A DNA stretch of 64,000 nt from Skermanella pratensis (GTDB lineage Bacteria > Pseudomonadota > Alphaproteobacteria > Azospirillales > Azospirillaceae): the NCBI RefSeq assembly GCF_008843145.1, contig NZ_CP030265.1:1409001-1473000 (forward strand). The letters run 5' to 3'. Positions within the stretch are counted from its first letter, which is position 1. Each line of letters starts with the position of its first letter. This document shows, one piece after another, positions 1 to 64,000 of the stretch. The notes under the pieces are model-generated. The model had not been told where the DNA came from, searched no databases, and worked only from the letters and a program-made list of their open reading frames with translations. A program made the translations under genes and the position numbers.

Positions 1-237
1 CTGCACCGGCCCGACCTGATCCTGATGGACATCCAGCTTCCGGAGGTTTCCGGGCTGGAAGTGACAAAATGGATCAAGGAAGACGACGACCTCAAGGCGA
101 TTCCCATCATCGCGGTCACCGCGTTCGCCATGAAAGGCGATGAGGAGAAAATTCGCGAAGGAGGTTGCGAGGATTACATCGCCAAACCGATCTCCGTCGC
201 TAAATTTCTCGAAACCGTTCAACGCTTCCTGAGCTGA
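1..237 (+). CDS. divK: DivK-like single-domain response regulator (5' end outside window)
   Basis: The reading frame is open from base 1, so the gene starts upstream of the window. The visible C-terminal part of a CheY-like receiver shows the phosphoacceptor Asp in LILMDIQLP, the conserved Thr in AVTAFAM and the Lys in YIAKPIS, and it stops right after the receiver with no output domain. In alphaproteobacteria DivK is a single-domain regulator of cell-cycle and polarity kinases and is typically encoded just before pleD, as here (37 bp gap). Family membership is clear from motifs; the divK name rests mainly on the pleD neighbour. Confidence 0.85.
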
Positions 238-274
238 CGGGGCTCTCATGGAAGCGGCCGGAAACTGAGGGGCC

Positions 275-1672
275 ATGTCGGCGCGCGTTCTCGTAGTTGA
301 CGACGTTCTGCCCAACGTAAAGTTGCTGGCGGCGAAACTCACCCGCGAATATTTCGATGTGATCACGGCCTATAACGGGCCGGAAGCACTCGAACGCATC
401 AAGAAGGAATCTCCGGACATCGTCCTGCTGGACGTCATGATGCCGGGCATGGACGGATTCGAGGTGTGCGAACGCATCCGATCCGATCCGACCACCATGC
501 ACATCCCGGTGGTGATGATCACGGCGCTGTCCGACGCCTCAGACCGGGTGCGCGGGCTGGAGGCGGGCGCCGACGATTTCCTGACCAAACCGGTCAACGA
601 CATCGCGCTGTTCGCGCGGGTCCGGTCGCTCGTCCGTCTCAAGATGATGATGGACGAATGGCGGCTGCGGGAATCGACCTCCGGCCAGTTCGGCATCCTC
701 GACCAGGCGATGACGGTCCGCAACGAGACCGCGTCCGAGGCCCGGGTGCTGGTGGTCGAGGACAGCCCGATCGACCTGGAGAAGATCGCCGACACCCTGC
801 GTCGGGATACCGACAGCGTGATCGCGGCGGAAACCTCCGCCCAGGCGCTCGAGCTCGGCTTGGCCGAGGATTTCGAGCTGATCATCGTCAGCCTCACCCT
901 GCTCAACGAGGACGCGCTCCGGCTCTGCTCGCTGCTGCGCAGCCATGAGCGCACCCGGCAGGCGCCGATCCTGCTGGTCGCGGATGAAGGCGATCTCGCC
1001 CGGGTCGCCAAGGGGCTGGAGCTGGGGGCGAACGACTACCTGCTCAAGCCGATCGACCGCAACGAGCTGCTGGCCCGCGTCCGGACCCAGGTCCGGCGCA
1101 AGCGGTACCATGAAAAGCTCCGGCACAATTACGAGCAGAGCCTGTCCATGGCCCTGACCGACAGCCTGACCGGGGTGTTCAACCGCCGCTACGTCAATGC
1201 CCACCTGCCGCGCCTGATGGAGCGGAGCTGGGAGAGCCAGAAGCCGGTCGCCATCCTGATGTTCGACATCGACCACTTCAAGACCGTCAACGACACCTAC
1301 GGCCACGGAGTCGGCGACGAGGTGCTGAAGGAGGTCGCGGCGCGTGCCAACCGGAACCTGCGCAACTTCGACCTGGTGGCCCGCTACGGCGGCGAGGAAT
1401 TCATCGTCGTGATGCCCGACACCGACCGCGAATCGGCCATCGCCGTCGCCGAGCGGCTACGCCGGCGCGTCGGCGAGGACGTGTTCGCCGTCAGCGCTCC
1501 GGTGGGTGAGATCACGGTCACCATCAGTATCGGCATCTCCGTCGTGGATGGGGCTACCGATACCGCCGAGGCTATGCTGAAGCGGGCCGACGACGCGCTC
1601 TACCGGGCCAAGCGCTCCGGCCGCAACAAGACCGTCGCCGCCGACGACGCCCAGGCCCCGATCCGGGCCTAG
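275..1672 (+). CDS. pleD: PleD-like diguanylate cyclase response regulator (REC-REC-GGDEF)
   Basis: A 465-residue protein with two receiver domains followed by a GGDEF domain, the PleD architecture. The first receiver has VLVVDD near the N-terminus, phosphoacceptor Asp in IVLLDVMMPG and Lys in LTKPV. The second receiver (about residues 150-270) is divergent: its Asp position reads LIIVSLTLLN, so it probably acts as a dimerisation module. The GGDEF signature is GGEEF at residues 372-376, expected to be an active cyclase making cyclic di-GMP from two GTP. The start ATG follows GAGGGG. Together with divK upstream it would control polar differentiation, motility and attachment. Confidence 0.93.
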   Translation: MSARVLVVDDVLPNVKLLAAKLTREYFDVITAYNGPEALERIKKESPDIVLLDVMMPGMDGFEVCERIRSDPTTMHIPVVMITALSDASDRVRGLEAGADDFLTKPVNDIALFARVRSLVRLKMMMDEWRLRESTSGQFGILDQAMTVRNETASEARVLVVEDSPIDLEKIADTLRRDTDSVIAAETSAQALELGLAEDFELIIVSLTLLNEDALRLCSLLRSHERTRQAPILLVADEGDLARVAKGLELGANDYLLKPIDRNELLARVRTQVRRKRYHEKLRHNYEQSLSMALTDSLTGVFNRRYVNAHLPRLMERSWESQKPVAILMFDIDHFKTVNDTYGHGVGDEVLKEVAARANRNLRNFDLVARYGGEEFIVVMPDTDRESAIAVAERLRRRVGEDVFAVSAPVGEITVTISIGISVVDGATDTAEAMLKRADDALYRAKRSGRNKTVAADDAQAPIRA

Positions 1673-1753
1673 CTGTTGCGGAAGGGGCGGCGTCCCGCCG
1701 CTCCCTGATGCACGGGACCGGCACTCTCCAGAAACACGAAATCTCCAGAAACA

Positions 1754-1782
1754 CGAAAGGCCGCCCGGGGGGCGGCCTTTCG
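1754..1782. terminator. Bidirectional intrinsic terminator between pleD and rpmG
   Basis: A perfect inverted repeat: a 12-bp arm beginning CGAAAGGCCGCC, a short G-rich loop, and the matching GGCGGCCTTTCG arm, with A and T runs at the two stem bases. It lies between two convergent genes, so it can serve both strands. Confidence 0.8.
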
Positions 1783-1799
1783 TTTCCGTTCGAGACGGA

Positions 1800-1967
1800 T
1801 TACTTGATCTTCGCTTCCTTGAAAGCGACGTGCTGGCGCACGACCGGATCGTATTTCCGGAACTCAAGCTTCTCTGTGGTCTTGCGGGGGTTCTTCTTCT
1901 TCACATAAAAGAAGCCGGTGCCAGCCGAGCTGACAAGCCGGATCAGAACGGTATTCTGTTTCGCCAT
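1800..1967 (-). CDS. rpmG: 50S ribosomal protein L33
   Basis: A 55-residue basic protein starting [20 protein letters not shown] and ending in [10 protein letters not shown], the length and sequence of the L33 family of the large ribosomal subunit. The longer upstream in-frame extension is not expected, because the family begins at this Met-Ala-Lys. The usual Zn-binding CxxC pairs of C+ L33 forms are absent, so this is the Zn-independent type. It is convergent with pleD across a shared terminator. Confidence 0.97.
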
Positions 1968-2101
1968 AACTCTGGATCCCGTGTTCGTCCGCGATGCTCC
2001 AGGATCGCGTTGACCCGGTAGCACGACAAAGTGAGCGCGGAAGATACCCGGCTGGCCGCCGGAGTCAAGTCCCGGGCCGGGAAACCCTTACGATTTCCGG
2101 C

Positions 2102-3673
2102 TCACCGCTCCGCGAGCAACGTCGTCGAAAGCTGAAGCGCCCGCTGGTACAGCGCCCGATCCGCCAGCAGCCGTTTCGCGACCCGCAGGTCCAGGTCGGC
2201 CTCGTGGGTCTTCCAGGGGCAGGCGTCGCGCAGCTGGTGGAGCGCCGACTCGTCGTCCGGGGCCGCCGAGCGCCAGCTCGCCAGCGTGCCGGGCATTCCG
2301 AGCCGGCCGGCCTGAAGCTGGCTGATCACGGCATCGGCGTCGCTGGGGTCCTTGCTGGTGCAGATCGTCGGCGTGACGCCCTGCCGGTGCAGCGTGTATC
2401 CCGACGGGGCGTAGATCCTCGACCAGGTCAGGAACAGCTCGCCGTCGTTGGGCAGGCGGGTGACGGTCTGGACGCTGCCCTTGCCGAAGGAGGAGGCGCC
2501 GACCACCACGGCGCGCCCGCTGTCCTGAAGGGCTGCGGCCACGATCTCCGACGCGGAGGCTGAGCGGCCGTCCATCAGCACGACCAGCGGCAGGCCATCG
2601 GTCTGGTCGTCGTGGGTGGCGTCGAACTGCTGGATACTGTCGGGATGCCGTCCGGCCGTCGTGATGATACGCCCCTGCGGGATGAACAGGTCGGCGACGG
2701 CGACCGCCTGGTCGAGCAGGCCGCCGGGATTGCCGCGCAGGTCCAGCACGAACCCGACCGCCTTGCGGCCCATCTGGGTGCGCGCGACGTCGATCGCCTC
2801 GCGCACGTTCAGCGAGGTCGCGGCGTTGAAGCGCTCGATCGACAGCACGGCCACGCCGTTGTCGATCGAGATGGCGACCGTGTTGGGGATCACCCGCTCG
2901 CGCCGGAGCGGGACCCGGCGGCTCTGTCCGCCGGCGGCGGCCTCGACCGTGACCAGCACGAGGGTGCCCGACGGGCCGCGCAGCCGGTCCCGGACATCCT
3001 GAAGGCTCATGTAGCCCGTGAGGTCGCCGTCGATGGCGATGATCGACTCGCCCGACTTGAGCCCGGCACGGGCGGCCGGAGCGTGGCCGACCAGTTCGCT
3101 GATGACGAACCGGCCGTCCTTGGTCTCCACCCCGACGCCCACTCCGCCATAGCCTTCGCGCTGCGCCCGCTCGTTGCCCGCCCGCTGGGCGCTGGTGTAG
3201 CGGGAATAGCTGTCCAGGTCGGCCATGATGGCGTCGAACACGGTCTGGTAGATGTCTTCCGGCGAGGCTTGGCGCAGGGGCGTGGAACTCAACCGAACCC
3301 GCTCGATCGCCTGCGCGGTGACGGCGGCCCAGCCGCCCGCGTCATTGGCCGGAGGTGCCGTGAACTCGCCGACCGGCTGGCCGTTGCTGGTGACCCGCAC
3401 GGTGCTGGGCGAGCGGTCGACGGCGATGGCCGCGTCCATCTTGGACAACCCGCGCAGACCGTCGGTGGTCAACTGTCCCATGTCCACCGGGTTCAGGTAA
3501 ATCTCCGCGATCCTGCCGTAGCCAACGGCGAAGACCTGCTCGCCGATCTGCGATGGCGGCGTCTGGGCCGCCAGCGAGGATGGCTCCGCCGTACATCCCG
3601 CGAGCAGCAGGACACCCATCAGCGCGCCGGAAAAACCGCGGCGCGGCCTCAGCTTTTCATGCGAAGTGCCCAT
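2102..3673 (-). CDS. S41-family (C-terminal processing) serine peptidase, putative lipoprotein
   Basis: A 523-residue protein with an N-terminal hydrophobic segment ending in a lipobox (LLLAGC, Cys27), predicting a lipid-anchored envelope protein. A PDZ domain follows (GYGGVGVGVE through the GYMSLQDVRDRLRG stretch), then the S41 protease core with the nucleophile motif GRSASASEI and the catalytic Lys in SFGKGSVQT. CtpA/Prc-type enzymes cleave C-termini of envelope proteins. The start is the ATG before the lipoprotein signal. Its first 25 bp overlap the end of the DUF983 gene upstream, so the two are probably co-transcribed. The substrate cannot be read from sequence. Confidence 0.9.
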   Translation of the reverse strand: MGTSHEKLRPRRGFSGALMGVLLLAGCTAEPSSLAAQTPPSQIGEQVFAVGYGRIAEIYLNPVDMGQLTTDGLRGLSKMDAAIAVDRSPSTVRVTSNGQPVGEFTAPPANDAGGWAAVTAQAIERVRLSSTPLRQASPEDIYQTVFDAIMADLDSYSRYTSAQRAGNERAQREGYGGVGVGVETKDGRFVISELVGHAPAARAGLKSGESIIAIDGDLTGYMSLQDVRDRLRGPSGTLVLVTVEAAAGGQSRRVPLRRERVIPNTVAISIDNGVAVLSIERFNAATSLNVREAIDVARTQMGRKAVGFVLDLRGNPGGLLDQAVAVADLFIPQGRIITTAGRHPDSIQQFDATHDDQTDGLPLVVLMDGRSASASEIVAAALQDSGRAVVVGASSFGKGSVQTVTRLPNDGELFLTWSRIYAPSGYTLHRQGVTPTICTSKDPSDADAVISQLQAGRLGMPGTLASWRSAAPDDESALHQLRDACPWKTHEADLDLRVAKRLLADRALYQRALQLSTTLLAER

Positions 3674-4044
3674 TGCGCTCCGATTACGGCTCCCTTGATC
3701 GGCGGAAGCAAGGCGAGGGTCAGCAGCAGGGTCATCGGCACCCAGGTCACCATGTGTACCCAAGGTTCCGGATGGAAATTCCGTTCCAGCAGCAGCATGC
3801 CGGGAATGACGACGTGGCCCACCACGAAGATCGTGAAGTAGGGCGGCGCGTCGTCGGCGCGATAGGCGCTTGTCTCCAGCCCGCAATCGGGACAATTCGG
3901 GACGACCGTCACGTAACGGGAAAACAGATGGCTGCGGCCACATCCCGGGCAGCGGCGGCGGATGCCCCGCAACAGCCCCGTCAGGAAGGAGCCTGGCGGC
4001 GGTTCGAGTTCCCGGGAGCGCTGCATCTGGGGCGGTTCGTCCAT
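3649..4044 (-). CDS. DUF983 family membrane protein with Zn ribbon
   Basis: About 131 residues from the chosen Met (MDEPPQMQ); an ATG six codons upstream is also possible. The N-terminal half carries two knuckles, CPGCG and CPDCG, of a zinc ribbon, followed by two hydrophobic segments (FTIFVVGHVVIPGMLL and a later MTLLLTLALLPPI). This is the DUF983 pattern common in alphaproteobacteria; its function is not established. Its 3' end overlaps the S41 peptidase start. Confidence 0.88.
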   Translation of the reverse strand: MDEPPQMQRSRELEPPPGSFLTGLLRGIRRRCPGCGRSHLFSRYVTVVPNCPDCGLETSAYRADDAPPYFTIFVVGHVVIPGMLLLERNFHPEPWVHMVTWVPMTLLLTLALLPPIKGAVIGAQWALRMKS

Positions 4045-4095
4045 GGAACAGAGTATTATCACGAATCGCGTCTTTTGCCAGTGGCGCGGGTGGCT

Positions 4096-6339
4096 TTACC
4101 GATCGCGCCGTTTGCCGCGGGCTTTCGATTTTCCGGGCGAACCGCGCAGCCAGGGCAGGTCGGCGCCGTCGTCCTCCAGCAGGACGAAGAGCGTGCTGCC
4201 GAGCACCGGGTCGGCCTCGACCAGCTTGACCTTGACCGGGGCGCCCAGCCGGTAGCTCCGGCCCGACCGGCGGCCGACCAGCGCGTGGCTGCGCTCCTGG
4301 TGCTCGTACTGGTCGTCGGGCAGCGAACTGACCGGTACCAGCCCGTCGGCGCCGGTCTCGTCCAGTTCGACGAACAGCCCGAACCGGGTCACCCCGGTGA
4401 TCCGCCCGCTGAAGGTGGCGCCCACCCGCTCGGCCAGGAACGCCGCCGTGAAGCGGTCGCCCGCGTCCCGCTCGGCCAGCGCCGCGCGGCGTTCCGTCGA
4501 CGAGATATGCTCCGCGATCTCGGTCATCCGGGCCGCCTCCGCATCGTCCAGGCCGCCGGCGCCCAGGCCATGGGCCCGGATCAAGGCGCGGTGGACCACA
4601 AGGTCGGCATAGCGGCGGATCGGCGAGGTGAAATGGGCGTAGCGCCGCAGCGCCAGGCCGAAATGGCCGATGTTTTCCGGATCGTAGGACGCCTGGGCCT
4701 GCGAGCGCAGGATCACTTCGCTGATCACCGCCGCTTCCGGCCTGCCGCGCACCCGCTCCAGGATTCCGGTGAAGTCGGAGGGCTTCAAGGTCCCCTGCGC
4801 CAGCTTGTGGCCCATCCCGTGCAGGAACTCGCGCAGCGACTCCAGCTTGTTCATGGACGGCTGGTCGTGGACCCGGTAGATGCAGGGGGCCCCCTTGGCC
4901 TCCAGCGCCTCCGCCGCCGCGACGTTGGCGCAGATCATGAACTCCTCGATCAGCCGGTGGCTGTCCAGGCGCTTGCGCGGCGTGATCGCGACCACGCCGC
5001 CGCGCTCGTCCAGCCTGACCTGCCGCTCCGGCAGATCCAGCTCCAGCGTCCCGCGCCGCGCCCGAGCCTCGTTCAGCGTCCGGAAGGCGCCGTAGAGCGG
5101 CGCGATCACCGGACCCAGCAGCGGCCCGACGTCGTCGTCCGGGGCGCCGTCGCACGCCGCCTGGACCTGCTCATAGGTCAGCCGCGCCGCGGATCGCATC
5201 AGCCCGCGGACGAAGCGGTGGCGCGTCAACTCGCCGCGCGCGTCGATCCACAGATGGACCGCCAGGCAGGCGCGGTCCTCCCCCGGCCGAAGCGAGCAGA
5301 GGTCGTTGGACAGCGCCTCCGGCAGCATCGGCACGACCCGGTCTGGGAAATAGGCCGAGTTGCCGCGCTGGAACGCCGCCCGGTCGAGCGGCCGGCCCGG
5401 CCGGACATAAAAGGCGACGTCGGCGATCGCGACCAGCGCGTGCCAGCCGCCGGGCACCTCCGGATCGGGCTCGGCCCAGACCGCATCGTCGAAGTCCCGC
5501 GCGTCGGCGCCGTCGATGGTCACCAGCGGGATGTCGCGCAGATCGATGCGTCCTTCCAGCGTCGGCGGCTCGGCGCGCCCGGCCTCCTCCAGCGCCGCCT
5601 CGCTGAACACGGTGGGGAGGTCCTGGGAATGGATCGCGATCAGGCTGATCGAGCGCGGGTTCGCCATGTCGCTCAGCCGCTCGACCACCCGGGCCTGCTT
5701 GAGGCCGAACCGGCTGGACGGCAGCACTTCCGCCAACACCAGTTCGCCGTTCTCCGCGTCGCCCGAATTGGCCGGGGTGACCAGGAACTCCGCGCGCTGG
5801 CGCTTGTCGGTCGGGCGCAGGCGGGCGCCGTCGGGCGTCATCTCGTAGATGCCCAGCACCCGGGCGGTGCCGTGCTTCTCCAGCTTGCGGATGGTCCGGC
5901 CGGCATAGACCCGGTCCTTCTGCCGGCTCAACTGGGCCAGCACCCGGTCGCCGGGCAGCAATGCCGGGTGGCCGCGCCGTTCCGGCTGCATGAAGATCTT
6001 CGGCGGCGGCTCGTCCAAGGTCCAGGCCACGGGGCGGGCCACGACCTCGCCGTCGGTGTCGATCTCCACCACTTCGAGCACGCTGACCGCCGGAAGCGCC
6101 GCCGGCGGGGCCAGCCGCCGCGCCCGATCGCGCTCGACGGCACCCTCGCTTTCCAGGTCCTTCAGCAGCTCCTTCAGGGCGATGCGGTCGTCGCTCTTCA
6201 GCTTGAACTCCCGCGCGATCTCCCGCTTGCCCACGGGTACCGGACTGTTCCGGATGAAGGCGAGGATCTCGTCCCGTGACGGGAGGGCGGCGGGCTTCTT
6301 CTGGTTCTCTTCAGCCAATGGAACTCTGTTTCTACGCAA
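4096..6339 (-). CDS. rnr: Ribonuclease R
   Basis: About 747 residues. An N-terminal winged-helix-like region (residues 20-70) is followed by cold-shock/OB domains, then the RNB catalytic domain containing the acidic motif IDGADARDFDDAVW, and a C-terminal S1 domain (GRITGVTRFGLFVEL). RNase R is a processive 3'-to-5' hydrolytic exoribonuclease that unwinds structured RNA. The start is uncertain: the listed start is TTG, another TTG lies seven codons downstream, and neither has a strong Shine-Dalgarno. It follows topA on the same strand with a hairpin between them. Confidence 0.93.
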   Translation of the reverse strand: MRRNRVPLAEENQKKPAALPSRDEILAFIRNSPVPVGKREIAREFKLKSDDRIALKELLKDLESEGAVERDRARRLAPPAALPAVSVLEVVEIDTDGEVVARPVAWTLDEPPPKIFMQPERRGHPALLPGDRVLAQLSRQKDRVYAGRTIRKLEKHGTARVLGIYEMTPDGARLRPTDKRQRAEFLVTPANSGDAENGELVLAEVLPSSRFGLKQARVVERLSDMANPRSISLIAIHSQDLPTVFSEAALEEAGRAEPPTLEGRIDLRDIPLVTIDGADARDFDDAVWAEPDPEVPGGWHALVAIADVAFYVRPGRPLDRAAFQRGNSAYFPDRVVPMLPEALSNDLCSLRPGEDRACLAVHLWIDARGELTRHRFVRGLMRSAARLTYEQVQAACDGAPDDDVGPLLGPVIAPLYGAFRTLNEARARRGTLELDLPERQVRLDERGGVVAITPRKRLDSHRLIEEFMICANVAAAEALEAKGAPCIYRVHDQPSMNKLESLREFLHGMGHKLAQGTLKPSDFTGILERVRGRPEAAVISEVILRSQAQASYDPENIGHFGLALRRYAHFTSPIRRYADLVVHRALIRAHGLGAGGLDDAEAARMTEIAEHISSTERRAALAERDAGDRFTAAFLAERVGATFSGRITGVTRFGLFVELDETGADGLVPVSSLPDDQYEHQERSHALVGRRSGRSYRLGAPVKVKLVEADPVLGSTLFVLLEDDGADLPWLRGSPGKSKARGKRRDR

Positions 6340-6352
6340 TGGGTCGAAGTCA

Positions 6353-6391
6353 CCGCAGGTCGGCTAGAGCGAAGCGGCAGCCGACCTGCGG
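6353..6391 (-). terminator. Hairpin between topA and rnr
   Basis: A 13-bp perfect inverted repeat (CCGCAGGTCGGCT with AGCCGACCTGCGG, 13-nt loop) fills the 57-bp gap between topA and rnr. It has no clear U tract in the minus-strand direction, so it could be a weak terminator, an mRNA-stabilising 3' hairpin or an attenuator. Confidence 0.5.
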
Positions 6392-6396
6392 ATCCC

Positions 6397-9216
6397 CTAA
6401 TCGCCCGACGCGACGGCGCGCGCCTTGGGTTTTGTCGCGGCGGCCGGCTTCTTGGCCGGTGCCTTCTTCGGCGCCGCCTTGGCCGCCGCCGGCTTCTTCG
6501 CCGGGGCTTCCTCAACGTCCTTCACTTTTTCCACGGGAGCCGCCTTGGCGGCCTTGCCCTTGGCCGCCGGGGCCTTGCCGCCGTCCTTGGCCGCCTTGGC
6601 GTCCAGCAGCTCGATCGCCTGCTGCAGGGTCAGCTCCTCGGCGGCGGGGACCATGGCCTTGGGCAGCGACGCCATCAGCTTGCCGTGCTTCACATAGGGA
6701 CCGAACCGGCCGTTGTTGAGGCTTACCGGCTTGCCGTCGCGCGGATGGTCGCCCAGGGCGCGGCCGGGCACCTGCGCCGGTCCCTTCTTGGCTTCCGCCA
6801 GCAGGACGACCGCCCGGTTCAGCCCCACGGTCAGCACATCGTCGTCCGGGGCCAGGGACTTGTAGGTCGAACCGAGCTTCAGGTAGGGCCCGAACCGGCC
6901 GATGCCGGCCGTGATCATGTCCTTGGTCTCCGGATGCGGCCCGACGTCGCGCGGCAGCGCCAGCAGCTTCAGCGCGGTCTCCAGGTCGATCTCGGTCGGC
7001 GACATGCCCTTGGGCAGGGAAACACGCTTGGGCTTCTCCACCTCGGCCTTGGGCTTCGCCTTGGCTTTGCCCTTGGTCTTCTTGGCTCCGGCCTCCGGTT
7101 CGGGCTCGGGCGCCGCCACCTCGACCGGCGGAGCCGCCTCGCGGCGCGGCCCCAGCTGGACATAGGCGCCGTAAGGCCCGCGCCGCACGCTGACCGGCAG
7201 CCCGGTCGCCGGATCGTCGCCCAGCTCGCGCGGCCCATCGGCCAGGGCGTCGGCCTCCTCGTCTCCGGTCGCGACCGCCAGCGAGCGGGTATAGCGGCAC
7301 TCCGGATAATTGGAGCAGCCGATGAAGGCACCGTTCCGGCTCAGCTTCAGGCCGAGCCTGCCCGCGTGGCAGGACGGGCAGACGCGGGGATCGGTGCCGT
7401 CCTTGGTCGCGCTGGGGAAGAAGTGCGGTCCCAGTTCCTTGTCCAACTCGTCGATCACCTGGGTGATCGTCAGGTCCTTGGTGCCCTCGACCGCGGCCGA
7501 GAAGGCTTTCCAGAAGTCCCGGAGAACCGTCTTCCAGTCGAGCCGACCGCCAGACACGTCGTCCAGCTTGGACTCCAGGTCGGCGGTGAAGTTGTACTCG
7601 ACATAGCGCTCGAAGAAGCTGGTCAGGAACGCGGTCACCAGCCGGCCGCGGTCCTGCGGGACGAAGCGCCGCTTGTCCAGCTCCACATAGTCGCGGTCCT
7701 GGAGCACCTGCATGATGCTGGCATAGGTCGAGGGGCGCCCGATGCCCAGCTCCTCCAGCTTCTTCACCAGGCTCGCCTCGGTGTAGCGCGGAGGAGGCTG
7801 GGTGAAATGCTGCTCGGGATCGACCGCGCCGCGCTTCATCGCGTCGCCTTCCTTGACCGGCGGCAGCCGCGCCTCGGCCTCGTCCTCGGCGGCGAGCTTC
7901 TCGTCCACCGAGTCGTCGCGCTCCTCCTGGTAGACCCGGAGGAAGCCGTCGAACAGCACGACCGAGCCGGTCGCCCGGAGCACCGCCTTGCCGTCCGACG
8001 ACGCGATGTCCACCGCCACCTGGTCGAGCACCGCGCTCTCCATCTGCGAGGCGACGGTCCGTTTCCAGATCAGCTCGTAGAGGCGCAACTCGTCCCGTTC
8101 CAGCTGGTGGGCCACATCCTCCGGCCGGCGCAGCAGGTCGGTCGGGCGGATCGCCTCGTGCGCTTCCTGGGCGTTCTTGGCGGTCGACTTGTAGATCCTC
8201 GGGCTCTCCGGCACATAGTCGCCGCCGTACTGGGAGCCGATCAGCTCTCGCACCTGTCCGATCGCGTCGTTGGAAAGCTGGACGCCGTCGGTCCGCATAT
8301 AGGTGATCAGGCCGACCGCCTCGCCGCCGATATCGACGCCCTCGTAGAGCTTCTGGGCGACCCGCATGGTCCGGGTGGCGCCCATGCCCAGCTTGCGCGA
8401 CGCCTCCTGCTGGAGGGTCGAGGTCGTGAAGGGCGGGTAGGGGTTCCGCTTGACCTGCTTGTGCTCGACCGAATGGACGGCGTAGCTCAGCGGCTTCAGC
8501 CGTTCGACCACCGCGTTCGCGGCGCCGGCCTCGCCCAGCGCGAACTTGTCCAGGCGCTTGCCGTCCAACTGGGTCAGCCGCGCCTTGACCTGCGCGCCTC
8601 CGGCGGTCTGGAAGGTGACCTCGATCGACCAGTATTCCTGCGGCCGGAAGACCTCGATCTCGGCCTCGCGCTCGCAGATCAGCCGCAGCGCCACCGACTG
8701 CACGCGTCCCGCCGACCGCGATCCCGGAAGCTTCCGCCACAGGACCGGCGACAGGGTGAAACCCACCAGATAGTCCAGCGCCCGGCGCGCCAGATAGGCC
8801 TCGATCAACTCGCGGTTAAGGTCGCGCGGACGCTTCATGGCGTCCAGGACGGCGCCCTTGGTGATCTCGTTGAAGGTGACCCGGCGGACGTCGACCTTGT
8901 CGAGCAGCTTCGCCTCGCGCAGCACTTCCTGCACGTGCCAGGCGATCGCCTCCCCCTCGCGATCCGGGTCGGTGGCCAGGAAGACGTGGTCCACGCCGCG
9001 GATGGCGCGCGAGATTTCGTCGACATGGCGCTTGGACCGGTCGCCCAGTTCCCAGGACATTGCGAAGTCTTCCTCGGGACGAACGGAGCCGTCCTTCGGC
9101 GGGAGATCCCGAATATGGCCGAAACTGGCCAAAACGGTGAAGTCCGGACCAAGATACTTGTTGATCGTCTTCGCTTTGGCCGGGGATTCGACGATGACTA
9201 GATTGCTGCCAGACAA
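6397..9216 (-). CDS. topA: DNA topoisomerase I
   Basis: 939 residues starting at a TTG preceded by GGCGGA. The Toprim domain begins NLVIVESPAKAKTI and includes FLATDPDREGEAIAWH. The active-site region reads LITYMRTDG with the nucleophilic Tyr. One zinc ribbon remains (CPSC with CSNYPEC), then three repeats of the C-terminal GRFGPYxK type, and a long Lys/Ala/Pro-rich tail. Type IA topoisomerase relaxes negative supercoils through a 5'-phosphotyrosyl intermediate. The basic tail is typical of alphaproteobacterial TopA and probably contacts DNA or RNA polymerase. topA follows dprA on the same strand, the common alphaproteobacterial order. Confidence 0.96.
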   Translation of the reverse strand: MSGSNLVIVESPAKAKTINKYLGPDFTVLASFGHIRDLPPKDGSVRPEEDFAMSWELGDRSKRHVDEISRAIRGVDHVFLATDPDREGEAIAWHVQEVLREAKLLDKVDVRRVTFNEITKGAVLDAMKRPRDLNRELIEAYLARRALDYLVGFTLSPVLWRKLPGSRSAGRVQSVALRLICEREAEIEVFRPQEYWSIEVTFQTAGGAQVKARLTQLDGKRLDKFALGEAGAANAVVERLKPLSYAVHSVEHKQVKRNPYPPFTTSTLQQEASRKLGMGATRTMRVAQKLYEGVDIGGEAVGLITYMRTDGVQLSNDAIGQVRELIGSQYGGDYVPESPRIYKSTAKNAQEAHEAIRPTDLLRRPEDVAHQLERDELRLYELIWKRTVASQMESAVLDQVAVDIASSDGKAVLRATGSVVLFDGFLRVYQEERDDSVDEKLAAEDEAEARLPPVKEGDAMKRGAVDPEQHFTQPPPRYTEASLVKKLEELGIGRPSTYASIMQVLQDRDYVELDKRRFVPQDRGRLVTAFLTSFFERYVEYNFTADLESKLDDVSGGRLDWKTVLRDFWKAFSAAVEGTKDLTITQVIDELDKELGPHFFPSATKDGTDPRVCPSCHAGRLGLKLSRNGAFIGCSNYPECRYTRSLAVATGDEEADALADGPRELGDDPATGLPVSVRRGPYGAYVQLGPRREAAPPVEVAAPEPEPEAGAKKTKGKAKAKPKAEVEKPKRVSLPKGMSPTEIDLETALKLLALPRDVGPHPETKDMITAGIGRFGPYLKLGSTYKSLAPDDDVLTVGLNRAVVLLAEAKKGPAQVPGRALGDHPRDGKPVSLNNGRFGPYVKHGKLMASLPKAMVPAAEELTLQQAIELLDAKAAKDGGKAPAAKGKAAKAAPVEKVKDVEEAPAKKPAAAKAAPKKAPAKKPAAATKPKARAVASGD

Positions 9217-9259
9217 GCGAAATCCGCCTCTTGTTTGCGTTCGGTCTCTTTTTCAGTTT

Positions 9260-10387
9260 TTATTGCTGAATCAGGACGACCTGATTTCCGGGCAGATGCT
9301 GAACCCGACCGGCAAGGTCAAGCTCAGTCAGCACGCTCCGTACTACCGACGCAGACAATTGGCACCCTCTGACCAGTTCGTCAACGGGGACCGGTGTATA
9401 ACCCAAGCATTCCATCAGCCGGTCGCGGATTTCCTCGAAGCTCGCATCATCCAGGTGCATGGGCTTCGCGGCGGAGAAAAGGTCCGGTTCCCGCTCCCGC
9501 AATTTCGGCGCCTCGACTCCCGTGAAGGCCTGGATGATGTCGTCGGCGCCCTCGGCGAAACTGGCGCCGTTGCGCAGCAGGTCGTTGGGTCCGCGCGAGC
9601 GCGGGTCGAGCGGCGAACCCGGGACCGCGAAGACGTCGCGGCCCTGTTCCGCCGCCGTTCGCGCGGTGATCAGCGACCCGGATTTCGGCGTCGCCTCGAC
9701 GATGACCACGCCCAGCGACAGGCCGGAGATGATGCGGTTCCGCCGGGGGAAGTGGCGCGCCATGGGCTGGGTGCCCATCGGACATTCGGCCACCACGGCG
9801 CCCTGCTCGGCGATCCGGGCATGGAGCGCCGCGTTCTCCTCCGGGTAGATCACGTCCACGCCGCCGGCCACCACCGCGACGGTGCCGGTGCCCAGCGATC
9901 CGGCATGGGCGCTGGTGTCGATCCCGCGCGCCATGCCCGAGACCACGACGAACCCGGCCGCTCCCAGGTCGCGGGCCATCGTCTCCGCGAAGCGCTTGCC
10001 GTTGGTCGAGGCGTTGCGGGCGCCGACCATGCCGATGCAGCGGCCGCGCAGCAGATGCGCATGTCCCTTCACCGCGATGACCGGGGGCGCGTCCTCGATC
10101 GCGGCCAGCGCAACCGGGTAGTCGGGCTCGCACGAGGCGATAAGCCGCACCTCCGCCTTGCGGGCCGCCGCGATCTCCCGCTCGGCCTCGGCCTTCGAGC
10201 ATATCCGCAGCGGTGCCGTGCGGCCTCCACGCCGGGCGAGGTCGGGCAGCGCCTTGATGGCCTGGGTGGCCGTGTCGTACCGCTCCAGCAGGCGGGCGAA
10301 GGTCACCGGACCGACATTCTCGGTCCGGATCAGCCGCAGCCAGTCGATCCGCTCGGCATCCGATAGTGCGCGTCTCAGTTGAATCAT
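9260..10387 (-). CDS. dprA: DNA-processing protein DprA/Smf
   Basis: 375 residues from the chosen ATG (MIQLRRALSD), where the family alignment naturally starts. An N-terminal helical/SAM-like region is followed by the Rossmann-like DprA domain, with GMVGARNASTNGKR, VVSGMARGIDTSAH and FPRRNRIISGLS, then a C-terminal winged-helix DML1-like region. DprA loads RecA on incoming single-stranded DNA during transformation or uptake. It lies immediately upstream of topA. A 10-bp perfect inverted repeat spans the start codon (separate entry). Confidence 0.94.
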   Translation of the reverse strand: MIQLRRALSDAERIDWLRLIRTENVGPVTFARLLERYDTATQAIKALPDLARRGGRTAPLRICSKAEAEREIAAARKAEVRLIASCEPDYPVALAAIEDAPPVIAVKGHAHLLRGRCIGMVGARNASTNGKRFAETMARDLGAAGFVVVSGMARGIDTSAHAGSLGTGTVAVVAGGVDVIYPEENAALHARIAEQGAVVAECPMGTQPMARHFPRRNRIISGLSLGVVIVEATPKSGSLITARTAAEQGRDVFAVPGSPLDPRSRGPNDLLRNGASFAEGADDIIQAFTGVEAPKLREREPDLFSAAKPMHLDDASFEEIRDRLMECLGYTPVPVDELVRGCQLSASVVRSVLTELDLAGRVQHLPGNQVVLIQQ

Positions 10388-10417
10388 GCCGCACGATACC
10401 GCAGAACGCGGCATGAT
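10383..10417. repeat. Inverted repeat spanning the dprA start codon
   Basis: ATCATGCCGC at 10383-10392 and GCGGCATGAT at 10408-10417 are perfect complements separated by 15 nt. In the dprA mRNA this would form a hairpin that includes the start codon. Confidence 0.5.
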
Positions 10418-10466
10418 CAACATCTGCCGCACACGCAACTATGCGGCATAATGGCAAGGACGGCGC

Positions 10467-11438
10467 TCAGCGAAGCTCGACCGCGTAGTCCGCCAGATTC
10501 GGAATCTCCCCGATCAACTCCCGCTCCTTCAAGAACTTCGCGAACCGCTCGTAGCGCCTCGCGTCCAGCGCCGAGGGGCTGTGGGCGAAGCGGGGCAGGG
10601 TGTCGCGCCAGGCGCGCCGGTTCAGCTCGTCGTCCAACTCGGGGTTAGCCTTGACGAACAGCTTCCACGACTCGGCCGGATGGTTGATCAGGTACAGCGT
10701 GCCGCGCTCGACCGCGTCCAGGAAGCGGGGCAGGCGCGGGTCGGCGATCTTCTCGCGGTTGGCGACGATGACCAGCTCGTCATAGGGCGGAACGCCGTGC
10801 TCCTCCGGATAGAAGGCGCGGCCGGCCTTGCCCTCGATGTCGAGCTGGTTCAGCTCGAAGTTCCGGTAGGCCCCGACCACCGCGTCGACCTGTTCCGACA
10901 GCAGCGCCGGCGACAGGCTGAAATTGACGTTGACCAGTTCCACGTCGGACAGCTTCAGCCCCGCGTTCTCCAGCATCGCGCCGAGCAGGGCGTCCTCCAG
11001 CCCGCCGACCGAGTAGCCGACCTTGCGCCCTTTCAAGTCCGCGATCGATTTGACCGGCCCGTCCGCCAGCACGACCACCGTGTTCAACGGCGTCGCGATC
11101 AGCGTCCCGATCCGGGTCAGCGGCAGACCCTCGGCCGCCTGCATCTGGAGCTGCGGCTGGTACGAGACCGCCAGGTCGGCCCGGCCCGCGGCGACCAGCT
11201 TGGGCGGGTCGTTCGGGTCGGCCGGGGCCACCATCTCGACCTCCAGCCCGGCGTCGCGGAAATATCCCATCTCCCGCGCCACGTACAGCGGCGCGTGGTC
11301 GGGATTCACGAACCAGTCCAGCAGGATTGTGAGCTTGTCCTGGGCCAGTGCGGGCGCCGAGGTGGCGATGCCGGCCGCCAGGACCAACCCCGCCAGCCCG
11401 GCCTTCAGGAACGATCGGCGCGATGCTTCGGTACGCAT
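10467..11438 (-). CDS. thiY: ThiY-like periplasmic binding protein for a thiamine pyrimidine precursor
   Basis: 323 residues with a signal peptide containing a twin-arginine pair (SRRSFLKAGLAG) and cleavage near APALAQ. The mature part is an NMT1/THI5-like domain: ILLDWFVNPDHAPLY is the characteristic N-terminal signature and GRKVGYSVGG lies in the central region. Such proteins bind formyl-aminopyrimidine or HMP for uptake by the ThiXYZ ABC transporter. It is the last gene of a three-gene minus-strand unit behind a TPP riboswitch, which supports the substrate class. The exact ligand is inferred. Confidence 0.88.
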   Translation of the reverse strand: MRTEASRRSFLKAGLAGLVLAAGIATSAPALAQDKLTILLDWFVNPDHAPLYVAREMGYFRDAGLEVEMVAPADPNDPPKLVAAGRADLAVSYQPQLQMQAAEGLPLTRIGTLIATPLNTVVVLADGPVKSIADLKGRKVGYSVGGLEDALLGAMLENAGLKLSDVELVNVNFSLSPALLSEQVDAVVGAYRNFELNQLDIEGKAGRAFYPEEHGVPPYDELVIVANREKIADPRLPRFLDAVERGTLYLINHPAESWKLFVKANPELDDELNRRAWRDTLPRFAHSPSALDARRYERFAKFLKERELIGEIPNLADYAVELR

Positions 11439-11444
11439 GGGTGT

Positions 11445-12212
11445 TCAGTCCCTCTCTTCGTCTGGATTCTTGTCCCGTTGCCACGGCAGGGCGCGGCGCA
11501 GCAGCGCGTCCACCGCGAAATAGAGCGTCACCGCTATGGCCGCCAAGGTCAGCAATGCTGCGAACATCAGGTCCACCTGCATGCGCCCGTTGGCGTGCAG
11601 CATCAGGTATCCGAGCCCGGCCGACGCCCCGACCCACTCGCCCACGACGGCGCCGATCGGCGCCACCGCCGTGGCGACCCGCAGGCCGGAGGCGAAGGCG
11701 GGCAATGCTGCCGGCAGGCGGATGCGCAGCAGCGTCGTCCAGCGCGACCCGCCCATGGTCCGGGCGAGGTCCAGCCAGCCCGGCTCGGTCCGCCTCAGCC
11801 CGTCGAAGAAGGCCGATGTGACCGGGAAATAGATGATCAGGGTCGCCATCGCGACCTTGGACGCCATGCCGTAGCCCAGCCACAGCACCAGCAGCGGCGC
11901 CAGCGCGAACACCGGGATCGCCTGGCTGAACACCAGCACCGGCATCAGCCAGCGCCGCGCCGGCCGGAAATAGCTGAGCGTCAATGCCGTGACGGCGCCC
12001 AGCACGACGCCGAGCGCCAGCCCGCCCAGGATCTCCCCGATCGTGAACAGCGCGTGATAGCCGATCAGGCCGGCCCGCTCCCATAGCGCCACCGCCACCC
12101 GCGCCGGATCGGGCAGGATGAAGCGCGGCACCCCGGTGCCCCAGACCAGCGCCTGCCACGCCGCGACCAGGACCACGGCGGTCACCACAGGCCGTACCGC
12201 CCGCATCATCAC
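11445..12212 (-). CDS. thiX: ThiX-like ABC transporter permease
   Basis: 255 residues, mostly hydrophobic, with about six membrane segments and the EAA-type loop near LDLARTMGGSRWTTLLRIRL, the site that contacts the ATPase. It belongs to the BPD_transp_1 family and sits 6 bp before thiY and 13 bp after thiZ, so the three genes form one transporter. It would form the inner-membrane channel for the pyrimidine precursor delivered by ThiY. Confidence 0.9.
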   Translation of the reverse strand: MMMRAVRPVVTAVVLVAAWQALVWGTGVPRFILPDPARVAVALWERAGLIGYHALFTIGEILGGLALGVVLGAVTALTLSYFRPARRWLMPVLVFSQAIPVFALAPLLVLWLGYGMASKVAMATLIIYFPVTSAFFDGLRRTEPGWLDLARTMGGSRWTTLLRIRLPAALPAFASGLRVATAVAPIGAVVGEWVGASAGLGYLMLHANGRMQVDLMFAALLTLAAIAVTLYFAVDALLRRALPWQRDKNPDEERD

Positions 12213-12225
12213 GACGCCCCTGTCC

Positions 12226-12993
12226 TCATGACGAGAGCCGCCTCAGCAACTCGGCCTGGCGCGCCAGAAGCGCCGGATCGTCGGCCGGCCGCGGCGGCGT
12301 CCCCTCCGGCGAGATCGCCGGCCCGATTTCCGCCGGCTGTCCCGCCATCACGTGGATCCGGTGCCCGATCCGCAAGGCCTCCAGCGGGTCGTGGGTGACC
12401 AGAAGCACCGTCCTGCCCGCCAGCAGACCGGCCGCCAGTTCCTGGAGCCTCAGCCGGGTGATCGCGTCCAGCGCCGAGAACGGCTCGTCCATCAACACGA
12501 CCGGCCGGTCCTCCATCAGGGTGCGGGCCAGCGCCACCCGCTGCCGCATGCCGCCCGACAGTTCCGCCGGCCGGGCCTGCAGCCGGTCGCCGAGCCCGAC
12601 CGCGTCGAGCAGCCCGCGCGCCCGGTCCACCAGGGCGGCACCCACCGCCTCGCCGCGCAGCCTCGGCCCCAGCAGGACGTTGTCCAGCGCGCCGAGCCAC
12701 GGCAGGAGCAGGTCCTGCTGCGCCATGTAGGCGACCCGGCCGTCCAGCGGTCGCCCGTCCTCCGCGGTCAGCACCGTCGGCGGCTCCGGATCGGCCAGCC
12801 CGGCGATCAGCCGCAGCAGCGTGGTCTTGCCGACGCCGCTGGGTCCCAGGAGGCAGGTGCAGCCGCCGCCTTCCAGCGCGAAATCCAGCCCGTCGAACAG
12901 CCGCACGCCGCCATAGGTCAGGCGGGCCCGCTCAATTCTCACGCCGATGCTGGGAGGACGGGCCGACACGGTCGGCCGCACGAGGTCGTGCAT
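12226..12993 (-). CDS. thiZ: ThiZ-like ABC transporter ATP-binding protein
   Basis: 255 residues with Walker A GPSGVGKTT, Q-loop VAYMAQQD, signature LSGGMRQR, Walker B VVLMDEPFSALD and switch His in LLVTHDP. It is the first gene after the TPP riboswitch. The listed ATG lies only a few bases beyond the riboswitch P1 stem, with no separate Shine-Dalgarno visible, so regulation may act directly on this start or a downstream GTG (residue 18) could be used. Confidence 0.9.
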   Translation of the reverse strand: MHDLVRPTVSARPPSIGVRIERARLTYGGVRLFDGLDFALEGGGCTCLLGPSGVGKTTLLRLIAGLADPEPPTVLTAEDGRPLDGRVAYMAQQDLLLPWLGALDNVLLGPRLRGEAVGAALVDRARGLLDAVGLGDRLQARPAELSGGMRQRVALARTLMEDRPVVLMDEPFSALDAITRLRLQELAAGLLAGRTVLLVTHDPLEALRIGHRIHVMAGQPAEIGPAISPEGTPPRPADDPALLARQAELLRRLSS

Positions 12994-12996
12994 GGG

Positions 12997-13090
12997 TCAC
13001 TGATCCCTACGCCGGTATCAACCGGATCAGGTTCCAGGGGTCGTCCCGCGTCTTGGGACCTCTCAGCCGACCATCGGCTCCCCCAGTGAG
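12997..13090 (-). promoter_or_regulatory. TPP (THI element) riboswitch
   Basis: On the minus strand the conserved THI-box segments appear in order: GGGGGAGCC, GGCTGAGAGG, GACCCCTGGAACCTGATC and GTTGATACCGGCGTAGGGA. The ends pair through TCACTG and CAGTGA (P1). It lies directly in front of thiZ, where thiamine pyrophosphate binding would repress the transporter operon. The 3' P1 strand ends 3 nt before the thiZ ATG, which suggests translational control. Confidence 0.95.
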
Positions 13091-13192
13091 GTTGGACAGA
13101 CTATTGCAAGTCCGCGAGGCCGTGGCAAGGCGCCGGGACACCGAATACGCACATAGTTGACGAATCGCGGGTGCCGGCCTAGGTCAGGGTCC

Positions 13193-14314
13193 ATGCTGAA
13201 CCCGTCCCATCCTATCGGCCCGCTCTTCATCGGAAGCGAGATCTACCGCGCCTCGACCTACGGCAAGAAGCACCCGCTCGCGATCCCCCGGGTCTCCACC
13301 GCGATCGACCTTTCCCGGGCCATGGGGTGGCTGGACCACCGGGCCTATCTGGACAGCCCCAGGGCGACCCCCGACCAGCTCGCCCGCTTCCACGACCGCA
13401 CATATATAGAGACGGTCCGCCGGGCCGAGGCGGAGCAGCGGCTCGATGTCGAGGCGCGCGACCGCTACAATATCGGCCGGCTGGAGAATCCGATCTTCGC
13501 CGAGGTCTTCCGCCGCCCCGCCACGGCGTCGGGAGGCTCGATCCTGGCCGGCCGCCTGCTGGCCGAGCACGAGGGGGTGATCTACAACCCCGCGGGGGGC
13601 ACCCACCACGGCCTGCGCGATCGGGCCAGCGGCTTCTGCTACTTCAACGACCCGGTGCTCGCGATCCTGACCATGCTCGACGGCGGCGTGAACCGCGTCT
13701 ACTACGCCGACCTGGACGCCCACCACGGCGACGGGGTGGAGTACGCCTTCGCCGACGACGACCGGGTGCTGACCGTGTCGGTCCACGAGGGCACGCGCTG
13801 GCCCTATACCGGCAAGGTCGGGGACCGCGCCGGCGGCATGGCCCGAAACCTGCCGGTCCCCGTGGAGTTCAACGATTCCGAGCTGGATTACATCCTGGAC
13901 AATGCCCTGATGCCGCTGGGCCGGGGCTTCGCCCCCGACGCGGTGGTGATCCAGTGCGGCGCCGACGCCCTGGCCGACGACCCGATGAGCCGGCTGGACC
14001 TGTCGAACCGCGCCCTGTGGAATGCCGTCCGCTCCCTCGCCACCCTGGCTCCCCGGGTGCTCGTGCTGGGCGGCGGCGGCTATAACCCGTGGTCGGTCGG
14101 CCGTTGCTGGACCGGGGTCTGGGCCACCCTCAACGGCATCGACCCCGATGTTCTGGTGACACCGGACGCCGAGGAGGTGCTGCGCGCCCTGACCTGGAAC
14201 CGCCGCCAGGGCCAGAACCCGCCGGAACACTGGTTCACCACCCTCGCCGACGCCCCACGCCCCGGCCCGGTGCGCGACGAGATCCGGCAGGTCGTGGACG
14301 CCGTCATGTCCTGA
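13193..14314 (+). CDS. Histone deacetylase-family (AcuC-like) amidohydrolase
   Basis: 373 residues from the ATG at MLNPSHPIG. Class I/II deacetylase signatures are present: HDRTYI, the metal/active-site segments GGTHHG and ADLDAHHGDGVE, SVHEG, and the C-terminal GGGGYN. Members deacetylate acyl-Lys proteins (AcuC on acetyl-CoA synthetase) or small amides. No acsA or acu genes are adjacent, so the substrate stays open. It is divergent from the thi operon. Confidence 0.9.
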   Translation: MLNPSHPIGPLFIGSEIYRASTYGKKHPLAIPRVSTAIDLSRAMGWLDHRAYLDSPRATPDQLARFHDRTYIETVRRAEAEQRLDVEARDRYNIGRLENPIFAEVFRRPATASGGSILAGRLLAEHEGVIYNPAGGTHHGLRDRASGFCYFNDPVLAILTMLDGGVNRVYYADLDAHHGDGVEYAFADDDRVLTVSVHEGTRWPYTGKVGDRAGGMARNLPVPVEFNDSELDYILDNALMPLGRGFAPDAVVIQCGADALADDPMSRLDLSNRALWNAVRSLATLAPRVLVLGGGGYNPWSVGRCWTGVWATLNGIDPDVLVTPDAEEVLRALTWNRRQGQNPPEHWFTTLADAPRPGPVRDEIRQVVDAVMS

Positions 14315-14373
14315 CGGTGCCGGGACCGCCCAAATGCTTTACATATGCAACGGGCTCCTGTAGCGACTGGACC

Positions 14374-14847
14374 ATGGCTGCCGCGATCATCCGAACCCTC
14401 ACCCTAGTCCTGCTGCTGGTTGCGGCCGGTCAGGGCTCCCTGTCCGCCGCGGAGACCTTCCGCACGGACCGCCTGACCATCGAAACCGCCTCGGGCGGCA
14501 AGTACCCCTTCGCCGTCGAGATCGCCGAGACACCGCGCCAGATGGCGCAGGGGCTGATGTTCCGCGAGACCATGGCGCCCGACGCGGGCATGCTGTTCGT
14601 CCTGCCGAAGCTCCAGACCATGTCCATGTGGATGAAGAACACGTTCATCCCGCTCGACATGGTGTTCATCGGTCCCGACGGTCGGATCGTCAACATCCAC
14701 GAGAACGCGGTGCCCCAGTCGCTGGACACCATCAGTTCCGCGGGGCAGGTGAAGGGCGTGCTGGAGATCAACGGCGGCATGGCCGCCCGCCTGGGCATCC
14801 GCGCCGGCGACCGGGTGGTCCACCCGGCCTTCCAGCAGCAGGGCTGA
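14374..14847 (+). CDS. DUF192 family secreted protein
   Basis: 157 residues with a clear Sec signal peptide (about residues 5-25, ending LSAAETF). The DUF192 core has the signatures QGLMFRE, MWMKNTFIPLDMVFI and VLEINGG. The family is widespread in proteobacterial periplasms and has no settled function. The ORF is open far upstream, but the signal peptide fixes the start at this ATG. Confidence 0.9.
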   Translation: MAAAIIRTLTLVLLLVAAGQGSLSAAETFRTDRLTIETASGGKYPFAVEIAETPRQMAQGLMFRETMAPDAGMLFVLPKLQTMSMWMKNTFIPLDMVFIGPDGRIVNIHENAVPQSLDTISSAGQVKGVLEINGGMAARLGIRAGDRVVHPAFQQQG

Positions 14848-14850
14848 CCG

Positions 14851-15516
14851 TCAGGGGCGCTTGCGCGCCAAGGTCAGCCCGTCGCCCAGCGGCAGCAGCA
14901 CCTGGGTTACCCGCTCGTCGGCATGGACGAAGGCGTTGAAGGCCCTGAACGTCTCAGTCTTCGGCTTCGTCGCTTCCGGATCGGCGACGGTGCCGCGCCA
15001 CAGCGTGTTGTCGATCGCGATCACGCCGCCCGGCCGCACGAGCGTCAGCGCCTGCTCGTAATATGTCGGGTAAAGCTCCTTGTCCGCGTCGATCAGCGCG
15101 AAGTCGAAGCTGCCCGCGGCTCCCTCGCCGATCAGGGCCGACAGCGTCTCCGTCGCCGGAGCCAGCCGCAGGTCGATCTTGTCGGCGACGCCGGCTTCGG
15201 CCCAGTAACGCCGCGCCACGTCGGTCCATTCCACGCTGACGTCGCAGGCGACTACCCGGCCCTCCGGCGGCAGCGCCAGGGCGGCCACGGTGGCGCTGTA
15301 GCCGGTGAACACGCCGATGTCGAGCGTCCGCCGCGCCCTCAGCAATTCCAGCACCAGGGTCAGCATCTGCCCTTCCTCCGGCGCTATCTGGTAATAGCCC
15401 TGGGTCAGGCTGGCCGTTTCGGCGCGGAGCCGGGCGAGCACTGGCGGCTCGCGCAGCGAATTGTCCAGGATGTACCGGTGGATCGCCGGCGGCAGGAACA
15501 TGGATTGCTGGGTCAC
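14851..15516 (-). CDS. SAM-dependent O-methyltransferase (caffeoyl-CoA OMT-like)
   Basis: 221 residues. The class I methyltransferase fold shows motif I LDIGVFTGYSA (SAM binding), the acidic VACDVS loop, the metal-site region FDFALIDADKELY and the post-motif AIDNTLWRGTV, the pattern of the cation-dependent O-methyltransferase_3 family. It ends convergently 3 bp from the DUF192 gene. The physiological substrate is unknown. Confidence 0.9.
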   Translation of the reverse strand: MTQQSMFLPPAIHRYILDNSLREPPVLARLRAETASLTQGYYQIAPEEGQMLTLVLELLRARRTLDIGVFTGYSATVAALALPPEGRVVACDVSVEWTDVARRYWAEAGVADKIDLRLAPATETLSALIGEGAAGSFDFALIDADKELYPTYYEQALTLVRPGGVIAIDNTLWRGTVADPEATKPKTETFRAFNAFVHADERVTQVLLPLGDGLTLARKRP

Positions 15517-15704
15517 TCGGGATCCTCGTGTCGGGCCGATGTCTCGGGGCGATATCCGGGGTCGATATCCGGCGTCGGTGGCTGATCGCCGAATGCCACG
15601 GCTCCCTGCATATGTCCATATGACAAAGCTCCGGAACTTTCTTCGGGGGGCGCCGGGGGCAGTGGGTTGCTGACTTTGCCCCGATGATGTATGTCACGCC
15701 CTGG

Positions 15705-15781
15705 CGGAGCGTAGCGCAGTCTGGTAGCGCATCTGCTTTGGGAGCAGAGGGTCCCGAGTTCGAATCTCGGCGCTCCGACCA
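15705..15781 (+). tRNA. tRNA-Pro(TGG)
   Basis: A 77-nt cloverleaf with acceptor stem CGGAGCG/CGCTCCG, discriminator A plus encoded CCA, anticodon loop TTTGGGA (anticodon TGG) and T-arm GAGTTCGAATCTC. Confidence 0.96.
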
Positions 15782-15809
15782 TATGCGAGAAGTCGTGGAG
15801 AAGCGAACC

Positions 15810-16103
15810 ATGCAGGTGCGTATCTATCAGCCCAGCAAGTCGACCATGCAGTCCGGTCGCGGCAAGATGGGTGACTGGGTCCTGGAATACGAGATCGCGA
15901 CCCCGCGGCGTGCCGAGCCCCTGATGGGCTGGATCTCGTCCGGCGACACCCTGAACCAGGTTCGCCTCAAGTTTCCGACCAAGGACGAAGCGGTCGCCTT
16001 CGCCGAGCGCAAGGGCTGGGACTACATGGTCCAGGACGCGCACCAGCGCCGCGTCCGCCCGCGCAACTACGCCGACAACTTCCGCCCCGACCGCGTCCGC
16101 TGA
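15810..16103 (+). CDS. NADH:ubiquinone oxidoreductase accessory subunit, NDUFS4 family
   Basis: 97 residues starting MQVRIYQPSKS after GGAG. The ETC_C1_NDUFS4 signature is present: WVLEYE, EPLMGWISSGDTLNQVRLKF, and the C-terminal RNYADNF. It is an alphaproteobacterial accessory subunit on the peripheral arm of complex I, orthologous to mitochondrial NDUFS4. A start at 15783 is also open but lacks the good ribosome site. Confidence 0.93.
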   Translation: MQVRIYQPSKSTMQSGRGKMGDWVLEYEIATPRRAEPLMGWISSGDTLNQVRLKFPTKDEAVAFAERKGWDYMVQDAHQRRVRPRNYADNFRPDRVR

Positions 16104-16131
16104 GGACGCGCGGGGCGCCCGCCTCCTTCAA

Positions 16132-16208
16132 GCGCCCTTAGCTCAGCTGGATAGAGCACCCGCCTTCTAAGCGGACGGTCGCTGGTTCGAATCCAGCAGG
16201 GCGCGCCA
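16132..16208 (+). tRNA. tRNA-Arg(TCT), integration site of the island
   Basis: A 77-nt cloverleaf with acceptor GCGCCCT/AGGGCGC, encoded CCA, anticodon loop CTTCTAA (anticodon TCT) and T-arm CTGGTTCGAATCCAG. Position 27-43 appears to be a C/A mismatch. Its 3' 45 bp are duplicated at 40992-41036, marking it as the attachment site of the genomic island. Confidence 0.95.
16164..16208 (+). repeat. att site (tRNA side) of the genomic island
   Basis: The 45 bp from the anticodon loop to the CCA end of tRNA-Arg are identical to 40992-41036. This is the usual attachment arrangement of tyrosine integrases using a tRNA 3' half; the tRNA gene remains whole. Confidence 0.93.
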
Positions 16209-16348
16209 CTCTTTTCCTATTTAATTTCAGAAACATAGCCGATCATTTTTAGGTGTCTGGCGTGAGCCCTTTCGAGTATCGGGTAACACTCGGGTTACAA
16301 AGGCCTCGGAGCCATGAGGGTAATGCCTGCCGGTATCTGTGACAGGCA

Positions 16349-16738
16349 TCATCCTTGCGGAATGGTACGCTGGGTGATCATCGCGATGGCCAGGATGTGG
16401 ATGGTCAGGCGGTTGGCCTGGGGGAAGTCCGCCGCCACGAGGTCGATGTTGCTTTCCATCAGCTTGGAGATGAAGGCGACGTTGCGCGCCAGGCGGTCGA
16501 GCTTGGCGACCACCAGAGTGGCGCCGTACAGGCGGCACAGGCCGAGCGCCTGGTCCAGCTCGGGCCGGTCGTTGCGCTTGCCGCTCTCGACCTCCGTCAC
16601 CTCGGCGGCCAGGGTCCAGCTCCCGCTGTCGAGAAAGGACTGGATCGCTTCCTGCTGGGCCTCCAGTCCGAGCCCGGAGCGGCCCTGCTTGTCGGTGCTG
16701 ACCCGGTAGTAAGCGACCCACGGCCACGGCAGAGTCAC
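16349..16738 (-). pseudogene. Truncated serine recombinase (resolvase N-terminal domain)
   Basis: 129 residues covering the resolvase catalytic domain: YYRVSTDKQG with the nucleophilic Ser, the LxLEAQQ segment and KLDRLARN. The normal continuation with an EREMISERT-like helix and the DNA-binding recombinase region is lost: the frame runs into AMITQRTIPQG and stops. It may be a decayed gene or a remnant. The first codon, GTG, lies at the edge of an 18-bp palindrome (next entry). Confidence 0.75.
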
Positions 16739-16782
16739 TCTGTCGCGTTCCCTTGCATGTCGTTCAAGGGAACGCGACAGAG
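16738..16782. repeat. 18-bp perfect inverted repeat at the resolvase start
   Basis: CTCTGTCGCGTTCCCTTG at 16738-16755 and its exact complement at 16765-16782, with a 9-nt loop. It could be a recombination or binding site for the recombinase, or a terminator/attenuator hairpin. Confidence 0.7.
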
Positions 16783-17203
16783 GGCCGTGGTGCGAGTAAC
16801 GAGGCTTAAGAGGGTGTTGAGATGACTCTGTCGATCATTTAGCATAAAACTTACAAACGTGTTGGACGAAGAAGTTTTCGTCTAATGCTACCATATTGAG
16901 CTTTTATTTATCATGCTGCTGTGATTTACATGTTTAACTCGCATGTACCGACCGAGAAATTTCGCCCTTTTTCGTGTATTGTATCTTTGATTTTCTTCTA
17001 TGGGCTTCTGCCTGATAATGTACGAACACGTTCACTGCACGCATACATGTATGCACAACCGAGCTGTAGATCGATAGACTTCACCTCAACACCCTCTAAT
17101 ACCAACGGCATTGAAGATTGGCCGGTGAGTTCCGGCAGAGATATCGGGCTGAAGAGGTCCAACCTTGTCTTTTGGTGACGTTGTATAGAGGTTTTGTCGG
17201 GGG
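16783..17203. other. AT-rich intergenic stretch without a supported gene
   Basis: The base composition is clearly more AT-rich than the flanks. An 85-codon open frame (16921-17178) is present but has no ribosome site, no family resemblance and compositional noise, so I do not call it. The right part probably belongs to the left end of the IS110-type element. Confidence 0.5.
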
Positions 17204-17235
17204 GAACCGGGTGCCCCGTCAGGAGCACCCGGTTC
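17204..17235. repeat. Hairpin in the left non-coding end of the IS110-family element
   Basis: GAACCGGGTGC at 17204-17214 pairs perfectly with GCACCCGGTTC at 17225-17235. It lies 140 bp before the transposase start, in the place where IS110-group elements encode their structured bridge RNA. That it is a bridge RNA is an inference from position. Confidence 0.45.
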
Positions 17236-17253
17236 ACGGGGTCAGGACACTGA

Positions 17254-18372
<1,119 letters not shown>

Positions 18373-18423
18373 GCCCCATCCCTTTGTTCGACCGGCGGCA
18401 CCATCCCTCCGTCCCGACCTGAG

Positions 18424-18528
18424 GGTCCAGCGGGCGGCGGGCGGAGCGGCGGTCAAGGAGGGCCGAAGGCCACCGCGGAGCGGCGCGCAGCGTCCTTGAT
18501 GGCCGCTCCGCCCGCCGCCCGCTGGACC
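18424..18528. repeat. Long GC-rich hairpin downstream of the IS110 transposase
   Basis: The 27-bp arm at 18424-18450 (GGTCCAGCGGGCGGCGGGCG...) is perfectly complementary to 18502-18528. After one mismatch the pairing continues for about 8 more pairs, giving a stem near 36 bp. It may be the right-end structure of the IS element or a strong transcription barrier. Confidence 0.75.
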
Positions 18529-18819
18529 GAGGTGGGGGCGGCCAAGAGCACGTCCGACAACCGCCGCGGCAAACCGCTGACGGCGGCGTCTTCCCGTGAC
18601 CATGCATGCTGCTTGAAGTTGTATATCCACACCCAACGATGCGGCTCACAAAAACAGTTGCTACGCCCTCGGTCGGTCAATGTTCAGTGCCGCTGGTATA
18701 AGGGCGCAGCGATGGCTAGCAGGGTGCAACTCCAACGGCGCGGCGGGAGTTCGGGTTGGGTACTGACGATATAGACCGGACGGTCAGCGGCGGCTGACCA
18801 CATCGTGGCGCTGGCCTGG

Positions 18820-19020
18820 CCGGGTCCCATGGGCCGGTCGGCCAGACCGCATCCAGCGAACCCGGCAGCCCCCATATGATGCGCGCGGGCGGGACTCCTT
18901 GATCCTGTCGCGCGTAACCGGACCAGTTTTTTCAGATCGCAGTTCGGTTCCGGCAGATCGCCGCCAGACATTATCAGCCGGAAAACCGCCCCTTACGGCT
19001 GGATCGATGAGTACCTGCGC
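18820..19020. repeat. Dispersed degenerate repeat, copy A
   Basis: Contains TCCCATGGGCCGG, CGCATCCAGCGAA, a GGGACTCCTTGAT-type segment, TTCCGGCAGA, ACATTATCAGCCGG and GATCGATGAGTACC. The same ordered blocks recur near 21570, 22900 and 23820. No coding frame is conserved between copies. Confidence 0.55.
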
Positions 19021-19049
19021 AGAATTTGTAATCGCGATTGCCTACCTGA

Positions 19050-20858
19050 TCACTGCCGTTGCTCGGCCTTGGTCTGCCCGCCTTGCTCGATTGGCTCCAG
19101 AGTCGCAAAATACTCCATCAGGAGCCGGTGAGTAAAAATGTATCCACCGCCGATCTTGCGCAGAAAGACGCGCTCGGCCGCATAATCCAGAAACGGGATG
19201 TAGTCCCATGGGGTATAGCCATTGCGCCATAACAAAACGCGCAAGGCATAATGTTTTAAGTAAGCAATTCCACCATTAGATAATCCTGAATATAAAGCAG
19301 CTAGCATTCCGAATTGTATCGCTCCGAACAAAGCGGTATCTGGGCCAAAGAACAGCCAAAACCCCAATCCGCTTGAAAGTCCACCTGTTAATCCGCTGAT
19401 CAGCGATATTGTTATCGAGTTTCTTAATGATCTTTTTATGCCCTCATTTGGGTGCGTTCGATATGTCATTCCCCCAATGAACATCCCCCCCTCTATTAAC
19501 ATGAATAAGCCACTGACCAAGCCTAAAGCTAAGCCGGCAATCAACCCGAATATTAAGTTCTCAACCATTCCAAGAATAAACCCATTGACAAGTGCAATGA
19601 CCAAACTGATTACCAAAATTCGTTTTACATTTATCCATGCTGATGACCATCCTAGTATCTCAGCAGGCGATATACGATCATCATTGTTCAGCCAGCTACC
19701 TAGTCCAAAGATCAAGCCAAAAGCTATGCCTACTGCTAGTCCGTAGAAGGAGCCGTTACGTAGCCCACCAAGTAGACCTGAGATCAATCCAGCAGCCAAT
19801 CCGGAGAATATATTTGGAATCATAGACACGAGCCGGCGCTGTCCCTTTAACGGCAGCCAACGTGGCTGCATCGACTCTACGTAGAATACGCTCAGGTTGG
19901 CATGCATCAACGAGCGGGCTAGCCAAGCCAGCCAGAGGATGGTCTGCTCCCGCGTGTAGTCGGTGGCTTTGGTCCGGCGCTCGAACATGCGTTCGCTGTA
20001 ATTTGCAAACAGGTGCGCCCGCCGCTCCTCCAGCGATCCGGTTGCCCTTACCTCGGCTGCCGACCGCCCTCGATATGCCAGCGTAACGATGCTGAGCATC
20101 AGCGGCGTGTCCAATAGCTCCCAAAGCGTTTCGTCTTCCCGCAAGGCCGTCCGCACCCCATCCAGCGGCTTTCCAGCCTGTTTCAGGTAGGTGCTGACCT
20201 GCGCCCGTAAGAGCGGTTCGATGGCGACCGCTCCCGACAACTCCACGCGCGTCGAAAGTGCTTGGTAGTCCGCCGCACGGCAGCACATGGCCAGCGGAAC
20301 AAGTCCGTGCCGATGGTGGAACGTGTTGATCGCCTCGACACATCCTGCGCGATGCTCCGGCGCGACCTCGTCCAAACCGTCCAGCAAGGGCAGGACTTGG
20401 TCGGCCTCGATCCAGGTCTGGGCGAGCTTGCGCTGTACGTAGTAACGCTCGGCCAACTCATCGACCAACCAGTCCGCCAGCGGGCGCCGCCGCACCGCCC
20501 AGGACGACAAGTGGAAGACCACCGGCATGGGATGACTCACGTCCCGCTCCGCCCGGTCCAGCAGGTCGCGGGCTAGCTCCAGCAGCAGCGTTGTCTTGCC
20601 CGCTCCCGGAGCTCCCAGAATGAGCAGCGCCTGGCCCAACTCGTCGAGGACGGTGTCCATCGCTTGCCCTGGTGGCAGCGGCCGGGGTGCTCGGTTGGGC
20701 TGTTGCACGATCACATCCCACGGCCGGCTGATGGCGTCTGGGATTTCCTCCAGACCCAGCTCGATACGGACAAGGTTGTCCAGCGAATGCTTCAGATAGC
20801 CGTCGATCCAAGTCTCTCGAACAGCCTTCAGCATCCGGCGGCGATTGGGATTGGACAT
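19050..20858 (-). CDS. NACHT-family NTPase with C-terminal Gly-rich membrane region
   Basis: 602 residues. Walker A is GAPGAGKTT (Lys88) and Walker B LLDGLDEV (residues 157-164), the NACHT/STAND arrangement. From about residue 340 the protein becomes strongly hydrophobic with many GLxxGL repeats (SGLAAGLISGLLGGL, AGLALGLVSGLF), suggesting several packed membrane helices. It lies 44 bp after a TIR gene on the same strand. Bacterial NACHT proteins are known antiphage sensors/effectors; here the membrane part could be the effector or anchor. The C-terminal half is AT-richer than the N-terminal half. Defence function is inferred from family and context. Confidence 0.85.
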   Translation of the reverse strand: MSNPNRRRMLKAVRETWIDGYLKHSLDNLVRIELGLEEIPDAISRPWDVIVQQPNRAPRPLPPGQAMDTVLDELGQALLILGAPGAGKTTLLLELARDLLDRAERDVSHPMPVVFHLSSWAVRRRPLADWLVDELAERYYVQRKLAQTWIEADQVLPLLDGLDEVAPEHRAGCVEAINTFHHRHGLVPLAMCCRAADYQALSTRVELSGAVAIEPLLRAQVSTYLKQAGKPLDGVRTALREDETLWELLDTPLMLSIVTLAYRGRSAAEVRATGSLEERRAHLFANYSERMFERRTKATDYTREQTILWLAWLARSLMHANLSVFYVESMQPRWLPLKGQRRLVSMIPNIFSGLAAGLISGLLGGLRNGSFYGLAVGIAFGLIFGLGSWLNNDDRISPAEILGWSSAWINVKRILVISLVIALVNGFILGMVENLIFGLIAGLALGLVSGLFMLIEGGMFIGGMTYRTHPNEGIKRSLRNSITISLISGLTGGLSSGLGFWLFFGPDTALFGAIQFGMLAALYSGLSNGGIAYLKHYALRVLLWRNGYTPWDYIPFLDYAAERVFLRKIGGGYIFTHRLLMEYFATLEPIEQGGQTKAEQRQ

Positions 20859-20902
20859 ATCTGAAGGCCCCCCCGGCGGAGTGCCCGGGGGTCGCGGGGG
20901 GG

Positions 20903-21367
20903 CTACCGAGGGTCGAAGATGCTCTCGATCGTGTGGGCAAGGTGATCGAGCACCTTCTCCTGCTCAGCTGGCAGCATGTCGCTCAGAGGGCGGCTGGGCG
21001 GATTGATGGCCTGGAAGCGGGCCAGGTCCGGACTCCGCGCGAAACGGGATGCGCTGAGGATCACCGGCAGGATGCGCACCCCCTTGGCCTTGGCGGCTTC
21101 TAGCAGCGGCGGCAGTTCGGTCTCATCGATGAAATCCGAGGCGAAGAAATCAGCGCTGATCAGCAGCACCGCGACCTGGGCCCTGTCGAGAGCGTTCTGG
21201 ATTTCCTGCTTCCAGTCATCACCAGGCCGGATGCGGGTATCGTCCCAACAGTCCAGGTTGCCCTCACGGACCAACGGCTTTAGATGCCGCTTCAGCCGGT
21301 CCAGCCATTCCTTGTCCGCGTGGCTGTAGCTGATGAAGACCTTGGTGCGGGTCGATGGTGATGGCAC
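20903..21367 (-). CDS. TIR-domain protein
   Basis: 154 residues, almost entirely one TIR domain: KVFISYSHADKEW at the N-terminus, the central WDDTRIRPGDDW, and SADFFASDFIDETELP, where Glu84 (or Glu82) sits at the position of the NADase catalytic Glu. Bacterial TIR proteins degrade NAD or make signalling nucleotides on infection. It precedes the NACHT gene by 44 bp, so the pair is probably an operon in which the TIR is the enzymatic arm or a partner of the NTPase. Confidence 0.85.
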   Translation of the reverse strand: MPSPSTRTKVFISYSHADKEWLDRLKRHLKPLVREGNLDCWDDTRIRPGDDWKQEIQNALDRAQVAVLLISADFFASDFIDETELPPLLEAAKAKGVRILPVILSASRFARSPDLARFQAINPPSRPLSDMLPAEQEKVLDHLAHTIESIFDPR

Positions 21368-21539
21368 TACAAGCTGCTCCGGTCCAGATCGTCAGGCAGC
21401 ATCCGATATCACCAACAAACCATCATTGCACAGGGGTTTCGTCGCCTACAGCTCAAATAGCGAATAAGCGGCTGACCAGCGCCTGCCGAGTGCGGTGACT
21501 GAACCGCGACGGTGGCAGGTCCCATAGGCTAAGCTCAGG

Positions 21540-21740
21540 AGTGCCGCGTTCGCACACCCCCACCCCCCCTATACGGATCGCGCGACGGGACTGCTTGAGC
21601 TGGTCGCGAGCAACCCGACCCGATCATTTCCGGCAGACCCAGCGGGTATTCCCCACCCAGGAAACAGCCCCTTCTTCCTCGAACGACGGGTACCCGGCGG
21701 AAAATTTGTGCTTGCGGTCACCGTTCTCGAAACAAGGATG
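21540..21740. repeat. Dispersed degenerate repeat, copy B
   Basis: Shares with copy A the block GGGACTGCTTGAGCTGGTCG...AACC, TTCCGGCAGA and, with copies C and D, a CGACGGGTACCCGGCGG-type block. It fills most of the 425-bp gap before the mandelate racemase-like gene; the rest of that gap shows nothing else. Confidence 0.55.
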
Positions 21741-21792
21741 ATCTTACTCAAGGCCGGAACAACCTGAAGCTCCATATCCAGAGGGACCAGAC

Positions 21793-22875
21793 ATGACCAT
21801 GCTGCCGACCATCCAATCACTGCATGTACGGCCGGTGCTCGCACCGATGCTGCGGCCGCTGCGAACGGCCTCGGGTGCCATCCCGGCAGCACCGCTGGTC
21901 CTGATCGACGTCCAGACCGATCAGGACGTCATCGGACGCGCCTACATCTTCTGCTACACGCCCCTGGTGCTGAAGCCGCTCTGCATGTTCCTGACCGACC
22001 TCGCCGGTCAGATTGTCGGCCAGCCCGTCGCACCGGCCGACCGGTATCTCGACCTGTCGCGGACCTTCCGGCTTCTGGGCCGGCAGGGCCTCGTCGGCAT
22101 GGCGCTGTCCGGGCTGGACATGGCGCTGTGGGATGCGCTGGGCCGTGCCGCCGATCGGCCGGTCGCCGAACTGCTCGGCGGGACCGTCAGGCCGGTGCCC
22201 GCCTACGACAGCTTCGGCTTGGTTGATCCGGTGGCTGACCGGGCGATGCTGGAAGCGTCCGTCGACGCCGGCTTCCGGGCCATCAAGATCAAAATCGGCG
22301 AGCGCAGCGCCGCCGAGGACGCGGCCATGGTCCGCGCGGTCCGCGACATCATCGGGCCCGACGTCCAGCTCATGGTCGACCTCAACCAGTCGCAGAGCGC
22401 CACCGAGGCGATCCGCCGCGTGGAACGGCTGGCCGCCTATGACCTGACCTGGGTGGAGGAGCCGGTCGCCGCCGAGGACCTGGAAGGGCATGCGCGCGTC
22501 CGCGCCGCGTCACCGGTCCCCGTCCAGACCGGCGAGAACTGGTGGTTCCCTTCGGACATGGCCCATGCGGTGGCGGCGCGCGCCTGCGACCTGGCGATGC
22601 CCGACTTGATGAAGATCGGCGGCATCACGGGGTGGCTGCGTGCCATGGCCCTGGCCGAGGCGGCCAGCCTGCCGCTTTCCAGTCATCTGTTCATCGAGGC
22701 GAGCGCGCATACGCTGGCCGTCAGCCCGACCTGCCACTTCCTGGAATACCTGGACATGGCCGGCGCCGTCCTGGCCGAGCCGGTGCGCCCGGTCGGCGGC
22801 ATGGTCACGGCGCGCGGGCCGGGTCTGGGCATGGCGTGGGATGAGGATGCCGTCGCACGCTTCGTGGTGGACTGA
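21793..22875 (+). CDS. Mandelate racemase-like enolase-superfamily enzyme
   Basis: 360 residues, closely following mandelate racemase. The KxK motif is K165/K167 (IKIKIG), metal ligands D196 (VDLNQS), E222 (WVEEP) and E248 (TGENW), the D271-H298 dyad (MPDLMKIGG, SSHLF), and E318. Every catalytic residue is offset by one from the classical enzyme numbering as I recall it. It would abstract an alpha proton from a 2-hydroxy acid; racemase is the best guess but acid-sugar dehydratases share the residues. No mandelate dehydrogenase or transporter gene is adjacent, so it is isolated cargo. The start follows AGGGA. Confidence 0.88.
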   Translation: MTMLPTIQSLHVRPVLAPMLRPLRTASGAIPAAPLVLIDVQTDQDVIGRAYIFCYTPLVLKPLCMFLTDLAGQIVGQPVAPADRYLDLSRTFRLLGRQGLVGMALSGLDMALWDALGRAADRPVAELLGGTVRPVPAYDSFGLVDPVADRAMLEASVDAGFRAIKIKIGERSAAEDAAMVRAVRDIIGPDVQLMVDLNQSQSATEAIRRVERLAAYDLTWVEEPVAAEDLEGHARVRAASPVPVQTGENWWFPSDMAHAVAARACDLAMPDLMKIGGITGWLRAMALAEAASLPLSSHLFIEASAHTLAVSPTCHFLEYLDMAGAVLAEPVRPVGGMVTARGPGLGMAWDEDAVARFVVD

Positions 22876-22889
22876 ACCCTCAGATGGTC

Positions 22890-22990
22890 GGATCACCTTC
22901 GTTTTCAGCAGGCCGGCTGGATGTTCCCCGCCAAGGAAATGGTCCCTTTCCTCCCTGAGCGGCGGGTACCCGGCAGGAAATTCGTGATAG
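22890..22990. repeat. Dispersed degenerate repeat, copy C
   Basis: Contains CGGCGGGTACCCGGCAGGAAATTCGTG, matching the right part of copy B (CGACGGGTACCCGGCGGAAAATTTGTG) at most positions. The remaining bases up to 23191 hold no supported gene. Confidence 0.5.
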
Positions 22991-23191
22991 TGAGCGCCAA
23001 TGCGGGTTCCTAAGCCCCCAGTCCTGGTAATTTCCAATGGAGTCGTTCAATGACGGAAAGCGTTCTGTTGGCGATCGGCGTCTGAGCCTGTCCAGCCGAT
23101 GTCACCCATGCCGACAGTAATCGTTTCACGGCCCCGAACTTACATCGCAAATAAACCCGTCACGCTCCGCACTTGGAAATAGAGGATTGCA

Positions 23192-23760
23192 ATGCAACGG
23201 CGATCCCTGCTTCCATCCTCATTCGGCGGTTTCGCTGCTCTTTCCCTGCGGCAAGGCGGTGACCCGTTCCTTGCCCTGCATCGCGAGATGAACCGCCTGT
23301 TCGATGATGCTTTCCGGAGCTTCGGCTTGGCCGAGGGCGGGACTGGCCCCGAGACGTTCGCCTCCGGCAGCGCGGCGGTGCCGCGCATTGATGTCAGCGA
23401 TACCAACTAGGACCTGAAGGTCGTCGTCGAGCTGCCGGGGCGTCAGCCAGAATGACGTCGAGATCAAGCTAATCGACGACGTCCTGACGATCCGCGGCGA
23501 GAAGAAGGCGGAGCAGGAGGACAGGCAACAGAACTGCCATGTCATGGAGCGGTCCTACGGCAACTTCGCCCGCTCGGTCCGCCTGGCCCTTCGCGGTCGG
23601 TCCCGACCGGGGCCATGCGACCTTCGGTGACGGCGTGCTAACCGTGGCACTGCTCAAGCTGGCCGAAGTGTAGAAGGAGCGTCGAATCCAGATCAGCGGT
23701 GGCGGGCAGGACCAAGCCGCCATCAGCCATGGGGGCGGAAGCACTCAGGCCACTGAGTGA
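23192..23760 (+). pseudogene. Decayed Hsp20/alpha-crystallin small heat-shock protein gene
   Basis: The first 72 codons read like the N-terminus of an Hsp20 (DPFLALHREMNRLFDDAF, then VPRIDVSDTN) and end at a TAG (23408-23410) where Gln is expected. The family sequence continues after it as DLKVVVELPG, then in another frame as NDVEIKLIDDVLTIRGEKK and MERSYGNFARSVRL. A third frame gives FGDGVLTVALLKLAE, followed by another stop. So the gene has at least one nonsense and two frameshift lesions. Confidence 0.88.
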
Positions 23761-23819
23761 ATGGACCTAGCCATTCACCGGACCTGTCGAGGTTCGGCGG
23801 GCCGTCGCGGTGAGGCAAT

Positions 23820-24040
23820 GGCGTGACGGCTCCCATGGGCCGGCGCGCAGGTCGCATCCAGCGAATCGGGGGACCACCTTGTGGCGTGCACGGACGGGAC
23901 ACCTCCTACCGGTCGTGCGCAACCGACCGGATTTCCGAGGCCGCGATCCGTTTCGGCAGAACAATACCAAACATCCCGGCCGGGAAAGCGCTCCTTTCAG
24001 CTGAATCGACGGGTACCCCATAGGAAGTCCACCGTCGAGC
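23820..24040. repeat. Dispersed degenerate repeat, copy D
   Basis: Shares TCCCATGGGCCGG and CGCATCCAGCGAA with copy A, a GGACGGGACACCTCC block, TTTCGGCAGA, GGGAAAGCGCTCCTTTCAG and AATCGACGGGTACC. Order and spacing follow copy A. Confidence 0.55.
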
Positions 24041-25098
24041 GAGCGACCGCGGGAAGGAGACGTGCCGGGTGCTCTTAGGTGCAGGCAGAGCGGTGGCCGG
24101 GATGGCGTTGGTCACTCCTCCGGGTTGAGCTCGATTCGCACGGCGGCGACCTGGAGCAGGTCAGTTTAGCCCGCCCTCTCCTGCACCATTGCATCGCGGT
24201 ACGGGTCAGGCCAGGGGCCGGTAGTCTCGTCACGGACTCCTTGAAAACTGGTGTGCCGATCCGGATGGCGTGGATCAGTTCAATAATCAGTACCCAGCGG
24301 TGCACCGGGGAGTGCAGGCCGCCGCTTGAAGAAGCAGGCCGACAGTCTAACCTCAGCCGGTACAAGCGCCCAGGTATGAACCCTGGCGCTGCGCGGTGTA
24401 GTGGCCGAGCAGGAGGGCCAACGCCATGGTCTGGTCCGCAACCGCTAGGAAAGCCCGCTGGTCATCGTGGGACCAGGCGATCCAGCATGGTTTAATCGGC
24501 AGGCCTCCACACCTATGGTCGAATTCAGTACCTGCGCCGCCGCTTCACGCCAAAGGTACAAACGACGCTGAGTACCGCAATGGTGTAGTTTGCGTGCCGG
24601 GATGGTCGCGCCAGTGTTCCTGGAGGGCGTCGATGTATTATTGGCTGACCGAGCTTGCTAGTCGGGACGGTTGCATGCCGCCGATCACCTCAACCAGCTT
24701 CACAAGTATCTTGCGGTATTCACGCTGAATGCGGGGAGCCTTCGATGCGAACTGCGACAACCCAAGATACTCCTGAGCACGATCGGAAAGTGTCACCGGC
24801 ATGAACGTGAGACGTTGTTCTACCAAGATCACCTCTGCGACATCCTGTATGATGCTTGTCAGAAATGTTGGCGGACGCGCGCCAGCCCGAAATTAGATGC
24901 ATCCTTAGCCGTTCGGGCGTACCCGACAGGGGAGCCAAGCGGGAAGCGCAGAAACACTGGGCCTATAGCGTTTCCAGCATAGTACTCTATGAACCGTCTT
25001 GCATTCACCTTAGGTGCATGGGAAGGTCCCATCGGCAAGCGCAAGTGTAAGCGGAATTAGCGAGGGGGTATAACCCCTTGCAGGGACGGCGGATCGTG
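24041..25098. other. Gene-poor stretch before the ubiquitin-like operon
   Basis: Several short open frames exist on both strands, but none has a family signature, good ribosome site or consistent codon use. I see an 11-nt palindrome CACCTTAGGTG at 25006-25016, about 90 bp before the operon, a possible operator. GAGGGGG at 25062-25068 could serve a TTG start at 25078. Confidence 0.45.
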
Positions 25099-25869
25099 AT
25101 GGAACTTCTGTTACTACTCGGCGGCATATGGGTCCTCTATCGGATAGTGAAGATTTTTAGAAAACCTTCCGTTCCCACGCAAACGTACTCGCGACCACAG
25201 CCGAGCCACCAGCCAGCGTCTCCACGGGGTAATCCGCCTCCACCCCCAAAGACAGCATACCGACCATCACCCTCCCGGAGTCGCCCCTCGCCGATAGTGT
25301 TCACCGACAGTTCCACAGCGGGAAAACCGACCGCGCTGGCAGAAAAAGACTTACAAGGTTTGCACGATGCGTTTACGGGCGCTCCGCTGAGTATCGCCCT
25401 CGGTCTGTATCAATGTGGTAACTGCAAGGTTTATTACCATACCGAGAGCTACACGGTTATACGCGAAGAGAACGGGGGCCTCTGCGTAGCATGCGGTCGA
25501 GCGGCCATTGTCGCCATTTCCACTGACCAAGCCAAAACTGGACGTGGAAGGGATTACAACCCGAACGTAATCACGCTTGCGGACTTCCGCCAACATTTTG
25601 GCCGAGTTGTAACGTTTGAGGGAACAGTGAAAGAGGTTCGCGTTAGCCGCCGAGGGTCTGACTACGCCGTTATGTTCGAGGATAAATCATGGACTTCAGG
25701 CTTCAAGCTCGTCTTCTTCCGAGGCGCTGTCACAAAGGTTGGCGGTCCAGCCTACATTAAGAGCTTGGACGGGCATCGAATCCGCGTTCGAGGGCTTCTG
25801 GTCAGCCACCAAAGATTCGGCCCCGAAATTATCGTCTCGGAGAAGTCCATGATCTTGGAGGTCGCCTAA
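25099..25869 (+). CDS. Membrane-anchored Zn-ribbon/OB-fold-like protein, first gene of Ubl operon
   Basis: 256 residues from the ATG at MELLLLLGG. Residues 3-20 form one membrane helix, followed by basic residues (KIFRKP) that would stay cytoplasmic, then a long Pro/Ser-rich linker (30-70). Two CxxC knuckles (C106/C109 and C129/C132) suggest a zinc ribbon. The C-terminal about 110 residues alternate beta-prone stretches (RVVTFEGTVKEVRVSRRGSDY, HRIRVRGLLVSH) resembling an OB-fold nucleic-acid-binding domain. I do not recognise a named family. It overlaps the J-domain gene by 1 bp (TAATG), so it belongs to the operon. It could be the target recogniser, an E3-like tether or the effector. Confidence 0.75.
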   Translation: MELLLLLGGIWVLYRIVKIFRKPSVPTQTYSRPQPSHQPASPRGNPPPPPKTAYRPSPSRSRPSPIVFTDSSTAGKPTALAEKDLQGLHDAFTGAPLSIALGLYQCGNCKVYYHTESYTVIREENGGLCVACGRAAIVAISTDQAKTGRGRDYNPNVITLADFRQHFGRVVTFEGTVKEVRVSRRGSDYAVMFEDKSWTSGFKLVFFRGAVTKVGGPAYIKSLDGHRIRVRGLLVSHQRFGPEIIVSEKSMILEVA

Positions 25870-26114
25870 TGCGCTGGAAAGGTCTCAACCAAGGCTACTC
25901 CGACCATATAGCGGCACTCGCCTCAAAGCCACCGCATGAAGTTCTCGGAGTTCCCGCCGATTGCCCCCGAGATGAGTTGAAGGCCGCCTACATCAAGCTA
26001 GTCAAGACTTATCATCCTGACACGTCCGATCCGTTTATGGCGCGCCACAATGAAGAGGTGATCAAAATAGTAAACGCAGCGTATAAAAAGATAGTGGGGG
26101 ATGCATCGAAATGA
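25869..26114 (+). CDS. Stand-alone J-domain (DnaJ-like) protein
   Basis: 81 residues with one J domain: EVLGVPADCPRDELKAAYIKL, the HPD motif at residues 49-51 (YHPDTSD) and the fourth helix VNAAYKKI. There are no Gly/Phe, zinc or client-binding regions. The HPD motif predicts stimulation of an Hsp70 ATPase (DnaK). It overlaps the E1 gene by 4 bp (ATGA), so it is translationally coupled to the conjugation genes. Recruitment of DnaK to the machinery or its targets is inferred. Confidence 0.88.
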   Translation: MRWKGLNQGYSDHIAALASKPPHEVLGVPADCPRDELKAAYIKLVKTYHPDTSDPFMARHNEEVIKIVNAAYKKIVGDASK

Positions 26115-27226
26115 CGGCACGCTACCATCGCCATAACTTAATTGATTGGTTCTCTCAGGATGTTATATCGAAGACCAGAGTCGCCGTCATCGGTGCTGGT
26201 GCGGTAGGGAACGAAGTCATAAAGAACTTGTGCCTTCTGGGCGTCGGAGAAATCCACATCTTCGACTTTGACTATATCGAAGAGCATAATCTCACGCGCA
26301 GCGTGTTATTTCGCGAGACTGACATAGGGATGCACAAAGCAGAAGTAGCCGCATGGCGGGCAACGGAACTAGACCCAAATGTGCAAGTGAAGGCAGTTTG
26401 CGGAGATTTCTGGGATACGCTTTCTGTTTCAGGCCTTAAAACCTTCGATGCTCTTTTCTGCTGCGTAGATAATTTCGAAGCAAGAATAAGATGCAACACT
26501 TTGTGCTACCTAGCCAAAACAAACTTCATAAACGTGGGTATAGATAGCCGCTCAGTGTCGGTAGAGACATATCCCTTCTCCAGCAATCTAAAGTCTGGCT
26601 GCATCGAATGCAACCTGCCTGAGACTGTGTATCGCCGTATATCGGAGCGGTATTCTTGCGGTTACCTTAAGAAAGTGTCTTTCGTTGAGAGGAAGGTTGC
26701 CACGACGATCATAACTTCAAGCATTGCTGGCAGCTTTGCGGTATCCACAGGTTTGCGATTGGGCACAGATGCTGATGAGGCTTCGATGCCTAATCGCTTA
26801 TACGTAGACACCATTGCCGGCAATCTCACACGTACCACCTTGGCGAAACGGGATGATTGCCCCTGCTGTGGGCGTATTCCCGCAAACGTGACGTTGATAC
26901 GCACCAAGCGCGATGTGCGCGGTCTGGAGAACAGCTTAGGGGCAAACGCTACTGTGGTTATGAGCGAGCCAATCCTTGTGGGCTATAGGCTGTTGGGAGA
27001 AGGAGCTAGTCATATCATTTTTCGTAAAGCTTCAGAGTTTGATGACGGATTTCCCGCAACATTGGCGAGCGATCCAGGCGATGTCGAGATGGAGGTTCGA
27101 GACCAGTTCACGCTGGCCGAAATAGCTGAACGGTTCGACGGCCATCAGATACCGTCTAAGTTTGCGGTTGTGGAAACGGATCAGCACACACTGATATGTG
27201 AGTTTGATGGAGATGAACATGAGTGA
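26111..27226 (+). CDS. E1-like ubiquitin-activating enzyme (ThiF/HesA fold)
   Basis: 371 residues. The Rossmann adenylation domain has GAGAVG (28-33), the ATP-site acidic and Asn/Arg residues in FDFDYIEEHNLTR (51-63) and Lys76. Two CxxC pairs, C164/C167 and C250/C253 (CIEC, CPCC), form the usual structural zinc site. Cys183 (ERYSCGYL) lies in the crossover loop and is the best candidate for the thioester Cys. A C-terminal region of about 110 residues may bind the E2 or Ubl. It would adenylate the Ubl C-terminal Gly and pass it to the E2. It is coupled to its neighbours by 4-bp and 8-bp overlaps. Confidence 0.93.
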   Translation: MTARYHRHNLIDWFSQDVISKTRVAVIGAGAVGNEVIKNLCLLGVGEIHIFDFDYIEEHNLTRSVLFRETDIGMHKAEVAAWRATELDPNVQVKAVCGDFWDTLSVSGLKTFDALFCCVDNFEARIRCNTLCYLAKTNFINVGIDSRSVSVETYPFSSNLKSGCIECNLPETVYRRISERYSCGYLKKVSFVERKVATTIITSSIAGSFAVSTGLRLGTDADEASMPNRLYVDTIAGNLTRTTLAKRDDCPCCGRIPANVTLIRTKRDVRGLENSLGANATVVMSEPILVGYRLLGEGASHIIFRKASEFDDGFPATLASDPGDVEMEVRDQFTLAEIAERFDGHQIPSKFAVVETDQHTLICEFDGDEHE

Positions 27227-27470
27227 AGTAAGTGTGATTATTAGGACTGCTGACCAGACACGGAAGGCTGAAGTTGCTATGTCGCGCACAAATACCGGCG
27301 GCGATGTGATACAAGCGGCTGTGGATAACTGGTCTCTGCCCGCCGACACCGATTACACGTTGGTGAATACATCCACAGGAAAGTCCATACTGCCCTCGCA
27401 GCAACTCTCAGAGGATGTGGTGCAGAGTGGCAGTGTGCTTGAAGTTCAGCCGGTTCTGGTTGCTGGCTAA
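27219..27470 (+). CDS. Ubiquitin-like beta-grasp modifier with exposed C-terminal Gly
   Basis: 83 residues from the ATG that follows GGAG by 6 nt; a GTG seven codons upstream is less likely. The pattern beta-beta-helix-beta-beta fits a beta-grasp fold: SVIIRTADQ, a central helix near DVIQAAVDNW, YTLVNTSTGKSILP, and the terminal DVVQSGSVLEVQPV strand. The resemblance is to YukD/ubiquitin-type proteins. The protein ends in PVLVAG, so the reactive Gly is the last residue and no proteolytic maturation is needed. The start overlaps the E1 stop by 8 bp. It is the predicted modifier conjugated to target proteins. Confidence 0.88.
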   Translation: MSEVSVIIRTADQTRKAEVAMSRTNTGGDVIQAAVDNWSLPADTDYTLVNTSTGKSILPSQQLSEDVVQSGSVLEVQPVLVAG

Positions 27471-27485
27471 AGCTGGGGGGCAATT

Positions 27486-28127
27486 ATGTCAGCGTTCATT
27501 GAACGGCGAAACCAGGACATTCAGAAACTTTTTGAATTGTGCGGGCAGTCGGATGGCCGCATTGAGGTTGCCAGAGTCTCGGGCAACCCACCTAATGAAG
27601 TTGAGGTTGGGATACGTTTGAGAACAGCACCATCCAACCAGTACCCCATCTCTGTTCAGAACCTAACGAAGGTGCTTATTTCCCTTCCTTCGCGATACCC
27701 GTTCCAAGAACCAACTGCGACCATCAAGACACCCATATTCCATCCCAATGTCTACTCTTCTGGAAAGATATGCTTCGGAACGAAATGGCTTCCGTCACAA
27801 GGGCTTGACTTGCTCGTGAGGCGAATCGTTCAGATCATCACTTTCGACCCCACCATATTGAATGGTCAATCACCTGCCAATGGTACCGCTCTAAGTTGGT
27901 ACCGCGATGCTGTTCGACGGCATGCAGGAGCTTTTCCAACAGACACATTGACCCTGAGCGCATCGGCTACTCCCAAGAAAATGGCTTGGTCTGACGTGCG
28001 TGGTGAGAGTGAGGAGAGAACTACCGTCCAGTGTCCAAGCTGCCGGGGAAGCTTGTCGCTCCCTAAAGGTAAGTCTGGCAGGGTCCGATGTCCAAAATGC
28101 AGTACCGCATTCGAGGCAGAAACATGA
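27486..28127 (+). CDS. E2-like ubiquitin-conjugating enzyme with C-terminal Zn ribbon
   Basis: 213 residues. The UBC core is strikingly eukaryote-like: SLPSRYPFQEPTATI, the HPN tripeptide at 86-88 and the active-site Cys96 in SSGKICFG, followed by LDLLVRRIVQIITFDP and NGQSPAN. After a linker, residues 183-205 form a zinc ribbon (C183/C186 and C202/C205). Cys96 would receive the Ubl from E1. The ribbon may bind targets or the membrane protein encoded first in the operon, which also has a ribbon. GGGGGG lies before the ATG. Its stop overlaps the JAMM gene start as ATGA. Confidence 0.93.
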   Translation: MSAFIERRNQDIQKLFELCGQSDGRIEVARVSGNPPNEVEVGIRLRTAPSNQYPISVQNLTKVLISLPSRYPFQEPTATIKTPIFHPNVYSSGKICFGTKWLPSQGLDLLVRRIVQIITFDPTILNGQSPANGTALSWYRDAVRRHAGAFPTDTLTLSASATPKKMAWSDVRGESEERTTVQCPSCRGSLSLPKGKSGRVRCPKCSTAFEAET

Positions 28128-28684
28128 TTGTGTGGCGCGAACAGCCGCCGGATTTCCGCCAGCAGGAGATTGGAAAGCTGTTGAGACGCTTGCCCTTCAC
28201 AAGCGCCTGCATCGTCGCACTTGGAGATGGGTTGCGCCCCAAGGTTGTAGTTGCTCAACGAGCACATGAGGGGGTTTGGGCACATCTTTCTGAACGTAAT
28301 GTTGAAATGGGTGGACTGCTCATAGGAAGCGTGCACACATTAGAGGGTAGCACAGGAGGATTTGTCGTTGCAGTCGAGGACTTTGTCCGGAGCGAACACT
28401 ACGAGAGCACTGGCGTATCCTTGACGATGGAATCTCAAGTCTGGAATACTGCACGCCTGAGGGCGAAGGAGGAAATGTCAGTTGTCGGATGGTATCATAG
28501 CCATCCAAGTTTGGGGGCTTTCTTTAGCGGAACTGACAGAAAGACGCAGGCTCAGTTCTTCAGCCATCCGTATAGCGTCGGCCTCGTTATTGACCCATTC
28601 CGTCATGAGGAAATGTGGTTCTTGAGCGGGGAAAGCATTTCTCTGGACCTTTTTCAAATCTTTATCTCACCTGAGGTGTCGTGA
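28124..28684 (+). CDS. JAB/JAMM-domain metalloprotease (deubiquitinase-like)
   Basis: 186 residues from the ATG that overlaps the E2 stop by 4 bp; an in-frame ATG at 28088 is an alternative. The JAMM zinc site is complete: Glu in VEMGGLLIG and the HxHx7Sx2D motif in WYHSHPSLGAFFSGTD. Such enzymes cleave isopeptide bonds. Because the operon Ubl already ends in Gly, the likely role is deconjugation or editing rather than precursor processing. It is the last gene of the operon, followed by IS remnants. Confidence 0.92.
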   Translation: MIVWREQPPDFRQQEIGKLLRRLPFTSACIVALGDGLRPKVVVAQRAHEGVWAHLSERNVEMGGLLIGSVHTLEGSTGGFVVAVEDFVRSEHYESTGVSLTMESQVWNTARLRAKEEMSVVGWYHSHPSLGAFFSGTDRKTQAQFFSHPYSVGLVIDPFRHEEMWFLSGESISLDLFQIFISPEVS

Positions 28685-28855
28685 TTCGGGGGGAGAGATG
28701 CTATTCCAGATTATTCACGTAGCATCCCAGAGGGTCACACGACAAGGTTGCGGAGCTGATTTGAGGCGCGCTGATCCGTGGCGCGGGCCGCTCGGTGGAG
28801 GTGGTCTTGTGGGTGGGCGGGAAGGACTGTGGTCACGGGCACGCTGCCTAGGGCG

Positions 28856-29495
28856 TCACGGCGGAAGCCAGGCGACGCGGGCGGAGAGCCGGCGCAGGCT
28901 GTGGGGATAGGCGAAGTTGGACGACAGGGCGACCTCGATGCGCTGGGCGGTTTCCCAAACCCGGCCGGCGACCTTGATCAGGTGAGCGCGCAGGATATCG
29001 AACTGGGCCTTGCGCCAGAACGAGGCCTTGGGCACCCGGCCGCGCAGGGTGTGGAGCAGCCAGTAAGCCGCGGTGTGGGCCAGGAGGCGGAACTGGTTGG
29101 CGGTGGCCGCTGTGCACGAGGTCCGGTCGGACGCCAGGTGGAGCTTGTGGTCCTTTATCAGGTTCTCCGCCGCCCGCTCTAACAGTATCTGCTCTCGTAG
29201 AGCGTCCGGGGCGTGCCGGTCAATTTGGTCAGACGAAGCGGCAGTCCACCCCCTGGGCCGAGGCCTCAACGCGGGCCATGACGCGGCGTTCGCAGTCCCG
29301 ACTCCTTGCGCCGTAGCGCAACTCGGCGTGCCGGCGCACCTTGGCTGCCAGGTCGGCCAGGTCCAACCGGGCGAGGGCGGCGTCCTCGCCCAGGCCGCTC
29401 ACCCGCGCCTTGAGCACTGCGTTAGTGCCCAGGTTGAGGAGGTAGCTGACGCCGTTGGCCTCGCACCCGCGGCGCAGTCACGCGCCCGTGCCCTT
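28856..29495 (-). pseudogene. IS1380-family transposase remnant
   Basis: On the minus strand one frame gives LKARVSGLGEDAALARLDL through GVDCRFV. After a stop at 29229-29231 and a frame change it continues as AAENLIKDHKLHLASDRTSC and AAYWLLHTLRG, the conserved C-terminal region of IS1380 transposases. The N-terminal half is missing; an IS982-type gene begins just upstream. A frameshift plus 5' truncation make it non-functional. Confidence 0.85.
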
Positions 29496-29533
29496 CGGAC
29501 CCGATCGCGAAGCGATGGGAGGGCCATCGCCTC

Positions 29534-30355
29534 ATGGCGCTCACAGCATGGGTGGCTAATCGGTTTAACGGCGGGCCGGCGCCACGCGGGCCGCAGCCGG
29601 ATCTGTCGACCAGCGAGATCATCACGCTGCTGCTTGTGCTCCACAGTTCAGGCTTCAAGCATCTCAAGAGCTTCTATCACGGCTTCGCCGAACCGCTGTT
29701 GCGCGGCTACTTTCCCGGCATGCCGTGCTACGAGCACTTCGTCGCCCTGCAGAAAAGCGACTTCGTGCCGCTGGTGTTCTTCCTGCACAGTCACCTGGGG
29801 ACCAGGACCGGGCTCTACTACATCGATTCCACCGCCCTGCCGGTCTGCGACAATCATCGCATTAGCCGGCACAAGGTGTTTGCCAATCTGGCCCAGCGCG
29901 GCAAGACCTCGATGGGCTGGTTCTTCGGCTTCAAGCTGCACCTCGTCTTCAACAACGACAATGAAATTGTCGCCCTGCAGCTGACCCCTGGCAACGTCCA
30001 TGGCACCACGCCAGTCCCGGCGCTGACCCGCGACCTGACCGGCAAGCTGTTCGGCGACAAGGGCTATATCGGCCAGAAGCTGGCCGAAGACCTGTTGCGT
30101 CGCGGGCTGACGCTGTTCACCCGCGTCCGCAGGAACATGAAGGCGCCGCCCATGTCTTTACACGATAAAGCCTTGCTCAATGCCCGGAACATGGCCGAGA
30201 CCATCATCGGCCATATCAAGGAGTTCTCGTCCCTCAATCTGTCCAGGCATCGATCCGTCATCAACGCCTTCGTTCACATCATCGCCTACCAGATCAACCC
30301 GTTCAAGCCCAAGCGCAACCTTCAGCCCCGCTATCGTCTCCAAACCACTGCCTGA
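29534..30355 (+). CDS. IS982-family transposase, probably 5' truncated
   Basis: 273 residues with the DDE domain typical of IS982: YYIDSTALPVCDNHR, KTSMGWFFGFKLHLVF and LFGDKGYIG. The usual first 20-30 residues of the family are absent and the start at MALTAWVANRF is a makeshift Met. Downstream lies CCCCTTATCGGGG, likely the right terminus, but I see no matching left end before 29534. The element has probably lost its left part at the junction with the IS1380 remnant. Confidence 0.85.
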   Translation: MALTAWVANRFNGGPAPRGPQPDLSTSEIITLLLVLHSSGFKHLKSFYHGFAEPLLRGYFPGMPCYEHFVALQKSDFVPLVFFLHSHLGTRTGLYYIDSTALPVCDNHRISRHKVFANLAQRGKTSMGWFFGFKLHLVFNNDNEIVALQLTPGNVHGTTPVPALTRDLTGKLFGDKGYIGQKLAEDLLRRGLTLFTRVRRNMKAPPMSLHDKALLNARNMAETIIGHIKEFSSLNLSRHRSVINAFVHIIAYQINPFKPKRNLQPRYRLQTTA

Positions 30356-30412
30356 AAACCCCTTATCGGGGTTATCTAGCGAGCGATTGCCGGAATGTCG
30401 ACAGCCACGACG

Positions 30413-30940
30413 CTAACTCCGCTCCGCCTGTCCAACCCGTCCCAGCTTGGTCCAGGGTTGCTTTGAATTGGCCAGCACCGCCCCCGCGAGATCGTCGGGC
30501 GGCTGGATGCCCAGGGCAGCCATCACGGAGCGGAACTCCGCCTCCAGCGCTTCGCCGGTGAGCGGCTCGGCCTTGGCGGCCGGCGTGGGCGCGTCCATCA
30601 GCCCGTGCAACTTAGCGAGCGCCACCGCTGCCCCGGTCAGGGCGGCCGGTTGCTCGCGCTGGCGGGCCAGCTCGGCGGCCTCGATCAGAAGGTCGGTGAC
30701 GGTCTCCAGACTGACGACGCGCCGCTCCCGCGCGGCTTCCTGTGCCTCGATCATGGCTGCAATGATCCTTGGATGATTGAGGAGGTCTCGCGCCCGATAG
30801 CTGGCGCTCCGGCGGGTCATCTTCGGCTTATACGCCTCAACGTAGGCATCAATCGGCTGCAGCCCACCGAGCAGGTTCTCGACGAAGCGTTGCTGCTTCT
30901 CGGTCAGACCGGACCTTACCTTCCGCGTCGCCGCCGTCAT
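30413..30940 (-). CDS. Terminase small subunit-like protein
   Basis: 175 residues from MTAATRKVRS. The N-terminal DNA-binding region reads LTEKQQRFVENLLGG...DAYVEAYKPK and RDLLNHPRIIAAM, the terminase_2 (TerS) signature, followed by a helical segment and a low-complexity tail. TerS recognises pac/cos sites for packaging. No large terminase or capsid gene is present, so in this island it would redirect a helper phage packaging motor, as in phage-inducible chromosomal islands. That role is inferred. Confidence 0.8.
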   Translation of the reverse strand: MTAATRKVRSGLTEKQQRFVENLLGGLQPIDAYVEAYKPKMTRRSASYRARDLLNHPRIIAAMIEAQEAARERRVVSLETVTDLLIEAAELARQREQPAALTGAAVALAKLHGLMDAPTPAAKAEPLTGEALEAEFRSVMAALGIQPPDDLAGAVLANSKQPWTKLGRVGQAERS

Positions 30941-31315
30941 GTTGAGCCCACTTCGGTGCTGGAACACAATCGGTATTGTGTACATATATATAGCGCTTCA
31001 GCCACGATAAAGACACAAAATATGGCGATGGAGTGCGGATTGCCGCTGTCTCGTTCGGGTAGTTGGGTCAGTGGTCAAAGCTCTGAAATCCCAGTCGGCT
31101 CTGACCAGGGCAGCGGGAAAATCTTCGCCCAGGCGGTATATCGGCTATATCACTTTGCCCCTGCGGTTACTCACCTTACCTCGTAAGAGGCGGATGGACT
31201 GTGCCGGCGAACTTAATCGAGGTTGGCGAGCAACCCTCTGGCTGGAGGGGCGCCACCAGCATTTAAAAAGGCAGATCATGATCAGCGCTCACTTCGCCCA
31301 TGCCGGCGCAGGCCT

Positions 31316-31592
31316 GGTCAAGGTGGGTCAGGGTCTGGTCAGGGTGAACGCTGTATAGAAGCCCGCAGGATTGCTGGGCTGGTCAGGGTGGTCAGGGCGG
31401 TCAGGGTTGGTATTGTTGATGGAAGCACATGTCTGAGCAGCGGCTCTCAGGATATCTCTCACTGCAGCGCTGGGCGATTTGACCGATTTCACTGCGACCA
31501 CCCTGACTACCCTGACCAGCCCAGCATTTCCGCGGGCATTTCGCGCCGGCATCCTTGACCAAGACCCTGCCCATGCCTCTTTCACCCTGACC
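31316..31592. repeat. Iteron-like repeat cluster (candidate replication origin)
   Basis: The 9-mer GGTCAGGGT or a one-base variant occurs at 31316, 31326, 31337 (about 10-bp spacing), then head-to-tail at 31381, 31390 and 31399. Inverted copies (ACCCTGACC type) are at 31500, 31509 and 31584, with a weaker one at 31552. A more AT-rich segment separates the arms. It lies directly downstream of the primase-helicase gene, where P4/PICI-like elements place their origin. Confidence 0.75.
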
Positions 31593-31609
31593 AATGCAGG
31601 GTAAGGAGG

Positions 31610-34144
31610 CTATTCGTCCTCAGAACCCTCACCGTCAGAAACCGCTGGCCAGTTGATTGGGCCACCGATCGCGATCTCGAAAGCGGCGCGGGCGTCTCGC
31701 AAGGGAGGAAACCTGATGGACAGCGGTCGTTCACCGGACGAGTGCCGCGGCCGGTACATTTTCATAGTAGGTACCAAGCTGCGCAGTTGCTTCCAGAACA
31801 TGGCCTGTGGCTCCGGACGGTATTCAGCTTTCTGGTTCCCCACCCATATGACATATTCTTGGTACAGGCTGTTCTTTGACGCGCCTGTCATCCAGCAGTG
31901 GGCGTCGATTTCTACCGCTATAACCTGTATCTGGCTATCTGTCGGTTCGGGTGGTTCGTCGGCCACACACAACCGCTCGAACCACCAGCGTGATACGCCG
32001 TGCAGGCTGAAGAGCTTCTGCTCGATCAGGCCGGCCGTCGTCGGCGCCGTGCGGTGGTTCCACCCGGCAATGTCACGTCGGAGCATGTCGTGGAGGAACG
32101 CCGCCAATCCGCCGGCCTCCATCTCGGCGTTCAACGCGGTGAAATATTCCCTGTTGCCCTTCACCGTGTCAGGAACATCGAGCACCAGGTACCGGCGTGC
32201 GTCCTTGGCGGCCGGGACGGCCCAGTCATTGTTGGTCGCCATGATGACCCGCAGCAGGTTCGGCGCCTGGACAGCATCCACCCCCTTGCGTTCGATCATC
32301 AGCGTCGGTTCGGTGATCAACCCCTTGAGCACCCCGTCAGCAGCCCGGTCGCCGGCGAAGAAGGCTTCGTCGGCGAACAGGAGGAGCACGTCGCGCAGAT
32401 GGCCGTTGAAGTTCCCGATCACGTGTCTCGGGTTGGTCACCTGGATGCCGTGTATGCCGAGGATTTCGCGGAGAGCACGCCCCAGGGTTCCCTTCCCGCT
32501 GCCCTCACCGCCGCGCAGGACGACGGCCACCTCCGCCTTGACCATGGGCTGTTGGAACATGTGCGCGCACCAGTTCAACAGCCAATCGCACAGGCTGGTG
32601 CTGCCCGAGCAGATGACGTCGAGGAGATGCCGGTGCAGCAGCGGCCACTCACCCGGGCGAGGCTCGATGCCAAAGCCGCGCCAGAGATTGAAGGTGTCCG
32701 CCGGGGCGACTTGGCCGGGCAGAAACACCAAGCCGCCCAGGTATTGCCGGCGGTGTTCGTGTTCCAGCCAAGCATCACCAAGAGGACGCCGCATCGGCTG
32801 CCCGTTCTTCCGCCTGCCGACCTCAACCCGGTGGTTCGCGTACAGGGAGGAAATCTGGGCGGGGGAGCTGAAGACATAGACCGGCTTTCCAGTCGCGTAG
32901 TCGAGCTTTTCCGTCATCACCAACGTCTTGCCGGCGTCGAACACGACGGCGTGCCGCTCGTTCATCTTCAGGACCCAAGCAGGCGTGTCCGCCCGGTCGA
33001 AGGATCGCACGACGCAGCGTGCGAGATACCGGAGTTGGGCCGCCTCGGTGGTATGCTTACCCGTGTCGCAGGCCGCTCCATGCTCGAAGGCCCGCAGGAT
33101 GAGCGCGACATCGACGCCCGAGAAGCCAGCCTGCTTGAGCATGGACGCGAGGCTCATGTCCAAGCCGCTGCGGCTGGTGTCCATCAGCCCGGCGGTGTCA
33201 CCCTCCCAGCGGCACCGCAGGGGCTCGGACGCGGCCAGGGCGGTATCCAGGCCCGACTGGAGGGCTAGCGACAGGTCGGCCCATTCCCGGACTTCCAGCA
33301 CGCGCTTGGCGCGCATCTCGCTGATCAGGGCGGCAATGGCCGCCCCCATCTCAGGAGTCGTCATCGCGCTCCGGGGCCGGTTTGCGGGAAGGTCCATGGC
33401 CTCCCCGGAAAAAGCGGATGGTCCCGACTCGGCCAACAGCCGGTCCGGCAATGCCTCCAGCTGATCGGGCGAGTACTCCCCGCCGCCCAACCATAGAACC
33501 CTCGCCTGGGTTATGCCGCGCCCCTTGTCCCTTTTCTTCCCATGAGGAAAGTTCAACGTTCCCGGCATACGCATAATGCGGTCGGTGTTGAAGGTGTTGT
33601 CGCCGCCCAACGCTTTCCCGATGGCCTTGGCGAGCGCTTCATTTCGGCGTGTCGCCTCACCGTTCGGTCCGTCGAGGGGGTATGGCTCGGCAAAGCGCCA
33701 GAACAGCTGGACGCCGTTGCCGCTGTCGATGATCACGGTCGGCGGGAAGTCAGGATCGGCCGCAAGTTTTTCTGCAAGGGCGAGAAGCCTCTGGCGTTCC
33801 CGATCCCAGCCGCCGGGCTCAATCTCCTCGGCTTCTCGGGGGTCGATGTCGGCCCAAATAGCGAGCGCGGCGGCCATATCCGCCTTGGCCGGCTTTGTCA
33901 TTACCGGCCCGTGTGTCTGGTTGGGGACGAAGTATATGTTCGCCTGGTTTTCCTGATGGAACTTGACGAACTTCGGTACTCCGGCTTCGATCTCATCAGG
34001 ATCGAAGGTTCTGCCGATCAGCTTACCGCTCGCATGAATGGCGATCAGTGTAAAAGGGTTGCCTTTCGACCAATAGAGCGCAAATTCAACGGCGCCAACA
34101 TTCGGCTCGTCACCTTGGTTGTAGGATAATGCGCTTATCGTCAC
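31610..34144 (-). CDS. Primase-helicase replication protein of the island
   Basis: 844 residues. The N-terminal third resembles RepB/AEP-type primases: WADIDPRE (metal-binding acidic pair) and VIIDSGNGVQLFWRF. The C-terminal half is a DUF5906/D5-like superfamily 3 helicase with Walker A RGGEGSGKGTLG, Walker B-type VLLLFADEAFF and the sensor segment IMATNNDW. A single protein that primes and unwinds is typical of satellite elements. The iteron-like cluster follows its stop. Its start overlaps the stop of the upstream gene by 4 bp (ATGA). Confidence 0.85.
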   Translation of the reverse strand: MTISALSYNQGDEPNVGAVEFALYWSKGNPFTLIAIHASGKLIGRTFDPDEIEAGVPKFVKFHQENQANIYFVPNQTHGPVMTKPAKADMAAALAIWADIDPREAEEIEPGGWDRERQRLLALAEKLAADPDFPPTVIIDSGNGVQLFWRFAEPYPLDGPNGEATRRNEALAKAIGKALGGDNTFNTDRIMRMPGTLNFPHGKKRDKGRGITQARVLWLGGGEYSPDQLEALPDRLLAESGPSAFSGEAMDLPANRPRSAMTTPEMGAAIAALISEMRAKRVLEVREWADLSLALQSGLDTALAASEPLRCRWEGDTAGLMDTSRSGLDMSLASMLKQAGFSGVDVALILRAFEHGAACDTGKHTTEAAQLRYLARCVVRSFDRADTPAWVLKMNERHAVVFDAGKTLVMTEKLDYATGKPVYVFSSPAQISSLYANHRVEVGRRKNGQPMRRPLGDAWLEHEHRRQYLGGLVFLPGQVAPADTFNLWRGFGIEPRPGEWPLLHRHLLDVICSGSTSLCDWLLNWCAHMFQQPMVKAEVAVVLRGGEGSGKGTLGRALREILGIHGIQVTNPRHVIGNFNGHLRDVLLLFADEAFFAGDRAADGVLKGLITEPTLMIERKGVDAVQAPNLLRVIMATNNDWAVPAAKDARRYLVLDVPDTVKGNREYFTALNAEMEAGGLAAFLHDMLRRDIAGWNHRTAPTTAGLIEQKLFSLHGVSRWWFERLCVADEPPEPTDSQIQVIAVEIDAHCWMTGASKNSLYQEYVIWVGNQKAEYRPEPQAMFWKQLRSLVPTMKMYRPRHSSGERPLSIRFPPLRDARAAFEIAIGGPINWPAVSDGEGSEDE

Positions 34145-34842
34145 TGGACGTCCTCCTTGAAGGCAGCTAGCCGGGATTGCGTCCGGCGGATAAGGGCATC
34201 GGCACGGACCTGGCCGATGGAGAGGGCCACCATGTCATCGAACTCCTGCTCAGCAGTCTCAAGGTCGCCCTCTAAAAAGCAGTGCGCGGCAATCTCCAGA
34301 TCGCTCAGACCGTCGATCGAGTTGCCGATGGGGACTCGGTGGAAGGAGTTGGCCCTTTCGCCTGGCCTGATCTGGTAGCTGACCGTGGCCCAAAAATGCC
34401 CAGGCAACTGGGCCGGAACTTCCGCTCCGCGGTCTATCGCCGCCACTTGAAGCTCACCGAGCATCGTCTTGCGGAGGCGGAGGGACCGGCCGGGATTAGC
34501 GGCGAACCAGTCCCGGTCATCCTCCGCCCACGGGTCGGTGATCGCATCCGGAACGACGGCCACTACGGGCTTCATGTTGTGCACGGCCTTGCAGCCATCA
34601 CAGACGGCCAGGAAATCGCCGCCACTGGGCACGCAGAGCACGGGTAAACCGGGTACCGCCGGTGCGCCACAGCAGTCACACCCATGTGCAAGGAAGCGGT
34701 CCGTCGTCCGGTTGATCAAGTCCAGTTGGGCTCTGGTCGGCCTGTGCTTCCTTGCCCTGCTGCGGGATCGTGCCGCTTCTGCGCGGCGTTGACGACGGTT
34801 AGGCGAAGACAAGGGCGTGCTGGCACGGAACGCCTGTTCCAT
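34141..34842 (-). CDS. Unknown Cys-rich island protein upstream of the primase-helicase
   Basis: 233 residues. The N-terminus is Arg/Ser-rich and basic (RRQRRAEAARSRSRARKH). It is followed by CDCCG and CDGC, a possible zinc site, and an acidic C-terminal helical region (EGDLETAEQEFDDM). I do not recognise the family. It is coupled to the primase-helicase by a 4-bp overlap, so it probably acts in the same replication step. A broken copy of its first codons is visible at 38512-38560. Confidence 0.65.
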   Translation of the reverse strand: MEQAFRASTPLSSPNRRQRRAEAARSRSRARKHRPTRAQLDLINRTTDRFLAHGCDCCGAPAVPGLPVLCVPSGGDFLAVCDGCKAVHNMKPVVAVVPDAITDPWAEDDRDWFAANPGRSLRLRKTMLGELQVAAIDRGAEVPAQLPGHFWATVSYQIRPGERANSFHRVPIGNSIDGLSDLEIAAHCFLEGDLETAEQEFDDMVALSIGQVRADALIRRTQSRLAAFKEDVQ

Positions 34843-34996
34843 GTTATGATCTCTCCACTGAAGTATTCATTGCGCCAAACGAGCAGTTAGCGGGCGCTAC
34901 GGCATCGTATGGACTGGGGATTGCAGGTGCTCGGCAGGTACGGCCCTGCCGGTCACCGTTTAGTCAAGCCGCCTCATCGGTCAGGACGAGCGTGTT
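34830..34996. repeat. Diverged duplicate of an alpA-gene X junction, copy 1
   Basis: Aligns with 38540-38715 over about 170 bp: shared blocks include GCACGGAAC, CGAGCAG, GCGGGC, GCATC and CAGGTGC. The right edge on the minus strand encodes LVLTDEAA plus stop, like the end of the AlpA-like gene (AALTREAA). Confidence 0.65.
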
Positions 34997-34999
34997 CTG

Positions 35000-35551
35000 T
35001 TACGTTGGCTCTTTCTGACATGCTCGGATAAGCTCCTGGCATGCCACGTGCCGGCTGACCAGCCACTCCTGGAGTACTTTCGCTGTAGTTCGGTCACCCA
35101 TCTCCCAAGCGCCGAGCAGAGCTTCGAGTTCATAATGGAGGTTTGAGGGGCCCATGTCGTGGATGCTACGATAGTCGTAGAAAACTCCCCCCTCCTGTAC
35201 GATGACATTGCTCCAGTTAAGGTCGCACCATTCAGGCATCTTAGCGCCAGCCGGCCAGATGGAGAGCAGCTCAAACTCGGGATTGAAGAGATACGCTGCC
35301 CCGTTATCGGCGATCCACACGCCGAACGGCAGGCGCAGCTTCTGCCGGTTGAACTCATCAACCGACAGGGACCTGCCGGTGGGAAACCTCCGGAGAGCCT
35401 GCTGGACCTTGCGTGGGCGTCGCACCAATTTCGCGACATCCAACAGAAGCTTCCCCAGCAGTCGCGGCCTATGCTCCCAAGACGGCCCGCTGGATGGCAC
35501 GACGTTGCTGGCTTCCATATCGTGGTGGCTTGTAGTATGCTGTGTACTCAT
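35000..35551 (-). CDS. Unknown island protein
   Basis: 183 residues from MSTQHTTSHH. The middle reads GVWIADNGAAYLFNPEFEL and EWCDLNWSNVIVQEGGVFYDY, with no signal peptide, membrane segment or metal motif. I do not recognise it. A hairpin (GCTGCCCTGG/CCAGGGCAGC at 35577-35615) lies just upstream of its start and may attenuate it. It stands alone, bounded by the duplicated alpA-type junction and an IS256 element, and codon use looks like the island backbone. Confidence 0.55.
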   Translation of the reverse strand: MSTQHTTSHHDMEASNVVPSSGPSWEHRPRLLGKLLLDVAKLVRRPRKVQQALRRFPTGRSLSVDEFNRQKLRLPFGVWIADNGAAYLFNPEFELLSIWPAGAKMPEWCDLNWSNVIVQEGGVFYDYRSIHDMGPSNLHYELEALLGAWEMGDRTTAKVLQEWLVSRHVACQELIRACQKEPT

Positions 35552-35576
35552 GACCTTATAAACCCTTCTGTTTGAA

Positions 35577-35615
35577 GCTGCCCTGGGCCCTGGCTGCACA
35601 CCAAGCCAGGGCAGC
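35577..35615. repeat. Hairpin upstream of the unknown gene at 35000-35551
   Basis: GCTGCCCTGG at 35577-35586 pairs with CCAGGGCAGC at 35606-35615 across a 19-nt loop. The surrounding 353-bp gap to the IS256 element shows no gene. Confidence 0.5.
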
Positions 35616-35904
35616 GGATTGCTGATGTTGTCTTCCGATACGATTTGTGTCCGGGCTGGGCTGGCCCATAGATCACCCGATAAGCTTAGAACCGGTCACT
35701 GAGTGCGCCGACCTTGGTCTCGATGTCGATCAGCAGCCGAGTCCTTGAAAATCCTGCAAGTGAGTTATACCGCATTCAGTAAATGCTGACTCTTGAAGAG
35801 GGCGCACCGTCCTGGCGAGAGGCTTCTACCGGGGCTTGTGGGATCGGGCAGGATTGCGTCCGTCAAGCTGGTGTAAATTAGGAGGAGGCCATCAACACCG
35901 TAGG

Positions 35905-37110
35905 TCAGGTCTTTGTCAGCGCGGCGAGGGCCGCTTCATCACTGGCGGCCATGCCGGTCATGGTTTCAAGCGTCAGGTAACGATGTTGTAGTTGCCACTC
36001 GTCATTCTGCTCGAGAAGTACAGCACCAACAAGCCTGCGAACGCTGGCCTCGTTCGGGAAGATGCCGACGACATTGGTCCGGCGCTTGACTTCCTTGTTC
36101 AAGCGCTCGATCGGATTGGTCGAGTGCAACTTGCTACGATGGGGTTCAGGATAGTCCATGTAGGCGAGCACGTCGTGTTCGGCATCGTCGAGCAGGGCGG
36201 CGACCTTGTGAAAGCGCGGGCGGAGCTGATCGGCGACGTGGCGCCAGGCTTGTCCGGCAGTCTCGCGATCGGGCTGGACGAAGACCTGCCGGACAGCGGC
36301 CGAGACGACCGACTGCTGGCTTTTCGGCACATGGGCCAATAGCGATCTCATGAAATGCACCCGGCACCGTTGCCATGTGGCGCTCAGGACCTGCGTGATG
36401 GCCGCCTTGAGACCTTCGTGGGCGTCGGAGATCACCAGCTTCACGCCCTTCAGGCCGCGACGGACCAGACCACGCAGAAACTCGATCCAGAAGGTGGCGG
36501 CTTCAGATTGACCCAGGCCGAGCCCGAGGATTTCACGGCGGCCGTCCTGGTTGACGCCGGTGGCGATTATTGCCGCGATCGACACGATGCGGCCATTCTG
36601 GCGGACCTTGATGTAGGTCGCATCGAGCCAAAGGTAGGGCCACTCGCCATCCAGCGGCCGCTCGAGGAAGGACAGCACGCGGGTGTCGATGTCCTGGCAC
36701 AGCGCCGAGACCTGCGACTTGGAGATGCCGGTCATGCCCAGCGCCTGGACCAGGTCATCGACCTTGCGGGTGGACACGCCCTGGATCCACGCTTCCTGGA
36801 TCACGGCCGTCAGCGCCTTCTCGGTAGTTTTGCGGGGCTCCAGAAAAGCCGGAAAGTAGGTCCCCTGGCGCAGCTTCGGTATCTTCAGGTCGAGCGTGCC
36901 GAGCCGGGTTTCCAGCTGACGATCCCGATAGCCGTTGCGGTATGTGGTGCGCTCGTCGGAGCGCTCATGGCGCCCGGCGCCGATCAGGCCGTCGACCTCG
37001 AACTCCATCAGCCGCTGGAGCGTGTGAGCGGCGATGGCGCGCAGGAAGTCGCCATCGGTACTGGCCTGGATCTGGTCGAGCAGAAGTGTCATCGTATCCT
37101 TGGTCATCAT
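35905..37110 (-). CDS. IS256-family transposase
   Basis: 401 residues, the usual IS256 (mutator-like) length. Family features: LMEFEVDGLIGAGRHERS, RTTYRNGYRDR, the catalytic Asp in LWLDATYIKVR, the second Asp in LVISDAHEGL, the CxxH-type CRVHFMRS, and the C-terminal Glu region NPIERLNKEVKRR. It appears intact. The start follows the GGxATGATG context rather than the upstream open extension, which crosses the hairpin region. Confidence 0.95.
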   Translation of the reverse strand: MMTKDTMTLLLDQIQASTDGDFLRAIAAHTLQRLMEFEVDGLIGAGRHERSDERTTYRNGYRDRQLETRLGTLDLKIPKLRQGTYFPAFLEPRKTTEKALTAVIQEAWIQGVSTRKVDDLVQALGMTGISKSQVSALCQDIDTRVLSFLERPLDGEWPYLWLDATYIKVRQNGRIVSIAAIIATGVNQDGRREILGLGLGQSEAATFWIEFLRGLVRRGLKGVKLVISDAHEGLKAAITQVLSATWQRCRVHFMRSLLAHVPKSQQSVVSAAVRQVFVQPDRETAGQAWRHVADQLRPRFHKVAALLDDAEHDVLAYMDYPEPHRSKLHSTNPIERLNKEVKRRTNVVGIFPNEASVRRLVGAVLLEQNDEWQLQHRYLTLETMTGMAASDEAALAALTKT

Positions 37111-37200
37111 GCCTCTCTCGGGGTCTGGTCTCGTGTCGCAACTCGACCTTACCTGATGAGCGTGATGACCACCTCCGCGTCGTTGCGGCCCCAGGGGCGG

Positions 37201-37257
37201 AGGGTTGAGGCGGCCCGGGTTCCGCTCTGCGAGCTCCACCCGGGCCGCCTCAACCCT
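37201..37257. repeat. 20-bp hairpin in the IS256 leader
   Basis: The arms 37201-37220 (AGGGTTGAGGCGGCCCGGGT) and 37238-37257 are perfectly complementary with a 17-nt loop. It sits between the terminal repeat and the transposase start and could limit read-in transcription from outside the element. Confidence 0.75.
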
Positions 37258-37341
37258 TCAGGGGCCAATTTCCACCACTCCGCTGGACGTTACCTCGGGC
37301 AGTTTGTGATTCGGTTTCACCGCATTGATCTGCGGAGGGAC

Positions 37342-38411
37342 ATGATGGTGGCTGTTGCGATCCGACGAGACATCGAGGCCAGCGAGTTGCGGCGCCTTGC
37401 CCGCCTGGAGCGGGATGGTCGGGTATCCAGCCGGCTTCTGGCGCTGGCCGCGGTGCTCGATGGTGTCAGCCGCGAACAGGCCGCCCGCATCGGAGGAATG
37501 GATCGGCAGACCCTGCGCGACTGGGTTCACCGCTTCAACGAAGCGAGTGTGGCAGGCCTGCGCGACCGTGCCCGGTCGGGTCGGCCTTGCCTGCTGGCCG
37601 AGGAACTGCTCCCGGAGTTGGCCGCCCTGATCGCCGACGGCCCGCAGGTCGAGCGCGACGGTGTGGTCGAGTACCGCCTGTCCCATATCCGCGCGTTGTC
37701 GCTGCGGCACTTCGGCGCCGACTACAGCCAGGGTGGCATGCACGCCGTGTTGCGCCGGATGGGCTTTTCCTGGCTGAAGCCCCGGCCGATCCATCCCAAG
37801 ACCGATCTTGTGGCCCAGGAGACATTTAAAAAAACTTCGGCCAGACGCTGGCATGCATCCGTGATCAGCATCCCGAAGTCGAGCAGGTGGAGGTCTGGTT
37901 CCAGGACGAGGCCAGGGTCGGCCAGAAAGGCTCACTGACCCATCTGTGGGCCCCGACCGGCACGCGACCTCGAGCGGTGCGCGACCATCGCTTCAAGTCC
38001 GCCTACATCTTCGGCGCGGTTTGTCCGGAGCGCGACACCGGGGTGGCACTGGTGGTCAACCGGGTCAGCACCGAGGCGATGAACCTCATGCTCGCCGAGA
38101 TCAGCCAAGCCGTCGGCAAGGCCGCACATGCCGCCGTGCTGATCGACGGCGCCGGCTGGCACATCGCTAACGATCTCGAGGTGCCGGTCAACATCACTCT
38201 CGTCCCGCTGCCGCCCTACAGTCCGGAACTCAATGCCATTGAGCGTCTGTGGCAAGTCATGCGGGACACCCTGCTCTCACACCGCCTCTTCACCGATCTC
38301 AACCACATCATCGAAGTCTGCTGCACAACCTGGAATACTCTCATCGGCCAGCCTGGACGGATCCGGTCTACATGCGGTTACTCCTGGGCCGCACCAGTCA
38401 GAACTTCCTGA
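37342..38411 (+). CDS. IS630-family transposase expressed by probable -1 frameshift
   Basis: ORF A (37342-37938) carries the helix-turn-helix half (RIGGMDRQTLRDWVHRF, RARSGRP). ORF B, in the -1 frame to 38411, carries the DDE half (VWFQDEARVGQKG, LIDGAGWH, LPPYSPELNAIERLW). At 37825-37835 the sequence TTTAAAAAAAC holds an A-AAA-AAC slippery heptamer; a -1 shift there joins FKK to NFGQTLACIRDQHPE, restoring the normal family sequence. So this is probably one functional gene with programmed frameshifting rather than a pseudogene. The start follows GGAGGG. Confidence 0.85.
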
Positions 38412-38511
38412 ACTTGGTATTAGTGAACTCCCCACCATCTTTCCGCGCTTCAGCCTGAACTCGTGGTTTTTGATCAGGCGCTAGGATCGTACCGTCTTAC
38501 GCAGTGCTGCT

Positions 38512-38560
38512 ACCGGTTGGCTGAAGGCGTGTATCTGTCTGCACGGAACTTATGATCCAT
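38512..38560 (-). pseudogene. 5' fragment of a paralogue of the 34141-34842 gene
   Basis: From 38560 on the minus strand the frame reads M-D-H-K-F-R-A-D-R-Y-T-P-S-A-N-R and then a stop. It matches the start of the intact gene (MEQAFRASTPLSSPNRR) at the FRA and NR positions with the same spacing. The rest is missing, cut off near the IS630 element. Confidence 0.6.
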
Positions 38561-38715
38561 GGTAGAATGTTTCCCTGTCTAAAATTGAAGCTGTGCCCCG
38601 CGAGCAGATGGCGGGCACTGGTGCATCATGTAGATTGAGAGTTACAGGTGCCCGGCAATTGTAGTCCTTGCCGGGCACTGTCCAACTACGCCGCTTCACG
38701 CGTCAGGGCGGCTGC
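38540..38715. repeat. Diverged duplicate of an alpA-gene X junction, copy 2
   Basis: The counterpart of 34830-34996. Here the AlpA-like gene is whole and the downstream gene is reduced to its first 16 codons, the reverse of copy 1. Confidence 0.65.
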
Positions 38716-38958
38716 TTCGCGCCCGGCCAGCTTCCTGGCTAGCCATTCGAGGATTTCGGCTTCCAGCCAGGCTACCCGGTTGCAACCAAGATGGATACGG
38801 CGAGGGAACTCGCCTTTTTGCTCTAGGCGCCAGACATGCACGGCGCTGTACGGAATTTTGGCGGACAGTTCCTTCGCGGTTACCAGCTTGGGAACCGCCG
38901 ACGGCATTGGTGAGACCCCGCCTTTGGGAAAGGAAGGTTGGGTCGTTCGGTCGTCCAT
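38686..38958 (-). CDS. AlpA-like excisionase/transcriptional regulator
   Basis: 90 residues with the MerR-type winged helix of AlpA/excisionase proteins: LVTAKELSAKIPYSAVHVWRLEQKGEFPRRIHLG followed by VAWLEAEILEWLARK. In P4-like elements and PICIs, AlpA activates excision and the replication genes. It lies near the integrase at the island end, which fits that job. Confidence 0.87.
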   Translation of the reverse strand: MDDRTTQPSFPKGGVSPMPSAVPKLVTAKELSAKIPYSAVHVWRLEQKGEFPRRIHLGCNRVAWLEAEILEWLARKLAGREAAALTREAA

Positions 38959-39025
38959 GTTCGCTCCTGTAGGCTGGTGTTAGCCGACAGTAGCTTCCAG
39001 CTTCGGGTAGACGAAGGGGGGTCGT

Positions 39026-39631
39026 CTACCCGAGCAGTCCGGCCTCACGCAGCTGGACCACGTGCGCACCGACTCCGGCCTCGATCTGAAACTCAATCGA
39101 CTCCACTAGATCGCTCAGTGTCCGGCTATACGCACCTTTTCGATGGTTCTTCAAAAGTTCGTTGACCTGCTTGGACGTGAACCTCAGGTGGGCAGCCCCG
39201 ATCGCGATCACTTCCCGCCTTCGACCAGCAGGCGCCTTGTTGATCGCAGCGATGACCAGTGCGCGGGCATACTCCGTTTCGAGCGGCAGAGCGTTGCCGA
39301 CGCGCTGCGTGTGCGCCATTCGGTCCTCGGAAACACCCTTCAGTACGTTCTGCTGCGCATCTATCAAGTCATTGAGAGCCGGACAGACATGCCCCTGACT
39401 TTCCAGAAAGCTCCGGAAGGAGTAATTCAGCGCCAACCATAACTCCTGCTGCCGCCGTCGCCGTGCGACAGAATTTTCATCAGGTATGTTCCGCCAGTCA
39501 TGATTAAGTATCCCGATCTCCGCCAATAACGCTATCGCGGCATCTTCCAAACCTGGCGGAGGAGCACCCCTTGCGCTTAGTTCAGCCCGCTTGTGTAAGA
39601 CTTCGATGATCTTTGGAGGCTTGCGGCTCAT
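39026..39631 (-). CDS. Unknown helical island protein coupled to the integrase
   Basis: 201 residues from MSRKPPKIIE, whose ATG overlaps the integrase stop by 4 bp (ATGA). The protein is rich in Leu, Ala and Arg and predicted mostly helical, with no Cys pairs, signal or membrane segment. I do not recognise the family. Being translationally coupled behind the integrase and before alpA, it could be a recombination directionality or regulatory factor; this is context only. Confidence 0.65.
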   Translation of the reverse strand: MSRKPPKIIEVLHKRAELSARGAPPPGLEDAAIALLAEIGILNHDWRNIPDENSVARRRRQQELWLALNYSFRSFLESQGHVCPALNDLIDAQQNVLKGVSEDRMAHTQRVGNALPLETEYARALVIAAINKAPAGRRREVIAIGAAHLRFTSKQVNELLKNHRKGAYSRTLSDLVESIEFQIEAGVGAHVVQLREAGLLG

Positions 39632-40824
39632 GCCGGCCTCCGCAGCGGCTCTACATTTTCGATATGATCCGTGCGCCCCAGGGCGACCACGTAGCATGCC
39701 CATGCCTTCAGAGCCGTCTTGCGTTGGTCCAGATACTGACCCCGCTGGTAAACGGCGGCGATGCCGCGAACCGTGCTGCTGACGTGGTTCAGGATACGAT
39801 CGATCACGACTGGGTTGAGTCCTAAATCCTGACTGGCCATCGTCGCGAATGTCCGGCGCAGGTCATGGAAGCACCATCCGGTGACACCGCTGTCCGTCCC
39901 GAGCCGGGCGCGGGCACGGCTGAAGCCGCTGACGGAGGTGGTCAGCGTTGTCGTGAACAGGAACTCGACGTCATACCGGGGCAGGGTTCCCAGCACCTCC
40001 AGCGCGGCCGGGGCAAGATGGACAACGTGCTCGACACCGTTCTTGGCCCGTCCGCCTGGGATGGTCCAGATGCCTTTGTCAAGGTCGAACTCCGACCAGC
40101 GGGCGTCCGAGACTTCCCGGAGGCGCTGACCGGTCAGGATCAGTAACTGGGTCATCGGTCCGAAGGGATATCCTTCGCGGCCGGCAGCATTCCATACAAG
40201 GCGGAGCTCCTCCGGCGTTAGTACCCTGTCGCGTGACTGCTCGCTGCTCGGCGCCTCCATCGACGTCAGCGGGCTTGCGCTCACATAGTCGCGGCCGGCA
40301 GCCCAGGTGAACATCCGCCGCAACCGGCTAAACACCCGGTTTGCTTCCACAGGCGCGTGGCGATCGATGATGGCGTCGAGCAGTCGGTGGATGTCGGCCT
40401 TGCCGACCGCGGCGATATCCATCTGGCCGATCTGGGGCAAGACATCCTTCCGGAATGACCGTTCGACCTCGGCGGCGCTCCGATTGCAGGACTGGTCCCG
40501 CTTCAGCCACTCGGAAACCACCATTTCGACCGAACGCTTTGCTGTGGCGGCGGCCTTGGGCCTGGTGCCCTTGCGCAACTCGCCCAGTACCTTCACAGCT
40601 TCCAGCCTGGCGTTCGCCAGCGACATGGCTGGGAACTCGCCCAGGCGCCCCCTGACCAGCTTGCCATCGGCGCGGCCTAGGACGGACCAGGATTTCCTGC
40701 CGGTCGGCTCAACGCGCAGGCGCAGGCCCCGAACAGTGGCGTCGGGGTATTCGGTTCGGTCATTGGACGGCCGCACCTTGTCAACGAAGGTGGCGGTTAG
40801 AGGTTTTTCGGTGAGACGGGGCAC
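39628..40824 (-). CDS. Tyrosine-type integrase (P4-like)
   Basis: 398 residues. The N-terminus has the arm-binding DUF4102-type region (PLTATFVDKVRP, GLRLRVEPTGRKSW), then the SAM-like core-binding domain and the catalytic domain with Arg in TGQRLREVSDARW, HDLRRTFATM (HxxR) and nucleophile Tyr in AAVYQRGQY. It is transcribed inward from the right end, with its start about 170 bp from the 45-bp attachment repeat at 40992-41036. It would catalyse integration into tRNA-Arg. Confidence 0.95.
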   Translation of the reverse strand: MPRLTEKPLTATFVDKVRPSNDRTEYPDATVRGLRLRVEPTGRKSWSVLGRADGKLVRGRLGEFPAMSLANARLEAVKVLGELRKGTRPKAAATAKRSVEMVVSEWLKRDQSCNRSAAEVERSFRKDVLPQIGQMDIAAVGKADIHRLLDAIIDRHAPVEANRVFSRLRRMFTWAAGRDYVSASPLTSMEAPSSEQSRDRVLTPEELRLVWNAAGREGYPFGPMTQLLILTGQRLREVSDARWSEFDLDKGIWTIPGGRAKNGVEHVVHLAPAALEVLGTLPRYDVEFLFTTTLTTSVSGFSRARARLGTDSGVTGWCFHDLRRTFATMASQDLGLNPVVIDRILNHVSSTVRGIAAVYQRGQYLDQRKTALKAWACYVVALGRTDHIENVEPLRRPA

Positions 40825-40991
40825 ACAACACTCCTGACTGCGGGTAACATGCCGGGTAGCTTGGGTAACAAGTTCCTGCGTATTGGCATGTTCGTCAGTG
40901 TAAGCCCAGGCAAGCCTAAATGCCAGTAATGACTGGCATTTTGAAGATCGAATGTTCTTTCATGTAGGCCGATGAAAGATTGATCGACCGA

Positions 40992-41036
40992 CTTCTAAGC
41001 GGACGGTCGCTGGTTCGAATCCAGCAGGGCGCGCCA
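40992..41036 (+). repeat. att site (integrase side) of the genomic island
   Basis: Exact 45-bp copy of the tRNA-Arg(TCT) 3' half including CCA. The 5' half of the tRNA is absent, so this is an attachment scar and not a second tRNA gene. Confidence 0.93.
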
Positions 41037-41493
41037 TTTTCCAGGCATTCGGCAGCGGTCCCCACGGCGCTGTTCCCGGCACTATGGAGAGTACGGCACC
41101 GAGTGCTGCGCCCCTGCCGGCCAAAGTATCGGAATGACGTCGGCGGCGCTCGGTTAGATCGAAGCGCCATCGGGACGGCTGCCTTGAATGACAGCCCTGA
41201 CTCCGCCTGATCCTCGCTTTATGCGGTTTATGCGGTTTATGCGGTTGGCAATCGAGATGTTCCATCGCGGCCGAGAAGGGCCGGATATCGGTCAATCGAT
41301 AAATGGGGCATCCCGTTGCAGGCCGGCATTCAGGAGCGGACCACGGATCGGTTGGATGAGGGGGCACCTCGATAGCCCTGAACTCGATCACTTCAAAGAT
41401 ATGATGGAAAAATGAGAGGAAGCCGAAATGCTGCCTCTGTTAACCACATAGAATATTGCAAGAAATTTCCAAAGGCTCTAGAGAGTAAGGGTT
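41037..41493. other. Intergenic stretch right of the island
   Basis: No supported gene. It holds a tandem TTTATGCGG repeat (about three units, 41216-41245). This should be the original chromosome sequence downstream of tRNA-Arg. Confidence 0.5.
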
Positions 41494-43734
41494 GTGGATA
41501 ATAGGCGAATTTGCCTCGACAATTTCGTATTATTCTGGGAAAAGGCAAAGCCGATGGGTAGTTTTATATCAGTCAGGGATCGGCTTGTAACTCGTTCCTC
41601 ATGGCTGCACCAAAGCAGGTATTTTGATTCTGTTCTGCTATTTTTAATCTCAGCAATTATCGGAACCGTTACATTTTTAACTTTGGTTGGACCAAGGGCT
41701 TTGCGGCCGAGCAATATTGCCTGGTTTCAAAACACCGATGCAGTATTTCAATATCTGTCCTGGAAGTTCTTCGCCCAAACCCCTTGGGATCTTCCACTGG
41801 GCGTTAACCCCAGATACGGTCTCGAGTTTTCAAGTTCGATATTCTATTCGGATTCGATACCGATATTCGCATTATTATTCAAAATGACAGGGCTTGCGAG
41901 CGATGGCGAATTCCAATATTTCGGGATATGGATTCTTGCGTGTTTCTGCCTGCAGTTCCTTGCCGGCTATGTTCTTGTCGGCAGAATAACAAAGCAGGCA
42001 TGGCTTCGCGCTGTCAAGGCGATGTTCTTCGTTTTTGCGCCGATCATGGTCTGGCGGCTCGCCGGGCATTATGCGTTGCTCGCCCATTTTCTGCTCCTTT
42101 TCGCGCTCCACCTCAACTTGGTCGACCGCAAGGGATCCTCGCTGGCGGCATGGCCTTTGCTAATCGCAACGGCCGCCCTGACGCACGCTTATATTCTGGC
42201 CATGGTCCTGCCGCTGTGGGGCAGCGACGTTATCCGCCGCCTGTCCCGGGGGGACACGCTGACGCGGGAGGCTCTGGCCGAAGCCACGGTCGTACCGGCG
42301 GCGCTGGTCGCATCCCTTTGGGCCGCCGGATTCTTCGTGATGACGTCAGGCCTCGGGGAGGGCGGCTTCGGGCTTTACCGGATGGACATCCTGTCGCCGC
42401 TGAACCCCATGGGATGGTCCCATATCCTGCGGGAGCTACCCACCGATCCCGGCGAATACGAGGGATTCGGTTTCATCGGATTGGGAATGCTGCTCGCGAT
42501 ACTGCTGCTGATCGCGGGGAGGGTAGGGGGACGTTTCGCGCCCCTCGGCCCCCTCGGCCTGCCGGCGCCTCTCCTGGCCGTCATCTGCGTCCTTGCCCTG
42601 GTTGCCCTGACGAACAGGCCCAGTCTCGGTCCGTGGCAGATCGTCATCCCGCTGCCGGAAACGGTCCTAGACATGTTCTCCGTGGTCAGGGCGTCGGGCA
42701 GGTTCATCTGGCCGGCCATCTATCTCGTGTTCTTCGTCACCTTCCTGATCGCCGTCCGGACCTATGGGGAGCGCCGGGCCGGCGCCGTGCTGGCCGTCTG
42801 CCTGGTCATCCAGATCGTCGATACGAGCGCGGCTTGGCACGGCATGCGCGTTACCAAGATGGTGACGCCCTCGTCGCACTGGGGCGCTTCGGGCGGCTCC
42901 GCCTTCTGGTCCAGCGCCTCCGGGCACTATGCCAACATCCGGGCTTTCCCGCCGGGGAACGGCCTTGAGCGTTGGAACGAGATTTCCCTGACCGCGGCGA
43001 ACAGCGGCATGGGGACCACTGCCGCGTTCTTTGCCCGCGTGGATCCCGAGAAACTGGCGGCTGCCCAGGCCAAGGCGCTCTCCGACATCAAGGCCGGCAC
43101 CTACGAACCGGACTCCCTCTATGTCCTGAACAACGGCTGGGCGCTGGGGGCGCTCCTGTCACTCGATCCGTCGAAGGATCTTCTGGCGCGGGTCGACGGC
43201 TTCAACGTCCTGGCACCAGGCTATGGGCGTTGCGGCGGCTGCCCGCCGCTAAAACCGCTCGAGGCCGCCGATCTCGCGGCGGAGGTTCCGATGGGAAGCG
43301 ACATCCTGTTCGGTTTAGCCGGTTCCGGACCCGCCTTCCAGCTGGACGGCTGGTTTGCCCCGGAAATTTGGGGAACATGGACCGACGGGAAGAACTCGAA
43401 CTTGGTCCTTCCACTGCCGGCCGGTGCGGGTGCCCGGCCGCTACGCCTGTCGCTCAACGCGCAAGGCATATTCGCCAAGGAACGCACCTCCCAGATCGTC
43501 ACGGTTTCCGTCAACGACGTGGCTGTCGGCGAGATCCGCTTCGACGACATCCTCAGCAATGGATGGCACACGCTCTCCATCCCCGTAAGCGCGCTCCTGC
43601 GAAACCGGCAAGGCCTGCTGGGCATCTCGTTCGAGGTCGATCAGCCGATACGGCCGGCGGATATCGGAATGGGAGAGGATAGGCGCGAACTCGGCATGGG
43701 GCTGGTCGCGATGCGCCTGGACGCCGAACCCTAG
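41494..43734 (+). CDS. Large polytopic membrane protein (DUF6311-like)
   Basis: 746 residues from a GTG preceded by AAGGG; an ATG 20 codons later is also possible. About ten hydrophobic helices span residues 45-440 (for example SVLLFLISAIIGTVTFL, FGIWILACFCLQFLAG), followed by a soluble C-terminal region of about 280 residues ending in a beta-rich part (SQIVTVSVNDVAVGEIRF). The layout resembles integral membrane glycosyltransferase-like families such as DUF6311, which may act on cell-surface polysaccharide. No catalytic residue can be named. The AT-rich 5' end contrasts with the GC-rich remainder. Confidence 0.65.
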   Translation: MDNRRICLDNFVLFWEKAKPMGSFISVRDRLVTRSSWLHQSRYFDSVLLFLISAIIGTVTFLTLVGPRALRPSNIAWFQNTDAVFQYLSWKFFAQTPWDLPLGVNPRYGLEFSSSIFYSDSIPIFALLFKMTGLASDGEFQYFGIWILACFCLQFLAGYVLVGRITKQAWLRAVKAMFFVFAPIMVWRLAGHYALLAHFLLLFALHLNLVDRKGSSLAAWPLLIATAALTHAYILAMVLPLWGSDVIRRLSRGDTLTREALAEATVVPAALVASLWAAGFFVMTSGLGEGGFGLYRMDILSPLNPMGWSHILRELPTDPGEYEGFGFIGLGMLLAILLLIAGRVGGRFAPLGPLGLPAPLLAVICVLALVALTNRPSLGPWQIVIPLPETVLDMFSVVRASGRFIWPAIYLVFFVTFLIAVRTYGERRAGAVLAVCLVIQIVDTSAAWHGMRVTKMVTPSSHWGASGGSAFWSSASGHYANIRAFPPGNGLERWNEISLTAANSGMGTTAAFFARVDPEKLAAAQAKALSDIKAGTYEPDSLYVLNNGWALGALLSLDPSKDLLARVDGFNVLAPGYGRCGGCPPLKPLEAADLAAEVPMGSDILFGLAGSGPAFQLDGWFAPEIWGTWTDGKNSNLVLPLPAGAGARPLRLSLNAQGIFAKERTSQIVTVSVNDVAVGEIRFDDILSNGWHTLSIPVSALLRNRQGLLGISFEVDQPIRPADIGMGEDRRELGMGLVAMRLDAEP

Positions 43735-43749
43735 GGCGGAAAGGGCCAA

Positions 43750-43788
43750 GCGGACCGGCCTTCCCCTGACGGGTGAAGGCCGGTCCGC
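43750..43788. terminator. Hairpin between convergent genes
   Basis: GCGGACCGGCCTTC at 43750-43763 pairs perfectly with GAAGGCCGGTCCGC at 43775-43788 between the convergent membrane-protein gene and treY. There is no U tract, so it is terminator-like only. Confidence 0.55.
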
Positions 43789-43802
43789 CTGGCGGAGCGA
43801 TA

Positions 43803-46607
43803 TCACGCTTCCGGAACCAGCAGCGCGAACGGGAACTTGCCCATCAGCTTGCCCGCCGGGAAGGCGGCGCCGTCTTCCCTGGGCTCCGCCTCGACCACGG
43901 CGTCGGTCAGCAGGTTGCGCCAGCGGCCGGCGCCGACCGAGGTCGGCAGCACGACCGCCGTGTCGCCCCAGTCCGGATCGTCCTCCAGCCGGGCGACCAG
44001 CCGGGGCACCGCGACGATCACGCTGGCGCCCTCGTGGATCCGCGCGAAGGCGCAAACCTGATCGGACTTGGCACCCTGCGCCGCCAGCGCCTCGTAGGAG
44101 CCGTGGGCGAACAGCTCCGGCTTCTCGCCGCGCAGCTTTAGCGCCTGCCGGGTCACCGCCAGCTTGACGACGCCGTCCTGCCAGTGGTCGAACAGGGCGG
44201 GCAGGCAGGCGGGGTCCTGCTCCAGCTCGCCTTCCAGCTGGTCGAGCGCCCGCTGGTGCATGTCATAGTCCACCGGCAGCCGGTTGTCCGGATCGACCAG
44301 GCTCAGGTTCCACATCTCGGAACCCTGGTAGATGTCGGGCACGCCCGGCACGGTCAGCTTCAGCAGCGCCTGCGCCAAGCCGTTGAGAGCGCCCAGCCTC
44401 GCCACCCGCGCCTGGAACGGCACGAAGGCTTCCAGGAAGGGACTGCGGCGGGATACGTCGAGGCACTCGTGCAGGAAGGCGATGACCGCCTCCTCGTACT
44501 CCGTGTTGGGGGCGGCCCAGGTCGAATGGACCTTGGCCTCGCGGATCGACTTGATCATCGCGCCTTCGACACGACCGATATAGCCCTTCAGCAGGGCCGC
44601 GTCCGGCTGCGTGACGTTGGTCAGCTCGGCCGGCCATGACCCGACGAGGAGCTGGTACAGCAGGTACTCGTCGTTCTTGTCGGGCGGAGCGGTGCCGGCC
44701 ATGTCGCCGCGCCGGGCGCGGATCATGCGGCTCCAGGTGCGGATCTGGCGTTCCCACTCCTCCGGAATCTCCGACAGCACGTTGATGCGCGCCCGCGTGT
44801 CCTCGCCCCGCTTGGTGTCGTGGGTCGAGGTGCCCAGCATCGCGTGCGGCCAGCGCCGCGCCCGCTCCGCGTTGGCATGGTGGAAGGCGCTGACGCTGAC
44901 GCCGAACAGCTCGGGGTGGCCGCCCACCTCATTCAGGGAGACCAGGCGGTTGTAGCGGTAGAAGGCCGTGTCCTCCAGGCCTTTGGCCATCACCGGTCCG
45001 CTGTACTGCTGCACCCGCATGGCCAGCCGGATCACGGCGAAGCGGCTGTAGCCGCTGCGCGGCTCGGCCACCAAGTCGCCGGTCAGCAGCGCCTGGAGGA
45101 AGTCGAACACGCTGGGGTCGGCCGCGTCCACCGCCCGGCGCGCCTGGGCGATGGCCCAGTCGATGTAGCGCCGGTCGCTCTCCGCCGGGGCCGATCCGTC
45201 GATATAGGTCCGGTAAACCGGGAAGCGGGCGACGATCTCCTTCAGCGCCGAATGAAGGATGTTGTTGGTGAAATCGGCGGTCCGCCAGTTGGAGCGGGCG
45301 ATCCGGGCGGCGTCGCGGGCGAGTACGTTCAGCTCGCTCGCCATCTCGTGCTCCATGATCCGGATCTTGCTCTCGTGGACGATGTCCTCGAAAGACCGGG
45401 TCTGCCCGGTGAACTCCGTGTAGATCCGGTTGAAGCTTTCCTCGGCCGACGCGTCCACGAAGATGCCGCCCACCAGGTTGGTGAACTCGTAGCCGGTCGT
45501 GCCCTCGATCGGCCAGTCCTCGCGCAGGTGCTCGTGGTGCGCCAGGATCTTCTCGACCACCAGATAGAACGGGCGCGGCGCCTTCTCGCGCAGCCGGATG
45601 CAGTATCCCTTGGGATCGACCAAGCCGTCGATATGGTCGATCCGGATGCCGTCCAGCGTGCCGTCCTCGACCAGGCTCAGCACCAATTGGTGACTCAGCT
45701 CGAACAGCTCCGGCTGCTCCATGCGCAGGCCGGCCAGCTCGTTGATGTTGAAGAAGCGGCGATAGTTGATATCGTCGGCCGCCACCTTGAAATAGGCGGC
45801 GCGCCAGTTCTGCTGCTGGATCAGCTCGTGAAGCGCGCGGAAGCTGTCGGGCTGGCCCGCCGTCCCGGTGAACCGCTTGATGCCGACCTCGACCGCCTCG
45901 GCCACCTCCGGCTTCCCGGCGACCAGGCTCGCCAGCTCCGCCTTCAGCTCGGAGGCGCGGCGCTCCACATGGGGCCGGAAGGTCGGGAGCGCGCCGAAGG
46001 CGTCGCCCAGGTTCTCCAGGTCGGGATTGTCGTGGCCCAGGATCTCGGCATAGTTCAGAGGGCAGATCGGCAGCTTGTGGGTGCCGTACGCCCAGACCGC
46101 GAAGCTGCCTTCCTCCGCGTCGAACTTCAGCGCCAGGTCGCCGTCCTCCAGTACCTTGCCGTACTGGTCGCCCAGGAACGGGATCAGCAGTTTGCCTTGG
46201 AGGAACCGGCGGTCGGGCTCCCAGTCGATATCGAGATAGCCGGCATAGGCCGAGTCCTGGCCCCATTCCAGGATGTTCAGCCACCAAGCATTGTCGGCGC
46301 CGCCGACACCCATGTGGTTGGGCACGAAATCCACGATCTGGCCGAGCCCGGCCTGTTTCAGAGCGGCGATCAGCCGCTTGAAGCCTTCCTCGCCACCCAG
46401 TTCCGGGTTGATCGCGTTATGGTCGACGATATCGTAGCCGTGCGTGCTGCCCGGCCGAGCCTTCATGTAAGGCGAGGCATAGAGATGGCTGATGCCCAGC
46501 CGGGCCATGTATCCGGTCAGCGCGCTCGCGTCGTCGAACTGGAAATCCTTGTTGAATTGCAGGCGGTAGGTTGCCCGCGGAATGGGCGTGCCGCTGGAAT
46601 CGTTCAT
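43803..46607 (-). CDS. treY: Malto-oligosyltrehalose synthase
   Basis: 934 residues of a GH13 enzyme. N-terminal signature PRATYRLQFNKDF, then HLYASPYMKARPGSTHGYD, VDFVPNHMG, the nucleophile region GIRIDHIDGL and STHDTKRGEDTRAR, all typical of TreY. It converts the reducing end of maltodextrins to a trehalose unit, later released by TreZ. The ATG overlaps the stop of the maltokinase-MalQ gene by 4 bp. TreZ and GlgX are not in the window. Confidence 0.95.
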   Translation of the reverse strand: MNDSSGTPIPRATYRLQFNKDFQFDDASALTGYMARLGISHLYASPYMKARPGSTHGYDIVDHNAINPELGGEEGFKRLIAALKQAGLGQIVDFVPNHMGVGGADNAWWLNILEWGQDSAYAGYLDIDWEPDRRFLQGKLLIPFLGDQYGKVLEDGDLALKFDAEEGSFAVWAYGTHKLPICPLNYAEILGHDNPDLENLGDAFGALPTFRPHVERRASELKAELASLVAGKPEVAEAVEVGIKRFTGTAGQPDSFRALHELIQQQNWRAAYFKVAADDINYRRFFNINELAGLRMEQPELFELSHQLVLSLVEDGTLDGIRIDHIDGLVDPKGYCIRLREKAPRPFYLVVEKILAHHEHLREDWPIEGTTGYEFTNLVGGIFVDASAEESFNRIYTEFTGQTRSFEDIVHESKIRIMEHEMASELNVLARDAARIARSNWRTADFTNNILHSALKEIVARFPVYRTYIDGSAPAESDRRYIDWAIAQARRAVDAADPSVFDFLQALLTGDLVAEPRSGYSRFAVIRLAMRVQQYSGPVMAKGLEDTAFYRYNRLVSLNEVGGHPELFGVSVSAFHHANAERARRWPHAMLGTSTHDTKRGEDTRARINVLSEIPEEWERQIRTWSRMIRARRGDMAGTAPPDKNDEYLLYQLLVGSWPAELTNVTQPDAALLKGYIGRVEGAMIKSIREAKVHSTWAAPNTEYEEAVIAFLHECLDVSRRSPFLEAFVPFQARVARLGALNGLAQALLKLTVPGVPDIYQGSEMWNLSLVDPDNRLPVDYDMHQRALDQLEGELEQDPACLPALFDHWQDGVVKLAVTRQALKLRGEKPELFAHGSYEALAAQGAKSDQVCAFARIHEGASVIVAVPRLVARLEDDPDWGDTAVVLPTSVGAGRWRNLLTDAVVEAEPREDGAAFPAGKLMGKFPFALLVPEA

Positions 46608-49600
46608 TTGAAATCGGCCTCTTTGGCGGAGGAAGTGAGCGGGCGGGCATCCCGGAGGATTCGTGCCAGCGCGACAACGCGCGGGTTGCCGGTTAGTTCC
46701 TCAAGGCTCAACGACTGCTTGCGGCGCCAATTGGGATGCTGGTCGGTGGTGCCGGGCAGGTTGACCTGATGCGGTTCCTCGGTCAGGTCGTCGATCTGGA
46801 CCATTGCGATACCGGAACGGGTCTGCGCCAGGAACCGGTGGACCGCCTCCGACAGTGCGTCGTCATAGTCGGACTCGACCGAGAAGCCGGCGGGCAGGTC
46901 CAGGCCCGCCGCCTTCAGGGCATCCAGCAGCCCCTGCTTGTCGCGCGCGCGCAGGTTCCGCTGGTTCTGGGCCTCGTCCGCGCCGGGATAAAGGCCGTGG
47001 CGCTCCTTCAGGCCGATGTCGTGCTCCTCCCACCAGCCGCGGAGCGTCGCCAGGTCGTGGCTGCCCACGGTGGAGAGCGCCAGGTGCGGGTAATCCTCCG
47101 GCCCGACGAAGCCGCCGCCCTCGGCATATTCGAAGAACACCACCCGGTACGACAGGATGCCGGCCTCGGTCATGCGCTCGCGGAAGCCTTCCGGCACGGT
47201 GCCCAGGTCCTCGCCGACCACCAGGCAGCGGTTGCGCTGGCTCTCCAGCGCCAGGATGCCGACCATGTCGTCCAGCGGATAGGAGACATAGACCCCCTCG
47301 GACGCCGGCTTCCCTTCCGGAATCCAGTACAGGTGCTGGAGCGCCATGACATGGTCGATCCGCAGGCCCCCGGCATGGCGCATGTTGGCCCGGACCAGGT
47401 CGATGAAGCCGGCATAGGCCTGCTCGCGCAGCGCCTGCGGGTCGAACGGCGGCAGCCCCCAGTCCTGCCCGGCCGGGTTGAACAGGTCGGGCGGCGCCCC
47501 GACATGGGCCGACGACACCACCAGCCCGGGGTTCGCCCAGGTCTCGGCGCCGCTGCTGTCGGCGCCGACCGCCAGATCGCGGTAGAGGCCGACCGCCATG
47601 CCCCGCGCCCCGGCCTCGGCGGCGGCTTCCGCCAGCTGTTCGTCGGCGATCCACTGGGCCCAGGCGTGGAAGTCGATCCGGTCGGCATTTTCGCTGGCGA
47701 AGCGATCGACCGCCTCGCCGTCGGGCCTCCGGTACTCCTGCGGCCAGGTGCGCCAGTCCGCCTTGTCCGGCGCGAAATGCGCCCGCAGCGCCAGGAAGCG
47801 GCACAGCCGTTCCAGCGGTTCGCCCTGCTCGCGGCGGAACCGGGCGAAAGCCTCGCGGCGCTGCGCCGAGGCCCGCTCCTTGAACTGCTGGAACAGCACC
47901 TCCAGCACCGGCAGCTTCAGGGCCGCCGCCTCGGCATAGTCCACCAGCTCGGCATCGCGGGCGGCCTGGAGCCTGCGCTTGAACTCCGGCGCCTCCATCA
48001 GGACGCGGCACCGCTCGCACCCCGCATAGTCCGGCACCTTGGCCGGATCGATGTAGAGGATGTTCAGGTACAGCCGGCTCGCCGGGGAATAGGGGCTGGC
48101 ATGGTCCGGGTTGTCCGGGAACATGGTATGCAGCGGGTTCAGCCCGATCACCGACGCGCCCAGGTCGGCGGACTTGCCGACGAAGGTCTTGAGGTCGGCG
48201 AAGTCGCCGATGCCCCAGTCGTCACGCGACCGTAACAGATAAAGCTGGGCCGAGATGCCCCAGATCCCGTTGTCCTGCGACAGCTCAGGCGGCAAGTAGC
48301 AGCGGTCCGGCGTCACGATCAGCGGCATGGTCGCTTCCGCCATTCCGCCGCCGCCCACCGCCAGCGTGTGGTATCCGGGCGGCAGCTCCAGCCCGATCAC
48401 CAGCCGCCGGCGCTCCACCGCGCGCCCGGCATGCTCGCCGGTATGCAGCAACTCCAGGTCGGAGAACTTGACGGTCCCCTCGTGCCGCCGGCCGGTTTCC
48501 TGCTCTCGGCCTTCCTCTTCCACGTGCCAGCGCAGCTGGGCGGCGCTGGGGACGAAGGAGAGCGGCACCTCGATACGCCGCCGGCTGGCCCGGACCACCG
48601 CCACCGGCGGCAGCGGCCGGCCCAGGTCGGCTTGTTCCAGGGCCTCCAGCCGCGCACTCGCGGCGCGCTCGTCGGGCACGTCGTGGCCCAGGGCGGCCAG
48701 CATGTTGCGCTTGGCGGTCTCCGACATGCGGACCATTTGCCCGGCGGCGTTCTTGTATTCCAACTCGATGCTGGCCCGCTCGGCCAGCTTGTCGAGCGAC
48801 GGCGTGGCCGAAGCGGCGGGGGAGGCCGGCGCCCCGTCCAGCAGCTCCATCACGCCCTTCAGCGGGATCGCGACCCAGTCCGGCCGGTTCGCCAGTTCGT
48901 AGCCGACCTCATAAAGCGCCTTCTCGAACAGGAACAGCCTGAGCAGGCTGTCGGCGTGGGCGGGGTCCCCGGGATAGCCGGGTGCTCCCTTCACCGCCTC
49001 GCGATAGGCGTTCAGGAAGGTCTCGTTCACCGTCCGCGTCCAGTCCTCCGGCCGGTCCGGCTTGGCGGTCGCCGCGGCGTAGGCGAAGGAGCGCAGCATG
49101 CCCGCCACGTCGCGCAGCGGCGAATGCTTGGCGCGCCGTTCCGCCAGGGGGCGCATCGGTTCGCCTTCGAAATCGATGATGAAGACGTCGCCGCGCGAAA
49201 CCAGCACCTGACCCAGGTGGTAGTCGCCGTGCAGCCGGGTGCGGCTGACTTCCAGGCCCTGCGGCGCCAGCGCGTCGAACCGCCCCATCAGCTCGTCCCG
49301 CCGGGCCAGCAGCCTTTCCGCCTCGCCGCGCACCTCGGGAGACAGGCCGGGCCGGGCCCGCTCCAGCGACGCCAGGGTGGTCCGGGTCATCGCCCGCACC
49401 GCCTCGACCCACTCGCCGATCGTTCCGCTTCCGACCTGTTCGGCTTGGAAGGCCGGGTCGTCGGTCTCCGTGGCGAGGGCGTGGTGCATCTCGGCGGTCC
49501 GCTGGCCCAGCCGGCCGACGAGGGTCAGCAGGTCAGGACCGGGCGGCGTCGTTTTCGCCCGCTCCAGCACATGGCCCCAGGCATCCTCCGCTTCCGGAAC

Positions 49601-50314
49601 CAGCGCCTGGAGGACGCACAGTGCCACCGGCTGGCCGGAGGCGTCGGTCTGCTCGATCGTGCCGAGCAGGGCGGGGGTGTTGGCGAACCCGGCCGTTCCG
49701 GTCAGGAAACGACCGACCTCCACCTCCGGGTGGATGCCCGGCTCCAGCTTGCGGAAGCCCTTCAGCATCGCGCTGGAGCCGATCCGGATCGACGTGTTGG
49801 ACTGCTCCGTCTTCGAGCGCTGGATGGCGGACGCCGCTTCCGCCGTCACGCGGTTCCCCCCGCCGCTTTCCTCCGCCATCCGAGCCAGCAGAGCCCGCAC
49901 GAAGGCGTCGCGCGCGAAGGCGTCGATCAGCACGCCGGTGCGTCCGTCCTGGCCCCCCTCGTGGCGCACGCTCGCCAGCACCGCCGGATCGCCGGGATCG
50001 GCCTCGCCTTGGCCCGCGCCGTCCCACACCAGCATGAGCGGCAGGAAATAGCGCTGCTCGGCCCCTCCCGGCGGCTGCACGCGGAGCGTCGCCAGCAGCG
50101 CCGGCCCCTCGTCGGTCCGGACCTCCTCGCCCGCGGTCAGGGTGACGGTAGGCGTGCCGGCATCCTTGGCGCCGTACCAGCGATGGCGCAGCAGATATCC
50201 GGGCAGGACATGCTTTTGCAGCGTTTCCAGGGCCTCGCCGCGGAGGACGCCCATCACGGTACGTTCGGAAGAAGCCAGATCGATCGAAGTCGGAGCGGCG
50301 GCTGAGGTCGCCAT
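46604..50314 (-). CDS. Maltokinase-4-alpha-glucanotransferase fusion protein
   Basis: About 1236 residues from MATSAAAP; a GTG three codons upstream is also open. Residues 1-510 match the maltokinase/TreS C-terminal kinase: LLRHRWYGAKD, the substrate-loop STIRIG-like TSIRIGSSAMLKGFRK, catalytic LHGDYHLGQVLV and IIDFEGEPMRPL. From about residue 530 a linker beta domain leads into MalQ (GH77): WGIGDFADLK, nucleophile Asp in GLRIDHVMAL, acid/base Glu in VVGEDLGTVP, and SHDLATLRGWW. The protein would phosphorylate maltose to maltose-1-phosphate and disproportionate maltodextrins. It is translationally coupled to treY. Confidence 0.88.
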   Translation of the reverse strand: MATSAAAPTSIDLASSERTVMGVLRGEALETLQKHVLPGYLLRHRWYGAKDAGTPTVTLTAGEEVRTDEGPALLATLRVQPPGGAEQRYFLPLMLVWDGAGQGEADPGDPAVLASVRHEGGQDGRTGVLIDAFARDAFVRALLARMAEESGGGNRVTAEAASAIQRSKTEQSNTSIRIGSSAMLKGFRKLEPGIHPEVEVGRFLTGTAGFANTPALLGTIEQTDASGQPVALCVLQALVPEAEDAWGHVLERAKTTPPGPDLLTLVGRLGQRTAEMHHALATETDDPAFQAEQVGSGTIGEWVEAVRAMTRTTLASLERARPGLSPEVRGEAERLLARRDELMGRFDALAPQGLEVSRTRLHGDYHLGQVLVSRGDVFIIDFEGEPMRPLAERRAKHSPLRDVAGMLRSFAYAAATAKPDRPEDWTRTVNETFLNAYREAVKGAPGYPGDPAHADSLLRLFLFEKALYEVGYELANRPDWVAIPLKGVMELLDGAPASPAASATPSLDKLAERASIELEYKNAAGQMVRMSETAKRNMLAALGHDVPDERAASARLEALEQADLGRPLPPVAVVRASRRRIEVPLSFVPSAAQLRWHVEEEGREQETGRRHEGTVKFSDLELLHTGEHAGRAVERRRLVIGLELPPGYHTLAVGGGGMAEATMPLIVTPDRCYLPPELSQDNGIWGISAQLYLLRSRDDWGIGDFADLKTFVGKSADLGASVIGLNPLHTMFPDNPDHASPYSPASRLYLNILYIDPAKVPDYAGCERCRVLMEAPEFKRRLQAARDAELVDYAEAAALKLPVLEVLFQQFKERASAQRREAFARFRREQGEPLERLCRFLALRAHFAPDKADWRTWPQEYRRPDGEAVDRFASENADRIDFHAWAQWIADEQLAEAAAEAGARGMAVGLYRDLAVGADSSGAETWANPGLVVSSAHVGAPPDLFNPAGQDWGLPPFDPQALREQAYAGFIDLVRANMRHAGGLRIDHVMALQHLYWIPEGKPASEGVYVSYPLDDMVGILALESQRNRCLVVGEDLGTVPEGFRERMTEAGILSYRVVFFEYAEGGGFVGPEDYPHLALSTVGSHDLATLRGWWEEHDIGLKERHGLYPGADEAQNQRNLRARDKQGLLDALKAAGLDLPAGFSVESDYDDALSEAVHRFLAQTRSGIAMVQIDDLTEEPHQVNLPGTTDQHPNWRRKQSLSLEELTGNPRVVALARILRDARPLTSSAKEADFK

Positions 50315-50494
50315 CGGATGCACCCTTGGTTTGTACGGTGTCCGCCCAACCCTCTGGGTGCGGTTAAGTTCCGGTCGTCAACCTCTACTCCTAACCGACA
50401 TCTACTCCTTCGTTGTCATCGACCGCGGGCTTTCGGCGTTAGAGTGTGCTGTCGCGGCGGACCCCATGGAAACGCCGGTGAGCGGGAGGCTTTT

Positions 50495-50884
50495 ATGACG
50501 GAAGGCTGCAAGATTCTGATCGTCGAGGATCAAATGCTGATCGCGATGGATCTGGAGCGGCTGATCGAGGGAATGGACTATACGGTGTGCGGCCTGGCGC
50601 GCACCCGGACCGAGGCCCTGCGCCTCGCCGAGGAGCATCGTCCCGACTTGGTCGTGATGGATGTCCGGCTGGCCGACGGCAGCGACGGCATCGCCGCCGC
50701 GCGCGAGCTTCGCCAGCGCTTCAACATCGGCGCCTTGATGATTTCCGGTCAGATCGACGCCGCCCAGGCGGAGGAAGCCGAGGCGGAGATTTTCTTGCGC
50801 AAGCCGTTCGAGCCGCGCCAACTCCGCCGCGCCATCGCCGACGCGCTCCGCCTGCGCCGGGTCGATCCGGGCTCGGCGGCCTGA
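50495..50884 (+). CDS. Single-domain response regulator
   Basis: 129 residues, one receiver domain: ILIVEDQML (acidic pocket), phosphoacceptor Asp in LVVMDVRLADG, the signalling Ser in LMISGQ and Lys in FLRKPF. There is no output domain. GGGAGG precedes the ATG. The DG(S/D)GI context after the Asp is typical of regulators in alphaproteobacterial general-stress or histidine-kinase phosphorelays; the partner kinase is not nearby. Confidence 0.9.
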   Translation: MTEGCKILIVEDQMLIAMDLERLIEGMDYTVCGLARTRTEALRLAEEHRPDLVVMDVRLADGSDGIAAARELRQRFNIGALMISGQIDAAQAEEAEAEIFLRKPFEPRQLRRAIADALRLRRVDPGSAA

Positions 50885-50960
50885 CGCTTCCTTTTCGCGG
50901 AGGGGCGGCGCCCCGCCGCCCATGGTGCGCGGGACGCGCACCCTCCGGAATCCGGCGTAT

Positions 50961-51248
50961 CTACCGTTCCAGCGCCCTGTCCATCCGGCGCGACTCGTCC
51001 CGCAGGTCCAGCAGCTCGCGCCGGTCCAGGATGTCCGCCTTGCCCTGCCGGTCCAGCAACTCGCGGCGCTGCTGGCTTTCGCGAAGCTGGTCCCGGTAAA
51101 GTTCGGCGCGTCCGCGGTCCGAAGGATCGATCCGTTCGCCCGGCACAGGGGTGCGGTGGGGAGAAATGACGTTGCGCTCTCCCGGCACCTGGGCCGCCGC
51201 CGTGCCCATCGGCACCAGCAGGGCGGCCATGATCATCAGGTTTCTCAT
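50961..51248 (-). CDS. Small secreted Arg/Glu-rich protein
   Basis: 95 residues from MRNLMIMA; MPLM three codons upstream is also possible. A signal peptide ends near GTAAAQ. The mature part is short, highly charged and repetitive (ERIDPSDRGRAELYRDQLRE, LLDRQGKADILDRRELLDL), probably helical. I do not recognise a family; function unknown. Confidence 0.6.
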   Translation of the reverse strand: MRNLMIMAALLVPMGTAAAQVPGERNVISPHRTPVPGERIDPSDRGRAELYRDQLRESQQRRELLDRQGKADILDRRELLDLRDESRRMDRALER

Positions 51249-51520
51249 CAAAGGCATGTGGGGTGCCGGGGGACGCTGGTCCAGGTTGTGGTTCCGGAAG
51301 CGCAATCATTGCGGCACCGGCCTGGGCGAGGCCACCGCCAGGAGCACCGGGGAGCCGTGGGTCAGGGTGCTCGCCGCCTTCGCCGGGGGCATGGCGACGA
51401 TGGACGCCTCTTGGCAGTATGATTCAGCGGCGCGGGATCGAAGCCGCTCCAGTCGGGATTGTCGTCGTTCGGCAGAATGTCAGCCATACCTTCTGATCTC
51501 TTGAATGCACATGCGCGCGT

Positions 51521-51955
51521 TCACCCGATCACTGCCCGAAGGGGATTGACGATTTCTATGCCATCAAAGTCCTTTTCATTATCCGTCACGACAACGCAGC
51601 CGTTGGCTTCCGCGACCGCCGCGATGATCGTGTCGAGTGCACTGCGGGACTTTCCCCTCGCGCTTCCTTCGGCCATCAGTCGAGCCCAGATCAGCGCCGC
51701 CTTCTCATCGAATGGAAGCACCCGACCGGCGAAAAGCGCGGAAGGACCGTCCGGGCCGGAGAACCAAGCTTCCAACTGATCACGCTTCCGGCCTGCCGGC
51801 TTTTCCAGCACGCCACGCCGGATCTCGGCGATGGTAAGGCTGGAGATAAACAAATCCTCGTCGAGGCGTTCGGCCATCTAAGCCAGCAGCGATCCCGAAG
51901 GAGCCGGCTTGATGACATTGCTGATGATGTTGGTATCGAGAAGATAGCGCGTCAC
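51521..51955 (-). pseudogene. FitB/VapC-type PIN-domain toxin interrupted by an amber codon
   Basis: From a GTG overlapping the antitoxin stop (GTGA) the frame reads VTRYLLDTNIISNVIKP, the first PIN acidic residue. At codon 26 (51878-51880) it hits TAG where the family has Trp (TGG), then continues in frame as MAERLDEDLFISSLTIAEIRRG and later ALDTIIAAVAEANG and TDNEKDF with the other acidic residues. One G-to-A change explains the stop. Translation could restart at the ATG right after it, giving a 118-residue protein without the first catalytic Asp. Confidence 0.88.
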
Positions 51956-52254
51956 AGATCGATCTTGCGGCCGGTTTCCTGGGGCCGCCGCAGATCGAGA
52001 TCCGCCCCGACTAGAGGCGAGCGGCGCAGGGCTTCCAGAATGCCGCCCTTCCTTGGGGGCTCGCTCCCAAGGCCATGGCTGACGATCGACCGAAGCCGGG
52101 CCGCCTCCGGTCCGTCGTCGGCGAGACGCTTTGCCAGGGACCGGATGAGGTCACGGTCGGCATCAAGGCCCAGCACCTCGAAACGGGCCATGCCACGCTT
52201 GGCGGGGCGATCCCGATAGTTCCTGATCGCGCGCTTCTGAGACGTGTCGCTCAT
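51952..52254 (-). CDS. FitA/VapB-like antitoxin
   Basis: 100 residues from MSDTSQKRAIRNY. The middle carries a short ribbon-helix-helix-like segment (ARFEVLGLDADRDLIRSLAKRLA) and the tail (LRRPQETGRKIDL) would wrap the toxin. Its stop overlaps the toxin start by 4 bp, the usual toxin-antitoxin layout. With the toxin interrupted it may now be an orphan repressor. Confidence 0.78.
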   Translation of the reverse strand: MSDTSQKRAIRNYRDRPAKRGMARFEVLGLDADRDLIRSLAKRLADDGPEAARLRSIVSHGLGSEPPRKGGILEALRRSPLVGADLDLRRPQETGRKIDL

Positions 52255-52417
52255 GCCCAGCCTCCACCGTATGACCTGTAATATGTCCGGCGACAGGTTT
52301 CGGTGCAATCATCCCATGCCCCCTCTTGAAGAGCATGGGGTATTCTGCCGCCGCGCGCCGCCTTGTCCATGGTCGGCAACCGCCTTGCGGTCGATCGCTC
52401 TTACCCAGGGGAGTCCG

Positions 52418-52633
52418 ATGATTACCAGCAAGCTCAGCAGCAAGGGAAAGACGACCATTCCGAAGCGGGTGCGCGCCGCACTCGGGCTGCGCGAAGGCGA
52501 TAGGATTGCTTATAGCCTTGAGGAAGACCGCGTGATCCTGAGACGCGCCGTCTCCGAACAGGCCGATGATCCCTTCCATGCCTTCGACGAATGGAATTCG
52601 GAGGCGGATCGGCGGGCCTATGCTGGGCTGTAA
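52418..52633 (+). CDS. AbrB/MazE-type swapped-hairpin DNA-binding protein
   Basis: 71 residues after GGGGAG. The N-terminus KLSSKGKTTIPKRVRAALGLREGDRI is the SpoVT-AbrB signature; the C-terminal tail (HAFDEWNSEADRRAYAGL) resembles an antitoxin toxin-binding tail. No PIN or MazF toxin gene follows; the next gene is a VOC protein. It may be an orphan antitoxin or an autonomous regulator. Confidence 0.85.
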   Translation: MITSKLSSKGKTTIPKRVRAALGLREGDRIAYSLEEDRVILRRAVSEQADDPFHAFDEWNSEADRRAYAGL

Positions 52634-52725
52634 CATTCGGGATGCCGGCATGTCGGATATCGAGCCGGGACGATCGCGCGGTCCCTGTCTCCTGTCCAAT
52701 CACCAAGCCGATGGGGAAGAAGCCG

Positions 52726-53145
52726 ATGCTGTCCCATGTCTATGTCGGGATCACCGATTTCCAGCGCGCCTTCACCTTCTACAGTGCCCTGATGGCGGAA
52801 CTCGGATATCCGCTGAAGTTCCGCGAGCCCGAGAATTCCTGGGCAGGCTGGATGCCGAAGGCGGGCGGGCGGCCGTTGTTCCTGATCGGCGCTCCCTATG
52901 ACCGGCAGGAGGCGGCGCCGGGCAACGGACACATGGTCGCTCTTCTCGCCCCGAGCCGGGAAGCCGTCGATCGATGCCACGCCATCGCCATCGCCGCCGG
53001 GGCGAGGGACGAGGGGAAGCCGGGTCTCCGGCCCCATTATCATCCCGATTATTACGGCGCCTATTTCCGCGACCCCGACGACAATAAGATCTGCGTCTGC
53101 TGCCATGATCCCGTCCCGGCTTCGGGTGCTGACCGGCCGGGCTGA
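52726..53145 (+). CDS. VOC (glyoxalase/bleomycin-resistance) family protein
   Basis: 139 residues from MLSHVYVGITDF, chosen because the family begins there; an ATG five codons upstream is possible. Paired beta-alpha-beta-beta-beta units: LSHVYVGITDFQRAFTFYSAL with the metal His, and YYGAYFRDPDDNKICVCCH with the Glu position changed to Asp/Asn-like residues. Family members are metal-dependent lyases, dioxygenases or resistance proteins; the substrate cannot be told. Confidence 0.85.
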   Translation: MLSHVYVGITDFQRAFTFYSALMAELGYPLKFREPENSWAGWMPKAGGRPLFLIGAPYDRQEAAPGNGHMVALLAPSREAVDRCHAIAIAAGARDEGKPGLRPHYHPDYYGAYFRDPDDNKICVCCHDPVPASGADRPG

Positions 53146-53216
53146 TCCAGGACATACCCCCTTCTGAAGAGCGTAAAATTTTGTCCACCGCCTTGACCTC
53201 CTTCCGCGTCTGGTGT

Positions 53217-53231
53217 GTTCTTGTTTTGTTC
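53217..53231 (+). promoter_or_regulatory. LexA box upstream of imuB-dnaE2
   Basis: GTTCTTGTTTTGTTC is an exact match to the alphaproteobacterial SOS box GTTC-N7-GTTC. It lies 50 bp before the imuB start codon and would place both mutagenesis genes under LexA/RecA control. Confidence 0.88.
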
Positions 53232-53280
53232 TGAGCATGATGACGTCGCACGGCAAGAGGGCTGACGGAGTGGAGTATCG

Positions 53281-54819
53281 ATGGCGCGGCGGGTTCTCTC
53301 CCTATGGCTTCCCGGCCTGGCAACCGACCGGCTGGCCCGCCGCAGGCCGGACCTGCGGGATCGGCCGCTCGTCACCATCCTCGGGGACCATGGGCGGATG
53401 ATCGTCGCGGCGGTCAACGGGCATGCCGAGTCGGGCGGCATCCAGCCGGGCATGACGCTGGCCGACGCCCGCGCGCTGGAACCCTCCGTCCATCCCGTCG
53501 ATGCCGATCCCGCCGCCGACGCCCAGGCGCTGGACGGGCTGGCGGACTGGTGCGGGCGCTACACGCCGTGGGTCGGGCTGGACGCGCCGGACGGCATCTT
53601 CCTCGACGTATCGGGCTGCGGGCACCTGTTCGGCGGCGAGTCGGCGCTGCTCCGCGACCTCGTCGGACGGCTGAAGGGGTTCGGCTACCGGGCCGGGGCG
53701 GCGGTCGCCGATTCGGCGGGAGCCGCCTGGGCCGTGGCGCGGCACGGCGGGGAGCGGATCGCCGCCGTGCCGCCGGGCCACGGGCGGCAGGCGCTCGCCG
53801 GGCTGCCGGTCGAAGCGCTGCGCCTGCCGGCCGAGACGGCGGCCGGGCTGCGCCGGGTCGGCATGCGGCGCGTCGGCGACCTCTACGGCATGCCGCGCGC
53901 CGCGATCACCGCGCGGTTCGGCGTGGCCGTCACCCGGCGGCTCGACCTCGCGCTCGGCGTGGCGCCGGAGCCGATCTCGCCGCGCCGGCCCGTGCCGCCC
54001 CATGTCGCGCGCGCCGCCTTCGCCGAGCCGATCTCCACGCCGGAGAACCTGGCGGACGTCACCCGCCGCCTGCTGGACGAGCTGTGCGCCGGGCTGGAGC
54101 GGGCGGGCAGGGGAGCCCGGCGGCTGGAACTCCGCTTCTTCCGGGTGGACGGCCGGGTGGAGCGCTCCACCGTCGGGACCAGCCGGCCGGTGCGGGCTCC
54201 CGACCATCTGGCCCGCCTGTTCGCCGGGAAGCTGGACCGGGTCGCGCCCGGCCCCGGCGTCGAGATCATGATCCTTTCCGCCACCGCCGAACCGCTCGGC
54301 CCGGAGCAGATCGAGATGCCGGTCGGCGGCTCCCGGCCTGTCTCCGCCGCGTCCCCTGGAATCGGCCGGGAGGAGGCTGAGCTGGTGGACCGACTGGGCA
54401 ACCGCTTCGGCCTATCCAGGGTCCGGCGCCTGATGCCGCGCGAAAGCTGGTGGCCGGAGAACGCCGTCGAGGCCGCCCCCGCGTTGTCCGGCCCGCCGTC
54501 CGGACCGAAGGCCGCCGCCCCCTGGCCGGCCGACCGCGCGCGCCCGCTCCGGCTGCTGTCCCGGCCCGAGCCGATCGACGTGATGGCCCCGGTTCCCGAC
54601 GACCCGCCCATGACGTTCCGCTGGCGCGACGGGCTGCACAAGGTCGTCCATGCCGAGGGGCCGGAGCGGCTGGAGCCGGAATGGTGGCGCGAACTGGACG
54701 AGTTGCGCGACTATTACCGGGTCGAGGACTCGGACGGCCGCCGCTTCTGGGTCTACCGCGCCGGCCTGTACCAGCCGGGCCGCGCGGCGCGCTGGTACCT
54801 CCACGGGTTCTTCCCATGA
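53281..54819 (+). CDS. imuB: ImuB, Y-family polymerase-like mutagenesis protein
   Basis: 512 residues starting [12 protein letters not shown] after GGAG. A Y-family palm/fingers-type fold without the full catalytic acidic set: the usual DE motif region reads [11 protein letters not shown] and the second carboxylates are replaced, as in ImuB. A C-terminal tail (from about residue 400) is expected to bind the beta clamp and DnaE2. ImuB serves as hub of the SOS mutasome. No imuA gene lies between the LexA box and imuB, whereas imuA-imuB-dnaE2 is the common order. It overlaps dnaE2 by 4 bp. Confidence 0.92.
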
Positions 54820-57800
54820 GCCCGCCCGTCCCTCCGCCCGCCTACGCCGAACTCCAGGTCTCGACCAATTTCAGCTTCCTGCGCGGCGCCTCTCATGCGG
54901 AGGAGCTGGCGACCACCGCCGCGGCGCTGGGCCATTCGGCCATCGCGGTGACCGACCGCAACAGCCTCGCCGGGGTGGTGCGCGCCCATGTCGCGGCCAA
55001 GGGGGCTGGCATCCGGCTGGTGGTCGGCTGCCGCCTGGACCTGACCGACGGACCGAGCCTGCTGTGCCTGCCGACCGATCGCGCCGCCTATGGCAGGCTG
55101 TCGCGGCTGCTCACCGCCGGGCGGCTGCGGGCGCCCAAGGGCCAGTGCCACCTGACCCGCGCCGACCTGCACGACCATGCCGAGGGCCAGGTCCTGATCG
55201 TCCTGCCGCCCGACGCTCCCGGCCATCCCGGCCCGGACTTCGCCGACGCGCTGCGCGCCTACCGCGACCTGTTCCGCAGGCGCCTGCACCTCGCGGCCAG
55301 CCATCTCTACCGGGGAGACGACGCAAGGCGGCTGGCCCGCCTCGCCGCCCTGGCGGAGGAGGTCCGGGTACCGCTGGTCGCCACCAACGACGTGCATTAC
55401 CACGCGCCGCACCGCCGGGTGCTCCAGGACGTGTTGACCTGCATCCGCGAGCACCGCACCGTCCACGAGGCCGGCTACCTGCTGGCCGCCAACGCCGAGC
55501 GCCACCTGAAGGCGCCGGAGGAGATGGCCCGCCTGTTCCGCCGCTATCCCGACGCCGTCGCCCGCACGGTCGAGATCGCGGAGTCCTGCGCGTTCTCCCT
55601 GGACGAGCTGCGCTACGAGTATCCCGACGAGATCACCACCGGAGGCCGCACCCCGCAGCAGGAGCTGGCCCGGCTGACGGAAATCGGCGCCGCCGAGCGC
55701 TATACCGCCGACCTGCATCCCGGCGGCATCCCGGCCAAGGTCCGGGCGGCCATCGACCACGAGCTGCCGCTGATCGAGCAGCTCGGCTACGCGCCCTATT
55801 TCCTGACCGTCCACGACATCGTCCGCTACGCCCGCTCGCGCGGCATCCTGTGCCAGGGCCGGGGATCGGCGGCCAACTCGGCGGTGTGCTACTGCCTCGG
55901 CATCACCGCGGTGGACCCGGCGCGCTCCGACCTGCTGTTCGAGCGGTTCGTCTCCGCCGCCCGCGACGAGCCGCCCGACATCGACGTGGATTTCGAGCAC
56001 GAGCGGCGCGAGGAGGTGATCCAGTACATCTACGCCAAGTACGGCCGCGACCGCGCCGGCATCGCCGCCACGGTCAGCCGCTACCGGGCGCGCGGCGCGA
56101 TCCGCGAGGTCGGCAAGGCGCTGGGCCTGTCGGAGGACACGGTCGCCCGGCTCGCCGGCTCGATCTGGGGCTGGGGCCGGGACGGCATCGACGAGGACCG
56201 CGCGCGGGAGCACGGCCTGGACCCCGCCGACCCGACCCTGCGGATGGTGCTGGACCTCGCCGGCGAGCTGATCAACTTCCCCCGCCACCTGGGCCAGCAT
56301 GTCGGCGGCTTCGTGATCACCCGCGGCCCCCTGTCGGAGCTGTGCCCGATCGTCAACGCCGCCATGCGCGACCGGACCACGATCGAGTGGGACAAGGACG
56401 ACATCGACGCGCTGGGCATCCTCAAGGTGGACGTGCTGGCGCTCGGCATGCTGACCTGCCTGCGCAAGGGCTTCGACCTGCTGCGCCGCCACCACGGCAT
56501 CGACCTGGCGCTCGCCACCGTCCCGGCCGAGGACCCCGAGGTGTACGAGATGCTGTGCAAGGCCGACAGCCTGGGCGTGTTCCAGGTGGAAAGCCGGGCG
56601 CAAATGTCCATGCTGCCGCGCCTCAAGCCCCGCACTTTCTACGACTTGGTGGTCGAGGTCGCGATCGTCCGCCCCGGTCCGATCCAGGGCGACATGGTCC
56701 ACCCCTATCTCCGCCGCCGCCAGGGGAAGGAGAAGGTCGAGTACCCCTCGGACGAGCTTCGCCGGGTGCTGGAGAAGACCCTGGGCGTGCCGCTGTTCCA
56801 GGAGCAGGCGATGAAGATCGCGATCGTCGCGGCGGGCTTCACCCCGTCGGAGGCCGACCAGCTCCGCCGCGCCATGGCGACCTTCCGCAAGGTCGGCCTC
56901 ATCCACACCTTCGAGACCAAGATGATCGAGGGCATGGTCGAGCGGGGCTACGATCGCGCCTTCGCCGAGCGCTGCTTCCGCCAGATCGAGGGTTTCGGCA
57001 CCTACGGCTTTCCCGAGAGCCACGCCGCCAGCTTCGCGCTCCTGGTCTATGTCTCGGCCTGGATGAAGTGCCGCCACCCCGACGTGTTCGCCTGCGCCCT
57101 GCTCAACAGCCAGCCCATGGGCTTCTACGCCCCGGCCCAGATCGTGCGCGACGCCCGCGACCATGGGGTGACCGTGCTGGGACCGGATGTCAACCGGTCC
57201 GGCTGGGACTGCAGCCTGGAACCGGCGGGCACCGGATATCATGCGTTGCGCCTGGGGTTCCGGCAGATCAAGGGCTTCCGGCAGGCCGACGCCGCGGCCC
57301 TGGTCGCGGCGCGGTCCGAAGCGCCGTTCCGCGACCCCCACGACGTCAGGCGCCGCGCCCGGCTCTCGTCATCGGCGCTGGAACTGCTCGCCCAGGCCGA
57401 CGCCTGGCGGTCCCTCGGCCTGGACCGGCGGGCGGCCCTGTGGGCCGTGCAGGCGCTGGGGCCGGAACCGCTGCCGCTGTTCGCCCGGCTGGACGGCCCG
57501 GCATCCCCCGAACCCGAGGTCACGCTGCCCGACATGGCGCTGGGCGAGCACGTGGTCGAGGATTATGCCAGCCTGTCCCTGTCGCTGAAGTGCCACCCGC
57601 TCCACCTGCTGCGGCCGGGGCTGGAGCAGGCCGGAGTCTCCCCGTCCACCCGCCTCGACGAGGCGCGGCATAACAGCCGGCTGACCGTCGCCGGCCTGGT
57701 GCTGGTCCGCCAGCGGCCGGGCAGCGCCGCCGGTGTCGTCTTCATCACGCTGGAGGACGAGCACGGCGTCGCCAACCTGATCGTCGTCCCGCCAGTGTTC

Positions 57801-58037
57801 GAGCGGTTCCGCCGGATCGTCCTGACCGCCCGGCTGATCGCCGCCACCGGCCGGGTCGAGCGCCACGACGGGGTGATCCACCTGCTGGTCGACCACCTGT
57901 CCGACCAGAGCCCGCGCCTGCGCGAACTCACCGGCGGCACCGCCCCGGACCTGACCGGCGCCATCGCCCGCGCCGACGAGGTCAAGTGCCCGCCTCCGGA
58001 AGCGAAGATCTTTCCCGACGGCCGGAATTTCCGGTGA
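54816..58037 (+). CDS. dnaE2: Error-prone DNA polymerase DnaE2
   Basis: 1073 residues. PHP domain at the N-terminus ([22 protein letters not shown]), C-family polymerase core with [19 protein letters not shown] (catalytic Asp pair), [12 protein letters not shown], and the C-terminal OB region. The ATG overlaps the imuB stop. The open frame extends upstream inside imuB but the PHP start fixes the N-terminus. It performs translesion synthesis with ImuB after DNA damage, induced from the LexA box upstream of imuB. Confidence 0.96.
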
Positions 58038-58045
58038 AAGCCCGC

Positions 58046-59755
58046 CTACCGCCCCGCCAGCCCCGACGATTTCAGCAGGCTGCGGAGCGACAGAAGCGCC
58101 TGCTTGCGTTCGGCTTCCGCCTTGAACCGCTTCAGGAAGGGTTCCAGGAACTCCGGGCTGTTGACCGCGCGGCCGACCGCCTCCACCGCGCAGGTCCGCG
58201 CCTTCCCCTCCGGCAGGGGGGAGCCGGCGCACAGTTTCATGAGCTGAAGTATCCTGTCCGTGAAGCTGCGGTTCGGCGCGTTCAGCACGTCCAGGCGGAC
58301 GATGTCCAGCATCGTGTTGTCCAGGTCGGCCAGCAGCTTGGACTTGGTGTCCTCGTCCATCTCGGCGCCGGCCACTTCGCGGTGCATGCCGACCAGGACG
58401 GGCAGGGCGGCGGGCCGGTCCTTGCCGCCGCTCTCTCGGATCAGGTCCTCCGGCGACCAGGCGGCGCGGACGAATTCCGTCATCTTGGCCTTGCTGGCGA
58501 CATAGGGCATCAGGTCGACGATGCGCACCAGCGTCCGCACCTTCTCCGACGGCAGCTTGCACTGGCCGATCGCCTCCGCCACGCTTTCCGGGTTGATCAG
58601 GCGCAGCGCCCGCTGCTCCAGCGTCTCCAGCATCTCGATGTCGTCGGCCAGCGGCGGGGTCGCCTTGAACAGCTCCATCAGCAGATGGAGCGTCTGCGCC
58701 TGGTTCCAAAGCGCCCGCTCGGCCTTCAGCGGGGCGATGTTGGTCAGTTCCCGGATCACGCGACGCTCGATCGTGCTGCGGGTGCGCGGGCAGCGCCCTT
58801 GCCGGATCAGCCAGTTCAGTGCCCGGATGCCGTCCGAGGCGCGGTTCGACGGCGGCTCGTAGCGGCCGGCATGCAGGTCCAGCAGCGCACGGATCTGGGT
58901 CAGCCGGTCGGCGTGCTCCGGGCCGGTCAGGTCGGCGGCGGCGTTGGTCGCGTTGACGACCTCCGCCATGATCGCGTCCAGCGGCATGGCGTGGCGCGCC
59001 GGCAGATCCTCCTCCACCAGCTGGCCCAGCGCGTCGAGCTTGCCGATCCAGCCCTTGGCGTCGGCCAGGTAGAGCGCCAGGGCGCGGAAGACGTGGTACT
59101 GGGCCGAGTCGGGATGCTTCGCCTCCAGCGCCGCGCACTGGGTGCCGTATCCGCCGGGCGCGCAGGCCCGGACGGGAGCCCGCTTGGCGTCGGCCCGGAG
59201 ATCGTTCAGCAACTGGTCGGTCAGCGCCAGGAGCTCCTTGAAGCGGCGCTGGACCGGCACGTCAGATCCCTGGACCTGGGCGATCGCGGCCTTCTGCAGG
59301 GCCCCCTGCAAGGTGGTGCCCGCGTCGTTGAGGCGCAGGGCGTGGGCCTCGGAATGGAGAAGCTCCAGCGGGGTCAGCCGGCTGTCGTCCAGGTAGCGCT
59401 GCAGGGCCGCCGAGATGGCTTCCCGCGCCCGGTCGCCGCGCAGGTCGGCGGGGGTCCGGCAGATCCCGTCGCCGCCCGGGACCGGCATGATCAGCGGAGC
59501 GGACGAATCGACCGCGCCGTCGCGCCACAGCGCGCGGGACAGGATGGTCCGGCTGACATGGCCGTAATCCTCGTACTCGGTGCAGATCGCGACCCGCGCG
59601 CCCATGCCGACCTTGTCCGCCTGCGCGTTGCGCGCGCCGATTTCCGCCTCCTCGCGGTCCTGCGTGGTCTTTGCGCACATCCAGTAGTTGCCGTGATAGG
59701 TGTGCAACTCGTAGAAGACGCGGGTTGTCCCGATCGCTTGAGAACTTTCAGACAC
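58046..59755 (-). CDS. Hypothetical protein, no recognised domain
   Basis: 569 residues from a GTG (VSESSQAIGTTRVFYELHTY); an ATG 25 codons downstream (MCAKTTQD) is an alternative. It has no signal peptide or membrane helix. The sequence is alternately helical (LSDQLLNDLRADAK-like stretches, EMLETLEQRALRLINPESV) and suggests a repeat-rich cytoplasmic scaffold. The frame stays open upstream only because it runs antisense through the IS1182 transposase, which I ignore. The IS1182 element lies just 34 bp before the start and may have displaced its promoter. Confidence 0.7.
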   Translation of the reverse strand: MSESSQAIGTTRVFYELHTYHGNYWMCAKTTQDREEAEIGARNAQADKVGMGARVAICTEYEDYGHVSRTILSRALWRDGAVDSSAPLIMPVPGGDGICRTPADLRGDRAREAISAALQRYLDDSRLTPLELLHSEAHALRLNDAGTTLQGALQKAAIAQVQGSDVPVQRRFKELLALTDQLLNDLRADAKRAPVRACAPGGYGTQCAALEAKHPDSAQYHVFRALALYLADAKGWIGKLDALGQLVEEDLPARHAMPLDAIMAEVVNATNAAADLTGPEHADRLTQIRALLDLHAGRYEPPSNRASDGIRALNWLIRQGRCPRTRSTIERRVIRELTNIAPLKAERALWNQAQTLHLLMELFKATPPLADDIEMLETLEQRALRLINPESVAEAIGQCKLPSEKVRTLVRIVDLMPYVASKAKMTEFVRAAWSPEDLIRESGGKDRPAALPVLVGMHREVAGAEMDEDTKSKLLADLDNTMLDIVRLDVLNAPNRSFTDRILQLMKLCAGSPLPEGKARTCAVEAVGRAVNSPEFLEPFLKRFKAEAERKQALLSLRSLLKSSGLAGR

Positions 59756-59788
59756 GCAGGAGGCCCTTTTCGGATTTTGAACCGCTAG

Positions 59789-61398
59789 CAGCCTGTCGGA
59801 CTTAACGCCTTGAGGCGGGTCTGATAGAATCAGGGCACGTTTCGACCGCTTCTCCAGGATCTTTCCCCCATGAGCAATTTCCGGCCGATCGACCGCCAGA
59901 CCGGGTTCCTTCTGCCGCCGTCGGTTGACGAATGGCTGCCGGAGAAGCATCTGGCCCGCTTTGTGGTGGAGGTGATCGACGGGTTGGATTTGAGCGTGAT
60001 GAGGGGGAGCTACCGCGGCTCGGGCTCGGCGTCGTACCCGCCGTCGCTGCTGCTGGGTATCCTGGTTTATGGCTATGCGACCGGCGTGTTCTCGAGCCGC
60101 AAGCTGGAGCGGGCGAGCTATGACTCGGTAGCCTTCCGTTTCATCGCGGCGAACCAGCATCCGGATCACGACACGATCGCGGCGTTCCGGCGACGGTTTC
60201 TCCAGGAGATCGAGGGATTGTTCGTCCAGGTGCTGGAGGTGGCGCGCGAGATGGGCGTGCTCAAGATGGGCACGATGGCGCTCGACGGCACCAAGATCCA
60301 CGCCAATGCCAGCCGGCACAGCGCGCTGTCGTATGAGCATGCCGGCAAGATCGAGGCGCAGCTGAAGGCCGAGGTGGCCGAGTTGCTGGCCAAGGCCGAG
60401 GCGGCGGACCGCGCGGACCTGCCCGACGGCCTGTCGATCCCCGATGAACTGGCGCGCCGCGAGGAGCGGCTGGCAAAGCTCGCCGAGGCGCGGGCCAAGA
60501 TCGAAGCACGGGCCAAGGAACGCTTCGAACGCGAGCAAGCCGACCATGAAGCCAGGCTTGCGGCGCGTGACGCCAAGGCTGCGGCGACTGGTCGGAAGCC
60601 CCGGGGCAAGCCGCCCCAGCCGCCGGTCGAAGGTCCCCTGCCGACCGACCAGATCAATCTGACGGACGAGCAATCGCGCATCATGCCGGTGGCGGGCGGC
60701 GGCTTCGAGCAGTGCTACAACGCCCAGGCCGCCATGGCGGCGGGCAGCCTGCTGGTGGTCGCGGCTGACGTCGTCCAGGCTCCCAACGACAAGCGGCAGC
60801 TCGCGCCGATGCTGGACAAACTTGCCGCCCTGCCCGGGGATCTGGGCAAGCCCGAGACCCTGCTGGCTGACACCGGCTATTTCAGCGCGGCCAATGTGGA
60901 GACTTGCCAGACGGCCGGCATCGCGCCGCTGATCGCGCTGGGCCGCGAGGCCCACCATCCCTCCTTGAGCGAGCGCTTTGCCGAGGCGCCATCCGCACCG
61001 GACGATGCGACAGCGGTCGAGGTCATGGCCCACCGCCTGAAGACGCTGGAGGGCAGGAAGCTTTACGCCCTGCGCAAACACACCCCGGAACCGGTGTTCG
61101 GCATCATCAAGTCCGTGCTGGGATTCCGCCAGTTCCTGCTGCGCGGGCTCGATAAGGTTCGCGGCGAGTGGAACCTCGTGACCATGGCCTGGAACCTGAA
61201 GCGGATGTTTGTCCTGAGCCCGGCCGGATGACGGCGGGATAACCGGGCTCAGGACCGCCCACGGTGCAGACGCGGACTGCGGCAGGTCGATGCCGACGGT
61301 TTCGAGGACGGCATCACCGTCCCGACGGCGTCTTCAGTACCTTCCGGCGGCGAACCTGCACTCAAGTGCTCGACCGAAAATCCCAGTCCGACAGGCTG
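59789..61398. mobile_element. IS1182-family insertion sequence, apparently intact
   Basis: Terminal inverted repeats CAGCCTGTCGGACT (59789-59802) and AGTCCGACAGGCTG (61385-61398). Both sides are flanked by CTAG (59785-59788 and 61399-61402), a 4-bp target duplication of a palindromic site. One complete transposase gene lies inside. Confidence 0.92.
59870..61231 (+). CDS. IS1182-family DDE transposase
   Basis: 453 residues: N-terminal FRPIDRQTGFLLPPSVDEWLP and LLGILVYGYATGVFSSRKLE, followed by the DDE core with Asp in MALDGTKIHANASRH, a Lys/Arg/Glu-rich insertion (about residues 170-245), Asp in LLADTGYFSAANVE, and the Glu region in FGIIKSVLGFRQFLLRG. No stop or frameshift is seen. The gene fills the element between its terminal repeats. 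Confidence 0.95.
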   Translation: MSNFRPIDRQTGFLLPPSVDEWLPEKHLARFVVEVIDGLDLSVMRGSYRGSGSASYPPSLLLGILVYGYATGVFSSRKLERASYDSVAFRFIAANQHPDHDTIAAFRRRFLQEIEGLFVQVLEVAREMGVLKMGTMALDGTKIHANASRHSALSYEHAGKIEAQLKAEVAELLAKAEAADRADLPDGLSIPDELARREERLAKLAEARAKIEARAKERFEREQADHEARLAARDAKAAATGRKPRGKPPQPPVEGPLPTDQINLTDEQSRIMPVAGGGFEQCYNAQAAMAAGSLLVVAADVVQAPNDKRQLAPMLDKLAALPGDLGKPETLLADTGYFSAANVETCQTAGIAPLIALGREAHHPSLSERFAEAPSAPDDATAVEVMAHRLKTLEGRKLYALRKHTPEPVFGIIKSVLGFRQFLLRGLDKVRGEWNLVTMAWNLKRMFVLSPAG

Positions 61399-61633
61399 CT
61401 AGGGGAGCCGCTGTGATCGAATCTCCCCGATCGAACTGCCCCGATCAAACCACCAGGGCCAGCGGCACCCAGCCGTTCCATAACTTTCGTATAATCCTAG
61501 TGGACAATATGTTAAAACTTTCGGCAATCGAATCGTTTCGAATATGGCGCGACAATGTCGCCCATCCTGATTGACCTATCCACTCGAAAGAGTTAGCTTA
61601 TTTTCGCAATCACGCAAAATGCGGAGCGGAGCC

Positions 61634-61819
61634 ATGGAAGTCGGTCAATATCCCTCGCCTCTCGGTGTCGTCGGCCTGAAAATCGGGCAGAAGAGCCAGC
61701 AGACCCAGGCCCAGGTGGTCACCCAGGCGCTGGAAAGCACGAAGGAACTCGTCCAGAACTCGGCCCAGGCCTCGGGCGGGGCGAACGGCGGCGGCAAGCT
61801 GCTCAACATCAAGGCCTGA
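61634..61819 (+). CDS. Short YjfB-like (putative motility) protein
   Basis: 61 residues from the ATG at MEVGQYPSPLG, preceded by GGAG; the upstream open frame lacks a ribosome site. The central helix QKSQQTQAQVVTQALESTKEL resembles YjfB-type proteins (about 60 residues, Gln/Ala/Leu-rich helix). A weak call based on size and composition. A 13-nt palindrome GCGACAATGTCGC lies at 61549-61561. Confidence 0.55.
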   Translation: MEVGQYPSPLGVVGLKIGQKSQQTQAQVVTQALESTKELVQNSAQASGGANGGGKLLNIKA

Positions 61820-61939
61820 TCCGGATCACGACCCGATCCCGCTCTTCCAATCCGCCGCAGGATCGTTCAAACATTTCCCGAGCCCCCGTCAGGCGGGGGC
61901 GGAGCCCGCCGAGACGGGCCGTCAGGATCGGGGATCGCC

Positions 61940-62866
61940 GTGAAGATCGGTCTCGCACTGGGCAGCGGAGCCGCGCGCGGCTGGGCGCATATCGGCGTGC
62001 TCCGCTCGCTCGAAGCCTCGGGCATCAAGCCCGACATCATCTGCGGCACCTCGGTCGGCGCCCTCGTCGGCGGTGCCTGGCTGACCGGGCAACTCGACGC
62101 GCTTCAGGAATGGGCCTCCACCATGGGCTTGTTCGGCGTGCTGAAGCTGTTGGACGTGACCTTCTCCCGCGGCGGCTTGGTCTCCATCACCAAGGCCTTC
62201 GAGCAGTTCCGCAACGATCGGACCGACGTCCTGATCCAGAACCTGCCCGCGGTCTTCGCGACCGTGGCGACCGACCTGGCGACCGGCCGGGAGGTCTGGC
62301 TGAGGGAAGGCCATCTGCTCGACGTGGTCAGGGCTTCCGCTGCGATGCCGGGATTGTTCCCCGCCGTCCTGCACGACGGCCAGTGGCTGGTCGACGGCGC
62401 GCTGGTCAACCCGGTGCCCGTGTCGCTGTGCCGGGCGCTGGGCGCCGACGTGGTGATCGCGGTCAACCTCAACGGCGACCTCGCGACCCTGCCGCGGCTG
62501 GCCAAGGCCTCCGGCTCCTCGGATGAAAGGCCGCCCGCCGAGAAGCCCCCCGTGCTGGCCGCCCTGCTGAACACCCGGATCGGAAGCCGCCTCAGCGACA
62601 AGACCCGGTTCCTCGCCAGCCAGTTGACGACCGCGCGCGAACCGGTCCCCAACGTGCTGGAGATCCTGGCCGGCTCGATCGACATCATGCAGGACCGCAT
62701 CACCCGCTCCCGGCTGGCGGGAGAGCCGCCCGACGTGCTCATAGCGCCCCGGCTGGGGCATATCGGCATCCTGGATTTCGACCGCTCCGACGAACTGATC
62801 GAACTGGGCCGGGCCTCGGCAGACGCCATGGGGCCGGCGATTGGGCTTGCCATAAGGCGCGCCTGA
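61940..62866 (+). CDS. Patatin-like phospholipase (RssA family)
   Basis: 308 residues. The oxyanion-hole glycines occur in LALGSGAARGWAHIGVL, the nucleophile Ser in GTSVGAL (GxSxG), and the catalytic Asp in LVDGALVNPVPV (DGA motif). The C-terminal 90 residues are helical. It would hydrolyse acyl esters of phospholipids or lysophospholipids at the inner membrane. No signal peptide is present. The start ATG begins the family's MKIGLALGSG. Confidence 0.92.
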   Translation: MKIGLALGSGAARGWAHIGVLRSLEASGIKPDIICGTSVGALVGGAWLTGQLDALQEWASTMGLFGVLKLLDVTFSRGGLVSITKAFEQFRNDRTDVLIQNLPAVFATVATDLATGREVWLREGHLLDVVRASAAMPGLFPAVLHDGQWLVDGALVNPVPVSLCRALGADVVIAVNLNGDLATLPRLAKASGSSDERPPAEKPPVLAALLNTRIGSRLSDKTRFLASQLTTAREPVPNVLEILAGSIDIMQDRITRSRLAGEPPDVLIAPRLGHIGILDFDRSDELIELGRASADAMGPAIGLAIRRA

Positions 62867-62996
62867 GGAAGTACGCACAAGGTGCAGGAGACCAGCGGCG
62901 ATGTTGTGGCCTTTATCCTTTAGTGCTAATGATACTCCATAAAGACGAAACAATAAGTCTCGGATTTGCGGCCGTCCCTTCGGGCGGGAGGGGATG

Positions 62997-64000
62997 ATGA
63001 CCGGATCAGGCCTTTCGGAACAGGATGTCAAGCGTCTGCTGGTGGATCGGTCGCCGCAGGCCCGCATCGAAACCATGTCGAAGGTGATCGCCGACTTCGA
63101 GTCCGGCCGGTTCTCCGACAAGGAACAGGACCTTGTGCGCCAGATCCTCCAGCGCCTCGCGATCGACGCGGAGATGGCGGTGCGCGAGGCGGTCGCCTGG
63201 CAGATCTACAACAGCCCGCTGCTGAACACCGACCTGGCGAAGCGCCTGGCCCAGGACGTCGCGGAGGTGGCCTTCCCGGTGCTGCGCCACGCCACGGTGC
63301 TGCCGGACGACTTCCTGGTGGAGGTGGTGCAGCAGCGCGACAGCAAGAAGCAGGTCGCGATCGCCGCCCGCGACGAGGTGTCGGCCCGCCTGTCCGACGC
63401 CATCGTGGACACCGCCAACATCACCGCCATCGAGCGGCTGGTCCGCAACCCCGGCGCCATCCTGGCCGAGCCGACCCTGCACAGGACCCTCGACCGCTTC
63501 GGCGCGATCGAGACCATCAGCGAGTCCATGGCCGGGCGGGACGACCTGCCGATCACCGTGATCGAGAAGCTGATCCACTACGTCTCGGAGGAGATCCGCG
63601 ACGAACTGGCGGCGCGCCACGACCTTCCCGCCGGGCTGCTCGGCGGGCTGGTCGAGCATGGCCGGGAGGCGGCGACGCTGCTCCTGCTGAAGCCCATGGC
63701 GGGCCGCTTCCGCGACGTCGAGCTGTTCGTCAAGCACCTGCACGCCAACAACAGGCTCAGCCCGTCGCTGCTGTTCCGCTCGCTGTGCTGCGGCGACGTC
63801 GACCTCTTCGTGGCCGGGGTCGCCGTCCGCTGCAACCTCAGCATGGCGAACGCCCGCCTGCTGGTGTTCGACGAGGGCCAGCTCAGCCTGCGCGCCGCCT
63901 TCGAGCGGTCCAAGATCCCCTTGAGCCTGCTGCCGCCGTTCCGCTCCGCCCTGGCCGTCGTCCGGGAAACCGGCTACCAGGGGGAGGAGGCCCACCGCGC
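62997..64000 (+). CDS. DUF2336 family protein (3' end outside window)
   Basis: At least 334 residues; the frame is open to the window edge. It starts MTGSGLSEQDVKRLL after GGGAGGGG; an ATG one codon upstream is equivalent. HEAT-like helical repeats are visible (AVREAVAWQIYNSPLL, VAFPVLRHATVLPDDFLVEVV, QVAIAARDEVSARLSDAIV), the pattern of DUF2336 proteins frequent in alphaproteobacteria. Function unknown. Confidence 0.85.
   Translation, partial: MTGSGLSEQDVKRLLVDRSPQARIETMSKVIADFESGRFSDKEQDLVRQILQRLAIDAEMAVREAVAWQIYNSPLLNTDLAKRLAQDVAEVAFPVLRHATVLPDDFLVEVVQQRDSKKQVAIAARDEVSARLSDAIVDTANITAIERLVRNPGAILAEPTLHRTLDRFGAIETISESMAGRDDLPITVIEKLIHYVSEEIRDELAARHDLPAGLLGGLVEHGREAATLLLLKPMAGRFRDVELFVKHLHANNRLSPSLLFRSLCCGDVDLFVAGVAVRCNLSMANARLLVFDEGQLSLRAAFERSKIPLSLLPPFRSALAVVRETGYQGEEAHR

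Follow-up and report, generated by a model that had tools for sequence, protein, structure and literature searches.

A mirrored iteron array 3' of a DUF5906 primase-helicase gene as a probable replication origin of a PICI-like element

The window (the whole stretch of Skermanella pratensis DNA analysed here, 64 kb) contains a two-armed array of 9-bp iterons just 3' of a primase-helicase gene, which we consider, with a probability of roughly 0.87, to be a PICI-type replication origin recognised by the element's own primase-helicase. The initial annotation had proposed an origin bound by this protein, and the position of the array supports that proposal, being that of published Gram-negative PICI origins and resembling that of P4 crr. 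The carrier of the array is best read as a phage satellite of PICI-like type that has inserted into a tRNA-Arg gene, and comparison with relatives strongly suggests that the array would be the site at which the primase-helicase starts copying the element. Origins of this kind are already known; a single word common to satellites and phages is less expected. The analysis assigns a testable origin and initiator to a satellite-like element with anti-phage gene candidates, and it shows that plasmids and phage contigs encoding DUF5906 helicases also have the origin layout published for PICIs.

Structure of the iteron array

Analysis of positions 31316-31592 revealed the six direct copies of GGTCAGGGT in two trios that the initial annotation had described, four of them exact and two with one mismatch each: the outer-trio copy at 31316, which reads GGTCAAGGT, and the middle copy of the inner trio at 31390, which reads GGTCAGGGC. 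The spacings were also as claimed, with starts 10-11 bp apart in the first trio and a head-to-tail arrangement at 9 bp in the second. At least four facing inverted copies are present, in agreement with the same description, and the innermost facing copies are separated by a gap of 92 bp (Table 1). A further inverted copy with one mismatch is located at 31625, within the primase gene. The inner iterons are also covered by a 42-nt inverted repeat, the arms of which are 93 nt apart. The AT-richness of the central gap is only moderate (GC 0.53), and a reduced GC content is in any case common in intergenic DNA.

The symmetry had been regarded as beyond chance, and the counts bore this out. Within an 800-bp stretch centred on the 3' end of the primase-helicase gene, the best 9-mer, TGGTCAGGG (up to one mismatch), occurs 11 times, compared with at most four in 30 dinucleotide shuffles, four in the 5' flank and four in the gene body. 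Over the 64-kb window, GGTCAGGGT with up to one mismatch gave 49 matches versus 15.2 expected; 11 of the 49 fall in 31316-31633, and every other 400 bp of the window holds three or fewer. Chance clustering of the iterons was rejected by these shuffle controls and window-wide counts. When phages and plasmids were searched for similarity to the array, short pieces only were returned, and four tandem forms of GGTCAGGGT had no occurrence in the literature searched, most subscription papers lying outside its reach.

Table 1 Features of the array and of the element that carries it
Feature	Position in window	Strand	Remark
attL-like 45-bp repeat	16164-16208		3' end of tRNA-Arg(TCT) (16132-16208)
Small terminase subunit (Terminase_2, phrog_51)	30413-30985	-	domain matches
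Outer iteron trio, GGTCAGGGT	31316-31345	+	starts 31316, 31326, 31337
Inner iteron trio, 9-bp head-to-tail	31381-31407	+	starts 31381, 31390, 31399
Central gap, 92 bp	31408-31499		GC 0.53 vs 0.65 for the 64-kb window
Inner inverted iterons	31500-31517	-	31500 with 1 mismatch; 31509 exact
Outer inverted iterons	31552-31592	-	31552 and 31558 with 2 mismatches each; 31564 with 1; 31584 exact
42-nt inverted repeat, 88% complementary	31361-31402 / 31496-31537		spans inner iterons and beyond
Primase-helicase, 844 aa, DUF5906 (PF19263), phrog_1156 DNA primase	31610-34144	-	proposed initiator
AlpA regulator (PF05930)	38686-38958	-	42.2 bits vs curated cut-off 21
Integrase (Phage_integrase, Arm-DNA-bind_3)	39628-40824	-	domain matches
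attR-like 45-bp repeat, identical to the attL-like one	40992-41036		adjoins integrase gene

The element and its primase-helicase

The two copies of the 45-bp repeat delimit an element of about 24.9 kb, a length that includes at least four IS-type transposase regions; PICI size is given as 10-20 kb in the accessible portion of PMC10111431. Between the att-like repeats, the integrase, AlpA, primase-helicase, array and terS all lie on the minus strand, with the array placed between the 3' end of the primase-helicase gene and the small terminase gene. The element shares with Gram-negative PICIs an integrase with a specific attachment site, an AlpA regulator, a layout in which primase/rep is followed by two iteron sets around an AT-richer stretch, and a common transcription direction of the core genes, terS included. 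Capsid, tail and large terminase genes were absent from the part of the element's ORFs that was scanned, and a search of four further genomes from the genus gave no match to the right flank of the element. P4-like satellites carry an alpha protein with a CHC2/Toprim primase, whereas the window protein matched DUF5906 only, without CHC2 or Toprim. The element also differs from PICMI, which integrate at fis (PMC10803314, available text), in that its repeat is at tRNA-Arg.

The AlphaFold model of the primase-helicase, built from nine sequences, has a mean pLDDT of 57 and is usable for residues ~382-730, which form a helicase fold, and 752-835. The latter C-terminal domain is modelled, in blocks of pLDDT 69-87, as a pair of helices followed by two short strands and a third helix, and may be read as winged-helix-like; a fold search gave no match to this domain alone. 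The closest solved folds to the model are the NrS-1 C-terminal region, PriRep1, ASFV PrimPol and the SaPI5 primase-helicase, and the modelled helicase resembles the SaPI pri-rep-ori system in its matches to PriRep1 and SaPI5, at an identity of ~13-14%. The N-terminal domain was modelled with pLDDT under 50; that the protein may have a primase-polymerase domain is hinted at by its matches to phrog_2478 and phrog_10514. As a single query, the window protein retrieved no relative in viral contigs and one in genome contigs.

Arrays beside homologous helicase genes

Twenty-seven other loci were picked by helicase similarity, with repeats ignored: eight from genomes, seven from plasmids (of eight matching records) and 12 from phages, the last chosen for variety from 186 at E 1e-30. 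Left out of this set were L023 and L024 (contig end), L007-L013 (weak genome matches) and L025 (duplicate). Strong two-orientation arrays, with 7-13 copies of one 9-mer, were found in the 3' flank at eight of the 27 loci, each exceeding the maximum of 30 shuffles of its own region; they comprised five of the seven plasmid loci, two of the eight genome loci and one of the 12 phage loci. Most of these arrays (7/8) use words other than GGTCAGGGT, such as GTCCAGGGT in a Roseomonas plasmid, and the array of the E. coli plasmid pEC224_4 carries the window's own word. Such other-word arrays at the same place beside other DUF5906 helicases, the five plasmid loci included, lend further support to the origin proposed in the initial annotation.

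A strong array was absent from the remaining 19 of the 27 loci. Two of these were slightly above their own shuffles (L020 with five copies and L032 with six), and L033, with five copies, only equalled its shuffle maximum, yet its word GGCTTAGAT is common to L033 and L032. The other 16 were at or below the shuffle maximum, with L003, L005, L016, L018 and L022 equal to it; nine of these 16 array-poor loci are phages, and in all nine the next annotated gene starts within ~135 bp. Control counts did not exceed six copies in 5' flanks (present at 27 of 28 loci) or five in gene bodies. The word shared by L032 and L033, which are phages Elanor and AAT-1, lies 3' of the primase in both, and the next annotated gene after the weak array of AAT-1 is a putative small terminase. 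The Vibrio plasmid pMP1 (L015) contains a second, different array of eight TACAGTTA copies at 6606-6938, far from its primase-helicase array.

The window's word in viral contigs

A search of the viral collection with the pattern GGTCAGGGTNGTCAGGG matched at least 120 stretches. We defined a both-strand array as five or more copies in 400 bp with both strands represented, and such arrays of the window's word occurred at 34 of 120 viral loci among the matches listed. The initial annotation had held that an array conserved without any primase gene would refute its reading; among the matches listed, DUF5906 scored above the Pfam cut-off in 28 of the 34 array records versus 10 of the 86 others, in support of that reading. 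The Pfam searches are free of the circularity that affects our helicase profile, 11 of whose 12 proteins came from pattern loci. By that profile, 24 of the 34 arrays among the matches listed, or ~18 distinct ones given the near-copies, lay no more than 200 bp from the 3' end of a helicase ORF, an adjacency that is partly by construction since the profile was drawn largely from these loci. The near-copies among the pattern loci were L043, L049, L086, L101, L145 and L147, and also L071 and L090; owing to such duplication, Fisher test values for the array counts come out too small.

The six array records without DUF5906 above the cut-off were heterogeneous. L053 starts at a contig edge with a readable helicase C-terminus, and its profile adjacency is through this C-terminal fragment only; the array of L142 is at a contig edge with no profile-matched ORF; and L159 has a sub-threshold DUF5906 match just before the array. 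L073, L151 and L153 showed no DUF5906 match in the record and no helicase by profile. Ten of the 34 arrays among the matches listed had no abutting profile-matched ORF. Five of them are those of L142, L159, L073, L151 and L153. Of the other five, L047 is a truncated version of another locus whose array does abut a helicase, L119 has a DUF5906 gene ~2 kb from the array on the expected side, the arrays of L089 (~5 kb) and L146 (~1.8 kb) are on the 5' side of the helicase gene, and that of L122 is inside the helicase ORF. Three of the other 86 loci listed matched the helicase profile, and in two of these, L128 and L134, the pattern was directly 3' of the gene.

As a control, a full scan with the reversed word TGGGACTGG gave 76 stretches. 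Both-strand arrays were found at eight of them, ~5 distinct given the near-copies; none of the eight was beside a helicase by profile and none was in a DUF5906 record. Across all 76 reversed-word loci, the helicase profile matched one and Pfam DUF5906 matched two. Both-strand TGGGACTGG arrays in records without DUF5906 were seen in L215, L218, L239, L204 and L229. One-strand runs of GGTCAGGGT-like units were observed in L042 (12581-12688, 10 copies) and L067 (1-381, 19 copies), both of which carry a DUF5906 gene away from the run.

Oriented by the gene, most arrays consist of an outer set at ~9-12 bp followed by an inner set with 9-bp spacing and, beyond a central gap, the mirror image of these sets. 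In 23 of 26 rows the gap measures 67-127 bp. It is poorer in GC than the locus in 24 of the 26, the exceptions being L094 (equal) and L134 (higher).

Helicase lineages that share the word

All ten scanned genes abutting both-strand arrays carry DUF5906, three or four of them having been picked by the profile. Seven of the ten proteins are P4-alpha-like: each has D5_N and a CHC2 zinc ribbon, and most also have Toprim or Pox_D5. The remaining three are similar to the window protein. A tree was built from 47 helicase cores, with rows under 400 aa, the near-copies L086, L090, L101, L145 and L147, and L149 (doubtful reading frame) omitted; on it, the P4-alpha-like and window-like helicases fall on opposite sides of a fully supported split. 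The GGTCAGGGT label requires seven changes on this tree, and starred branches force no fewer than five of these. A value as low was seen in 82 of 500 shuffles; thus the label is not clearly clustered, and its spread over the tree is biased because most GGTCAGGGT rows were fetched by that word. The presence of GGTCAGGGT in both clades indicates that one word serves, or has passed between, very different initiators.

The locus nearest to the window by tree path, L112, is a 10.9-kb contig with genes for a capsid protease, a capsid protein and the primase-helicase, followed by the array and a small terminase gene, a set that presumably recalls capsid-forming PICIs. A large terminase gene lies near the array in L097 and a tail protein gene in L108; full phages therefore seem to use the same word as satellites. 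A tentative extension, to which we give rather less than even odds, is that GGTCAGGGT in mirrored arms is a widely shared origin word, retained by or exchanged between two deeply separated helicase lineages, in satellites, phages and episomes. If so, phage and satellite initiators could fire each other's origins, satellites could exploit the replication code of their helper or be excluded through it, and origin competition between phages and their parasites would be directly testable with a simple binding word. Provided that one word serves both lineages, and phages as well as their parasites, GGTCAGGGT-type arrays could also help to find satellites in raw sequence.

Comparison with known origins and alternative explanations

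The closest published counterpart is the EcCICFT073 type of PICI. According to the accessible sections of PMC6092414, two iteron sets always flank an AT-rich region immediately 3' of rep in several E. coli PICIs, and the rep-ori segment of EcCICFT073 supports a plasmid. The window resembles these elements in having the putative origin 3' of primase/rep with iterons flanking an AT-richer stretch, and in a co-directional integrase and AlpA, with terS present in some of them (PMC6092414, same sections); the likeness is drawn from the published layout and not from the iteron words. The window element differs in being longer and in containing IS and candidate defence genes. As for P4, the record annotation places the beginning of crr ~45 bp beyond the 3' end of alpha, and its repeats occur in both orientations; in contrast to the window array, crr consists of two 120-bp repeats, the annotated origin is a separate site with crr as a second required one, and the word of P4 is GGTGAACA when read on one strand. 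In pRN1, the origin lies directly 3' of the gene for ORF904, a primase-helicase with a C-terminal winged helix, but it is a stem-loop and uses no iterons (PMC4234260, accessible part). PICMI primases have been modelled as DUF3987/DUF5906, and the word "iteron" is absent from the main text as available (PMC10803314). PLE origins involve RepA with ~30-bp iterons and are cut by a phage nuclease that mimics the specificity of RepA, as stated in the available text of PMC8263062.

In the mechanism that we propose, the primase-helicase would recognise GGTCAGGGT through its C-terminal domain, the two mirrored iteron arms would load helicase rings facing each other across the 92-bp centre, and this less GC-rich centre would melt. 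The N-terminal primase domain would then lay primers for extension by host or helper replication machinery; we infer both the dependence on a helper and the direction of replication. The excised circle would multiply before being packaged, presumably with the element's small terminase subunit.

Alternatively, the primase-helicase might bind the array for copy control or incompatibility, or the array might be a second region that replication requires, with the true start elsewhere in the element. P4, with its separate annotated origin in addition to crr 3' of alpha, provides a precedent; we nevertheless regard this as unlikely, since GGTCAGGGT forms no other dense array in the 64-kb window when searched by that word, and since the 3' site is the origin in the Gram-negative PICIs that have been described (PMC6092414, accessible sections). 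A pac- or cos-like packaging start site bound by the neighbouring small terminase subunit seems very improbable. The start of terS is indeed ~330 bp from the window array, terS of L112 is ~550 bp beyond its array and the weak array of AAT-1 precedes the annotated terS, but arrays occupy the same place on plasmids L014, L015 and L017, where no terminase is annotated in gene tables that are incomplete and hold many hypotheticals. Because the common partner of the arrays is the helicase, we rejected terminase binding as their main function, although it may be a second use.

Still less credible is a pRN1-like stem-loop origin, or a terminator, in which the repeats would be a by-product of a long palindrome. 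The 42-nt inverted repeat with its 93-nt spacer would fit such a structure, and pRN1 offers a precedent in its stem-loop of ~100 bp located 3' of the primase-helicase gene (PMC4234260, accessible part); a palindrome, however, leaves the direct repeats inside each arm unexplained, and several relatives have opposite-orientation copies within one arm. A PICI-type origin recognised by the primase-helicase is therefore preferred over these alternatives.

Other features of the window

The element has been invaded by IS: transposase genes are located at 35905-38411, in the interval between AlpA and the primase-helicase, and at 29534-30355, beyond terS. Within the element, a gene for a NACHT protein (19050-20858) lies beside one for a TIR protein (20903-21367), both on the minus strand, and the two are likely an anti-phage pair. 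A cluster encoding DnaJ, ThiF (E1), E2-like and JAB proteins at 25869-28684, two of which gave PADLOC E1-E2 and JAB matches, is a candidate ubiquitin-like defence system. Outside the element, a TPP riboswitch was observed on the minus strand at 12985-13094.
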